Of a DNA stretch of 64,000 nucleotides, positions 1 through 64,000 are shown one piece after another (the first letter of the stretch is position 1; each line of letters starts with the position of its first letter). The notes under the pieces are model-generated. The model saw only the letters and a list, made by a program, of their open reading frames with translations. It searched no databases and was not told the origin of the DNA. The stretch spans positions 434,001-498,000 of the forward strand of contig SKCR01007813.1 of NCBI GenBank assembly GCA_019454045.1, written 5' to 3'. Position numbers and translations under genes: made by a program. The stretch is from Zanthoxylum bungeanum (taxonomy: Eukaryota; Streptophyta; Magnoliopsida; Sapindales; Rutaceae).

Positions 1-146
1 AGGTCAATGATCGAATTCCAACCCGATATAAGATCATTGGAATATGGATCCAAATATTTTATTTCAAAGGCATACACATACCAAGTAGGTTCTCACTTTT
101 CATAGAAGTAAATCGAGAAACAAGTAATATTTTAAATAGGGTTTAC

Positions 147-651
147 TAGGGGTGGCAATTTGGGTCAGGATTCGTTTATTCGTTCAATTTGATTCGCTTT
201 AAAGCGAATACGGGTTTGAAAAAATGGATTCGTTTAATAAATGAGTCAATTTGATTCGATTCGTTTATTCGTTTAGGATTCGTTTTATTATTTTATTTTA
301 CTAGTTATTGTTATTTTTCAATTAAGATACTAGAAATTATGGCTAATTACCATAGAAAAATAATATTGTCGATATTTGGTGAGATATTTTTAGTAAATAT
401 ATTAATTACATATTTCATATGTATATATTTGTGAAGAATTTATGTAAATCAATTATGGTAAATTATGTTATTAAATAATATCATGACTAAACGGATATTC
501 GTATTCGATTCGTTTAATAAACAAATCGAATACAAATCATGATATTAGGATTCGTTTAATAAACGAATCGAATACGAATCCATCACATTTTGATTCGATT
601 CGTTTAGGATTCGATACAAATTCGATTCGTTGATTCGTTTTGACACCCCTA
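147..651 (+). mobile_element. hAT-type MITE, copy A, at the intron 10 splice donor
   Basis: A 505-bp AT-rich non-coding element starting TAGGGGTGGCAA and ending TTGACACCCCTA, imperfect terminal inverted repeats typical of plant hAT MITEs. It is flanked by the perfect 8-bp duplication GGGTTTAC (139-146 and 652-659). The interior repeats GATTCGTTTA-like units. The minus-strand reading of the duplication, GTAAACCC, is the first 8 bases of intron 10, so the insertion lies at the splice donor. A second copy, reversed, is at 13580-14106. Confidence 0.9.
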
Positions 652-659
652 GGGTTTAC

Positions 660-3600
660 CTCAAAAGTAATTGTGTGATCAGACACATCAACTGCTCTGG
701 CCCGGAATATTCTGGCAATGTCAAGGACATCCCTTCTAGCAGCAGTGTTCACAGCAATTTTTATCAACATCAGCTCCCGTTCGGCAAATGGCAAGTGAGT
801 TATATCTCGAACCTGAATAAGACAACACCATTGTCAGCAATTTGGTCATCTGAAATTTACAAATTTGAAATGCAATTGCAGATATCAAAAGAATACACTT
901 ATTAATGACCTCTCAAAACATGGACTACTTGGTAGTAAAATCAAATGAGGGCATTGGTCCAAAATTCACATTATATAGAAGAATTTATTTGGGAAAAAAA
1001 CAAAGATGATTAAACAAATAATTAAAACCAAGTTCCAGATACACATACACCGCTCCTTTATTAAGTCTTTATCTGTTTCACCAGTAAATATTTTAACTAA
1101 CTGCTGCTCAAGAAATAAATAAAGTAATTTCATCTGTAAACCATATAAAACCCCAAGAATAGTTGGAGGAACTTGACGAGTGGAATTCATTGAGATGACT
1201 AAAAGAGGCCCCAAGAAACTTTTAAGGAAGATAGATTTTACTTGGAAATAAAAGTTTCAGACATCACTGCACCCTATATATGGCTTGAGACCATTGCTTC
1301 CATCTTCAAGACTTGTTTCCTTTTTTTTCCCTTATGTGTTTCGTAATGTCATAGCAAGCCTAAGCATGAATCTTGTTTTGTAAAACTGAGTAGTTTGGTT
1401 ATGGCACCCAAATATTGTGAACAATGATAGAAGTTTCAACAAAAATTCTCCTTCCATTTTCCACATGCTGACTTTTCAAGATCTAACATATTTGCATAGC
1501 CAAATTTTATGTGCTATTTCTTCTCATTTTCAGAGAGATCATTCAGGCGCATGAAATTTGAAGCAGAATTGGTATAAATCCAGAATCAAATTTAATTTTA
1601 AATTAATGTTTTACGTTTTAAATGAAATAGGATTCTAGTTGGAATTTTTAATATTACAAAGTGGATCTAGACTTCAACTAAAAGCTTTCAAATCTGTCAA
1701 TATGCCACCTCTTTTCAGAGAATTAGAGAGAGAGAGAGGTAGAAGCATGCGTTTCCAAATCCTCCATGTTTTAAAATCAGTTCTGTATATTGTTCAAGAA
1801 AACTATGGAAATGATTTAAAATCTTAAGACCTTCCAGCTCATTTAATATTTAACGAAGGTATAAATTGGGTGCTGATGCACTGCTTACCTCATGGAGATC
1901 TATAAGCTTGTGTAATTGCTGAACCAACTTGCCAATGGACTCATCAGTTCCTGGAATAACAGTTGTGATGCGAGAAAGACCCTCCATTTCAGCAGGCCCC
2001 ACAGCTAGACACTGAAATTAAGTGATAAACAAATCACCGCATTAATAAGCGTGATGTTTTGAAGGAATAGTGACAGAATTATAAGTCAATACATAGCTGA
2101 CCTGAATGTTATAACCTCTTCGTGATATAACCCCAGTTACAATGTTGAGAACTCCGGGAGTGTCACTCACGAGCATCGATAAAGTGTGTGACCGAAGTCC
2201 AGTTGACTGTACCAATGCAGATCATGTTAGAAAGACAACATAGAAAACAACCCATAGGTCTTGAGATGTAGGCATCTTACATCTTCATCATAGAGAACAC
2301 CCCAATGAGCATCCAGAACTTGATTCACTGGAAAGTTATCATAAGGCTCCACAGGATAGACATCACCCTTCCAAAACGAAATGAGAACTTTATAGACTGC
2401 TCACTAAGGTAACATGATCTATGGTGAAGATATAAATCAAGCAGATACCACAAAGAAGAATAGGGAACAATCATTATGAGTATCCAGCAGAGTAAGATAT
2501 TTGAAATTTATCAGAAAAACACATATCAAACTATTTAAATTTTCTTTAATATTCTATTATTCTTGTATTTAGCCTTCGAAGTTGGGGCACTAAGAACTTG
2601 CACAATTCTGTAAAGCATCTTAACGTGATTGTTTTTTTCCTTTCCACTAACTAAATAGGGAGGAACAGTTAAAAGAATTACATTATTCAATCCAATATGC
2701 AGACTAACAGATTCAAGATGATGAACCATTCAGTCTAGAGTATCGTATTCAATAACTTGGCATCCAGTTGTATGATTAAGAGCTTACATTTCACAGCCAC
2801 CCCACAGAAATTAACTATAATCCCTATCTAGCATAAATCTACAAAAAGAACAAAAAACAAATGTTCGGGTTTATTCAAAGATCTAGTTGACTAGTCAAGG
2901 ACCTTGTTTTATGAAATTATTAAAGCACAACCTGTTAATGAGTCAAAATCATCAATTCATTTTCATAACCATGCAATTATGCGATCTTTCAGCTACGCAA
3001 AAAGATGTCAAAGATATGCAAATGAGACAACCTTGCTCATAATTATATAAATAACCAAGACAAACTCAAAAATATACTTGCTAACCATTACTAAACCCAG
3101 ACTTATGCTATTGGTAAAAGCCCAGAACTAGTATCAAGACTACCATTCCCCCATGTGAAGGACATTTGGATCAAATACAACTAAATTCCCATTACACAAA
3201 CAACAACAAATTCAAAAACAACTTATAAGCCTATTCCATTATATAATAAAGCTCAGAGCCACACACAGTATTCCTGATGTGCAGGGGAAAAAATAATTAG
3301 TATACAAGATGAAGGTTAGCAGGCAATTGCAGCTTGGTAAAGTTAAGAATATATACCCTTGAGGATGTATCGACATTTGCATTTCCATTTTGAGATCGAC
3401 TAGTATCTCGTATAACAGTACCATTTCGCCTTTTCTCTTCAAGATCTGGATAAGAGGCTGCCGAAAAGTTCCAAAATGGAGCGGTGTCCCCCATCTTTTC
3501 CCGTCTCAGAGCAATCTGTGAATTGAACCATATTCAAGTTCCATCAGACAAAAAGGAGTGATAAAATATTAAGGGGCAATTATCTTCTTCTAGCTATAAA

Positions 3601-6600
3601 GTTATATAATATTCTCTGAAATAATCATTATCTACAGCTTATACAGTTTTCAAAAATTCTTGGATAAATGCGTGTACTTCTTATGTTGCTTCACTTTGGG
3701 TAGGGTATACCAAACCGACGAAGTCTTTTCTCACTATATGGGGTAGCGTATAATTAAAAAATATATATAATTACAATTATTCAGTTATAAAAAATAATAA
3801 TAATAACCGTTCGGTTTTTTTAATAAAAGAAATTACAATTATCTCGAATTGTCGATTCGGTTTGGCTCATTTCAGTTTTACAGTTGTTTAGCAATTATAA
3901 AAATTAAATTTAACATTCAATTTAATCATCACAATGTCAATGATAGCTTTTCAAATATTCTGTTAAGGCCCTAATTTTTAGACAACTAAAAAAAACTAAT
4001 AAGATGGGGACAGGCAGGGTAAGGGAGAATAGCTGTTCAGGGCTATTGATTTCACTAGCAAATTTGCAAGAACAGCGAACGACACAAGCAGTGAACAGTG
4101 ACGCAAACAATGACATGAACTGTCACGGCTTGAACAGTGTTTACGTGAACTGTGAAAGCTTTTAGATTATTTTTTAGTTTAATTATTTTATTAAGGGTAA
4201 TTTAGTCATTCTATTTTATAAGGAGACTAACCTAAATTTTAAACTAGTATTTAAGACTAGCCTCATGGAGAATTAGGGTATTATGAATTATTGTGAAATT
4301 GAAGGCAAAAGCCTATTTGGTGTTTTTTGAACTTTTATTTGGCTTTTCAGAGTCTGAGATTCCCTTGGGCTAGAATACACAAATTCTGTGAATCTAGTAT
4401 AGGATTTAATCAATTCAATTATGTGATTATGATTAAATTATATCTATCTTTACTTGAATTTAGATTTTTCTCTAAAACCCAATCCCCCAATTTCAATTTA
4501 AAATAAACCCTAGGTTTGAATTGAAATCTCTAACCCCCAAAATTGACCAAATTACATGTGAAGTTTGCTTAGTTGTCAAAGGGAACTACTACTGTGAGGA
4601 TCAAGCTAAGGGTTGTTAGGGCTTGTTGTTGGATTCTTAACCAGGTCCTGAATACATTCATTTAAAATAGTTACACTATAGCTATTATAATCTCCTGATG
4701 ATATAGTATTGGTGGATGAGTGTAAAGAAGGTGTAGAGGCTAAACTTGAGATGTGGAGAAAAACCTTGAAAAATAAATGCCTCTGACTAAGTAGGTTAAA
4801 AACTGAACACATGAGGTATGAGTTTAACGAAGGTAGTAGAGGTAATGAGGCAGAAATAAGAATTAGCGACCAACCGATCTCAAGTAGCGAGTGTTTTAAA
4901 TACCTCGGGTCCATCCTTCAAAAAGATGGAAAAGTCGATTGAGATATCATGCATAGAATTCAATCGAGTTGGAGGAAATGAATATGTGTGTCTAGGGTCT
5001 TATTCGATCTTAACATTCCTTTAAAACTTAAAGGCAAATTTTATAGGACCGCCGTAAGACTTATAATGCTTTATGAAACATAAAATTGGGCAATAAAACA
5101 TCAAGAAGCCCAAAAAATTAGGGTAGTTGAGATGAGAATACTTGGATGAATGTGTGGGTGGACTAGGAAAGCCAGAGTTAGAAATGAAGTAATTAGGAAG
5201 AGATTGGGGGTACACCGATTGATGAGAAGATGAGAGAAACAAAGCTAAAATAGTTTGGACATATCCAACGTAGATCTTAAGTGATCCAGTGAGAAAATGA
5301 GAGCAAATGAGGAAGGAGAAAACCTAAGTTGACATGGACAAAAACTATAAAAAGAGACCTAGGTTTAATGGAGTTTGATGAATCAATATTCTTAGATAGA
5401 GCACAATAACGTCAAAAGATCCATGTAGCAAACTCCACCTAGTGGGAAAATGTTTTGTTTGGTTTGATTTGGTTATAGCTATTATAATCATCACAACAAT
5501 CAATAAAATTGGTGAAATCATATCCAATTAAACAAAACTTCCAATAGTTCCAACTTGTAACATTCAAATTAAAACAGTAATTACCAAATTTAGCATTAAA
5601 TTTTTTAATAAAAATGGTTTTATAGTAAGACTTGGGAATTTTTCCTAATAAAACAAACCGAACGAGTTCGGTTTAGTTCTGTCTAGTGCCTAGTCCTATC
5701 CAATGTTTAAAAATACGTGGCGGCGCCTCGAGGCGGCCGGCTATTGAGGCGCGAGGCGGACCTCCTCGAGGCGGTGAGGCGGGCGCCTCGATCCGAAAAT
5801 CGGAAAAATAATCCAAAATATATTCATTTTTTCATAATTCATAGTATGTTCAAAAAACTATTGATAACTGATTGAAAATACATTAACTTCTTCATAATTC
5901 ATAATATGTTCAAAAAATTATTGATAACTAATCCCTAAACTCAGTGGAAGTTTCAGAGATAATTTAAACTTCTAAAGATGTAACTACTGTTATAATTCTG
6001 CAGCAGTGATATATGCTTTATTTTTGTAACTTATTCTTTCTCCTATGTAGTGAGTTTGGTTGATTCTTATTACCATAACTCCTGTTTCACAGTCATTCAT
6101 ATTGATCATGTGTAGTTAATTCCAATGTTTTTGTCTCTTGTTGATTGTCGAAATTAAGTGGGTTTTGAAACTAAACTGTATAGAATTTAATAACTGAGTT
6201 AACAGTCATTCATATGAGGCATGTCTATTACTGAAAGTCAAACAGTAGAAAACATTCAATCGATCATTTAAATAAATATCTGATAATAGGTAACGAATCC
6301 AACAAATATTTATTTTATATAGCTAGCCAAGACACATAGTCAGATTGAGTGAAAACCAACATTACAATTAGAAAACATTCAAACAATCAAAACAAAATAT
6401 CACCTCAATTGCAACACCTAGTTGCAGTAGTACAGGAATGGGTGATCCAAGAGTGGGTGTTATAAGTCCTGCTCTTTCCCGAGCCGAGAAGCTGAAGACA
6501 ACACGCCGAGAAGCTGAAGAAGACACGCCGAGAAGCTGATGCGTCGATGCTGAGACGAGAAACCCTAGACGAAATTTCCAATGCGAGACGCGAAGAAGAA

Positions 6601-9600
6601 ACCCTAGAGTATCTAATTATCTGCGAAGAAGAAACCCTGAGAGAAGAAACCCTGAGACGAGAAACCCAAATTTCCAATGCGTCGCTATTTTTTTTTTTAT
6701 AAAGAAGTCAAAACGACGACGTTTTGGGGGTGCCAAAACGTCGTCGTTTCAGTGGTAAAAAATAAAAAAAAAAAAAAAAAAATAAAAAAAGATCGAACGC
6801 GAGGCGGCCGCCTCAGACCGCCTCGCGCCGAATCTGCTTGAGGCGGCCGCCTCAGGCGGTGAAAGGCGAGAAAATGGATAGCAGCGTATTAGGCGGCCGC
6901 CTCGACGCGCCGACACCGTGAGGCGGTGCGAGGCGGCCGCCTCGAAACGTTTTTGTTGAGGAAAATATCTCACATCGGCTGAGATGAACAATTAAACTCA
7001 AAATATAAACATTAGGCAATCTTCAACTCTCAGGCTGGCTTTTGGGTTGAGTTAGGCCCACGAATTTCAACATGGTATCAGAGCCACACTCATGCACGGG
7101 TGGGCCCACACTACCTGTCCACGTGACATGAACCAGGCAAAAGACCGGTTTGCACGTGAGGGGGAGTGTTGAGGAAAATATCTCACATCGGCTGAGATAA
7201 ACAATTAAACTCAAAATATAAACATTAGGCAATTCTCAACTCTCAAGCTGGCTTTTGGGTTGAGTTAGGCCCATGAATTTCAACAGTTTTTTTAAACAAT
7301 GGTCCAATCTTGGGGCTTCAATTTCAAATCATGATATCTTTTTTTCTTAATGCATATAAATTCTCTGTCTATGTGTCTCCTTTCTTTCAGCCTTTATTGT
7401 AGGAGTTTGCAAATAGGATGGGTTGGGCCCTCCGGCCTAGATTTTTAAAGTTTACTAACCAAAAATCATTAATGCTAATTTTGATTTTTTTTAAAAAAAA
7501 AAAAAAAATTGATATAGCCTGTGACGATTTACATCTTGTAACATCTTGTATCATCAATCATCATATAAAAATTGATATAACTTGAGCCCTCCCCTATATA
7601 CGGTCTATCTTCATATTACAACGTATGGAAGTAAATCAATTTGATGTTTGATGCAAGTCACACTATAGAAAGGCACAAGAAGCAGCAGATGAAGCATTGA
7701 ACATACCCTACCGGAATGTAATAAAAGACCTATGAACTGTTGGCTTATATGTGAGGAACTAGTTGCACCAAACCAAGAGCCAACATTTCACACTGACAAA
7801 ATTCACCAAATTAATTACAATACAATTGAACAAAATTCACCAAAATTCATCACATCACGTAACTAATTGCATGCATGAACAATAGCACAGCAAAAGACCG
7901 GAACAGCTGGTGGTGGTGGAGACTAGAGGAGGCAGCAAGGCGAGAGAAGTGGTTGTCGCAGAACAGCAGCAAGCCCGCACAGCTACAGACCAGTCGACTC
8001 GTGTGTGGTGGTCCCAAGCATCAGCAGCAGTCGCCATCTACCAGGCTTGCGCCGTTCACTGTTTTCCAGTTAGGGATTCCAAATTTTGGGTTTGGGATGG
8101 GGCTACGCCGCGTTATGAAGAGAAAGGGGAGGTGAGAGACGAAAGAGAAATTAGGGTTTTTACTTTGTTTATATTTATTCTAAATAATAATAACTAAACA
8201 AACGAAACAAAAGCCTTTTCTCATTAGGTGGGTTGGCTATATGGATCCTTTTCACATCATTATGCTCTATCCGGAATCATTGCCTCATTAACCTCAGTAA
8301 AATATAGATCTCTCTATGGTTTATGTCCATATCGACTTAGGCTTTTTCCGACCTCGCTTGACACATGGCAACACCATTTGTTATCTTTTTCTCGCCAGGA
8401 TACTTAGAGATCGACGTTGTAGATGCCGGAACCATCTTAGTCGTGTTTATATCATTTTCTTCTCAATGGATGCTAAACCTAATTTCTTTAAAAAAATTTC
8501 AATCCTAACCTTCTCTCTCCTAATCCACCCACACATTCACCTAAGCATTCTAAATAAGAATAAAACTTTAAAAAAAAAAAAATTGTTTTTAAGGGTCATG
8601 CCCGGACTTTTTCACGTAAGCCTGAGTCAGACCTGGCCCTAGCCTAGACTTTTTCATGTAGGCCCGAGTCAGGCCTGGCCCTAGCCCTTACAGGGCCATG
8701 TGAGCCCAGGCCCAGGGCGGGCCAGCTTGGGCTTTTTTGCCCACCCTACTTTATTAATATATTTCTTTGTTTCTAATTTTTAAAATGAAAATTAATAATT
8801 ATATGGACAACAAAGGATATAACAAGTATGGACATTATACCTTTCCTGTTCTTGCAAGTTCTTTTATACCAAACTTGCTGAAGTTTCTCTGAACAGCAGC
8901 AATCTTTCCAGGGTCCCCAGTGACCTGAAATCCAAAAGCACAAAACCCGACTTTCAAAAGAATAATTGGACCAGAAAAGCAATTTAAATCCATCTACAAC
9001 ATTTTAGCATATATCTCGTGCAATCTTATTAATTGTTATGAGGATCAGCCGAACATTCAAATGCAACAAATACAGCCAAAAGAAATAAAATGAAATATCA
9101 TAAAGGTTGCAATGGCAATGCTATGAAATAATGTCTATGATGTGTGCTTCATGCTATTAAAATGATTTTATTCATGCAAAAGACGGTGCAGTAAATTCAG
9201 GAAAATAACTGAAGCATACAAACAGATAAATGCACAAGGATCTGACAAATGGTACCTCAATCGTTAGCGAGTGTTCAGAGGTATCTACAACTTTAGCTCT
9301 GAAGATATCCACCAACCACATGATCTAAAGATTAAGGCTCCAAAAAAAAAAATTAGTTCCTTGAGTGCAGAAAACGAACTGAAAGCAAATTAAAAGAATA
9401 TTTCCCATCACTCATAAAGTACAAAAGGTCATTTACTTAACGTAAACTATAAAAATAAGTCCCCAAGGGGCGCAGCCCAGTGGTTGGAGCTTGGGACCTT
9501 GAAGACAAGGTCTCAGGTTCGAGCCTTGGGTAACACCCTTGTAAGAGCATGGGACAACACCGGTTTACCTACGCATCCATACCAGAGTGAAGGAGTCCAA

Positions 9601-12175
9601 TGACCTCGGTATGAATGACGTGGGATTTCCCCGGTATTCCAAAAAAAAACTAAAAAAATAATATTTTTTCCATGACAGATAAAACTAAATATGATACAGT
9701 GAAAAGCACCCAAGTACTCCTCACAATTCAATGTATGCAAAATTAATTATGATAAAGTGAAATGCAGATATGCAAAACATGAGCCAACCATTAAAGAGAT
9801 CCACCACTCCACCTTTTGAAAACTGCAAAGAAGATAAGACAATTTATGGGAACATTAAATCATGTCCTTGATGTATATACTCCAAATGTTGAAAGATATA
9901 AATCAAATTATAGAAATTTAAGTTGAATTCAATGAGAACTAGGAGGAATCTTTACTTGAAAGTACAAGTAAGAAAAGTTTTTAAACAGTACAATATTCAA
10001 AAGTAAACAGTACAATATTCAAAAGGTGCCCAAACATTATTTCCTAATCCTTTGACATTGTATATGTATAATTACGGACTTTGACAAACAACATATAAAC
10101 TCTTCAGCCAATTACTACAACTGCTTTCCCTTTTCAGGGCAGACAAATCCGTCCAACATAGAAAATTTTAGAATATTGTGATTTGAATTACTCTTCTGAA
10201 GAATACATTAAAAAAAAAACATATAACATTGTTACCTCGGGACAGGTACTAGCATCAGCACTAAGTTTTATAAGCATCAATTCACGCTCCACTTGTGAGT
10301 CCTTTGAGATGTCTTCTACCTGTTACATCAATTTAATTTCTGATAAGAGGAAAGTGCATAAGCAAATAATAGGAGATCATCACACCAAATGCACCTAATG
10401 CATAAGAACAAAAAAAAAAAAAATTTAAATTAAATGAAGATAAATAAAGATAAATAATTCCAGAGTGAATTTAAGGAGAAACATGTCTTAATTTATAGTT
10501 TGATGTCAGCTTTCACATATAATTCAACAAGGTGTAACCAGATAAATTTAGCTAGGATTAATAAGCATTATGAAAAATTCCCTGACATGAGATGGGAACA
10601 AATATAACCCATGAGTCACAATACATAAAATACTCTCACATTTTCTCATCCCGCACATAAGATGGGGTAGGGGGCTGCTTTATTGTTCCATATCAATCAG
10701 GCACAAGAGTTATACAGTTGATTATACCATAGTTCAGCTATCAACGATTTCCAAAATAACACCAACAAGGCAACAATTTCTCAATTAGAATACATTGAAA
10801 GAAAATTTAAAATGTTCACATGGGCTACTGATAACCTTTATAACGTTTACAAGCTTGTTAAGTTGTTCAACAACTTGTTGTAAAACCCTTTCAGTTCCAG
10901 ACACGACTATGGTAAAGAGAGCCTTGTCCTCATTCAAACCTACAGCAAGAGATTCAATGTTGTAACCACGCCTAGCAAAAACCCCTGCAATTCTGTTTAT
11001 TATTCCACTCTCATCACCAACAAACACTGAAATTGTGTGGCGTTTCACCCTGGAGTAAATTAAATATGTGTTACAGCCAGAAGTAAACATAATAAACATG
11101 CACGCTAGAAATAGGTAAGAAATGGGGAGGTTGTTTAAGTTTCTCTCAATGAATTCCTTCCTCTAAGGCAGATGACAAACTCACGATGAGAAAAAAATAA
11201 AAATCAATTGACGGAATACATCTTTCAATATGAATCATATGATCAACTAAATAGCTACTGCATGAATCAAACATCGTAATCTGTGCTGTCAAATTCATAA
11301 ATAGCCTATATTAACAAGCTACAAACAAATTAATTGATAATGAAAATTACAAACAGTTTATTTCAATACTCTATCCATCTGAAAGCTATTCACAAAGCCA
11401 AACTTTAATTCAAGTTCAGCTCACCCCCAGTCAGGACTTGACTTCAATATCTAATAATATTAAACAAATCAATAAATCACATTTTAGAAACAAATATATT
11501 TATTTCCAATTCTATCACTTTTTTATTTCCCACCAGCTATTTAAGAATCCTTAACTTAGCAATTCCAATATTTACAAACATTCCATTTTTTGTTGGCCAC
11601 TTGTTACTCGAAAAAATATTCAACCAAATTTAAAAAGAGATTATCCCCCCCATTTAAATATTCCAATTGATGATATTTCAAACATAGAAAAGGTAAATTA
11701 ACAAGATAGTTGGCCCATCAATTTCCTCGAACAGCTATTAGGCTGATTGATAAGCATTAAGCATAGCAATAGATTTCAATGCCCACCACTAAATACATCA
11801 AATAGAATGAACAAAAAATAAAAACCCAACAAGAAATCATCATTACCGACCACATTCATTAACAACCGAAAAATAAAAAAAAATAAAAAAAAAACCCACA
11901 TGCAAGAGTGAAGCAATCATGAGAAAAACTGAAAATGAACAAAGGGCTCACTTGGAAGAAGTGATAGGAGGCACAGACGGAGTAACAGGGACAGCATTGT
12001 TAGTGTTGCTGCTAGCAGTGACCAAATGGAGCTTCTTTGAAGAGGCTTCAGCAGCACTGCTAAAACTAGTCTTCCCTTGTGATGGTGTCCTCCAAAACCG
12101 CAAAAAATCACGGCTTCTTGTGGAAAACCCATTAACCGGATTCAGTTTCGAGTAGGGCGTCACGGTAGCCGCCAT
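660..12175 (-). CDS. AHASS: Acetolactate synthase regulatory small subunit, chloroplastic (10 exons, 3' end off window)
   Basis: Regulatory subunit of plastid acetohydroxyacid synthase, the first enzyme of branched-chain amino-acid synthesis; the family raises activity of the catalytic subunit and carries feedback control. Exons by splice sites and frame: 11952-12175, 10836-11049, 10236-10319, 9256-9324, 8841-8924, 3357-3515, 2281-2367, 2102-2206, 1889-2011, 660-812 (1302 nt, 434 codons). Residues 1 to about 70 are Ser/Thr-rich, as in a transit peptide. Then come two tandem ACT-containing repeats, each with an RRGYNI motif ([19 protein letters not shown]) and an ERELMLIK motif. The start is the first ATG of the frame. 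The family is about 480 residues, so about 50 codons should lie left of base 1. All exon junctions after the first are phase 0. The intron 2 donor (GTTATC) is weak. Intron 5 (3516-8840) is 5.3 kb and full of transposons. No internal stop is seen, so it is probably functional. Confidence 0.95.
813..3356 (-). other. Introns 6 to 9 of the AHAS small-subunit gene
   Basis: Non-coding stretches between exons: 813-1888, 2012-2101, 2207-2280 and 2368-3356. They are AT-rich, with GT donors and AG acceptors on the minus strand at every boundary; the intron 7 donor GTAAGA is near consensus. I see no transposon termini or further coding similarity in them. Confidence 0.7.
3516..4676 (-). other. 3' part of intron 5: unresolved repeats
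   Basis: Non-coding. Bases 3702-3900 hold TAGGGTATACCAAACCG and several CGGTT/TTCGG motifs. A related AACCGAACGAGTTCGG segment lies at 5657-5690, so this may be a hAT-like MITE split by later insertions. Bases 4030-4160 repeat GAACAGTGA/GAACTGT units. Bases 4260-4470 look like retroelement leader sequence, but I find no termini. Confidence 0.35.
4693..5473 (+). mobile_element. 5'-truncated RTE-type LINE (reverse transcriptase 3' part)
   Basis: Translation starts inside the catalytic box as [13 protein letters not shown] (normally ADD). It continues through the typical plant RTE tail, readable as [36 protein letters not shown]-like and EMRILG segments, with many stops. It ends in a TTTGG/TTTGATT-rich tail rather than poly(A). 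A perfect 16-bp duplication, TATAGCTATTATAATC, flanks it at 4677-4692 and 5474-5489. It therefore looks like a 5'-truncated, target-primed insertion, now dead. Confidence 0.85.
6711..6749. repeat. Perfect 17-bp hairpin inside the hAT element
   Basis: AAACGACGACGTTTTGG, 5-base loop GGGTG, then its exact reverse complement. Each arm is 17 bp without mismatch. It may be the remnant of a smaller nested inverted-repeat element or a hAT subterminal structure. Confidence 0.8.
6954..7285 (+). mobile_element. TRIM (terminal-repeat retrotransposon in miniature)
   Basis: Two 119-bp LTRs (6954-7072 and 7167-7285), each starting TGTTGAGG and ending TTTCAACA, with a few differences. The left LTR is followed at once by the initiator-Met primer binding site TGGTATCAGAGCC (7073-7085). 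A G-rich polypurine tract GTGAGGGGGAG (7156-7166) precedes the right LTR. The interior is only 94 bp and codes for nothing. The 5-bp duplication GTTTT is at 6949-6953 and 7286-7290. It inserted into the hAT element. Confidence 0.95.
7310..8596 (-). other. 5' part of intron 5: GC-rich block and repeat debris
   Basis: Non-coding with respect to the gene. Bases 7860-8160 are clearly more GC-rich than the surroundings and open in several frames on both strands (Gln/Ser/Trp-rich low-complexity translations), perhaps a captured fragment of 5' UTR or first exon. Bases 8220-8510 look repetitive but I cannot name the family. Bases 8514-8550 are antisense to part of an RTE reverse transcriptase and match the LINE at about 5127-5164. 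Confidence 0.4.
8597..8748. repeat. GGCCC-rich degenerate MITE fragment
   Basis: Contains two imperfect direct repeats built on GACTTTTTCAYGTARGCC followed by GAGTCAGRCCTGGCCC, and ends TTTTTTGCCCACCCTA, resembling a hAT-type MITE terminus. No matching left terminus or duplication was found. Confidence 0.35.
9459..9649 (+). mobile_element. tRNA-derived SINE in intron 4
   Basis: The 5' part is tRNA-like, with an A box near 9473-9484 (AGCCCAGTGGTT) and a perfect B box GGTTCGAGCC at 9516-9525. A tRNA-unrelated body and a nine-A tail (9641-9649) follow. Flanking 12-bp duplications CTATAAAAATAA (9447-9458) and CTAAAAAAATAA (9650-9661) match at 11 positions. It is antisense to the AHAS gene. Confidence 0.88.
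9662..11951 (-). other. Introns 1 to 3 and distal intron 4 of the AHAS small-subunit gene
   Basis: AT-rich introns 11050-11951, 10320-10835, 9325-10235 (which contains the SINE) flank exons 2 and 3. Apart from the SINE I see only poly(A)/poly(T) runs and no further mobile-element termini. Confidence 0.6.
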
Positions 12176-12247
12176 TATTATTAGAGTGAAGTTCACAGTA
12201 GATTTTTAGAGCGAAAGGGTAAGAACAAAGACGGTAGTGACAATTAG

Positions 12248-12259
12248 TATATAATAAAT
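12248..12259 (-). promoter_or_regulatory. Candidate TATA box of the AHAS small-subunit gene
   Basis: On the minus strand the sequence reads TTTATTATATAC about 75 bp upstream of the ATG at 12175. That spacing suits a plant TATA box with a 5' UTR of some 40-50 nt. The surroundings are AT-rich, so the match could be chance. Confidence 0.45.
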
Positions 12260-13003
12260 ATTAACACCTGTTACGGATATGCTCAAACTTGAATGTTAGT
12301 ACAAAAACACGACTTGTCTGTACATAATGATTATGTAATAATTTCATAAACTGCCCCTGAAGTTATTCCTATTTATAAGCACTGCACTTAGTTCGTAAAA
12401 TGCAAGTTATGCAAGACAATTCGAATTCAACTATGAATGCCATTAGGGGTGCGGAACGATTCCATATTAAATTCATAAAATACAAGTTATGCAAGTATGG
12501 ATGGTAATCGCAACGTCTCATCTCATTTCGGTTTGTTACTTTTATGATTTGAAATTAAAAAAATTATATAGGAATACAAAAAATATTATGTCGAATTCCA
12601 ATAGGTTTTTTGAATCGAGACGAAAAATCGTCTAGAATCTCATATCAAATAGTTCAAGATCCCGAATGTTAAAAATTTGGACGATTTTTTCGTCTTGAAA
12701 TCCGCTCGAGCTTTTTATTTGTGAAGACTTTTCGTCTCGAATCTCTACCGAACAATACGGGATCATGATTTGAAATTTTCTACCAAGCCTATATGCAAAA
12801 TAATTCAAATTCAATTATGATGGTCACTAGGGGCGAGCAACGGCTCGGGATATATCTGAAACCGCTTGAAAATGAATCAAAATAGTTAATAATTGATTTT
12901 TTCTATCTAGATTATAGTTCTTCAATGTTTGGAACTGGAACTGGATCATAGAACTAAATTTCCCTGATATTTAAATAGATATCAAGATCAAGGCTGATGT
13001 TGA
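12260..13003. other. Intergenic, with one imperfect 50-bp direct repeat
   Basis: No coding similarity. Segments 12411-12463 and 12794-12847 resemble each other (both contain AATTCRAATTCAA, TATGA, then a TAGGGG motif), about 380 bp apart. They may be remnants of terminal repeats of an unrecognised element. Confidence 0.4.
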
Positions 13004-14522
13004 TGTTGATGGTGGTTTTTTACCCCGAGGAGGAGTAGAGTAAAGATTACATAGCCAAAAGTGAGGTGGTAAAGGCCCAAGTGTCCAGAAATATATAGGG
13101 TCTGACAAAGAGATCTGACCTCATATTATAGAGAAGAAATCCCAAGAACATAGCGTTTTGAGGATAAAGCAAGTTGTGATATCGATCCGACCACTGGAAT
13201 GGTGTTGATTTGGTTTCTGAAAGTTTGAACAGTCTGACCCGATGAGGTTGTTGTCTGAGAACCCAACCTATTTGAAAAAGAGCAAAATGGATATTTGATT
13301 AGTATCATCTGTCTCAGTATGCTGACCCGAGCATGTGACATATGCCCTACTTGGGAAGGTGTGCTTCCATAAGGCTAATGATGACATGGGGAAAGCAGCG
13401 ATCCACAGTGATCGTAGGCCCTGCCAGCCGCCATAGGCCAATGCAGTAACAGGGAAATGAGCTAATCTGATTGGCTGGATTTTGGGTGGTTGAGACTGGC
13501 AGTAGCTGTAATGATTACCTAATGACATCAGTTAACATCATGATTGGTGAAACACTGTATTTTTGAAGCCTATATAAAGTAGGGGTGGCAAAACGAATTA
13601 ACGAATCGAATTTGTATCGAATCCTAAACGAATCGAATCAAAATGTGATGGATTCCTATTTAATTCATTTATTAAATGAATCCTAATATCATGATTCGTA
13701 TTTGATTCGTTTACTAAACGAATCTAATACATATATTTGTTTAGTCATTATATTATTCAATAACATAATTTACCATAATTTATTTACATTAATTCTTCAT
13801 AAATATATACATATTAAATATGTAATTAATATATTTACTAAAAATACCTCACCAAATATCGACAATATTATTTTTCTATGGTAATTAGTCATAATTTATT
13901 GAATCTTAATTGAAAATTAACAATAACTAATAAAAGAAAATAATAAAATGAATCAATGAGCTTAAATTCATATTTGATTCGTTTAATAAACTAATCGAAT
14001 CGAATTAACTCATTTATTAAACGAATCCATTTTTCAAACTCGTATTCGCTTTAAAGCGAATCGAATCATACGAATAAAAGAATCCTAACCCAAATTGTCA
14101 CCCTTAATATAAACGGATTGAAGCCACAAATTCAAATGTTAACAATCTTTGCATCTCACTACTTAAAAAAGATTTAGACCTCAAGAACTAGAGATAAAGA
14201 GAGAAAGTTGGTCAGTTACCCGACCACTTGAGAGAATTGTAACGAGCTTGTAAAATACCCTAGTTGTTTCATTACTATAATTCATTCCCTCATTTGTAGC
14301 TCGGGTCGGTCTTCACCCCTAGCAATAATAAAATATATATCTTTCTCCTGTGGACATAGGTTGGAGTCACTCTCCGCCAAACCACGTAAATCTCTGTGTC
14401 TATCTTGTCTGCTTACTAAGTTTGTATGGTTCCCATTAACCAAACAAATTCAATGTTCATGAAGGTTTATTCGAGGGGTGAATTCCTTATTTTACTATTC
14501 GAACTAAAATCAACCATCAACA
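13004..14522 (+). mobile_element. Solo LTR interrupted by a hAT MITE
   Basis: It begins TGTTGATGGT and ends ACCATCAACA, a perfect 10-bp terminal inverted repeat. The 5-bp duplication GTTGA is at 12999-13003 and 14523-14527. The LTR proper is about 0.98 kb once the MITE and its duplication are removed. Its 3' part (14200-14420) has the layout of an R-U5 region. No second LTR or internal region is in the window, so it probably arose by LTR-LTR recombination. Confidence 0.85.
13580..14106 (-). mobile_element. hAT-type MITE, copy B, in the TATA box of the solo LTR
   Basis: 527-bp reversed relative of the element at 147-651, with termini TAGGGGTGGCAA and TTGTCACCCTTA. Its 8-bp duplication, ATATAAAG (13572-13579) and ATATAAAC (14107-14114), covers the LTR's TATATAAA box. 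The shared interior includes the GATTCG and GCTTTAAAGCGAAT motifs and the AT-rich core. Confidence 0.9.
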
Positions 14523-16125
14523 GTTGATATATATAGATCTCTATTCCTTATTAGTCAATGGAATATTGAACAGTTGCTCATAGTGGAACTGGAAGCACAA
14601 TGGAAAGGATAGGCAAGAAAGGCAAAAGCCATATATCACTAGCTGCAGTAGTATGACCCAGGTGACAACAATGCCAATGAAACTACTGTATACAAACCTG
14701 CAATAAATTTGTGAGCAATGCTAGTGAAACCATAACTGATATCAAGAGCTAAGTGGAAACTTTGAGAGCTTACCATGGAGTTGTGGAACTAAAATCATCA
14801 AATGATTGCCCTTCTATGTCTCTCTGCCTGACTTTGATCATCCAAAATCCCTATGGACTGGTCGGCCCTGGGGTAGAAGAGCAAGACGTCCGCATATGAC
14901 CTCAAAATATTTTTTATTATAAATCCTAAAAATATAATGGACAATGACCTTAAATTTTTTATATTATAATAGTATGTTTTGATCAATGATCTCAAAATAT
15001 AAAAGTAACATTGGGCCGCAAGGATACCAAAGGCAGCCCTGCTATAGGATTGTCATAGCATTACCATCAATTCCCATTACCAAATTCAAAGCTTTTAGGA
15101 CTAATTGCAAGCAATGGTATTCTTGTCATTGTTTTACAACTTATGGTTGATACAGAAGAAGTGCCTCATATAATTGTTTATGTTGCTTGTTATGTTTATC
15201 AAGTCGAAAGATGCAAGCAAAAATTTGAAATCGACCAACATGACCACCCCCTCCAGAATTTTTTTTATTATAACTCCTAAATAACTAACGAATAAGGGTT
15301 TTGATTTTTTATATTATAATATTATCCCAATGTCAAAGGTATTAAAATGTAAAAATGGTATTAGGCGGCAAGACTATCAAGACCACCATGTGACCAAATT
15401 AATGAAATGTGCACAGTTTATATAAACTTTGGTTCCACTCGAAACTAGAAACGAAACTTCGTTTTGTTGACTCCTAAAGGTCATGACTCATAAATCTCTG
15501 CATCGCGCCACATGGTGGCTTCATATTAAAGTTATAAAATTAAATTAATAAATATATTAAATAAAATACATATTATAATTTTATAAGAATTATATTATAA
15601 AAAGAAAACATATTATATGATGAATATTAAAAAGTGTACATTTAATTAAAAAAAAAACTAATCATTTTGCACTTATAATTTCATTAATTCCCTTAATTTA
15701 GCACACTTGTGAATTAATAATTAAATTTATATTTTTTAAAAAATATATATATATTTATTGTGATTTTTGTTTCTTATGTTGGTGAAATAATATTTTGGAT
15801 ACATAACTAGAAAATTGGATGCGACATTTGGATTTTAAAACACACTTCTAAATTTACTTGTCCACATGCGTCACTTATGATTATTGATCATGATACACCA
15901 GGGCTGTATTTGGAATGAGAGCGAGTATGGAGAATTAAAGATGGAATGGGTGACCTTTTCTGAAGCTAATGCATTATTAAGTAAAGCCATCGTATGCAAC
16001 ATGTTCTTTGGCAATAAAAATCCAATTTGGCTTCTTCAATCACTTGGCTCCTTATTCTTCAGCATTTAAAGTCAAAGTTTGTAATGATTCAAATCCCATA
16101 GATGATTGGATTGGCAAAGTGATGT
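14523..16125. other. Intergenic AT-rich region with two diverged repeat units
   Basis: No gene recognised. The segments 14860-15050 and 15236-15400 share the pattern TTTTTTATTATAA..CCTAAA, then TTTTTTATATTATAATA, then a GGCC/GGCGGCAAG block, so they look like two old copies of one short element. Bases 15530-15800 are very AT-rich. The 61-codon frame at 15884-16069 has no recognisable similarity. Confidence 0.4.
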
Positions 16126-17425
16126 TAGGGAAAATAATTTTTTTCCCGGACATTAGCGAATGAATTTAGAGGTGGCATAAAAACCCGATTTTAGTCGCAA
16201 CGTTTATAATAATTGGGCTATTATATTAAGGTCCGATAAGAGTTATAATAGTTGGACTAATATCATTATGATTAGTAAATGCATATTGACACTTAAATCT
16301 TATGACATATGTTAACAAGGCTTGGTGACATTTGTTAAGCCTTGTTAACAAATGTCCATCACATGTATTGTTATGAATAAAAAAAAAAAAAAGCGAAACC
16401 ACCCACACATCCACGTTTCTTTCTTCTTCATTTTTCTTTATTTCTAGCAAAGAACCTCCAAGCCTTAGTCCATAAAAATTTTCCATCATTTCTACCAAGT
16501 TCTAGAGCTCTAAAGCCACATGTAAGCTTGAAAGTGTGATAAGGGAGCTTAGGGAATTCTACTTGTGAAGAAACAATTTGATTCAAGGTGAGAAAGGTAA
16601 AAACCCAAACCTTGAATTACTAAGTTTTGATGATTTGATGCTTGAAGAGTGTTGTTGGCTTGAGTTTAATGATGAATACTTGGTTTTGAGTTGCGGATTT
16701 GGAGATTTGTGGAATACCTCAAATATTTGAAATCTCTAAATATGAAATTGAGTTAGGGTTTATAAATAGTTGTATGATAGTGAAATTGATGTTATGTTGT
16801 ATATTTATTATGGTTATGACTTGGTTATGAGGTGGTGTTGAAGAGTGAGGTTGATGTTAAGTGGTGTATTTGTTATGAATGTAGTTTGTGTGGTGTTGAA
16901 GAAATGGTGTATGAAGTGAAATTAAAAATCTGGGTCCTGGAAACTGGCTCGCATCGCGACGCCAATGATCTTGCGTCGCGACGCGTGAAACAGAAGATGG
17001 TTACTGGATTTTAGATGTGCGTCGCGACGCTAGGCGCTGTTCCATGATTTGTTTAAAAACTATTCCAGTTTAATCCTAAGACGTTTGGGGGCACTCTGTT
17101 GGTGAGACAATGCTGTATTTTGGGAGATATGGATCTGGGACAGAAGCAGCACTACAGTCACTAGTTTTATGGGTTCATCATATTGTGTCTTTATTCATAT
17201 AGAATGTAGTTTCTTTTGAGTTTCTATGATGTATAACATGTGTTTATATGTGAGGTTGTATCACATCTGGATTGTGTATATGACATGTTTAATATTTCAC
17301 ACAGTTATTCTATTTTGATGAGAGGATGTTTGAATGTATGGTTGATTTCCGGTTCCAGTCAGAGGCTTAGGCGACAGTGGAAATTTGTTATCTACCGGTA
17401 ACATTCCCGGATTGGGGATGTTACA
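16126..17425 (+). repeat. 5' LTR of the Tekay/Del-like element (left boundary approximate)
   Basis: The right end, ..GGATTGGGGATGTTACA, is followed by the PBS. The left end is blurred: sequence from about 16141 (CCCGGACATTAGCG) looks like the start of U3, but the expected TGTAACAT terminus is not present. Bases 16953-17030 contain three copies of a GCRTCGCGACGC palindrome. Confidence 0.6.
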
Positions 17426-17429
17426 AAGT

Positions 17430-17445
17430 TGGTATCAAAGCATGG
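17430..17445 (+). other. Primer binding site, initiator-Met tRNA type
   Basis: TGGTATCAAAGCATGG, four bases after the LTR end, resembles the common plant iMet PBS. Confidence 0.75.
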
Positions 17446-17628
17446 TTTTGGGATTCAGTGACTGCAGTGGGAGATTAACAGTGTCTTATATATGTAGTAT
17501 ATCCAGGGTACTAGTATATAAGGGGCTGCTTCTCCGGTATTCTGTTCCGAGATATGTCTCACTCTAATTGATTTTAACTATTTTTGAATTCAATTAACTA
17601 TTTTCTTTATTGATCACCTAGATATCAT

Positions 17629-18936
17629 TCTATTTAGAACCAGAGGCAGAGGTAGACCCAGATGTAATCGGGCACCTCAGGATGTAAACCCAGACCAAGG
17701 ATCAGTGGCACCTCCCCATGATGCAGATAGGGGACATAGAGAAGAATCGATACATGAGGGGGTTATCAGAGCATATGAGGCAGGACCGGTAGATCATGAT
17801 AATGAAGAATTGGCTGCGGGAATTCAGCAACTTCAGCGTGCCTTAGCAGCCCTTGCACAGTTAGCTACGCGACAGCAGCAGCCACCAGGCCCATGGCCAA
17901 GAGTTGCAAAACCTGCAGTTCCTATTCCACCACCACCACCACCGAAACCTCATTTGGCTCACCAGACTGTAGTTCCCCCGGTGATATCGGATATTATAGC
18001 TCCTCAGACATGACCTTCTCAAGGACCTATTCCAGTGACAGCTCAGGTGATTTAGTGACAGGAGCTGTCGGTTTCCTTACATGATTTTCAGAAACTTTGT
18101 CCACCCACATTTTCGCAAGTAGAGTCCTCCCCCCGACCCTTATGGATTTATGGAGGAATCGGATCGTATATGTTTAGCCTTGGGGTGTTCAACATAGAGA
18201 GTTGTGGAATTGGTTAGTTTTCAGTTAATGGATGTCGCTAATACTTGGTTTATGGCTTTTCGAGGTAATCAGCGCTATGATGCCCCTCCTATGACTTGGG
18301 CTGAATTTAGTACATCATTTTTTAACAGGTTTTTGCCTCGGAGCGTTAGAGATGCTAGAGCTCGAGAGTTTGAGCAGTTGGTCCATGGAGAACAAATGAA
18401 TGTTTCAAAGTAAGACATACAGTTTACCCGACTCTCCCGGTATGCCCCACATTTGATCAGTATTGAAGAAATGAAGCTGAAATGGTTTGTAGATGGACTT
18501 CAGGATTACCTATTTCGATCTATTCATCTTACGGAGACTACTACATATGCACATGCTTTAGATGATGCTTTCAGGTTTGAGGCCCGTGTCAGGGAGAGAC
18601 AGGCTGAGAGAGAATCCCGGAAGAGGCCGATATCAGAAGAGAGAACTAGACCACAGCATGGTGGTCAAGGTAGATGGCCACATACATCCGCCTCTCCCCC
18701 TGCACGACGTGATATGGGACTGATGCATGGAGACTCAGACCGCAGACCTATTCAGAGTACTGTGTCTGGTACAGTTTCATCACCTTTGGTAGCCTAGCCA
18801 GGGCGAGGTACCCCGCCATATGTGACTTGTGGGAGACCTTATTCAGGAGCTTGTCGACTCGAGGGTAAGAATTGTTATCGATATGGATAGATGGGTCATC
18901 TAAAGAGAGATTGCTCAGTACCCGTAGAGTAATTGT
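17629..18936 (+). pseudogene. Ty3 gag, frameshifted
   Basis: The N-terminus reads as an RTRGRGRPR-type basic start without its ATG. A Gln/Pro-rich linker follows (17705-18013), then the capsid region in pieces (18204-18413 and 18453-18797) with the Tekay/Del hallmarks TWAEFSTSFFNRFLP and RLSRYAPHLI. A zinc knuckle CYRYG-MGHLKRDC is near 18873-18914, with a stop inside. At least two frameshifts and several stops. Gag would package the element's RNA; this copy cannot. Confidence 0.85.
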
Positions 18937-20638
18937 CATTTTTCCGTGCCACTTCGTCAGCGCCCCAACTTCAGCATAATATGAATATGGGAGGAGAATA
19001 TAGATCGGTAGTGAGGGGACAGGCGGTAGGTGGTAGAGGACAGTCAGTGGGTGATCGAGGACATGCCTTCACTAGCAGGGCTCGGGGTAGAGTTTATACC
19101 CTCACACCACAGGATGCACATGCATCTAATGTCATTGTTACATGTACATTGCCAGTTGGTTCAGTAAATGCTAGAGTATTATTTGATTCGGGAGCTACTC
19201 GTTCATTTATATCACCATATTTTGTGACTTATATGGGTAGAGATACAGAGGCATTAGATTCACCCATCGTTATAACTACACCAGTAGAAGAGCCTATAGA
19301 GGTTACACAGAGAGTGAAGGCTTGCCCAGTTCAGATTGATGGGTATGCTATTATATTGATTTTGTGGTGTTAAACATATTGGGGTTTGATATAATTCTGG
19401 GAATGGATTGGTTAGCTGCGTATAATGCAGTGGTTGATTGCCAGAAGAAGATTGTCACCTTGCATACCCATGATCGGCCAGTTAGTGTTTATCAGAGAGA
19501 TATGAGTGTGCTGCCCCATAATTTAATATCGTTAATGCAAGCATACAAGCTTCTTCGCAAGAAGAATGTGGGGTACCTAGCTTTTGTGACGGAAAGTAGA
19601 GCGGAAGAAAAAAGTATTGATCAAATTCCAGTAGTAAATGAGTATCCTGATGTATTCCCAGATGAGTTACCAGGATTACCATAGGATAAAGAGATTGAAA
19701 TCTGCATAGATATAATTCCTGGCACGTAACCCATATCAGTTCCTCCGTATAGAATGGCTCCTACAGAACTTAAGGAATTGAAGATACAATTGCAAGACTT
19801 GTTAGATAAGGGTTTCATTCATCCCAACGTGTCTCCGTGGGGTGCCCCAGTGTTATTTGTAAAGAAGAAAGATGAGATATTTCGGTTGTGTATAGATTAT
19901 CGACAGTTAAATAAGGTGACAATTAAGAATAAATACCCACTACCGAGGATTGATGATTTGTTTGATCAACTTCAGAGAGCACAGTGTTTCTAAAAAATAG
20001 ATCTCTGGTCGGGATATCATCAGTTGAGAATTAGGGAAAATGATGTACCGAAGACAGCTTTCCGGACTAGATATGGACATTACGAGTTATTGGTAATGTC
20101 ATTTGGCTTGACTAATACCCCTGCAACTTTTATGGAATTGATGAATAGGGTATTCAAGCCCTTTTTGGACTGATTTGTGATAGTTTTCATTGATGATATC
20201 ATGTTGTATTCACATAGTGAGCAGGAACACGCGGAACATTTGCATCAGGTGCTACAGACATTGAGAGAGCACAAGTTGTTTGCTAAGTTCTCTAAGTGTG
20301 AGTTTTGGTTGTCCATAGTGGTGTTCATGGGGCATGTGGTGTCAAAAGTATGAATTGGTGTAGATTCCCATAAAATTGAAGCTATTCAAAAGTGGCACAG
20401 GCCCACCAGTGTGACAGAGATTCATAGTTTCTTGGTACCGGAGATTCTTGGAAAACTTTTCTAGAATAGCTGCTCCGTTAACTCGATTGACGTATAAAAA
20501 TGTAAAGTATGTCTGGTCAAATGCCTGTGAGAGAAGTTTTCAGAAGCTTAAACAACGGTTGACTACCGCTCATATTCTACCTTTACCATCAGGATCAGGA
20601 GGGTTTATGATATATTATGATTCTTCTAGAGTGGGAAT
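18937..20638 (+). pseudogene. Ty3 pol: protease, reverse transcriptase and start of RNase H, broken
   Basis: The aspartic protease active site LFDSGATRSFI lies near 19180-19215. RT begins at about 19740 ([13 protein letters not shown]) and contains the FVKKKD and [12 protein letters not shown] motifs. The catalytic FIDD box is at about 20187-20200. A stop follows QLQRAQCF at 19993, with others near 20170 and 20350. RNase H starts near 20440 and is cut at 20638 by the copia element. Inactive. Confidence 0.9.
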
Positions 20639-22329
20639 TGTTGGAAAATTATGACCCATGGAGTCACTATTTGTACAGATCATGGTGTTGTTGTACAAAT
20701 TAACTATGTGATAAAGGAGATTGCTCTCTTATCATTTGTGATTAGATCACCAAGATATATAAATGATAGGAGGTCTCTATGATTTGTTCCTGGATTGAAA
20801 ATGATATGAGACAGTATCAATCCACGAAGGATAAATCATTAAATATCCCTAGTCATAGTATTATCGAGATTGGACATCGATAATACGTAAAAGACTAGTA
20901 TTACACTTGTGCGCGTTGTGAGGGCATAACGATATAGTTCTCATATATTTGGGTATATGATACTCATATAAGTGTAATAAGAGGTTGTGTTTTACCGATG
21001 ATACGGGAAACAGCTTCGCTCTGGATAGACCCCCTTAGAATTCCATTGGTAGTATGACTATGTGTCTATGGAAGTCCGAAATCAGGGTAAGTGTATTTGG
21101 TCTTAACCTGAGACTTGCACCGCTAATACTACGTATACTATGTCTGATATAGATCGCATATTCCTGTAAGGATATTTCTGGAGAATTGGGTAGGCATGAC
21201 GCTTTGCTAGAAGCCAACCTTGTTTTTTAAATCGGTATAAATGTAGTACTAGGTACTTACGTGTTCGGATAGTCCAACGACCGAATTTACTGCCAATATA
21301 TTCGGGGATCTCATGGGTCGCTTCCCGAAGATTCACCAATGACGTATGACTCGCACTTTTATTAATATGGGATTAATCAGATGAGAGAGAAAATTAATTT
21401 GGGATTATTTGATGAGATATTTTATCTGGGATAAAATATCAATTAAAGAGAGATAACGATTAATTTGGAATTAATCGATAAAATAATATATTAGATATAT
21501 TATACGAAATTGGATTTCGACGCGGAATTAAAATTAGATTTTAATTCAGGCGAACGAATTAATTTAGAATTAATTCGTTAGCGACATGAATAGTGATTTC
21601 GCAAGGCATAATCATTTAATTGCGTCGCAACGGAAAATTCGTTAATTTGGAATTAGCGAACCCGAACCCGGGATTGTTTGCGAGCGCATTCGCATTTTGA
21701 TTTCGAGTGCGGCACGCAAGTCAAATCAAGCATCAAATCACTAGTCACATCAAGCGTCAAATCATGTCACTTTGAGTGATGTGACAATTTGATTGATTGA
21801 GTGATGTGACTTGATGGGAGTTGATGTTGGTAGTTGTAAGCTTTAATTAGTTTGACTTTTTAAAAGCCAAAAATTGTGTATATGATTTTTTGAAAATTAA
21901 TTACCAATTTAACAACACATTTATCATATCTCTCTCTCCATTCTCTTCCTCTCTCTCTCGGAAAAACTGCCATTTTCTCTCTTCTGGTTTTGCTCACTGT
22001 CGTGTGCTAGGGGAAGCAAAAATGTGATGATTTTGTGGCAAAATCATCAAGAGCTAGCACTCCGAGAGACATGCGAAGGTGATAGGGAAGTCCACCCATG
22101 AGCTTGGAATGAACACAAGCTTGGAGCTTGCTTAGAAGATGATCCAAAGCCGTATCCATGGAGAGGCAAAACTGCCACTGCCGAGCACTCACAATGGTAG
22201 AAAATAAAGTTTTGTTGATCACCACATCGTCTCAACCAATCATTGTGAGTATTCCGCGACTTCTTTGATTGTATTCACATGAATGTTTTATGCTTGATAT
22301 GATCTTGGGATGCTTAGACAATTCCAACA
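20639..22329 (+). repeat. 5' LTR of copia copy 1 (1691 bp)
   Basis: Relative to its partner LTR it lacks about 330 bp, deleted between two AATACT repeats (the junction is at about 21130). It keeps a segment of about 127 bp (from 22066) that the partner has lost. Confidence 0.95.
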
Positions 22330-22346
22330 ATGGTATCAGAGCAAGG

Positions 22347-25300
22347 TTGAGCATAAAAATATTTAGGGCTTAAAATTGGGTAAATTGTATTTGAGCATGA
22401 TTTTATGAAATTAGATGATTTAGTTTGCTTAAATGTTTTTGAATTGAAGATTGATTGGATCAATTTCAAGAAATTGTGTTTGGAATATTTTTCCCCAATT
22501 TTTGGTGGCTTGGTCGAAAATATAAGAAGCCCTAATGTCTTGGAATTTTGATTTTTTGATCATTGGATGTGTTGGAAATCAATTGGGAATGATGATTTAA
22601 TGTCGAATTGGATTTAATTGGATTGAATTCGAATCGGACACAAAATCCCCTATATTGCCGAGACTTTGGAAGCATGTATTGGGTTTGATTTTTTGTTAAA
22701 TTGTGTTGGACATGATTTAATGTTAAAGAGCATAATTAATTAGTCTAATTGATGTTTTAGAAATGTTAATTGGGTAATTAATTGTGTAATACACTTTAGG
22801 TAATTTAATTGAGAAATTTGGAATTTTTGGAATTAAATTATTTGGGCTTAAATTGGATTTGGGCTTATAATGTTGTAAATGGGCTTATTGGGCTTGGTTG
22901 TACCAAGTTGGGTTTAGGCTAAATTGGTTGGATCTAATTGGGCCCAAAACCGCTTCCATAAAGCCCAAATGCGACTAATGGACCTTAATTAATTTAATTG
23001 GGCCTAAATTGATTTCTAGGCTTATGGGGTTACTCCTTGATTGGACTTTGGTTATTGGGTTTGACCTGAGTTGACCAAAAGTCCACGCCTTAAGAAATTA
23101 ATTGAAAGCCTATTGGACTTTAATTAAATTAACGTTGGACGTTAATCGGGCTTTGAGACCCGTAACGATTAAATTTGGAATTTAAGTCGTAAAAGTTCAT
23201 TAATAAAGTGTAGTATTTAATTTGGAATTAAATACCGAATTAGTATTAAATACAAATTGAATTGGATTTAATTATGTAGTTTAATTTAATTCAAGAATTC
23301 GTACTTGGAGTACTTATTCGAAAACGAGTTTGACTCGAGCAAAATCAAATCGTTGTTTGAACATTGGATGGTCATTAATTATTAGATTAATTAATTTGAT
23401 TAGATTGATTGATAACATGCTTGTGTGAATACATGGTTGCGATGCATGAATAATGTATATCGGATGGATATTAGATGGGTGGGGCAATTTTAGAAATTGT
23501 TGTAATAAATTTGGAATTTATTAATTGGACTTGCGTGTCCAGCCTTATTACCTCCTTACTCTTTGTATTCTCTTCTCACCTATTCCCCTAAATGTAAATG
23601 ATGTTTCTTTAGAAGTGTAGTGTAACGGGTAAAAGTAAATACTTGTGCTAGCGGAAGAGAGGAAATTGAGAGATTTGATCTAGGATCATTGTGTAAAGCA
23701 TCCATTTGCATATCATTATTATTTATTTATACGCGCTTTATTATGTATTCAGACTGCATGTTTAAGGGTGTATAATGATGAGACCTTAACAAAGATAATA
23801 AATTGGTTTCCAATTTGCACGCGAAAAACCCTCGCAAAATATTAAGCGTTTTTCCTTCCATTGAGTGATTCTTACTCAAGATCCAAGACTGGCATTGGTT
23901 TGTTGGCCAAAGTCAAGGCCTTTGTCCGTCGAGGATGTGTTTGAATCACGAAGGCTTTGTTCCATATTGGTGTCTTGTCCAAGTTGTGGTTTGTTGGCCA
24001 AAGTCAAGATCATTTCTTGTCCATCGACATTGATTACGAAGTTTTCCATGGTCAATGGGTCACGCTTAACTGGGATCGCTAAGTTTGTTGTGCCAAAGCC
24101 AAGGTTTAGTTGATTCAGAGGAAAAAGGTTAGGTAATATATTGGATATATTGGCATATATAAGATATATGTTTCGGACTTGGATGTCACCCTACTGGATC
24201 TAGGAATTGGATTGGATCCAATTGATCTTAGAGATCTACCTAGTTAATTATCATACAATTTGTTGGCCAAAGTCAAGATTGTGTGATATTTAACGAGATC
24301 CTAGCCCATTAGGAAACACGGTTTCCCGAGTACTCGACAGAGGGTTAGAGGCTCGCCGAAAAATAATGGGAGGCAAGAATTGAATTTGCAATATTCGTTT
24401 AATTACTTGCCATACGCGCTCAATCAAATATCATTCGTCAAATCAATTAAATGTTAGTTGGACTAATATTTAAATGTTGTTTTAATTAACAGTTGGACTG
24501 TATTCAAACAAATAAATTATAGTTGATTAAATAGTTGGACTATAATAATCATTATAATAAATAGTACCAAAATCGTTGATTAAATAGTTGGACTATTAAA
24601 ATCAAGATAAAATTGAAAGATTGACATTCAAAACATAATCCTAGGGAAAATGTATTTAAATGGTTTAATTTTTCAAATTGGGAATAAAGTTTCAGGATGG
24701 TCCTGGAAAATAATAAGTTACTTTATTTGATAAAATAACATATTATGCCTAAGCCCGGAGTTAAGCAAATAGTAGAGCATAATTTTTGGAAGATTTATGT
24801 GATGATAGCTTTAGTGCTTAATCCATTAAGCTTGTCGCAGTAGACTCCTTAATTTCTGAATCAGAACTAAGGATTAGATCCTTAAAGTATGATAAAGAAA
24901 TTGAAGGATCTTCATAGATCTTATTAGATCTTAGAAGTACTAAATTGCAATTAATAACTCTTGGAGAGTTAATGACTATTCTCAAGGAGACAAAGTCAAA
25001 CTTTGCAATAGGCAAGTAGCGCAAAGCGCACCTTACTTGTGGCATTGTTGTCTGGGACACAACTAAAACAAGAATCGTATATCCACACTTTTGAAGAGTG
25101 GGTACTCGGACTGATTTGATTCTATTCAAATAAAGTCTATGAATCTAGTTAATTGGGCAAAGTGCCTAAAACACCTTTACTTGGTAAATGTGTAAATGCC
25201 ACCGATCTGTAAGCCCTAGTTCATAGTGAAGCAAGTGGGCCCATGTCTAGTTAGGCTAGATGTGGATATGAATATTTCGTGACCTTTACGGATGTGGCAT

Positions 25301-27380
25301 CGCGTTATGGTTATGTGTTTCTTTGAAACAAAAATCGGAAACTTTTAAAGTTTTCGACACGAAATAGACAAACAGATCGGCTGAAGTATTAAACCGTCAC
25401 GGTAAGACCATAATGGAAAATAATTAGGCAATAAGTTTCTAATATACTTGAAAGAGTAAAATATTCTTTCAAAGAGGACTCCTCCCGGAACACGTCATCC
25501 TGACGGTGTGTCCGAACCAGAGTAACCGAATCTTGTTGGACATGATAAGGTTAATCATGAGTCGTTCTGAGCTACCATTTCCTTCAATGGATAAGCATAA
25601 ACAGTGCTGAACTTATTTAGAATAAGGTTCCATAAAAGCTGTTTGACAGATTTCATATTAGATATGAACAGGAAAGAAACTGGGTTTCTCATTCCTGAAA
25701 ATTTGGGAATGTTAGGCATATGTTTGGATGATACCAAACTAAAACCTAAATTGGATAAGTGCCAATTGTAGGTTGTCCTAAGGATACCAAAGTATAGTAC
25801 TTATACAACTCACAAGGGAACAATTTAATTGTTGCTCACCATGCGGTTTTCCTAAGAGGAATACCTATATGCAGTGGTAAGTGGGAGGATAGTAAAACTC
25901 GATGAAAATCAGAGTAATACTATTCATGGCACCGAATCTTAATGGAACACAAATAGTTCATCAAGGATGAAACTATACCAGTAATCTTTGAATACACAAG
26001 AACCGCGTAAGTCGGAGAGAGTCAGAAAACAACCTGGGGTATGGGTTTCTGATCTCACCTCATAAACATGTCAATCTTATTGAGGAATACCAACTGACTA
26101 CATATGAGGAAGTGATACAAGGTATCGACTCCCTATTATGGCAAAGTGCCATAAGTCCGAAATGAATTCCATGTATATCAACCAGTTTGGATACTAGTTG
26201 ATGTACCGCAAGATATTGTGCCTATTGGTACTTTATAAGTCTTCAAGGAAGACATACATGGAAGACAACATACCAACGTATAAAGCTGGGCTTTTAGTGG
26301 AAAGGTATCGTTATCAACATTGTGTTGATTACGACGAAATCTTTTACCTGTTTCCACGGTAAATCCATTTGGATAATGCTTGCAAATGCTGCCTGTTTCA
26401 TTTATGAAATATGTCAGCTGAACGGGAAAATCGCTTTCCTTAAACGGAAACCTTTTGGAGGATGTTTATAACATCCTGTCGGTTTTGTCGTACCAAAACT
26501 AGCAAACAAGGTTTGCAGGTTATTCGATCCATGTTTGGATTGAAGCAAACATTAGGTTCTTGGAATTATTGTTTTGATGTAATTATAATGGTTTATGATT
26601 TAATTCAAAACGTAAATGATTCTTGTGTATATAAGGAGGTTAGTGGGAGCGCACTGACAGTGGTTGTCCTATAAATAATGATAATATGTCATTTCTTGGA
26701 AATGACATTCCATAATAAAATCGGCGAAAGCTTGGCTTTCATAAAAACTCTCCGAGAACTCGTACATTGAAAAATGTACGTGACCTGTTGTCTCATACGC
26801 TTTAAGCATATGGATTCACAAACAGGACAATCCAAGTGATAGTCACTGGATTGAAGTTAAGAACATCCATTAGTATCTTAGAGAACTAAGGATGCTGTCT
26901 TATACTATGGAGATGGAGAACTTGAAGTGACTGGGATCACTACTGCAGGTTTCCTAAACCGATAAAAATGACTATAAGTCGCAAACGGTACTATAAAGTT
27001 TGAATAACGGAACAGTGAGCTGGAAATCTTCCAAGCAAGATACTGTTACCGAATAAACAACAAATGCGGGTTATTGCTGCAGCTGAGGCGGCAATAGAAG
27101 CCTTCTGGGTCGATAATAAATCTAATTAGATTAGATATAGTTCTGTTAGCAGCTGAGCTAGGCTACAACACATGCTAAAAAATTAATGGTCTCATCAACG
27201 ATCCAGATACATACTTCGATATTCATCTGATCCGTTCGGATCATACATCGTGGCGATGTGATGATCGAATAAATCGCATCAGACGATAATCATACCAATC
27301 CGCCGACGAAAGCCTTTCTCAGCAATTTGAGCCAACCGTACATAGTTCGGGTGTAAGACACTCGAGTGACTTGCTATAGG
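22347..27380 (+). pseudogene. Copia copy 1 internal region (gag-pol remnants)
   Basis: Bases 22350-23860 are non-coding leader. Bases 23865-24110 give a gag-like open frame with a repeated TTGTTGGCCAAAGTCAAG motif. Integrase is readable near 25232-25320 (the YEYFVTFTDVASRYGYVFL stretch), and RT remnants at 26100-26680 (VDVPQDIVPIGT and SMFGLKQTLGSWNY). RNase H traces lie at 26900-27130. Stops occur throughout. The stretch between gag and integrase is about 0.7 kb shorter than in copy 2, consistent with loss of the zinc knuckle and protease. Confidence 0.8.
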
Positions 27381-27393
27381 CCAAGTGGGAGAT

Positions 27394-29288
27394 TGTTGGA
27401 AAATTATGACCCATAGAGTCACTATTTGTACAGATCATGGTGTTGTTGTTTAAATTAACTATGTGACAAATGAGATTGCTCTCTTATCATTTATGATTAG
27501 ATCACCAAGATATATAAATGATAGGAGGTCCCTATGATTTGTTCCTAGATTGAGAATGGTATGAGACAGTATCAATCCACGAAGGATAAATCATTAAATA
27601 TCCCTAGTCAGAGTATTATCGAGATTGGACATCGATAATGCGTAAAAGACTAGTATTACACTTGTGCGCGTTGTGAGGGCATAACGACATAGTTCTCATA
27701 TATTTGGGTATATGATACTCATGCAAGTGTAATAGGAGGTTGTGTTTTACCGATGGTACGGGAAACAGCTTCGCTCTGGATAGACCCCCTCAGAATTACA
27801 TTGGTAGTATGACTATGTGTCTATGGAAGTCCGAAATCAGGGTAGGTGTATTTGGTCTTAACCTGAGACTTGCACCGCTAATACTTGCGACAATCAATGT
27901 ACTTTGGTTTTGGTCGTCCAGGGCTTTAACAGGTTCTGTGTAGCCTCTTCTGGGTATATTGAGAATCGTAGTGTGTTGGGTGTGATGTCAAAACGGAAGT
28001 ATCACTCCAGTCATATGGAGATGATGGTCACGTAGGATACGGAACTGGTTCTCTTATATGATGCAGCTATCGGGATATTATGACAAGGTCATGTATATCC
28101 GATTATAGAGACTAGTTACCAGAGATCTGACATGTTCTTCGTACGGGGCAGACACAATTCCAGCCCCAGGCCTAGCACGTGGCATCCGATACTGGATCGA
28201 GATACGCAATACTACATATACTACGCCTGATATAGATCGCATATTCCTGTAAGGATTTTCTGGAGAATTGGGTAGGCATGGTGTTTTGCTAGAAGCCAAC
28301 CTTGTCTTGTAAATCGGTATAAACGTAGTACTAGGTACTTACGTGTTCGGATAGTCCGACGACCGAATTTACTGCCAACATATCCGGGGATCTCATGGGT
28401 CGCTTCCCGAAGATTCACCGATGACGTATGACTCGCACTTTTATTAATCTGGGATTAATCAGATGAGAGAGAAAATTAATTTGGGATTAATTGAGGAGAT
28501 ATTTTATCTGGGATAAAATATCAATTAAAGAGAGATAACGATTAATTTGGAATTAATCGATAAAATAATATATTAGATATATTATACGAAATTGGATTTC
28601 GACGCGGAATTAAAATTAGATTTTAATTCGGGCGAACGAATTAATTTAGAATTAATTCGTTAGCGACGTGAATAGTGATTTCGCAAGGCATAATCATTTA
28701 ATTACGTCGCAACGGAAAATTCGTTAATTTGGAATTAGCAAACCCGAGCCCGGGATTGTTTGCGAGCGCATTCGCATTTCGATTTCGAGTGCGGCACGCA
28801 AGTCAAATCAAGCGTCAAATCGCTAGTCACATCAAGCGTCAAATCATGTCACTTTGAGTGATGTGACAATTTGATTGATTGAGTGATGTGACTTGATGGG
28901 AGTTGATGTTGGTAGTTGTAAGCTTTAATTAGTTTGACTTTTTAAAAGCCAAAAATTGTGTATATGATTTTTTGAAAATTAATTACCAATTTAACAACAC
29001 ATTTATCATCTCTCTCTGTCTCCATTCTCTTCCTCTCTCTCTCGGAAAAACTGCCATTTTCTCTCTTCTGGTTTTGCTCACTGCCGTGAGCTAGGGGAAG
29101 CAAAAATGTGATGATTTTGTGGCAAAATCATCAAGAGCTAGCACTCCTCACAAGGGGAGAAAATAAAGTTTTGTTGATCACCGCATCGTCTCAACCGATC
29201 ATTGTGAGTATTCTGTGACTTCTTTGATTGTATTCACATGAATGTTTTATGCTTGATATGATCTTGGGATGCTTAGAAAATTCCAACA
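27394..29288 (+). repeat. 3' LTR of copia copy 1 (1895 bp)
   Basis: Partner of 20639-22329. It keeps the 330-bp segment missing there (about 27885-28215) and has lost about 127 bp near 29150. Otherwise the two differ by scattered substitutions. Confidence 0.95.
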
Positions 29289-29456
29289 GGAATGGGATGT
29301 GTGTTGATGCAAGGAGGAAAAGTTATTGCCTATGCTTCTAGGCATCTAAAACCTTATGAACAAAATTATCCCACCCACGACTTAGAGATGGCAGTAATAA
29401 TTTTCACCTTGAAGATATGTCGACATTACTTGTATGGTGAAAAGTTTGAGATTTTT
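29289..29456 (+). pseudogene. Ty3 RNase H, middle fragment between two insertions
   Basis: Reads as the conserved RNase H stretch [20 protein letters not shown], then [15 protein letters not shown], in frame with the upstream fragment across the copia insertion. Belongs to the host element, not to either insert. Confidence 0.9.
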
Positions 29457-31235
29457 TTACCGGCGTAAACACACACGTATAACGCAAGCGCACGTATCGT
29501 TCAAGTAGTATAAAAATATCGATCCCACGAGGACTTAATTCCTACTGTTGTTATTAATTGTTGATACTATTTATTTACAGATATCTAATTATAAGGAGAA
29601 GGGAATTGATTGCTTGATTGATTTGATTTTGTAAATTTGCTAAATAAGTAAATAAATAAAAAGACAAAAGAAAATACTAAGGAAAATAAAAAGACTCAAA
29701 GATATAGGGTTGTGAATCTTTCTAATATCAATTAAAAGATGAAGTAATTAAATCATAGTTGGGTAAATTATTGAATTATTAATCTGGAACACTAAATTAT
29801 GTAAAAGCCTCTTTCGAATGATCATTTACAAATACCTAGTATAATCCAATTGAACCATATGTCTATGTCAATTAAATTACCTAGATTCATTAAGATTGAG
29901 CTCCAATTATGACTACCCCCGCCCAACAGGTATATTCCTATCCTGTAAGGAAATCTATTAAAAGGGTTATCTATCCTTAAGGAAGATCGTGGGTTGTTGA
30001 GTCTGTGGTCTTTAACTTAAAATCTCTATGTCTAGTTCATTTTAAGTTTATCTAATCAATTTTATTAATGGCCAATTAATAAAAAGGCATTAAGATTATG
30101 ACTCAACAAATAATTCTTTAATTACCAGAACTATAATCTAACCTTTTTTAAAACCGGTTATATTAGATTTTATCACAACCCTAGATATTTAATTTAGTTA
30201 CAATACATAGCTAAAACTAATAAAAACTTAAAAGATATAAAATGAAATTGCAGAAAGTAATTAAAATAAATAAATGAAATGCTAAGGTAAAAGGAAATAA
30301 CTTCTACTATATACTATTTAGATATCTCCCATAAAATAATATATAATCTTGTGATATTTTAAACCAACCGTCCAGAATGGCGGTATCCTGATTAAGTCAA
30401 ATTCAAATATACCAGCCATAAGGCGGAACAGAAATATAAACTTAAACCAACCGTCTAGTGTGGCGGTATCCTTTATTAATTCAGATTTTAAATAGTTTAT
30501 ATATTATATTTTAAGGGAGATTAATCTAAATAGTAAAAGTAAAAGAATTACCTTATTACCTCAGCATGGTGAGGTTACCCCCTCATGGATGGATAGAATT
30601 ACTACTACAAAGCGTAAATAAAACTGAATAAAAGAGACTAAAGAAAAGAACTCTCAATTTATTTATAAGGATTTCAGAGGAAGAGGTACATTTGAAACTA
30701 AAAATTCGAAATCTATTTATAGGCAAAAAAATCTAATTTTTTATTATTATTTTTCTGATTTTTATTTTTTTATTATTTTTTTCTGATTTTTATTTTTTTA
30801 TTATTATTTTTTTTGGATCGCTGAATTTTCAACACGTGGCATGGTGTGCTAAAAAAGACGGCTCGTTGAATTTTTGACATGTGGCATGGTGGTGCAATTA
30901 CCAAAATACCCTCGGTGTCGGGACGCCCAAAATTACCAAAATACCCTTTTCCCCAAATTTCACAGTTTTGCTCCAAATCACCTCCAGAATGTTTTGAAAC
31001 TTTATTTTGGTGTCGGGATGTCCAAAATACCCTTTGTGTCGGGACGCCCAAAATTACCAAAATACCATTTTTGCCAAATTTCACAATTTTGCTCCAAATC
31101 ACCTCCAGAATGTCCTGAAACTTTATTTATCTACAAAATAACACAAAACACATCAAAATATTCACAAAACTCAAGAAACTATACAAAATATTAAGTTAAA
31201 TGAGTGGGAAATAGTGATACATTTATCACTCATCA
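29457..31235 (-). repeat. 3' LTR of the LOG-carrying element
   Basis: In element orientation it begins TGATGAGTGATAAATG and ends GCCGGTAA (the partner ends GCCGGTCA). U3 contains a tandem duplication of about 120 bp (30899-31010 and 31020-31130) built on GGTGTCGGGAYGYCCAAAAT. Two copies of an AAACCAACCGTC..TGGCGGTATCC unit sit at 30360-30392 and 30443-30474. A TATA box (CCTATAAATAG) is at 30713-30723. Confidence 0.95.
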
Positions 31236-31250
31236 CACCCCCAAACCTAA
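31236..31250 (-). other. Polypurine tract of the LOG-carrying element
   Basis: On the minus strand, GGTTTGGGGGTG directly precedes the TGATGAG start of the 3' LTR, the usual Athila/Tat arrangement. A second copy of the motif lies at about 32758-32772. Confidence 0.85.
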
Positions 31251-32858
31251 CATTTTGTTAGTCCTCGAGCAAAATAAAATAACATAATAAGATTTAACTA
31301 AGCCACTTTCGTAGGGATCACGATTGCATTTAACATATGCAACAAGCCTTTAAACCCCTAGGTGTCCCTAGTGGACGAGTTGTAGTCTCGTGAGGGTTTA
31401 CAGCAATGATACCCACAAACATTTTTATAAAAGTAAAAAGGAAGTGAAACTAATGCACACAAAAGCAAAAAGACAAGAGAAAAGAGAATAAAGAAGTTAG
31501 TGACTAATTAGGTGAAACTTCTACTCCAAGTTTACTAGTTGTTTTGTTTCATTCTAAATTACTGAATAAGTAAATTCTCCGATTATTTTTACAATTTCTT
31601 CATATACACAGCTAACAAAGTATTATTTAACTCATTTTTGCCCACAACAGTCATAAGTGCAGTTGATAATAGAGTAATATTTTTGTCCTAAAGTTTTATC
31701 AGAATTCACATCTTTTTGTAGTAATGGAATAAATTTTCTGATTTTTCTGATTTTTTCTTTGATTTTTTCTCTATTTTTTATTTATATACAATATCTTCCA
31801 TCTATGTAGCGAGCTTTAGGTCGGTGACTCCCAAACCAGTTGGCTTTAGGGCATCAGGTGTTAAGACACCCCTAAGGACTTAATTACTCAGACTTCAGAT
31901 ATATATATATATATATATATATATATCATCTTTTTTATCCATGTAACGAGCTTTGGGCCAATGACTCCCAAACCAGTTGGTTTTAGGGCACTAGGTATTA
32001 AAATACCCTTACAGACTTAATAACTCGGATCTCATACACTTTTTTTTATTATTCCATTACTTTTTTTGAGATGCTTCTCTAATTAAACTATAGCACTGAA
32101 TATTACAACCTTTTCAATTTTATCCTATGTCCGTATGTTACCATGTATGTTGATAATATCTGACAACTAAGTATATGAAAATTCATTTTAGTCAGTTTTA
32201 AGGAGAATTTACAAATTAAATAATTCAAAAGGAAATAAACAAAAATTAACTTGTTTCGAAAAAAATGGGTTTTGAAATACGTATCAGGAGTGAGAATTCC
32301 TTACACAGCTATTTCTTACCAATTTCACATTTTTTGTCAACATAAAAACAAAACCATAAAGAAATAATTTTTACTGGTCATGGTGTGTGACTAACTGTCG
32401 AATGGACTTCCCGTTGTAGATTCCCTAGAGGGAGGGTGGAGCGAGGCTCACTTAAGTACCCTAGCCTCTTAGGCTCTTATCGCTTGGTGTCAGGAATAAA
32501 CAACGAGTCATCCAAACTAGTCTATCACAACAAGCTACTGGTGAATGATTATCTAGGTGCCTCACAGCTTTTCCTTATAGAAAGGTAGTGAGTGAAGGAA
32601 GACACCAAACCATCACCTAGCTTTAAATATGCCTTTGATAAAAAAATGCAAAATATTTTTGTAATTTTTGAAAATTTTTTAATTTTTTTGTATTTTTCAA
32701 AAAATTTTGGACTAAAAATAAAAACACAAACTATAAACAAAATACTATTAACTATTCCTCACCCCCAAACCTAAATGAGACATTGTCCCCAATGTCTTTA
32801 AACAGTAGAAGAAGAGTTTAGAAGATAGTACCTGGTTAGCTGAATTACTACAAGCAAA
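31251..32858 (-). other. Non-coding 3' region of the LOG-carrying element
   Basis: No ORF of note. It holds an (AT)n microsatellite at 31901-31927 between two imperfect copies of a roughly 95-bp unit (31799-31890 and 31936-32033, sharing GACTCCCAAACCAGTTGG), a 240-bp block shared with the Ogre-like element (32378-32620), and an internal PPT-like motif with GACATTGGGGACAATGTC at 32758-32800. Confidence 0.75.
32378..32620 (-). repeat. Conserved retroelement module, copy 1
   Basis: On the minus strand this matches 47641-47880 on the plus strand over about 240 bp. Landmarks in order: TTTGGTGTCTTCCTTCACTC, ACTACCTTTCTATA, GGAAAAGCTGTGA, GATAATCATT, GCGATAAGAGCCTAAGAGGC, CACCCTCCCTCT, GGGAATCT. 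It has no conserved open frame, so an RNA or DNA role is more likely than a protein. Confidence 0.85.
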
Positions 32859-33511
32859 TTAAAGGTTAAGGTCCAGATTTATTCGACGCTTTTTACCACG
32901 ATCGTCCTCAGACCAATTTATCTTTGAAATGACAGGGTTAACTTGTGGTTCATGGGCTAAGAGTTGGTCTATTAGATCCGGAGCAGTTCTGGCAGTATAG
33001 AGGAGTTCTTTCATAGGTTTTGACACGAACCCATTTCTCCGGGCATCATCAAAAAACACACAAAGAAAATCATAAAATCCATCAACGTTAAACAGCCCAA
33101 TCGGTTTCTGGTGTATGTTCAAGTTTGCCCAAGATAACACTATAAAAATTTCCTCCAGTGTGCCTAAGCCACCTGGCAAAGCAATAAAAGCATCAGAACG
33201 GTTAATCATTTCCACTAGTCGTTCAGACATACCTGGCACGATCAGTTCCTCTCCGTTTGATGGTTCAATAAGATTCGCTTCTGCCAAGGGTTTTGGGATG
33301 ATTCCCAAAACATGACTGCCTCCTTCTTGTACGGCCTTTGAAACGATCCCATAAGTCCAAGATTGCCTCCGCCATATATTAAGTGCATATTCCTTGCAGC
33401 TAAGACTCGACCCAATTCCTGTGCTGCTTCTATGTATTGTGGTTTAGTACCAACACTACTACCGTAAAACACACAGATGTTTTCAACTCGTCTTCTTGAA
33501 GTGGCTTCCAT
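32859..33511 (-). pseudogene. LOG-like cytokinin riboside 5'-monophosphate phosphoribohydrolase, intronless, one frameshift
   Basis: LOG enzymes release active cytokinin bases from their riboside monophosphates. From ATG 33511, the first frame reads RVENICVFYGSSVG and LIYGGGNLGLMG. A 1-base loss near 33346-33350 shifts the frame, and the second frame runs IPKPLAE, then SDAFIALPGGLGTLEEIF (the PGGxGTxxE motif) and KPIGLFNVDGFYD to a stop at 32859. Total span is about 217 codons, full length for plant LOGs, which normally have several introns; there are none here. The usual MHxRKxxM segment is MSERLVEM, keeping Arg but not His or Lys. The C-terminus ends INLDLNL, EAR-like (LxLxL). It is in the sense orientation of the element, downstream of gag, with a possible TATA box at 33570-33576. 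Confidence 0.9.
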
Positions 33512-34032
33512 TTTTTATGTATTTCTTTCTTAACTCTGGATGCCTTCAAAAGTGCAATGACGGGCTGAATTTATAGTACCTGAAAAAGGGTGAGTAATAA
33601 TAGCACTAGTATCTTCCAAATGAAGCTTGTTAGCTAAAGAAAAATGAATCGTGAAAGGTCAAAAAGTATGGATCTTGTCTTTGAAAATAAAAGAAAATAA
33701 CAAAAGAAAAGAAAATCAAAGCAATTATTAAGGCAACGGAATTGTGTACGCAATACGCCATTCGCTTAGTATAAATTCATTAGGATGTGTCTCAAGAATC
33801 CATTCCTTACTCATCCATCGCTAATGAATTATCTCTTATCTTTGCCAAACATCATTCCTTCTGTCTTAAAATGCTCTGTTTGTGCTTTTCCCTACAAAAC
33901 AACACACAAAATTAAAAATTCTACAACATGTATACATAAAATAAAAATAGAAATTATAACAAATTGCATGGGTTGCCTCCCTGCTATCGCTAAATTTTTC
34001 GTCTTCAGCCAGACGTGACTGAAATCCATCTA
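33512..34032 (-). other. Spacer between gag-like ORF and LOG-like gene
   Basis: Contains, on the minus strand, the block GGGAGGCAACCCATGC (33965-33980), a recurrent Athila/Tat landmark after gag. A CTATAAA box (33570-33576) lies 60 bp before the LOG ATG. No other coding similarity. Confidence 0.6.
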
Positions 34033-35283
34033 TCAAGGCGGTTTCAGCGTCGTTTTGGATGTCCTATTAAAGACAATCCCATGTGCGTTGCTTTTGAAGG
34101 GTCTCTTCCAACGGTAAAGTGGCAAAAATAGTTTTGTCTCATTCAGTGCTTGTGCCACCTTTTTAATCTTTGTCGCTCCAGTGATTCCTGAAAAGAAAGA
34201 AAGAAAATCAGGAGGTCTTGTATGGTGCTTGACTTGGAATGGAATTTCCATTCTGTCAAGTTTCTGAGTAATATCTCTAAATTGTACTCCCCAAAACAGT
34301 GATGTTTCGCCTGAATTCATTGTATCTTTAATTTTGTCTGACAATTGCTCCTCCATTTGCTCTGCTTCTTGCTCCACCTTTTCTTCACAAATGAATTTTA
34401 GGATCTCTGTATTAAGCTCTTCATCTGTCATCTGTGAAATACATTTTTCAAAATTGTCAACCTGAGGATGAAAAGAAATGTCAGATTTTAGGTCTTCTTC
34501 CTCTGATATGACTGGAATGGATGGTTTAGGAAGATCTTCTTCAAACATCGTTGCAAAGCATGCTCCAAGATCTTCATTCTGTGGATGGAAAGTTTCATCC
34601 TTCCTTGTTGGTGCAGTTTGTACAAAAAGCTCAGTTTCTTCATCCTCGTCAGAGTCAGAATAATAAAAATCAAATTGAGACTTTGTTGGTGCAGGTTTCT
34701 GAACTGATACCTCTGATTCTTGATACTGCTCAGCCTCGTCCTCTGTTATGATGTCATGATGAATCTCAGGATATTCGAAGGCTTCTTCAGTATTATTTGA
34801 ATTTGCTCCATGAGATATGTGATTCAGGTTGTCTGTTAGTTGTCTAACTTGATCTGTCATCCTCTGTATAGATGCCGCTTGACTCTGAATTTGTACATTA
34901 AATTGAGATTCCCGTTCCTCGAACAAATTTTTGAGCATGTGAATCAACTGATCTTCCTCTGATGGATCTGGTTCTTGATGAAGATCGTAGATGAATGGTG
35001 GATAAGATGGAAAATGTGATGATTCTTCGTACCTTGAATGATTCCAATAATTCTGCCACTCTGAAAGGTATATACATTGATCGCTCGGGTGGTTACCATC
35101 ACATATTACACATCTCCCCATTTCATTCTGATGAGCAAATGTAGTGTTGCTTGGTTCTGGCTTCCAGTGATAGTTGTTGGGCTGGACAACAGGCCTCAGA
35201 AAACTAGACTGTTGCTCCCGGATTTGGGATGTATCTTTTTCTAGTAAAGCTCGTAATGTTTCAAAATGTTCCATTTTTTTCAA
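34033..35283 (-). CDS. Gag-like protein of the non-autonomous element (416 aa)
   Basis: An intact frame starting 108 bp after the PBS. Residues 58-70 are CVICDGNHPSDQC, a CX2CX3HX4C zinc knuckle of the Athila/Tat type. Before it there are only about 57 residues, so the capsid domain expected upstream is missing. After it, residues 100-330 are very acidic (many Asp/Glu runs, a DSDEDEETE stretch) with a possible coiled coil around 115-155 (QSQAASIQRMTDQVRQLTDN). The C-terminus is basic. I infer an RNA-binding Gag remnant, or an accessory protein derived from it. Confidence 0.75.
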   Translation of the reverse strand: MKKMEHFETLRALLEKDTSQIREQQSSFLRPVVQPNNYHWKPEPSNTTFAHQNEMGRCVICDGNHPSDQCIYLSEWQNYWNHSRYEESSHFPSYPPFIYDLHQEPDPSEEDQLIHMLKNLFEERESQFNVQIQSQAASIQRMTDQVRQLTDNLNHISHGANSNNTEEAFEYPEIHHDIITEDEAEQYQESEVSVQKPAPTKSQFDFYYSDSDEDEETELFVQTAPTRKDETFHPQNEDLGACFATMFEEDLPKPSIPVISEEEDLKSDISFHPQVDNFEKCISQMTDEELNTEILKFICEEKVEQEAEQMEEQLSDKIKDTMNSGETSLFWGVQFRDITQKLDRMEIPFQVKHHTRPPDFLSFFSGITGATKIKKVAQALNETKLFLPLYRWKRPFKSNAHGIVFNRTSKTTLKPP

Positions 35284-35390
35284 TCACCTGAAAATAAAAG
35301 AAAGAAATAAAAAGTACAGATAATAAAAAAAAGAAAATTAGATACAAGTAAATTAGATAGCTTCAAAATTAATAACTCAAGAAAAATAAA

Positions 35391-35408
35391 TCCCCGGCAA
35401 CGGCGCCA
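35391..35408 (-). other. Primer binding site, tRNA-Asp type
   Basis: The minus strand reads TGGCGCCGTTGCCGGGGA, six bases from the end of the 5' LTR. It fits the tRNA-Asp 3' end used by Athila-like elements and fixes the element's orientation. Confidence 0.9.
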
Positions 35409-35414
35409 AAAACT

Positions 35415-37191
35415 TGACCGGCGTAAACACACACGTATAACGCAAGCGCACGTATCGTTCAAGTAGTATAAAAATATCGATCCCACGAGGACTTAATTCC
35501 TACTATTGTTATTAATTGTTGATACTATTTATTTACAGATATCTAATTATAAGGAGAAGGGAATTGATTGCTTGATTGATTTGATTTTGTAAATTTGCTA
35601 AATAAGTAAATAAATAAAAAGACAAAAGAAAATACTAAGGAAAATAAAAAGACTCAAAGATATAGGGTTGTGAATCTTTCTAATATCAATTAAAAGATGA
35701 AGTAATTAAATCATAGTTGGGTAAATTATTGAATTATTAATCTGGAACACTAAATTATGTAAAAGCCTCTTTCGAATGATCATTTACAAATACCTAGTAT
35801 AATCCAATTGAACCATATGTCTATGTCAATTAAATTACCTAGATTCATTAAGATTGAGCTCCAATTATGACTACCCCCGCCCAACAGGTATATTCCTATC
35901 CTGTAAGGAAATCTATTAAAAGGGTTATCTATCCTTAAGGAAGATCGTGGGTTGTTGAGTCTGTGGTCTTTAACTTAAAATCTCTATGTCTAGTTCATTT
36001 TAAGTTTATCTAATCAATTTTATTAATGGCCAATTAATAAAAAGGCATTAAGATTATGACTCAACAAATAATTCTTTAATTACCAGAACTATAATCTAAC
36101 CTTTTTTAAAACCGGTTATATTAGATTTTATCACAACCCTAGATATTTAATTTAGTTACAATACATAGCTAAAACTAATAAAAACTTAAAAGATATAAAA
36201 TGAAATTGCAGAAAGTAATTAAAATAAATAAATGAAATGCTAAGGTAAAAGGAAATAACTTCTACTATATACTATTTAGATATCTCCCATAAAATAATAT
36301 ATAATCTTGTGATATTTTAAACCAACCGTCCAGAATGGCGGTATCCTGATTAAGTCAAATTCAAATATACCAGCCATAAGGCGGAACAGAAATATAAACT
36401 TAAACCAACCGTCTAGTGTGGCGGTATCCTTTATTAATTCAGATTTTAAATAGTTTATATATTATATTTTAAGGGAGATTAATCTAAATAGTAAAAGTAA
36501 AAGAATTACCTTATTACCTCAGCATGGTGAGGTTACCCCCTCATGGATGGATAGAATTACTACTACAAAGCGTAAATAAAACTGAATAAAAGAGACTAAA
36601 GAAAAGAACTCTCAATTTATTTATAAGGATTTCAGAGGAAGAGGTACATTTGAAACTAAAAATTCGAAATCTATTTATAGGCAAAAAAATCTAATTTTTT
36701 ATTATTATTTTTCTGATTTTTATTTTTTTATTATTTTTCTGATTTTTATTTTTTTATTATTATTTTTTTTGGATCGCTGAATTTTCAACACGTGGCATGG
36801 TGTGCTAAAAAAGACGGCTCGTTGAATTTTTGACATGTGGCATGGTGGTGCAATTACCAAAATACCCTCGGTGTCGGGACGCCCAAAATTACCAAAATAC
36901 CCTTTTTCCCAAATTTCACAGTTTTGCTCCAAATCACCTCCAGAATGTTCTGAAACTTTATTTTGGTGTCGGGATGTCCAAAATACCCTTTGTGTCGGGA
37001 CGCCCAAAATTACCAAAATATCTTTTTTGCCAAATTTCACAGTTTTGCTCCAAATCACCTCCAGAATGTCCTGAAACTTTATTTATCTACAAAATAACAC
37101 AAAACACATCAAAATATTCACAAAACTCAAGAAACTATACAAAATATTAAGTTAAATGAGTGGGAAATAGTGATACATTTATCACTCATCA
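35415..37191 (-). repeat. 5' LTR of the LOG-carrying element
   Basis: Nearly identical to 29457-31235. One visible difference is a 2-bp shorter T-rich run near 36735. It begins TGATGAGTGA and ends GCCGGTCA in element orientation. Confidence 0.95.
36671..36681 (-). promoter_or_regulatory. LTR promoter TATA box
   Basis: CCTATAAATAG on the minus strand, about 510 bp into the 5' LTR. It is a good plant TATA consensus in the expected place for the U3/R boundary and would drive the gag-like ORF and, by read-through, the LOG-like gene. Confidence 0.6.
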
Positions 37192-37642
37192 TTTTTACTG
37201 ACCACAAATGTCTCAAGTATATTTTAAGTCAAAAAGATCTTAATTCGAGGCAGAAGTGATGGATTGAGTTATTGAAAGATTATGATTGTTCAATTCAATA
37301 TCATCCTGATAAGGCTAATATGGTAACTGATGCCTTAAGTAGGAAATCTATGGAGAGTTTAGCTCATCTGCCAACTGAAAGGTGGCAACCAGCTAGACAA
37401 GTGCAGAAATGTACTTCAGATGGAGAAAGCTTTCAAATAATAAATCAAGGAACATTATTGGCACAAATTCATGTCCGATCTACACTGGTGGATGAGATTA
37501 GAACTGCTCAGGAACTAGACGTCCAAATCCAACAGATTAGAGATAAACTAAAGCAAGGTATGGATGAGGAGTATTATGTAGATAGTGAAAACCTCCTGAG
37601 AAAGAAAGGCAAAATTGTTGTTCCTTCAATTTCTGAGTTGAG
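37192..37642 (+). pseudogene. Ty3 RNase H end and start of integrase, 3' truncated
   Basis: Continues the host element: TDHKCLKYILSQKDLNSRQK (with one stop after it), then [19 protein letters not shown], the RNase H C-terminus, then an integrase N-terminal region to VVPSISEL. There it stops abruptly, because a TGTAACATC LTR terminus begins at 37643. Confidence 0.9.
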
Positions 37643-40600
37643 TGTAACATCTGGTAAACCTGACGACTTGTACGATACCAGAGACTGATGATTATTATAA
37701 TTCAGAGATATAATACTTGATATAAATCATGTTTAAGCAAGTACGTGCTCATAAAATTGCATTTGGGACATTCAGAGGATTCCTTGAAATTTTGACGCGG
37801 AACTTAGTTTATGTTCCACCTCGAACAATATTTAGTAATTGGGCCATAACTTTTTCATACGATCTCCAATTTTTATGAATTTTATATCATCGGAAAGCTG
37901 AGACTGAGAGCTACAACTTAAACATTGGATATGTTTCCAAATTTGAAATAGAAATAAGTCAAAAATTGTAAATTCCGTGACTGTTTCAGTAATTTCGGGA
38001 TTAGTCTAGAAAAAGGATGAGGTGGAGCAATTATGACCACTCATTCCATCATAAAATCAGCCCATCTTTATCTATAAAAAGCATACTATTCACTCATCTT
38101 CTTTGAAGAAAAAAACGTGGGTTGTGACTTCTTAAGGAGCAAAACTTTTCTTCATTTTCATGGAAGACAATTGATGAAGGGGATGAGTTCTTGAGATCAT
38201 TTTGGTTAAGTTTCTAAATCCATTTCCTTCCTCTAATTTTCAGTTTTGGGCAAGGAAAAACCAAAGTCCCATTTCGAATATAGCATACCCTAGCCTTGGA
38301 AATTGTTAGAATTGGTATTAATAAGTTGTTGGCATGTGTTTTGATAAGTGTCATGATGATATTAGCATTGAATGAGGTTTATTTATGTGTGAATATGATG
38401 AGGATATTATGCTTGGTGATTGAATGATTCTAGAAAATGGGTTGTGTATAGGTGGTGATATTAAATGAGTTTTGAGGTTGGAAAATTACCTATGTGTTAG
38501 TCCTAGATTAAAAGTGTGAGGATTGCATGAGTAAAGAATGAGTTGGCTCGGGTTGATGAGGTGTAGTGGATAAAATGATGGTATTGTAAAAAAAAATAGT
38601 GATGTTGCCCAATGTGCACACGATGCGTTTGATGAAATGTCAAGCCTAGATAAGAGTAAGAAATTAATCAATTTATGTATATGATAATTTACTAAAGAAT
38701 CTAATAGTAATAGCCGAAGTAAACAAAGTTAGAAGGGTAACGAAATTCGTAACTTAGGCAGTGAGTGTACTTGCTGTGAAATCTAGACAGTCTGTGTTCT
38801 ATCGACTATAACTTGAATTTTAGATATTTGATTGATGAACCATAAATTTATAAGTAAACTAAATACATTAAGGTACAACATATCAAAAAATCAGAATTTT
38901 CCAATGAAATATGAAATTGTGGCTAATTTTCAAATATGGCCAATCTGAAATGAAGAACTGGTTCTCTTCGGGTGAATAATGTGAAGAGATTCATCCATAT
39001 ATTGCGTTTGGTAAATTGTAATTGAAATCCGTAAAATTATGGGTAAACTAGATACATATGGGAGTAACATATCAAATATTTAAAATTTTTGGACTTAAGA
39101 CAAGATCGAACCGAATTTTTGAAGTCGGCGACCTGCTGCCCCAGTGCCCAGTTTTTTAGTTGGACAGTCCTTGAATTTCGGTCTATAACTTGAGTTTCTG
39201 AATTCGGAATTGAGATCCGTAAAAACCAATATAAACTTGATACATTAAGGACCATTCTATTAAAATTTCAACTCCAGGTTCATTTCCAATTAATTGTAAC
39301 GAATTTTAAAAGTTTGGTGTCATGTAGTGAATTTTGTAACGATTAACATAAAATAAGTTTCTGCTACCACACTTGCATAACTCCAAACCTAAGTCCGTAA
39401 AATTCATAGATGTCATAGATATCTCCAATATTCTTCAAGATTATGTGTCCATGAATTGTATACTCTTTTATGCCATATGAAGATGTTTCGAGTTATGGAA
39501 ACTAACGATTATATGGACCTTAGATTGATGATACTAGAAGGTCGCCCATACCGTGAATCACTCTTGATTTGCCATAGCACTGTGAGTGGACACTCTTATT
39601 TAAAGTTGACTTTTATTATGTATTTGACACATCAAACTTACTTTTACGCTTGTAGGGCGTTAGTTGATTTTTTATTGCAGTTATTTCTTGAAAGACCATG
39701 TATTAAGATATGTCTGAGAAATTTATGTTTTCAAAGTATGATTTTATGTTTTTTTTTTCGAGGCATAGGGGAAAAACCCACTTAAGTATGTAACTTGATA
39801 CAGACATGGAATTGACAGATGACATGTACACATGTAGAGGACTGGGGGGACGGTGATACATAACGTCCTCAGATCCTAGTTCAGGACTAGGGATGACAGA
39901 TGCCCCTAGATCCTAGATTTAGAGCTTGGAGGGTAGCATAGATTCGTACCCCCAGTTCTGGTTCAGTGGCTTGGGGGACGGTAATATGTAACGCCCCAAG
40001 ACCACTAGTTTCAGGGACATGAGTGGCATGCTTTGGGGGACGGCGATACGTAATGCCCCAAAGTCATGGATTTGCACTCCTGGCTCTAGTTATGCGTATG
40101 GGGGGACGACGATACGTAACGCCCCCATACATCAGATTTTCAGAGATAGAGATCGGTTTTCAGAAATAGTTTTCAGAGATCAATTTTTAGAAATAGTTTT
40201 CAGAAACAGATTTTTCAAAAATGAGTTTTTACTACAAATATTTCGGATACAGATTTTCAGAACAAGATTTTCAAAAATAGACTTTAGAAAGGTTTTCCAG
40301 GAAGAAAGTTGTTTTCAAGTAATAGAAGAAATTTCAGAAAAGATGATTTAAGATGAAATTGGCTTTAGAACCGTGGATTTTCAAAAGCACTTTTAATACT
40401 ACTTTTAAAACTGTCCACTCACTTAGATCGTTCAAACGATCTAACCCTCCACTCCCAGTATTTTATTTTGCAGGTTCTTGGAGGACGAGCTCGGGAGGAT
40501 GGATACTGATGGTAGTCACTAGAGAGTTGGTCCACTAGGTCAAGTCAGGGAAAAAGTCTAGTTCGGTCAGAGTCAGAGAATGTCAAGTAACATATATGTT

Positions 40601-40737
40601 ATACAGTAAAGGTCACATGTATATTGCATTATAAAAGTTATTGTCAGCGTTGAAATGTGTATTTAAACAGAGTACTTGGTATTAAGAACATTATGCATAC
40701 ATGGTTGATGAGTTGGGCTATGATCTCATGCATGTGT

Positions 40738-40784
<47 letters not shown>

Positions 40785-40874
40785 ATAAGAATAGCAGTTA
40801 CCAGAAGTCCGGGGCTTATGTGATAATCCGATCTATTCCTTGCCGGTAGCATCTCTCGGATTGGGGATGTTACA
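37643..40874 (+). repeat. 3.2-kb LTR of the second Tekay/Del-like element
   Basis: It starts TGTAACATC and ends GATGTTACA, a perfect 9-bp inverted terminus. Bases 39840-40125 contain four or five variants of a GGGGGACGRCGATACGTAACGCCCC-like unit. A (TA)n(TG)n microsatellite is at 40739-40784. Confidence 0.85.
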
Positions 40875-40877
40875 AAA

Positions 40878-40893
40878 TGGTATCAGAGTATGG
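40878..40893 (+). other. Primer binding site, initiator-Met tRNA type
   Basis: TGGTATCAGAGTATGG three bases after the LTR end. Confidence 0.8.
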
Positions 40894-43042
40894 TCTAGGG
40901 AGTCAGTGACGGCAGTGGGTAGAGTGTTGGGGTCTTGTATATATAGTATGTCCGAGATTCTTGTATGTGGGGCATTACCTCTCCAATATCTGATCCTCGA
41001 GTACGTCCTCAAGCCCTATAGACAGGTTAGTAAGCTTTCCCAGACTATTTGAATAGTATTCTTTATGGAAACAATTATACTCTATATCCAAATTGAAAAT
41101 TCTCTTGTAGTTATCATGGCTTATCACCAAAAGTATAGACAAGCTATGAGATAAGGGAGTGGAAAGAGAAATCTATAATAAAAGTAAAAGAGAACACACA
41201 GATGTTTAAAGTAACCAGATAGTAGTAAGAATCAGAGATACAGAGTTAAAAAATAAGAGATAACACCAGAATTTGTAGTAAAGGAGAATATAACGACCCT
41301 AAGCCCAGACAGAATCTACCTCATACCTACCTTACATGAGTAATAGACTATGTGAGGACACAAAGAATCAGAATAAAACGCTGGTACCTATTGAGATATA
41401 AATTCATGCCCCACTCTATATTAGCCTAGATAAAGATATCCGTAAAAAAAATTGATGAAAAGTTAACCAAATGGAGAAAAGAAAACACTAAATGATAGAC
41501 CACCTAGGAAAGAACTAAGAAAGATTTAAGAGATAGAATAGAAAGAACCTGACCCAAGTGTAGACACCTGTATTTTTGCATGAAGCCCGATGATGAGCCT
41601 CGTTAGGAGGCACTACCCGATACGTTGTGGAAGTCGCGGTAAACGGACGTCAGAAGGGGAAATTCAAAATAAGTACGTCGTCAGATTTAATTCACATGAT
41701 CACTGCATGTGCGTTCATGCTGCGTTCAGAAACACGTTCGAACGGCGAACAGATTGCGGGCGTTCGTGCAGCGTCCTGGAACGCGTTCGAACGATCGTCT
41801 GTGTTTCTGTTTTAAAATTAAAGCCCCAAGCCCATAACACCAAGCCCACAAGCCCAATCCAAAAATAATTAAAACATTTAAAACACATGCCACAAATTAA
41901 ATCAAATCCAATTAAAATCAAAATAATATCCTTCCTAATTAAATCAAATCCAATCAAATCAAATCAAAATAATACCCTTCCTAATTTAAATAAATCACCT
42001 ACCAAATTAAAGAAATTCCCCACCAAAAATAGAAATATCATTTCCTTAATTAAACACACACATAATTACTTGATTTGTTTCCTTTTCAAAACCCATGCAC
42101 AAGGAAACCCTAACATGCACCACTATAAAAATAACACAAAACCCTAAACTCTCTTGGCTTCTCTCTCCCTCTGCTCGCTCCTCACTCCCATTTATCAGCC
42201 TCACACTCACGGTCTGCTCCTCCATGCTTTTTCCATCCCGCATCCACCGAATTCACAAACCCCTAATAAACCTTTAACCTCTCGGCCTCTTCATCCCTCT
42301 TTCACAAAAACCTAACAGGCATCAACTCACAAAGAATAAACAAAACCCTAGACGAATAGCTTCTCCCTCGCCTCACTCCTATCTCTCTCTCTGATTCGGC
42401 AACCACCAACACTTCTCACACGTCCCTCGACCATTCACAAAAAACAAATCAGCGCACTGACCAAGCAATTAGACACGCACACAGTAGCCACAGCTCACCG
42501 ACTGACCACGCACACCCCTTCCACAAACAAGCAGGCCACACGGCTTCACAGCCAGACCACACACGTCACCCCCACCAAACACACAAAGCAAAAACAACAC
42601 AGCCCTAAGCAGCAAACAACTCGTCCACCAACGAAGACAAATAAGCCATCCAGCTATGAAACACAACCCAAATACCCCCCAAATAACCGTGAAACACAAC
42701 CAGAACAGTCCCCGGAACACCCAAAAATAGTCCCAAAATACATCTGAAACACTGAACCAAAACAACCCTTAAAACAGTCCAAATATCACCCCAAAATAGT
42801 GAAAAAATACGACGAGCAAGACTGCAATAAAAAACAGCAAAAACAGTGAAGAAAATAGAGAAAATGGCAGTGAAAACAGCGAAGGAAAATCTTGACCCAG
42901 AAAAATAACGGAGTATTAACCCTTCCGGTGACGACGTAACGCACTCCCGGGAAGCGATTTAAAAGGTAAGACCTGAGGGCACCCTTTGTCATATTTTATT
43001 TTGTTATCCCGGACACGGCATGCTTGGTTGGACGTGGAATAC

Positions 43043-45588
43043 TGTTGGGGTTTTGGGCGATGGGGCGCAGCGAAATGCACGGTTCGGGCGAAATCGTATT
43101 TTAAAACTTTTTCAAAATACCGAATAAATTATTCAATATATAATATGAATAATTTATTCATATTTCACCTAAACCTATTTATTTAATATCAAATACTAAC
43201 ATAAACTAGTTGAAAACTCGCGAAACTTTTACGAAAATTGTTTTTCCGCAAAATGGCCTAAAATGCGTTTTTGACCGAACCGACTACCCGACACTTATGG
43301 AAACTGCCCAGGTCAGATCCAATAGTGTCGGGGAAGTTCATGGGCTTCACAAACAGTGACAGAATCACTTTTTTCACAGCCGTCACCCGGTTGGCTCAAA
43401 ATCCACCCGGTAATGCCGTTTTTGGCCGTTTTCGCTTATTTCAACTCCGAAATACTTTCCGGAAATTGTGCCAACTCCCAAAACACATCCATTACATTCG
43501 TATGACATCAAAATCATCACATAATTTCCAGTTTTAACAGATCTGATCTGCAGACCAAAAATTCTCATTTTTCATGCTTTAAAATCCAATTTTCAAGATT
43601 AATCAAATTAATCATAACACCAACTAGAATCACCACACATGAAGTACTCAAGAACAATTCTAGGTTCCATAAGAGTGGTCACAACACTTTAGAATGGCAA
43701 CAATGTTGTCCTACAACAATTGATTAAATTGGCCTAAAATTACACTAATTTCATCCAAAATAACACTTCACACATGCTTAATCCTCCAATTCCAACTACC
43801 AAACACAAAAGCCCCAAATTAGAACAAGTAAAGAAACCCTAGATATGTTCTAGGAACACAAGAATAATTAAAATAATTTTCTAAGCTCAAGGATGAATTA
43901 GATTACCTTTAATCTCCATGAATCCTTAAGCCTTTTCTTGTTTTCCTTCACTTTTTCTTGTTGTTTCATCAAACAAAATTTGGGTCCCTTTCTTTGGTAA
44001 GAGTCGGCAATGAGAGAAGCTTGGAGAATAAAGAAAACAACTTTTCTTTCTTAATTTTTTTAACCAAAAAACTTGAGAGAGAGAGGTGTATTAAATATAT
44101 ATGGTCAACAGCACCTTTTTGAAAAAAAAAACAATTTCCTTTTATAAATTCGAAAAGTGGCGTGAGTGTATGCAATATTTGGTCAACTTATTATTCAAAA
44201 TAATAATTAAATAAATCTTTGGTAAATAAGGTTTCCTAATATGGTCAAATAATAACCATATATATTACTAGTAATATATATTTGATAATAATAAACTTTA
44301 CACATGTAAAGTTAATAATAATTATAATTCATTACTTTAATGAATTTAATAATAACTTACTTTACATGTGTCAACATACAATATGTTAATGATGTGTATC
44401 TAATCTAATTATGCATCTAATATAAATACACATTAATTATTATCAGACAAAATTTCCTTAATGCATGTGTCATCATTTAACCAATTAAACGATCCGAATT
44501 AACTCACTTAATCTGGTGAAGTATTATGAATAATCTGTATTATTCATATCGAGTTGCCCAAGTGCTCAACGAGTACACTTCATATTGTGGGACTCTCTAA
44601 GTTTAGGTTTATCCATCACGAAATCTAATTTCGTGTCCATAATCCACCCACTCGTGGATTATGACGACCACCGCTAATCTCACTAAACTATACAAGCCGA
44701 GGTAATAGCATACGTATAATCCCTCCGTCACAGGCCATCCGTATTATACCTGGGATATAAATGAAAACGTCAAACACGTTCGGTATAATACAGTCGACTT
44801 TCAATTTACGATCTCGAAATAACACTCGGAACTAATTTCTGACATTATACCACGACCATGGATTTACTAGATCGTAAACACGTGAGGATGCCTATGCCCT
44901 GTACACAGGACTGACGGATCTTATTTTGATACGCACTGAATATCATGAGCATCAGTCCACACCCAACGAACAGGCGGAGGTCTGATCATGGATAGATCGT
45001 TGACGTGACTGCCATCAAAGTGTGGAGGATAACTCATATATCCCACTGTGGTATCTCAAGTCAGAGGACCACTATGCTCGCTCAACTCAAGAAGGTTCCT
45101 ATTGACGTTGGTGTACCATCTATTAGGAAACCTTCATTGAGTCGTTCAGTGTCTTATCAAATAAACACCTACATGTCTATATGAGTCTCCCGAGACTCAT
45201 GGTTGACTGGGATAAACCATCAGACCAAGTCACGATATACGACATGTACTGGTCTCAGCGGATTTTACTAACCGATCCGTGTTAGTAAATCTTGATCAGG
45301 AACTTTATTTAAGGATATACAACTAATAGTGCGCTTCCCAATGTTAATTACAAACTATGTTGTAACTGCGCACTATACTGTAAATCCTATGGTCTTTGTC
45401 TAATATACACGTATCACTGAACCAGATTCAGTTTCGATCTAATCGTAATCAGATTAGATCGAATAAGTGTATAAAAGAGAAGGGTGTTACCAGTAGAATT
45501 AGTAATATTATGGAAAATTGAACCGCTCGTATTAATGAATCGGACATAAATACGATCCGGATTGGCACTCGGAGCACCAACCCTAACA
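43043..45588 (-). mobile_element. Solo LTR inserted in the Ogre-like 5' LTR
   Basis: 2546 bp, with termini TGTTGGGGTT and AACCCTAACA, and the 5-bp duplication AATAC (43038-43042 and 45589-45593). The empty site is visible in the partner LTR at about 52317-52323. No PBS, PPT or coding domain was found inside. Orientation minus is a guess from terminus similarity to other LTRs (TGTTAGGGTTGGTGCTCC). Confidence 0.85.
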
Positions 45589-46007
45589 AATACGTCCTAC
45601 CGGGCATGCGAAGCCCTATATTAAAAATGGCCAAACCATTGGTCACATCTCTTCACTATTCCACATTTATTTTCAGTCATTTATTTTCCTTTAATATTTC
45701 GCACTTAGCTTGCTATTTATCGTTTCTGTTATTTATTGTTGTTTCATCACATACATTATCATATTTCATGCATACATTGAGTTGATGATTGCGTGCTATC
45801 TCTTGCGGTATATCGGATGGAAACCCAGACGTAAATTTCGTAGCCAAATTCGAATGGGCGGTAGTGCGGTTCGTACTTGGGATACAACTCCACGTACCGC
45901 TTGAGAGACTTTCAAGCACGTGTTTCATTTTGTGATTTAAATCTATGTTTATCGTCCCGCTATTTATCTTTTTATGCATTTTGTTTATTCATGTATTGTT
46001 ACTTGAT

Positions 46008-46680
46008 GCGCATGGGCTAACTACGTTGGTTTAAAGGCCCTCCATTACAGGGAAATGCCAAAAGGCTACCTTTACCACAATATTTTGCCGCGTCTTTTAT
46101 TATGTCATTTACCCTTTGCATATCATTGCTTTATTTATGCATGCATTGCATTCTAGTGCGCATGGGCTAACTAGGGTGGATTAAAGGTCCTCCATCGAGG
46201 GAAATGCCTAAAGGCTACCTTTACCACGATGTTTTGCCGCGCCGGACGAGGTACACTCGATTGAATATGAAATGTATTCAATAGGGCATACAAGGTCCCA
46301 TATTATTTATTTGTTTATTCATGCATTGATAATTTAATGCGCATGGGCTAACTAGGGTGGATTAAAGGTCCTCTATTCGAGGGAAATGCCTAAAGGCTAC
46401 CTTTACCACGATGTTTTGCCACGCCGGATGAGGTACACTCGATTGAATGTGAAATGTGTTCAATCGGGCATACAATGTCCCATATTATTTATTTGTTTAT
46501 TCATGTATTGATAATTTAATGCGCATGGGCTAACTGGGGTGGATTAAAGGTCCTCTATTCGAGGGAAATGCCTAAAGGCTACCTTTACCACGATGCTTTA
46601 CCACGCCGGACGAAGTGCACTCGATTGAATATGAAATGTGTTCAATCGGGCATACGAGGTCCTATATTATGTATTTGTTT
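46008..46680 (+). repeat. Tandem repeat in the Ogre-like LTR (four units)
   Basis: Each unit starts GCGCATGGGCTAACT and continues with GGATTAAAGGTCC, GAGGGAAATGCC, AAAGGCTACCTTTACCA and, in three units, TCGATTGAATRTGAAATG. Starts are at about 46008, 46156, 46338 and 46519. The 3' LTR has the same four units at 62645-63330. Confidence 0.85.
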
Positions 46681-47501
46681 ATTCACGTATGGGTTTGCGT
46701 CATTTCAGATACCATTTTGCTAATCTCATTCGAACGCATTTCCGAACGCTACACGAACGTGTGCATTCTGCCTCAGTCTGTTCGAACGCGTTTACGAACG
46801 CTACTCGAATACGCATGCATTTTGCTTTACCATGCATCAGGTCTCATCCCGTTCGAATGCGTTTCCGAACGCTATACGAACGTGAAAATTCTATTTACCG
46901 TTCGAACATATTTTCAAACGAAACACGAACGCACATACAGTGAACATATTTCTTTTCATCACATCTCATGCATGTTCGCATATGGGGTCATTTCTTTTGC
47001 ATTACATAATTAATCATATCATTTCATTATTGACGCTTTTACTGTTATTAATTATTTATATTTCCATATTTATTTATTTGATATGCTCACGAGATTGTGT
47101 GCTCGCTTTTATTATTAATGCATTTATAGTTGTTATTAGTTACACCATTGCACTTCATCGTTTTATACGTTTATGAATTATGCATGTTACCTTCATTTAC
47201 GATTATGGGTGTGCAATCTTGTGTGTTGATTACATTATCTTGCATGTGTTGTATGAGACTTGGTTATATTATCGCATAAATCTTTTCATTACAATCGGCA
47301 TAAGTAAGGGACCGTTCCGAACCCAACGGTTTGAGGTATTCCCTTGCGATGGGTGAGTGCGGCCTTAAATCATTTCTCAGTTCACACTGGGTGGCGACTC
47401 CATTTTATTTCTCCGATTTAGTCCCCCACGGGCTACTCCTTACTCCCGACTGGGCCGCGAGCCCGGACAGCGTCGTCCACTTCTGTACCATGCCTACAGT
47501 C

Positions 47502-47519
47502 TGGCGACTCCGTTGGGGA
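47502..47519 (+). other. Primer binding site, tRNA-Arg type
   Basis: TGGCGACTCCGTTGGGGA, three bases after the LTR end, is close to the PBS described for Ogre elements. Confidence 0.85.
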
Positions 47520-47640
47520 TAGAAAATCGGCCCCAAAATAATATCTTGTAATGTTTGTGATTCTTGCTTTAGTTAACCGTGTCTACAAGTGGGTTGGGTC
47601 CAAGAGGTTTAACCAAAGGCATTATTAGAGTTTGATAATG

Positions 47641-47880
47641 ATTTGGTGTCTTCCTTCACTCACTACCTTTCTATAGCCGAAAGGAAAAGCTGTGAAGACA
47701 CCTGGATAATCATTTACTCAAAGCTTATCGTGATGGACTAATTTGGAGGATCTATTGTTTATTTCTGTCACCGAGGCGATAAGAGCCTAAGAGGCAAGGG
47801 TATTTAAGAGAGTTCGCTTCACCCTCCCTCTGGGGAATCTTCAATAAGAAATCCATTTGACAGTCATTCATGTATCATCA
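47641..47880 (+). repeat. Conserved retroelement module, copy 2
   Basis: The leader region 120 bp after the PBS. It matches the minus strand of 32378-32620 with the same landmarks in the same order. Its place differs: a 5' leader here, near the 3' end there. Confidence 0.85.
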
Positions 47881-50145
47881 CTTGTTGGCACGTACCTTAG
47901 CGTATAAAAAAAGGGTGCGCTCACTTGGTCGACCAAACCCTTGAGTAGGGAGACCTAGTTGTGGGCAATCCTTCACCGACGGGAGCCTTTGTCTACACTC
48001 CTATAAACCCACATGTGAACCATAGTTGTATGACCAATAGAAGCCATCCCTTTATGCTTGTGTTTAGGACCATCATCATCTGGATTCATTTGGACTTTTT
48101 GTCATGAGGTGTGAACTTGTTGGGCCATTTAAACTGGGACAAGTTTGTGTCTTATGACGATTGGGCCAAAAGTTTCTAAAATGCCGATGAGCCACTTTGT
48201 GTTTGGGCCCCCTATCATTTGAAGTTGTTTAGCTACATTATCGCAAAAGTGTAAACTTATTGGGCCTTTTTCAACTGGGACAAGTTTGCACCTCGCAATA
48301 ATATGATTGAATACTTTAAAATGATAATGGGCCAACTTGTATGAAAACCTTGATGAGCTTAGAAAGTCCAAATGTGATCCAAATATGCTAGAAGCATGAG
48401 TTCGATATTCCTTTCTGGCTTTCATCCAGAAAGGATACACATTGTTACGACATATTTGCATACTCTTGGATGCTTCCAAGTCTATCCCATGACCAAGATT
48501 ACCAAAGACCCAATTCGTCATTTCGAGACAATGGCGTGATCCCATAATAGGCTTAGTCCATGTTGTAAATGTGCGATCTTTGTCTTTTACCGATGGAAAG
48601 GGACTGAGGTAACCAAGGTTCGCCTTTGTAGCATAGGAGAGAACGATTTTGTACCCCATATTGGTGTATAAAATAAGCCATACCTAGGACATAAATTGAC
48701 TTACCACGAATGTGGGAGATATAAGGTTGGAAGGATATATGTTTTTTTGATAACTACGTGCATCTCATGCATACACGCATCATGTTATCCCATCTGTCTT
48801 AAAGCCATCATAGATATCCGTTGGGTTAGGGGTAAAATAAGACTTGTCAAGAAGAGTCTAGCAAACATGGATATCGGGAAAAGGAAGCCGAGAAACAGAA
48901 AATTTTACGGCAAGGATAGAGAGACCTTGGTGGGCCAAAAAAAAAAAAGAAGAAAATAGAGAAAAAGAAAAAAATAGATAAAAAAAAGAAAAAAAAAGAA
49001 GAAAAAAAGAGAAAAAAAATTGTTTGTTCTTAGTCCTTAATAGTTAAGCATGAGTCCGATGATGAAATTGTTTGCTTTAGGGTGAAACCTTAGAAACGAT
49101 AAGTGCGAGATGTTCTCTCATCTGATGTTTTGAGTAGTTGATCTATGTTAGACTCGTAAGAACTTATTTATAGGTTCTTAGTAGTGACAACCTGAGTAGT
49201 TGACAAGGTGACTAGTTGAAGAAATTGTAGGTCGATGAATGACCGTTCTCCTAAATGTCTATCCTGATTTGCTTGTGTTATGATGTGTGGTATGGTTGAA
49301 AATAAAAGAAAAGTCTCTAAAGAAAATAATTGAACCACCTATAACCAATAAGCGTGAAGCTACCCATGGGCGCGTATTAGGACCACCATGAGGAGAAATG
49401 CTACCTTAAAGGGTGGATGTGTTGAAAAAAAAAGGAAAAAAAGAAAAAGAAAAAAAAAGAAGTTCAAAACGAAAAGAAAAAAAAAGAAGTTCAAAACGAA
49501 AAGAAAAAAAAGGAGACAAGAAAAGAAAAAGAAAATCATACCATATTGAGCACGGAAAAGCAATTGCAGAGCATAATTGAGATATCTAGGTTGGTTTGAC
49601 CCATCGACCATAATTTTTGAAACAAAATTATTGAGTTGGCTTACCTAGGAATCAAGCTGTAAAAGAAAATTTGCACACACATACTTTGAGTCTAGCTTAG
49701 ATCATTTATTCAAAGACTTGGATTTGAGTTGCATTGAGTGCTTTGAAGATTATTTGGTCTCATTACTAGGCATTCTTTGAGGACAATGATATGTATAACT
49801 ATTGGGAATATTTTGTAGATTGTGATATAATATGTTGATACGAGATGTCACACCACATGGTCCACCTTGACCTAGTGCAAACAGAAGAGAATAACAGAAA
49901 GATAATTCAAGACTGGGGGCGACCAGTCTACCACCTCGTGAATAAGGGATATAACGGGAACTTGAGCCATGAGACAAAAGAAAAATGAACAATAACCAGA
50001 GTAGAATTGACAGAAAGAAATCGTAAGTAGGCCTAGGGGGCGACTGAAGACTTTTGTAGGCAAAGGGCGCCTAAGAAGCACAAGGAAGGCCTAACCCATC
50101 GGAATAGGGAATGCATCCGTGCATAGATGCATACATATCATATGA
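47881..50145 (+). other. Non-coding interior of the Ogre-like element
   Basis: No pol similarity. It contains a minus-strand 176-codon frame (48129-48659) with no recognised family, and direct GGGACAAGTTTG..-type repeats around 48135 and 48285. Purine-rich tracts lie at 48938-49022 and 49425-49535. An ATTCTTTGAGGACAATGATA motif near 49770 resembles the GGACAATGT landmark of Athila/Tat elements. Confidence 0.55.
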
Positions 50146-50679
50146 ATGCAATTTTTGTTTTTGTGTTCGCAGGTTTCGAAGAAAAAAGAAAAAAACGGCA
50201 AAGATGAGCGACTCAGTAATGGTTCGGAAATGGACCACCACCTATCAAGTAACGGTTCGGAAATGGACCAACATCTCATCAGTAACGGTTCAGAAATAGA
50301 CCACCACCTATCAAGTAACGGTTCGGAAATGGACCACCAACTCATCAGTAGCGGTTCGGAAATGGACCACCACATATCAAGTAACGGTTCGGAAATGGAC
50401 CACCATCTCATCAGTAACGGTTCGGAAATATACCACCACCTATCAAGTAACGGTTCGGAAATGGACCACCACCTATCAAGTAACGGTTCAGAAATGGACC
50501 ACCATCTTATCAGTAACAGTTCGGAAATGGACCACCACCTATCAAGTAACGGTTCGAAAATGGACCACCACCTATCAAGTAACGGTTCAGAAATGGACCA
50601 CCATCTCATCAGTAACGGTTTGGAAATGGACCACCACCTATCAAGTAACGGTTCGAAAATGAACCATCCTCTTACATAA
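50146..50679 (+). CDS. 177-aa repetitive ORF on a 33-bp minisatellite (unknown)
   Basis: Fourteen near-perfect 11-residue units (NGSEMDHHLSS or NGSEMDHHLIS) follow a short Lys-rich N-terminus. The underlying 33-bp array runs about 50212-50670. The opposite strand is also open for 172 codons (RWWSISEPLLD units). Because the period is a multiple of 3, open frames arise automatically, so protein status is unproven. It lies just upstream of the PPT of the Ogre-like element. Confidence 0.35.
   Translation: MQFLFLCSQVSKKKEKNGKDERLSNGSEMDHHLSSNGSEMDQHLISNGSEIDHHLSSNGSEMDHQLISSGSEMDHHISSNGSEMDHHLISNGSEIYHHLSSNGSEMDHHLSSNGSEMDHHLISNSSEMDHHLSSNGSKMDHHLSSNGSEMDHHLISNGLEMDHHLSSNGSKMNHPLT
50212..50670 (+). 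repeat. 33-bp minisatellite, 14 units, with a partial 66-bp higher order
   Basis: The unit includes GGTTCGGAAATGGACCACCA followed by CCTATCAAGTAAC or TCTCATCAGTAAC. The two variants tend to alternate, giving a partial 66-bp dimer pattern. Confidence 0.95.
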
Positions 50680-50802
50680 ATTCAGTTCGAAGCATCTCGC
50701 AAAACAGCAGGTAAGTACGACATCCGACAACCCAAGTAAGTAAAAAAATGCATGCATGACTTTGATAGGATTGTCACTGTCACACACTGCACAAGTCCCA
50801 TC

Positions 50803-50816
50803 AAAGTGGGGGCGAC
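50803..50816 (+). other. Polypurine tract of the Ogre-like element
   Basis: AAAGTGGGGGCGAC lies directly before the 3' LTR start (TAGAGACACC, the counterpart of TGTAGACACC at 41559). Confidence 0.75.
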
Positions 50817-52601
50817 TAGAGACACCTGTATTTTTGCATGAAGCCCGATGATGAGCCTCGTTGGGAGGCACTACCCGATAAGTTGCGGAAGTCGCGGGAA
50901 ACAGACGTCATAAGGGGAAATTCAAAATAAGTACGTCGTTAGATTTAATTCGCATGTTCAATGCATGTGCGTTCGTGCTGCGTTCGGAAACACGTTCGAA
51001 CGGTGAACAAATTACGGGCGTTCGTGCAGCGTCCTGGAACGCGTTGGAATGATCATTTGTGTTTCTATTTTAAAATTAAAGCCCCAAGCCCATAACACCA
51101 AGCCCACAAGCCCAATCCAAAAATAATTAAAACATTTAAAACACATGTCACAAATTAAATCAAATCCAATTAAAATCAAAATAATATCCTTCCTAATTAA
51201 ATCAAATCCAATCAAATCAAATCAAAATAATACCCTTTCTAATTTAAATAAATCACCTATCAAATTAAAGAAATTCCCCACCAAAAATAGAAATATTATT
51301 TCCTTAATTAAACACACACATAATTACTTGATTTGTTTCATTTTCAAAACCCATGCACAAGGAAACCCTTACATGCACCACTATAAAAATAAAAATAAAA
51401 ACCCTAAACTCCATTGGCTTCTCTCTCCATTTGCTCGCTCCTCACTCCCATTCATCACCCTCACACTCACGGCCTGCTCCTCCCTACTCTCTCCATCCCT
51501 CATCCACCGAATTCACAAACCCCTAATAAACCCTTAACCTCTCGGCCTCTTCATCCCTCTTTCACAAAAACCTAACAAGCATCAACTCACAAAGAATAAA
51601 CAAAACCCTAAACGAATAGCTTCTCTCTCACCTGACTCCCATCTCTCTCTCTCATTCGGCAACCACCAGCACTTCTCACACGTCCCTCGACCATTCACAA
51701 AAAAAAAAATCAGCCCACTGACCAAGCAATTAGACACGCACACAGCAGCCACAGCTCACCGACTGACCACGCACACCCCTTCCACAAACAAGTAGGCCAC
51801 ACGGCTTCACACCCAGACCACACACGTCACCCCCACCAAACACACAAATAAAAAAAACAACACAGCCATAAGCAGCAAACAACTCCTCCACCAATGAAGA
51901 CAAATAAGCCATCCAGCCGTGAAACACAACCAAAATACCCCTCAAATCACCGTGAAACACAACCAGAATAGTCCCCGGAACACCCAAAAAGAGTCCCAAA
52001 ATACAGCTGAAACAGTTACCCAAAACAGCCCTTAAAACGGTCCAAATATCATCCCAAAATAGTGAACAAATACGACGAGCAAGATTGCAGTAAAAAATAG
52101 CAAAAACAGTGAATAAAACAGAGAACATGGCAGTGAAAAGAGCGGAACAGCGAAGGAAAATCTTGAACCAGAAAACCAGAAAAATAACGGAGCATTAACA
52201 CTTCTAGCGATGACGTAACGTACTCCCGAGAAGTGATTTAAAAGGTAAGACCTGATGGCACCCTTTGTCATATTTTATTTTGTTATCCCGGACACGGCAT
52301 GCTTGGTTGGACATGGAATACGTCCAACCGGGCATGCAAAGCCCTATATTAAAAACGGCCAAACCATTGGTCACATCTCTTCACTATTCCGCATTTATTT
52401 TCAGTCATTTATTTTCCTTTAATATTTCTCACTTAGCTTGTTATTTATCGTTTCTGTTATTTATTGTTGTTTCATCACATACATTATCATATTCCATGCA
52501 TACATTGAGTTGATGATTGCGTGCTATCTCTTGCGGAATATCGGATGGAAACCCAGACGTAAATTCCGTAGCCGAATCTGAATGAACGGTAGTGCGGTCT
52601 G
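50817..52601 (+). repeat. 3' LTR of the Ogre-like element, left part
   Basis: Closely follows 41559-43042 and then 45594 onward, without the solo LTR. Cut at 52601 by the copia element with duplication GTCTG. Confidence 0.9.
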
Positions 52602-54556
52602 TGTTGGGTTTTCTAGGTCAAACCAAGATCTAATTAAGCAATGAAATGTGCGAATACAAAAAAGTAAAGTAGCGGAAATACTCACTTTGCTTTTGGATGC
52701 GATGAAAACAAAACTTTTCTTCCATGGATGATTCGGCCAAGCCCTTGGTGTGATCTTCAATCCAAGCTCCAAGCTTTGTTGTTGATTCCAAGCTCATAGA
52801 TGGGTTTCCCTATCACCTTTGTAAGACTCTTTTAAGTGTGCTAGCACCATGAAAAATTTGCAACAAATCTTCCATTTACTCCTTTTAACTCTGGGCCAAG
52901 GAGTGAATTTTGAGAGAAAAATGGCAACATTGCCGTGAGGGAGAGGGAGAGAAGATGAAGTTGTAATGTGTTGTTTTGATTTCAAAAATCAAATACCATA
53001 TTCCACTTTCCAAAAATGGTACAAGACATTAAAGCCTTCAACAACTCACATCAATCAAAAGTGTCAAGATGTCAATCACCAAAAAGGTGACAAGACTTCC
53101 ATCACTTGAGTGACTAATGATGTGACGCGTGATGTGAATTGTGGGCCCCACTTGATTCAAAATGCGAGTGGGCCTGCAATACATCCCGGGCTCGGGTTCG
53201 CTAATTCTGAATTAACGAATTTTCCGTTGCGACGTAATTAAATCAAATTTAATTAAATAATTATGCCTAGCAAAATTATTATTCACGTCGCTAGCGAATT
53301 AATTCTAAATTAACTCGTTCGCTCAAACTAAAATCTAATTTTAATTCCGCGTCGAAATCTAATTTCGTATAATATATCGAATATATTATTTTATCGATTA
53401 ATTCTAAATTAATCATTCTCTCTCTTTTAATTGAATTTTATCCCAGATAAAATTCTCCGTAATTAATCATAGATTAATTTTCTCTCTCTCTTCTAATTAA
53501 TCCCAGATTAATTATGTTCGAGTCATAAGTCATCGGTGAATCTTCGGGAAGCGACCCATGAGATCCCTGGATATGTTGGCAGTAAATCCGGTCATCGGAC
53601 TATCCGAAAACGTACGTACCTAGTACTACGTTTTTACCGATTTACGAGACATGGTTGGCTTCTAGCAAAACACCGTGCCTACCCAATTCTCCAGAAATAT
53701 TCTTAATGGAATATTTAATCTTTGTCAGGCGTAGTATACGTAGTATTGCATATTGCGATCCAGTATCTGATGTCACGTGCTAGGCCTGGGGCTGGAATTG
53801 CGTCTGCCCCGTACGAAGCACAGATCAGATCTCTGGTAACTAGTCTCTATAATCGGATAAACATGACCTAGTCATATTATCCCGATAGCTGCAGCATACA
53901 AGGGTACCAGTTCCTTATCCTACGTGACCATCATCTCCATATGACTTGAGTGATACTTCCATCTCGACATCACACCAAATACACTACGATTCTCAATATA
54001 CCCAGAAGAGGTGTACACAGAACCTATTAAAGCCCTGGACGACCAAAAGAAAAATATATTGATTGTCGCAAGTATTAGCGATGCAAGTCTCAGGTTAAGA
54101 CCAAATACACCTACCCTGATTCGGATTCCTATAGACATATAGTCATACTACCAATGGGATTCCGAGGGGTCTATCCAGAGCGAAGCTGTTTCCGTATCAT
54201 CGGTAAACACAACCTCATATTACACTTGCATGAGTATCCAATACCCAAATATATGAGAACTATGCCATTATGCTCCCACAACGCGCACAAGTGCAATACT
54301 AGTCTATTCCGCATTATCGATGTCCAATCTCGATAATACTATGACTAGGGATGTTTTAATGATTAAACCTTGGTGGATTAATATTGTCTCATATCTTATT
54401 AATCCGGAACTAATCATATGGACTTTTATCATTTATATATCCCGGTAATCTAATTACAAATGATAAAAGAGAAATTTCCTTTGTCACATAGTTAATTTGT
54501 ACAACAACACCATGTTCTGTACAAATAGTGATGCTATGGGTCATAATTATCCAACA
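52602..54556 (-). repeat. 3' LTR of copia copy 2
   Basis: In element orientation it starts TGTTGGATAATTATGACCC and ends AAAACCCAACA. It has neither of the two large deletions seen in the LTRs of copy 1, judging by length. Confidence 0.95.
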
Positions 54557-54570
54557 ATCTCCCACTTGGC

Positions 54571-57500
54571 CTATAGCCAATCACTCAAGTGTCCTACACT
54601 TGAACTATGTACGGTTCGCTCAAATTTCTGCTGAGAAAAAGCTTTCGTCAGCGGATTTGCAAAGTTATCACCTGATGTGATTTATTCGATCATCACATCG
54701 CCACGATGTACGATCTGAACGAATCAGATGAATAGTTGAAGTATATATTTGGATCGTTGATGAGACCATTGATTCTTTAGCCTGTGATGTAGCCTAGCTC
54801 AACTGCTAACAGAACTACTCCTAATCCAATTAGGATAATATAGATCCAAAGTGTTTCTATTGCTGCCTCAGCTGCAACAATATTCCGCTTTTGTTGTTTA
54901 TTCGGCAACAGTATCTTGCTTGGAAGATTTCCAGCTCACTGTTCCGTTATTCAAACTATATAGTACCTTTATTACGACTTATAGTCATTTTTATCGGTTT
55001 GGAAACTTGCAACGGTGAACCCAGTCACTTCAAGTTCTCCTTCTCCATAACTTAAGAAAGCATCCTTAGTTCATCTAAGATACTTAAGGATGTTCTTAAC
55101 ATCAATCCAGTGACTATCACTTGGATTGGCCTGATTGTGACTCCATATGCTCAAAGCATATGAGACACCAGGTCGCGTACATCTGTTTCAATGTACGAGT
55201 TCTCGGAGAGTGCCAACAACTTTTAGATCTATCCCAGTAGATCCTTATTCCTAGAATAAAGGTTGTTTCTCCCAAGTATTCTACAGAGAATTTTCATGAA
55301 ACCCAAGCTTTCACCGATTATATTATGGGAATGTCATTTCCAAGAAATGATATATCATCATTATTTAGGACAATCACTATCAGTGCGCTCCCACTAACCT
55401 TCTTATATACACAAGAATCATTTCGTTTTGAATTAAATCATATACCATTATGATTACATCAAAACTATAATTCCAAGAACGCAATGCTTGCTTCAATCCA
55501 TAAATGGATCGAATTAACTTGCAAACCTTGTTTGCTTGTTTTGGCACGACAAAACCATTAGGATGTTGTAAACATCCTCCAAAAGGTTTCCGTTTAAGGA
55601 AAGCGGTTTTGACATACTGCTGCCATATTTCATAAATGAAACATGCAGCATTAGCAAGCATTATCCGAATGGATTTAACCATGGCAATGGGTAAAAGGTT
55701 TCTTCGTAATCGACACTATGTTGATGACGATACCCTTTATGTAAAAGCCTAGCTTCGTACATTTATATGTTTCCATCTATGTAAGTCTTCCTTGAAGACT
55801 CATATGGTACCAATAGGCACAATTCCTTCCGGTACATCAACTAGTGTCCAAACTTGGTTGGTATACATGGAATCCATTTCGGATAGCATGGCACTTTGCC
55901 ATAAAAGGGAGTCGATATCTTGTATCACTTCCTCATATGTAGCCAGTTTGTATTCCTCAATAAGATTGACATCTTTACGAGGTGATATTATAAACCTATA
56001 TCTCCCAGGTTGTTTTCTGACTCTCTCCGACTTACGTGGTTCTTGTGTATTCGAAGATTGTGGTACAGTTTCATCCCTGATGAACTGTTTGTGTTCCATT
56101 GAGGACTCGGTGCCTGGAACAGTATTACTCCGATTTTCATCGAGTTTTACTTTCCTCCCACTTACCACTGCATATAGGTATTCCTCTTAGGAAAATCGCA
56201 TGGAGAGCAACAACTAAATTGTTCTCTTGTGAGTTGTATAAGTACTATACTTTGGTTATCCTTGCATAACCTACAAATTAGGTACTTATCCAATTTGGGT
56301 TCTAGTTTGGTATCATCCAAACTTATGCCCAGCATTCCCAAATCTTCATGAATGAGAAAACCTGGTTTCTTTCCTGTTCATATCTAATATGAAGTCTGTC
56401 AAACAGATTTTTATGGAACCTTATTCAAAATATGTATTGCACTGTTTAATGTGTATCCCTAGAAGGAAAATGGTAGCTCAGAGCGACTCATAATTAACCT
56501 TATCATGTCTAACAAAATTTGGTCTCTCTGTTCGGACACACCGCTCAATTGAGGTGTTCCGGGAGGAGTCCACTATGAAAGAATACTATATTCTTTCAAA
56601 TAGTCGAGAAGCTTATTGCTTAAGTATTTTCCACCACGGTCTAACCGTGACGGTTTTTATACTTTAGCCGATCTGTCTGTCTACTGCGTGTCGAAACTCT
56701 TTGAATTTATCAAAAGTTCCCGATTTATGTTTCACAAGAAACACATAACCATAACGCGATGCCACATCCGTAACGGTTACGAAGTATTCATATCCACCTC
56801 TAGCCTAGCTAGATATGGGCCCACTTTCGTCACTATGAACGATGGCTAACAGATCGGTGACACTTGCACTTTTACCAAGTAAAATGTGTTTTAGGCACTT
56901 TGCCTAATAAATTAGATTCGTAGACATTATTTGAATTAGAATCAAATTCGTCCTAGTATCCACTCTTCAAAAGTGTGGATATACGAGTCTTGTTAAATGT
57001 GCCCCAGACAACAATGCCACAAATAAGTCTCATCTGATTAATTCAGTTTGAGCTATTTGTTTGTCAAGTTATTTGTTTGAGATTTGTTTATATTCAAAAT
57101 ATAAGTACTTTTATTCACATCTAATGTGTTTATCTTAATATCATCTTTATAAAATAAAACACTTAGTGTTCTAGAATATAAAAGTATATCCACAACGGGT
57201 TAAACTTAGATATAGAGATAATGTTTCTAGTCAAACTAGGTTCATTACAACAGTTTCCTAATTTAAGTACATACCAAATGGTAGTTCCTAAACTTAGGTT
57301 TCTACGGTTAAAACAACGACTCTCGTCCCGTTTCCGACTCGCAGGTCGATCTCAACAGAAGTCAGTATCCTACTAATCAGCAGATTCCGCACATCAGTAC
57401 ATATCTTATGTACCACATCTAGTATCAAAAATCCAATTTTGAAACCAGTAGTGAACATGTTTACGACAAACATATTTGAAGTCGGAGCCTTGCCCGTCTT

Positions 57501-60500
57501 CTCTTCCTTCACCTCTGCCTTGTCCATACGACAGTCACGCTTTCAGTGACCCCGTTTGCCATAGTTTAGGCAGACATCTTGGGATATGTCATTTGTCTTC
57601 CTATAAGACTTGTGATGATTTTGCTTTTGCCCCTTTTAGAAGCTCTGGCTCTGCCTCCTAGAGCATAGCCATCAACTCTCCAATAGTTTACTCTTGGTTT
57701 ATAATGAACCTGCCCCAGCTTTCGGGTAGAGACTATAAGATCAAATCTTTGGTAGTCTTGGCCACGTAGGTAATGCCCAGCTAACCTAGCTGATCGATGT
57801 CAGCAATCATCTGTGACATCTAGTGATCGATAGATGTACTCTCTGACATACATGAGCGAAAGAGCTTCATTTTCAATTCGTACTTCTAAGATCTAAGAAT
57901 AGATCTATGAAGATCTTTAATTTCAACATCATGTTATAAGGATCTAATCCTTTAGTCTGACGACGGAATTAAAGTGTCACTACATTAAGCATAATGGATT
58001 GAGCACTAAAGTTATCATCACATGAATCTTTCAAAGATCATGTTCTACTATTTGCTCAACTCCGGGCTCAGGTCCAAGATGTTGCTCTATCAAATAGAAT
58101 AACTTCTCAGTTCCCAGGACTATCCTGATGTTTTATTCCCAATTTGAAAATTAAAGCCGCTTAAAGACATTTTCACTTAGGATTATGTTTTAAACGCTAA
58201 TCTTTCATTAATCTTGATTTCAATAGTCCAACTATCCAATCAACGATTTCGGGTACAATTAAATATAATGATTACTATAGTCTAACTATATAATCAACTA
58301 TAATTTGATTGGTTAATTTCAAATATATTGATTACTATAATCCAATTATATAATCAACTATTATTTGAAGTAGTTTGAATACAGTCCAACTGTTTAATTA
58401 AAACAACGATTAAATATTAGTCCAACTAATATATATTTAAATTAATAAATAATGACGAAAAATGAAATGAGCGCGTATTGGCAAGTATCTAAACGAAATT
58501 GTAAATTTAATACTTGCCTCCCAATATTTTTCGGCGAGCCTTTAACCCTCTGTTGATTACTCGGGAAACCTTATTTCCTAGTGGGCTAGGATCCCGTTAA
58601 ATAACACAAAACCTTGACTTTGGCCAACAAGCTGTATGATATTTAACTAGGTAGATCTCTAAGATCAATTGGATCTCATCCAATTCCTAGATCCAGTAGG
58701 TGGACATCCAAGTCCGAAACATATATCTAATATATGCCAATATATCCAATATATTCCCTAAACTTTTTCCTCTGAATCAATTAAGTCTTGGCTTTGGCAC
58801 AACAAACTTAATGATTCCAGTTAAGCGGGACCCATTGACCTTGGAAAGCTTCATAATCGATGTCGATGGACAACAATTGATCTTGACTTTGGCCAACAAA
58901 TTACAACTTGGACAAGACATGCGATATGGAACAAAGCCTTCATGATTCAAACACATCTGTGATGGACAAAAGGTATTGACTTTGGCCAACAAACCAGTGC
59001 CAATCTTGGATCTTGAGTAAGAATCACTCAATGGAAGGAAAACGCTTAATATTTATTGAGGGATTTTCGCGTAATTGGCAACCAATTAATTATCTTTGAT
59101 TAGGTCTCATCATACACCCTTAAGCATGTATTCTAAAAGCATAATAAGGCGCGGTAAATAAATTAATAATGATATGCGGATGGATATTTAAAACATTTTG
59201 TTCCTAGAACAAATCTCTCCATTTCCTCTCTCCCGCTAGCACAAATCTTACACAAATCTTACTTCTACCCAATTACATAGAAACCTCATTTACATTTAGG
59301 GGAATAGGTGGGAAGAGAAATACAAAGAATCAAGAGGTAATAGGCTGGACACGCAGGTCCAATTTAATAAATTCTAAATTTATTACAACAATTTCCAAAA
59401 TTGCCCTCACCCATCTAATATCCATCTGATATACATTATTCATACATCATATCCATGTATTCACACAAAGCATGTTGTCAATCAATCTAATCCAATTAAT
59501 TAATCTGAAATTAATGACCATCCAATGTTCAAACAACGATTTGATTTGCGCGAGTCCAACTCGTTTAAGAATAAGTACTCAAAATACGAATTCTTGAATT
59601 ATAATAAACTACAACATTAAATCCAATTTAATTTGTATTCAATACTAATTCTTTATTTAATTCCAAATTAAATAATTACACTTTATTAATAAACCTTTGC
59701 GACTTAGATTCTAAATCTAATCATTACGGGTCTCAAAGCCCAATTAACATCCAATGTCAATTTAATTAAAGTCCAATGGGCTTTCAATTAATTTATAAGG
59801 CATGGACTTTGGCAACCAAAGCCCAATAAGGAATCACCATTTGCCAAAAATCAATTTAGGCCCATTAGGTCCAATTAAAATATTAAAGGCCCATTAAATC
59901 ATATTTGGACTTTATGGAAATGGTTTTAGGCCCAATTGGATCCAACCAATTAACCTAAACCAAATTTTGCCCAACCAAGCCCAATAAGCCCAAATACAAT
60001 ATTTTTAGCCCAATTCCAAATTTAGCCCAACTAATTAAATTCCAATATTCCAAATATCATAATTTAATCAACCAAAGTGTATTAGCCATAATTAATAATT
60101 CAAATTAACATTTCCAAAATACCAATTTACATAATTAAAATTGCTTTATTATTAATCAACTTATGTCTAACATAAATTGAAGCAAAATCAATCCAACATG
60201 CTTATAAGGCTCTCGGCAATTTGGAGATTTTTATATCAATTTTGATTTCAATCCAATTAAATCACAAACTAATATATCCCATGCATTTTAAACATATCCA
60301 ATTGTCTAAAATTCAAAAATCACCAAGAGCTTATCCTAGGGTCATATTTGGCCAACATAAGGATTTTGATAAAATTATTTTTGATCAATTTTACACAAAT
60401 CCAATGATGCAAAACTCTAAGTAATCATCATCTAACATCAACCAAACACTCAATTTGAAGAAATCATGCTCAAATCATAAAAGCCCCAAATTAAAGTTTA

Positions 60501-60530
60501 AGAACCCTAAGTCAATTTCATGCTTAATAA
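54571..60530 (-). pseudogene. Copia copy 2 internal region: gag, protease, integrase, RT, broken
   Basis: Element order on the minus strand: leader 60530-59040, gag region from about 59030, a zinc knuckle (GH-KRDC) near 57535-57575 with a stop in it, a protease-like frame 57527-57294 (ICTDV and LRVGNG readable, catalytic DTG lost), integrase traces 56870-56500, and RT frames 56168-55800 (SERVRKQPGRY, WTLVDVPEGIVPIGT) and 55682-55380 (KTAFLKRKPFGG, SIYGLKQALRSWNY). PR-INT-RT order is diagnostic of Ty1/copia. Frameshifts and stops separate the pieces. Confidence 0.88.
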
Positions 60531-60547
60531 CCTTGCTCTGATACCAT

Positions 60548-62506
60548 TGTTGGGTTTTCTAGGTCAAACCAAGATCTAATTAAGCAATGAAATGTGCGAA
60601 TACAACAAAGTAAAGTAGCAGAAATACTCACTTTGATCGGCTTTTGGATGCGATGAACATAAAACTTTTCTTCCATGGATGATTCGGCCAAGCCCTTGGT
60701 GTGATCTTCAATCCAAGCTCCAAGCTTTGTTGTTGATTCCAAGCTCATAGATGGGTTTCTCTATCACCTTTGTAAGACTCCTTTAAGTGTGCTAGCACCA
60801 TGAAAAATTTGCAACAAATCTTCCATTTACTCATTTTAACTCTCGGCCAATGAGAGAATTTTGAGAGAAAAATGGCACCATTGCCGTGAGGGAGATTGAG
60901 AGAAGATGAAGTTGTAATGTGTTGTTTTGATTTCAAAAATCAAATACCATATTCCACTTTCCAAAAATGGTACAAGGTATTAAAGCCTTCAACAACTCAC
61001 ATCAATCAAAAGTGTCAAGATGTTAATCACCAAAAAGGTGACAAGACTTCCATCACTTGAGTGACTAATGATGTGACGCGTGATATGACTTGTGGGCCCC
61101 ACTTGATTCAAAATGCGAGTAGGCCCGCAACACATCTTGGGCTCGGGTTCGCTAATTCTGAATTAACGAATTTTCCGTTGCGACGTAATTAAATCAAATT
61201 TAATTAAATAATTATGCCTAGCAAAATTATTATTCACGTCACTAGCGAATTAATTCTAAATTAACTCGTTCGCCCGAATTAAAATCTAATTTTAATTCCC
61301 CGTCGAAATCTAATTTCGTATAATATATCGAATACATTATTTTATCGATTAATTCCAAATTAATCATTCTCTCTCTTTTAATTGAATTTTATCCCAGATA
61401 AAATTCTCCGTAATTAATCATAGATTAATTTTCTCTCTATCTTCTAATTAATCTCAGATTAATTATGTTCGAGCATACATCATCGGTGAATCTTCGGGAA
61501 GCGACCCATGAGATCCCTGGATATATTGGCAGTAAATCCGGTCATCGGACTATCCGAACACGTACGTACCTAGTACTATATTTTTACCGATTTACGAGAC
61601 ATGATTGGCTTTTAGTAAAGCACCGTGCCTACCCAATTCTCCAGAAATATTCTTAATGGAATATTTAATCTTTATCATGTGTAATATACGTAGTATTGCG
61701 TATTACGATCCAGTATCTGATGTCACGTGCTAGGCCTGTGGCTGGAATTGTGTCTGCCCCGTACGAAGAACATATCGGATCTCTGGTAACTAGTCTCTAT
61801 AATCGGATAAACATGACCTAGTCATATTATCCCGATAGTTGCAGCATACAAGAGTACCAGTTCCTTATCCTACGTGACCATCATCTCCATATGACTGGAG
61901 TGATACTTCCATCTCGACATCACACCAAATACACTACGATTCTCAATATACCCAGAAGAGGCATACACAGAACCTGTTAAAGCCCTGGACGACCAAAACC
62001 AATGTATATTGATTGTCGCAAGTATTAGCGATGCAAGTCTCAGGTTAAGACCAAATACACCTACCCTGATTCGGATTCCCATAGACACATAGTCATACTA
62101 CCAATGGGATTTCGAGGGGTCTATCCAGAGCGAAGCTGTTTCCGTACCATCGGTAAACACAACCTCCTATTACACTTTCATGAGTATCCAATACCCAAAT
62201 ATATGAGAACTATGTCGTTATGCTCCCACAACGCGCACAAGTGCAATACTAGTCTATTCCGTATTATCGATGTCCAATCTCGATAATACTATGACTAAGG
62301 ATGTTTTAATGATTAAACCTTAGTGGATTAATAATGTCTCATATCTTATTAATCCGGAATTAATCATATGGACTTTTATCATTTATATATCCCGATAATC
62401 TAATTACAAATGATAAAAGAATAATTTCCTTTGTCACATAGTTAATTTGTACAACAACACCATGTTCTGTACAAATAGTGATGATATGGGTCATAATTGT
62501 CCAACA
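60548..62506 (-). repeat. 5' LTR of copia copy 2
   Basis: Partner of 52602-54556, with similar length and scattered substitutions. Followed in element orientation by the PBS. Confidence 0.95.
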
Positions 62507-64000
62507 GTCTGTACTTGGGATACAACTCCACGTGCCGCTTGAGAGACTTTCAAGCACGTGTTTCATTTTGTGATTTAAATCTATGCTTATCATCCCGCTA
62601 TTTATCTTTTTATACATTTTGGTTATTCATGTATCATTACTTGATGCGCATGGGCTAATTACGTTGGTTTAAAGGCCCTCCATTCGAGGGAAATGCCAAA
62701 AGGCTACCTTTACCACAATATTTTGCCGCGCCTTTTATTATGTCATTTACCATTTGCATATCATTGCTTTATTTACGCATGCATTGCATTCTAGTGCGCA
62801 TGGGCTAACTAGGGTGGATTAAAGGTCATTCATCGAGGGAAATGCCTAAAGGCTACCTTTACCATGATGTTTTGCCGCGCCGGACGAGGTACACTCGATT
62901 GAATGTGAAATTTATTTAATCGGGCATACAAGGTCCCATATTATTTATTTGTTTATTCATGCATTGATAATTTAATGCGCATGGGCTAACTAGGGTGGAT
63001 TAAAGGTCCTCTATTCGAGGGAAATTCCTAAAGGCTACATTTACCATGATGTTTTGCCACACCGGACGAGGTACACTCGATTGAATGTGAAATGTGTTCA
63101 ATCGGGCATACAAGGTGCCATATTATTTATTTGTTTATTCATGCATTGATAATTTAATATGCATGGGCTAAATGGGTGGATTAAAGGTCCTCTATTCGAG
63201 GGAAATGCCTAAAGGCTACCTTTACCATGATATTTTGCCACGTCGGACGAAGTGCACTCGATTGAATGTGAAATGTGTTCAATCGGGCATACGAGGTCCT
63301 ATATTATGAATTTTTTTATTCACGTATGGGTTTGCGTCGTTTCAGATACCATTTTGGTAATCTCTTTCGAACACGTTTCTGAATGCTACACGAACGTATG
63401 CATTCGCCTCAGTCCGTTCGAACGCGTTTACGAACGCTACTCAAATGCGCATGCATTCTGCTTTACCATGCATCAGGTCTCATCTCATTCGAACACGTTT
63501 CCTAACGCTATACGAACATGAACATTCTGTTTACCGTTCGAATGCATTTTCAAATGCTACACGAATGCACATACAGTGAACAAATTTCTTTTCATCACAT
63601 CTCATGCATGTTCGCCTATGGGGTCATTTCTTTTGCATTACATAATTAATCATATCATTTTATTATTGACGCTTTTACTGTTATTAATTATTTATATTTC
63701 CGTATTTATTTATTTGATATGCTCACGAGATTGTGTGCTCGCTTTTATTATTAATGCCTTTATAGTTGTTATTAGTTACACCATTGCACTTCATCGTTTA
63801 ATACGCTTATGAATTATGCATTTTACCTTCATTTATGATTATGGGTGTGCAATCTTGTGTGTTGATTACATTATCTTGTATATGTTGTATGAGACTTGGT
63901 TAGATTATCGCATAAATCTTTTCATTACAATCGGCATAAGTAAGGGACCGTTCCAAACCCAACGATTTGAGGTCTTCCCTTGCGAGGGGTGAGTGCGGCC
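62507..64000 (+). repeat. 3' LTR of the Ogre-like element, right part (truncated by window edge)
   Basis: Resumes after the copia duplication and follows 45861-47370 of the 5' LTR, including the four tandem units and the CGTTCGAACG palindromes. About 130 bp to the LTR end are missing. Confidence 0.9.

Follow-up and report, generated by a model that had tools for sequence, protein, structure and literature searches.

We report that the LOG-like sequence found in a 64,000-nucleotide stretch of the Zanthoxylum bungeanum genome (the whole stretch analysed, referred to as the window) is probably a degenerate copy of an extra gene (aORF) which a large, Athila-like Ty3/gypsy retrotransposon family has conserved, carried by a pol-less derivative which kept LOG, in this copy in a broken form. 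The presence of LOG in LTR elements is already known, while its pairing, in larger relatives, with a gene for a plant-virus-like nucleic-acid-binding protein (NABP) and the conserved tail of the element LOGs look new.

The LTR element and its insertion

The LOG-like sequence is located within an LTR element without pol (29457-37191, minus strand, 7735 bp), whose limits were set from the alignment of its LTRs and from their ends. The 5' LTR (TGATGAG...CGGTCA; 35415-37191, minus strand, 1777 bp) and the 3' LTR (TGATGAG...CGGTAA; 29457-31235, minus strand, 1779 bp) were aligned over 1777 bases and show 7 substitutions as well as one 2-bp gap, which corresponds to a K2P divergence of 0.0040 and to 0.15 or 0.28 My at the substitution rates of 1.3e-8 or 7e-9 that we assumed for LTR dating. 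With two LTRs, so few substitutions between them and the target-site duplication AAAAA at both ends (37192-37196 on the 5' side, 29452-29456 on the 3' side, both minus strand), the placement of LOG inside a young LTR element, made in an earlier note on this DNA, was confirmed.

The primer binding site (PBS) TGGCGCCGTTGCCGGGGA (35391-35408, minus strand) is identical in the pol-bearing relative L036, the polypurine tract (PPT) GGTTTGGGGGTG (31236-31249, minus strand) adjoins the 3' LTR, and an internal region containing GGTTTGGGGGTGAGG (32760-32799, minus strand) is PPT-like by its sequence. The stretch GCAGGGAGGCAACCCATGC (33966-33984, minus strand) is also found directly 5' of NABP in the NABP-bearing class of relatives, with a base change in some copies. 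The LTRs, the PBS TGGCGCCGTTGCCGGGGA and the PPT are all features that we take to be marks of the Athila lineage; the PBS and PPT, together with the domain order of L036, which is gag - RT/RNase H - integrase - NABP-like ORF - LOG, suggest an Athila-like placement of the family.

The left flank of the insertion (29290-29456, plus strand) reads by eye like the gypsy RNase H of the element hosting it, and the pol-like stretch is continued in the right flank (37192-37688, plus strand), of which the part 37260-37688 gave no Pfam match. When joined across the empty site, the flanks form one continuous frame with one stop further right, resembling gypsy RNase H by eye.

Several repeats were also noticed in the window. 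The 10-mer CAGGTACTAT occurs at 33573-33582 and 32825-32834 (minus strand), directly up- and downstream of LOG, and may be a footprint of capture or a chance match. Positions 50149-50765 hold a tandem array with a period of 33 nt (13 overlapping in-register copies, 66-90% identity to the reference copy), and at 46195-46740 a 182-bp unit is present three times in tandem, the second and third being 96% and 74% like the first. More long direct repeats, spaced by 6.7-9.3 kb and 88-96% identical, are located at 20637-28556 and 41562-52598 and are probably other LTR elements.

ORF1 (34033-35283, minus strand), 416 aa long from stop to stop, matches no Pfam family above cut-off and gave weak tblastn matches only (best E 4e-4) to the post-capsid region of related elements, so that the label 'gag', under which it had been described previously, is doubtful; 6 homologs were found, with no Pfam assignment. 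The rest of that description stands, as LOG shares the sense of ORF1 and occupies the interval from ORF1 to the PPT. Once ORF1 and the two LOG frames are set aside, the remaining ORFs inside the element are all 85 aa or shorter (stop to stop), and pol, judged from these ORF lengths, is taken to be absent, in accordance with what had been stated. Neither gag nor pol was found in the window element, while both were found in L036, which is why we speak of the window copy as a pol-less derivative. No trace of NABP was detected in it by tblastn. In the derived class to which the window element belongs, ORF1 takes the place of the missing gag, pol and NABP, whereas LOG and the 3' part are retained.

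The LOG-like sequence of the window copy

The LOG-family sequence is located at 32859-33511 on the minus strand. Its C-terminal part (32859-33350, minus strand, stop included), with PGGLGTLEE and the tail GKKRRINLDLNL, matched PF03641 (4e-35, 121.3 bits, cut-off 27) and TIGR00730 (4.9e-32, 111.1 bits, cut-off 96.35), each above the cut-off, and the segment groups with plant LOGs in the tree, which upholds the LOG identity proposed before. The NCBIfam equivalog NF058542 (cytokinin phosphoribohydrolase) reached 77.7 bits against the required 300, the broken C-terminal part only being scored, and the sequence was not filed there.

The N-terminal part (33350-33511, minus strand) runs in another frame: according to tblastn, residues 1 to about 59 are encoded in one frame and residues from about 55 to 217 in the other. 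Being split in this way, the window copy is unable to yield the whole protein by ordinary translation and probably gives no working LOG. The gene had been described as full-length and intronless; the former does not hold, given the frame break near residue 55, and the latter is true of the LOG stretch at the DNA level. Host LOG genes presumably contain introns. An acceptor-like sequence TTTTTCAG (33580-33587, minus strand) is present upstream of the LOG start. As the segment groups with plant LOGs and sits inside the element, it is neither a host LOG locus with the same flanks nor a sequence placed outside LOG, the two findings which the earlier note had named as contrary to its claim.

Related copies across the genome

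Two sets of related loci were collected. The first was obtained by searching the Z. bungeanum assembly with the window frame as the query, whereby the best 150 of 83,215 candidates were scored and 30 loci, including the window's own, were read; because the query holds out-of-frame residues, copies whose break coincides with that of the window copy are over-represented in this set. For the second (P0001 set) the unbroken query P0001 was used, 150 copies were scored and 30 loci were fetched. Here 122 of the 150 scored copies were stop-free, and 17 of the 30 fetched loci align across all 217 residues without a stop or gap. When lettuce LOG7 served as the query, the best 150 genome matches, which did not extend to the host's own LOG genes, were copies at 49-53% identity, 146 of the 150 without a stop in the matched stretch, and all three of those fetched belong to the window's element family. 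Taken together, the P0001 and lettuce LOG7 lists (14 places common to both) give at least 254 distinct genome places with a stop-free LOG frame, the element membership of the places not fetched being assumed; as the assembly consists of 51,709 contigs and contains identical loci (L010/L011, L013/L014, L024/L025), some copy counts may be duplicates and, conversely, only 150 were scored per search.

Programmed frameshifting at the break was considered, as other loci of the first set also switch frame there, and rejected: the breaks differ between copies, the query's own out-of-frame residues had selected such copies, and the query with unbroken frame returned mostly stop-free ones.

LOG is surrounded by sequence of the same element family in 30/30 loci of the first set (the window's own included; the downstream part of L015 is inverted) and likewise in 30/30 loci of the P0001 set (L064 is short). 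In the latter, a NABP match, in some cases partial or split, precedes LOG on its 5' side in 29 of 30 loci, L067 having ORF1 instead. ORF1 is also present in L072 and L074, both fetched with the lettuce LOG7 query, and since LOG is unbroken in the ORF1-class loci L067 and L074, the pol-less class kept LOG too. Among the seven 10-kb flanks, that of L036 has several ORFs which match gag, RT, RNase H and integrase, and NABP and LOG follow in this order. Pfam analysis covered the ORFs of three of the seven; besides L036, a gag match was found in L037 and a sub-threshold match only in an ORF of L040. For the six flanks besides L036, inner deletions are suggested by their ORF lists.

A second, more diverged LOG-bearing sequence, with about 73% DNA identity to that of the window and the tail GKKRKVNMDLNL, was noticed near a family member (L039:90-1050), and LOG subfamilies seem to coexist in the Z. 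bungeanum genome.

The NABP-like gene

The NABP ORF, of about 180 aa, is located 5' of LOG in L012, L016, L023, L030 and other loci of the NABP-bearing class. In L016 it exceeds the Pfam gathering scores for both Viral_NABP (23.4 vs 23) and Carla_C4 (21.6 vs 20.9), and 10 of the 11 members scanned, which are related copies and thus not 10 independent tests, match both models with E values no higher than 1 (the best being 1.3e-6 and 6.9e-7). In the eleventh, Acer P0124, the finger is missing in the gene model. The putative protein has an NLS-like KKRRAK and a basic stretch followed by a C-x2-C-x4-C-x3-C finger. Two gene models of Acer yangbiense, P0124 (53.6% identity) and P0200 (42.4% identity), fuse NABP to LOG. 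A scan of viral contigs (IMG/VR) for NABP found no relative; the other IMG/VR scans gave none either, except for one which returned 4 contigs with LOG matches at 30-38% identity.

The clade of element LOGs

In the tree, the element LOGs form a sister clade to the sampled plant LOGs, and the window LOG is nested deep in this multi-species clade, within which Populus proteins also fall. For comparison of residues, 214 proteins were classed as canonical or element-clade by best blastp to reference sets of our own choice; the element-clade counts refer to 133 proteins of at least 160 aa (16 shorter ones were dropped), the canonical ones to 65.

The element LOGs have the overall fold of LOG enzymes, and the PGGxGTxxE-type motif is kept in 123 of the 133. 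The Arg that we take to be catalytic is present in 119/133 and replaced by Gln in 10/133, while the R-K pair, retained in 63/65 canonical proteins, is found in 20/133, the element clade having mostly R-L/I/M. In its fold and in most active-site residues the element LOG agrees with cytokinin riboside-monophosphate hydrolases; with the Lys after the catalytic Arg mostly lost and Gln for Arg in 10/133, its activity on cytokinin nucleotides may be changed.

The tails differ conspicuously. A basic cluster is present in 118/133 element-clade LOGs vs 0/65 canonical ones, and LxLxL within the last 14 residues in 91/133 vs 0/65; among the 42 without LxLxL some are truncated, others have I/R variants or the shorter Sapindales tail. 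In the P0001 set the final residues are basic followed by an [IN][IL]LDLN-type motif in 30/30 loci. The tail, a mostly conserved, low-confidence region, is probably disordered and carries a basic patch that is NLS-like and the EAR-like motif LxLxL, the NLS and EAR labels being our assumption. Canonical plant LOGs (LOG7-like; 2a33 At2g37210, 1ydh At5g11950) thus share with the element clade the fold, the PGGxGTxxE motif and mostly the catalytic Arg, and differ from it in the residue after this Arg and in the tail of most members, the element clade being moreover multi-copy.

Selection and putative splicing

LOG and NABP are under purifying selection. In the P0001 set (27 non-redundant copies of 30) the pN/pS of LOG was 0.209 (other frames 0.70 and 1.59), a value lowered by the picking of copies by protein similarity, an effect which is less for NABP, located outside the query, with pN/pS of 0.350 (26/28 copies; other frames 0.89 and 0.87); the non-coding control gave 1.06, 1.00 and 0.65 (26/27 copies). 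The first, frame-broken set gave 0.203 for the C-part of LOG (27 copies), 0.280 for the N-part and 0.357 for NABP (14 copies), with a non-coding control of 0.60-0.89, also below 1. For the LOG C-part of frame-broken copies the ratio was 0.14 on internal and 0.21 on terminal branches, with 0 stops on the former and 9 on the latter.

The sequence TTTT[GAT]CAG is located 5' of NABP in 13/13 loci aligned, and TTTCAG 5' of LOG in 24 of 27 (L016, L020 and L027 differ). Splicing to these acceptor-like sites before NABP and LOG may be inferred.

Discussion

The earlier note regarded the window copy as a notable transduplication, in which the young element itself took a host LOG via RNA. What speaks for such a recent event is that LOG lies in sense orientation with no introns interrupting it, and that the LTRs are young. 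The same element family's sequence nevertheless flanks LOG in 30/30 loci of each set, LOG is located 3' of pol matches and NABP in L036 and joined to NABP in Acer, and the window LOG is nested deep in a multi-species clade, which makes this explanation highly improbable. In view of the at least 254 stop-free places, the linkage to pol and NABP, the Acer link and purifying selection, the capture of LOG is old and was inherited by the window element. It might also be supposed that both genes are useless passengers, which look intact because the copies are young; many copies are indeed broken, the pol-less class drops NABP, and the non-coding control of the first set was itself 0.60-0.89. The in-frame pN/pS of 0.21 and 0.35 against 1.06/1.00/0.65 in the control, the internal-branch ratio of 0.14 with stops confined to terminal branches in the C-part of frame-broken copies, and the conservation of the catalytic motif and the tail across species argue against this, and we hold it for improbable.

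Two further alternatives concern what the proteins are, and carry more weight. The LOG fold may have been repurposed, so that the protein, instead of being a cytokinin enzyme, would bind nucleotides and recruit corepressors in the nucleus and act on silencing or host transcription. The basic patch and LxLxL, lacking in all canonical proteins, the mostly missing R-K pair, the replacement of Arg by Gln in some members and the probably disordered, low-confidence tail are in line with it, while the Arg kept in 119/133, the PGGxGTxxE-type motif in 123/133 and the overall fold point to a LOG enzyme; on balance such repurposing is possible, though somewhat unlikely. The NABP match, in turn, could be due to chance or to a generic zinc-finger resemblance with no homology to flexivirus proteins, given that the L016 scores barely exceed the cut-offs, that the matching copies are related and that viral contigs yielded no relative. 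Two separate Pfam models concur, however, spanning both the basic stretch and the finger, and we consider a spurious match rather unlikely.

On the preferred reading, that of a conserved aORF of an Athila-like family, the pol-less class would depend for its movement in trans on relatives that share its PBS and have similar LTR ends. Transcription from the LTR, probably followed by splicing, would supply the messages for LOG and, in the relatives, for NABP; LOG would raise active cytokinin, or act in the nucleus via its tail, so that dividing cells are favoured, and NABP would damp silencing. A bolder proposal, which we put forward tentatively and regard as doubtful, is a virus-like two-gene programme 3' of pol, in which silencing is dampened or transcription altered by a nuclear finger protein of flexivirus type, and a nuclear LOG with an EAR-like tail changes cytokinin output or recruits corepressors, resulting in dividing, poorly silencing cells, with pol-less derivatives spreading LOG alone.

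The LOG/YgdH domain in Ty3/gypsy elements was reportedly described earlier by Steinbauerova et al. (2011, Genetica), a paper which could also hold a report of the NABP-LOG pair or the LOG tail in retroelements; in the literature searched none was found. The YgdH (LOG) domain is listed for Ty3/gypsy consensus sequences of Citrus sinensis and Citrus clementina and, with a looser filter, of Populus trichocarpa (PMC9289625). These are, as here, LOG-family domains inside plant Ty3/gypsy elements; they come from other genomes, and the Citrus/Populus section of that source names no NABP partner, tail motif or pol-less carriers. The same source describes the orchid Ty3/gypsy 2-ODD (RNA demethylase) aORF, likewise a host-type enzyme kept by a large gypsy family, which differs in that it is another enzyme, its family is sister to Ogre within Tat by RT, and its activity was shown. 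The element NABP is like carlavirus-type cysteine-rich/nucleic-acid-binding proteins in its Viral_NABP and Carla_C4 matches, the NLS-like KKRRAK and the Cys finger, and differs in sitting in a retrotransposon, in its length of about 180 aa and in being putative, recognised by sequence. Among such proteins, p12 of chrysanthemum virus B is characterised as a transcriptional activator and silencing suppressor (PMC7588395), and flexivirus CRPs are presented as silencing suppressors and pathogenicity determinants, one of which induces hyperplasia (PMC12172455).

Copies of element LOGs may contaminate the annotation of the plant LOG gene family; the element clade includes a Populus protein named LOGL10 and multi-member clusters of Xanthoceras and Reevesia. 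What appeared to be an odd, one-off LOG in an LTR element becomes a testable system, a large retrotransposon family in which purifying selection maintains a hormone-enzyme-like gene and, in many members, also a virus-like gene for nucleic-acid binding. If these proteins work like their kin, the family would be a genomic parasite manipulating a plant growth hormone and silencing, as pathogens do.
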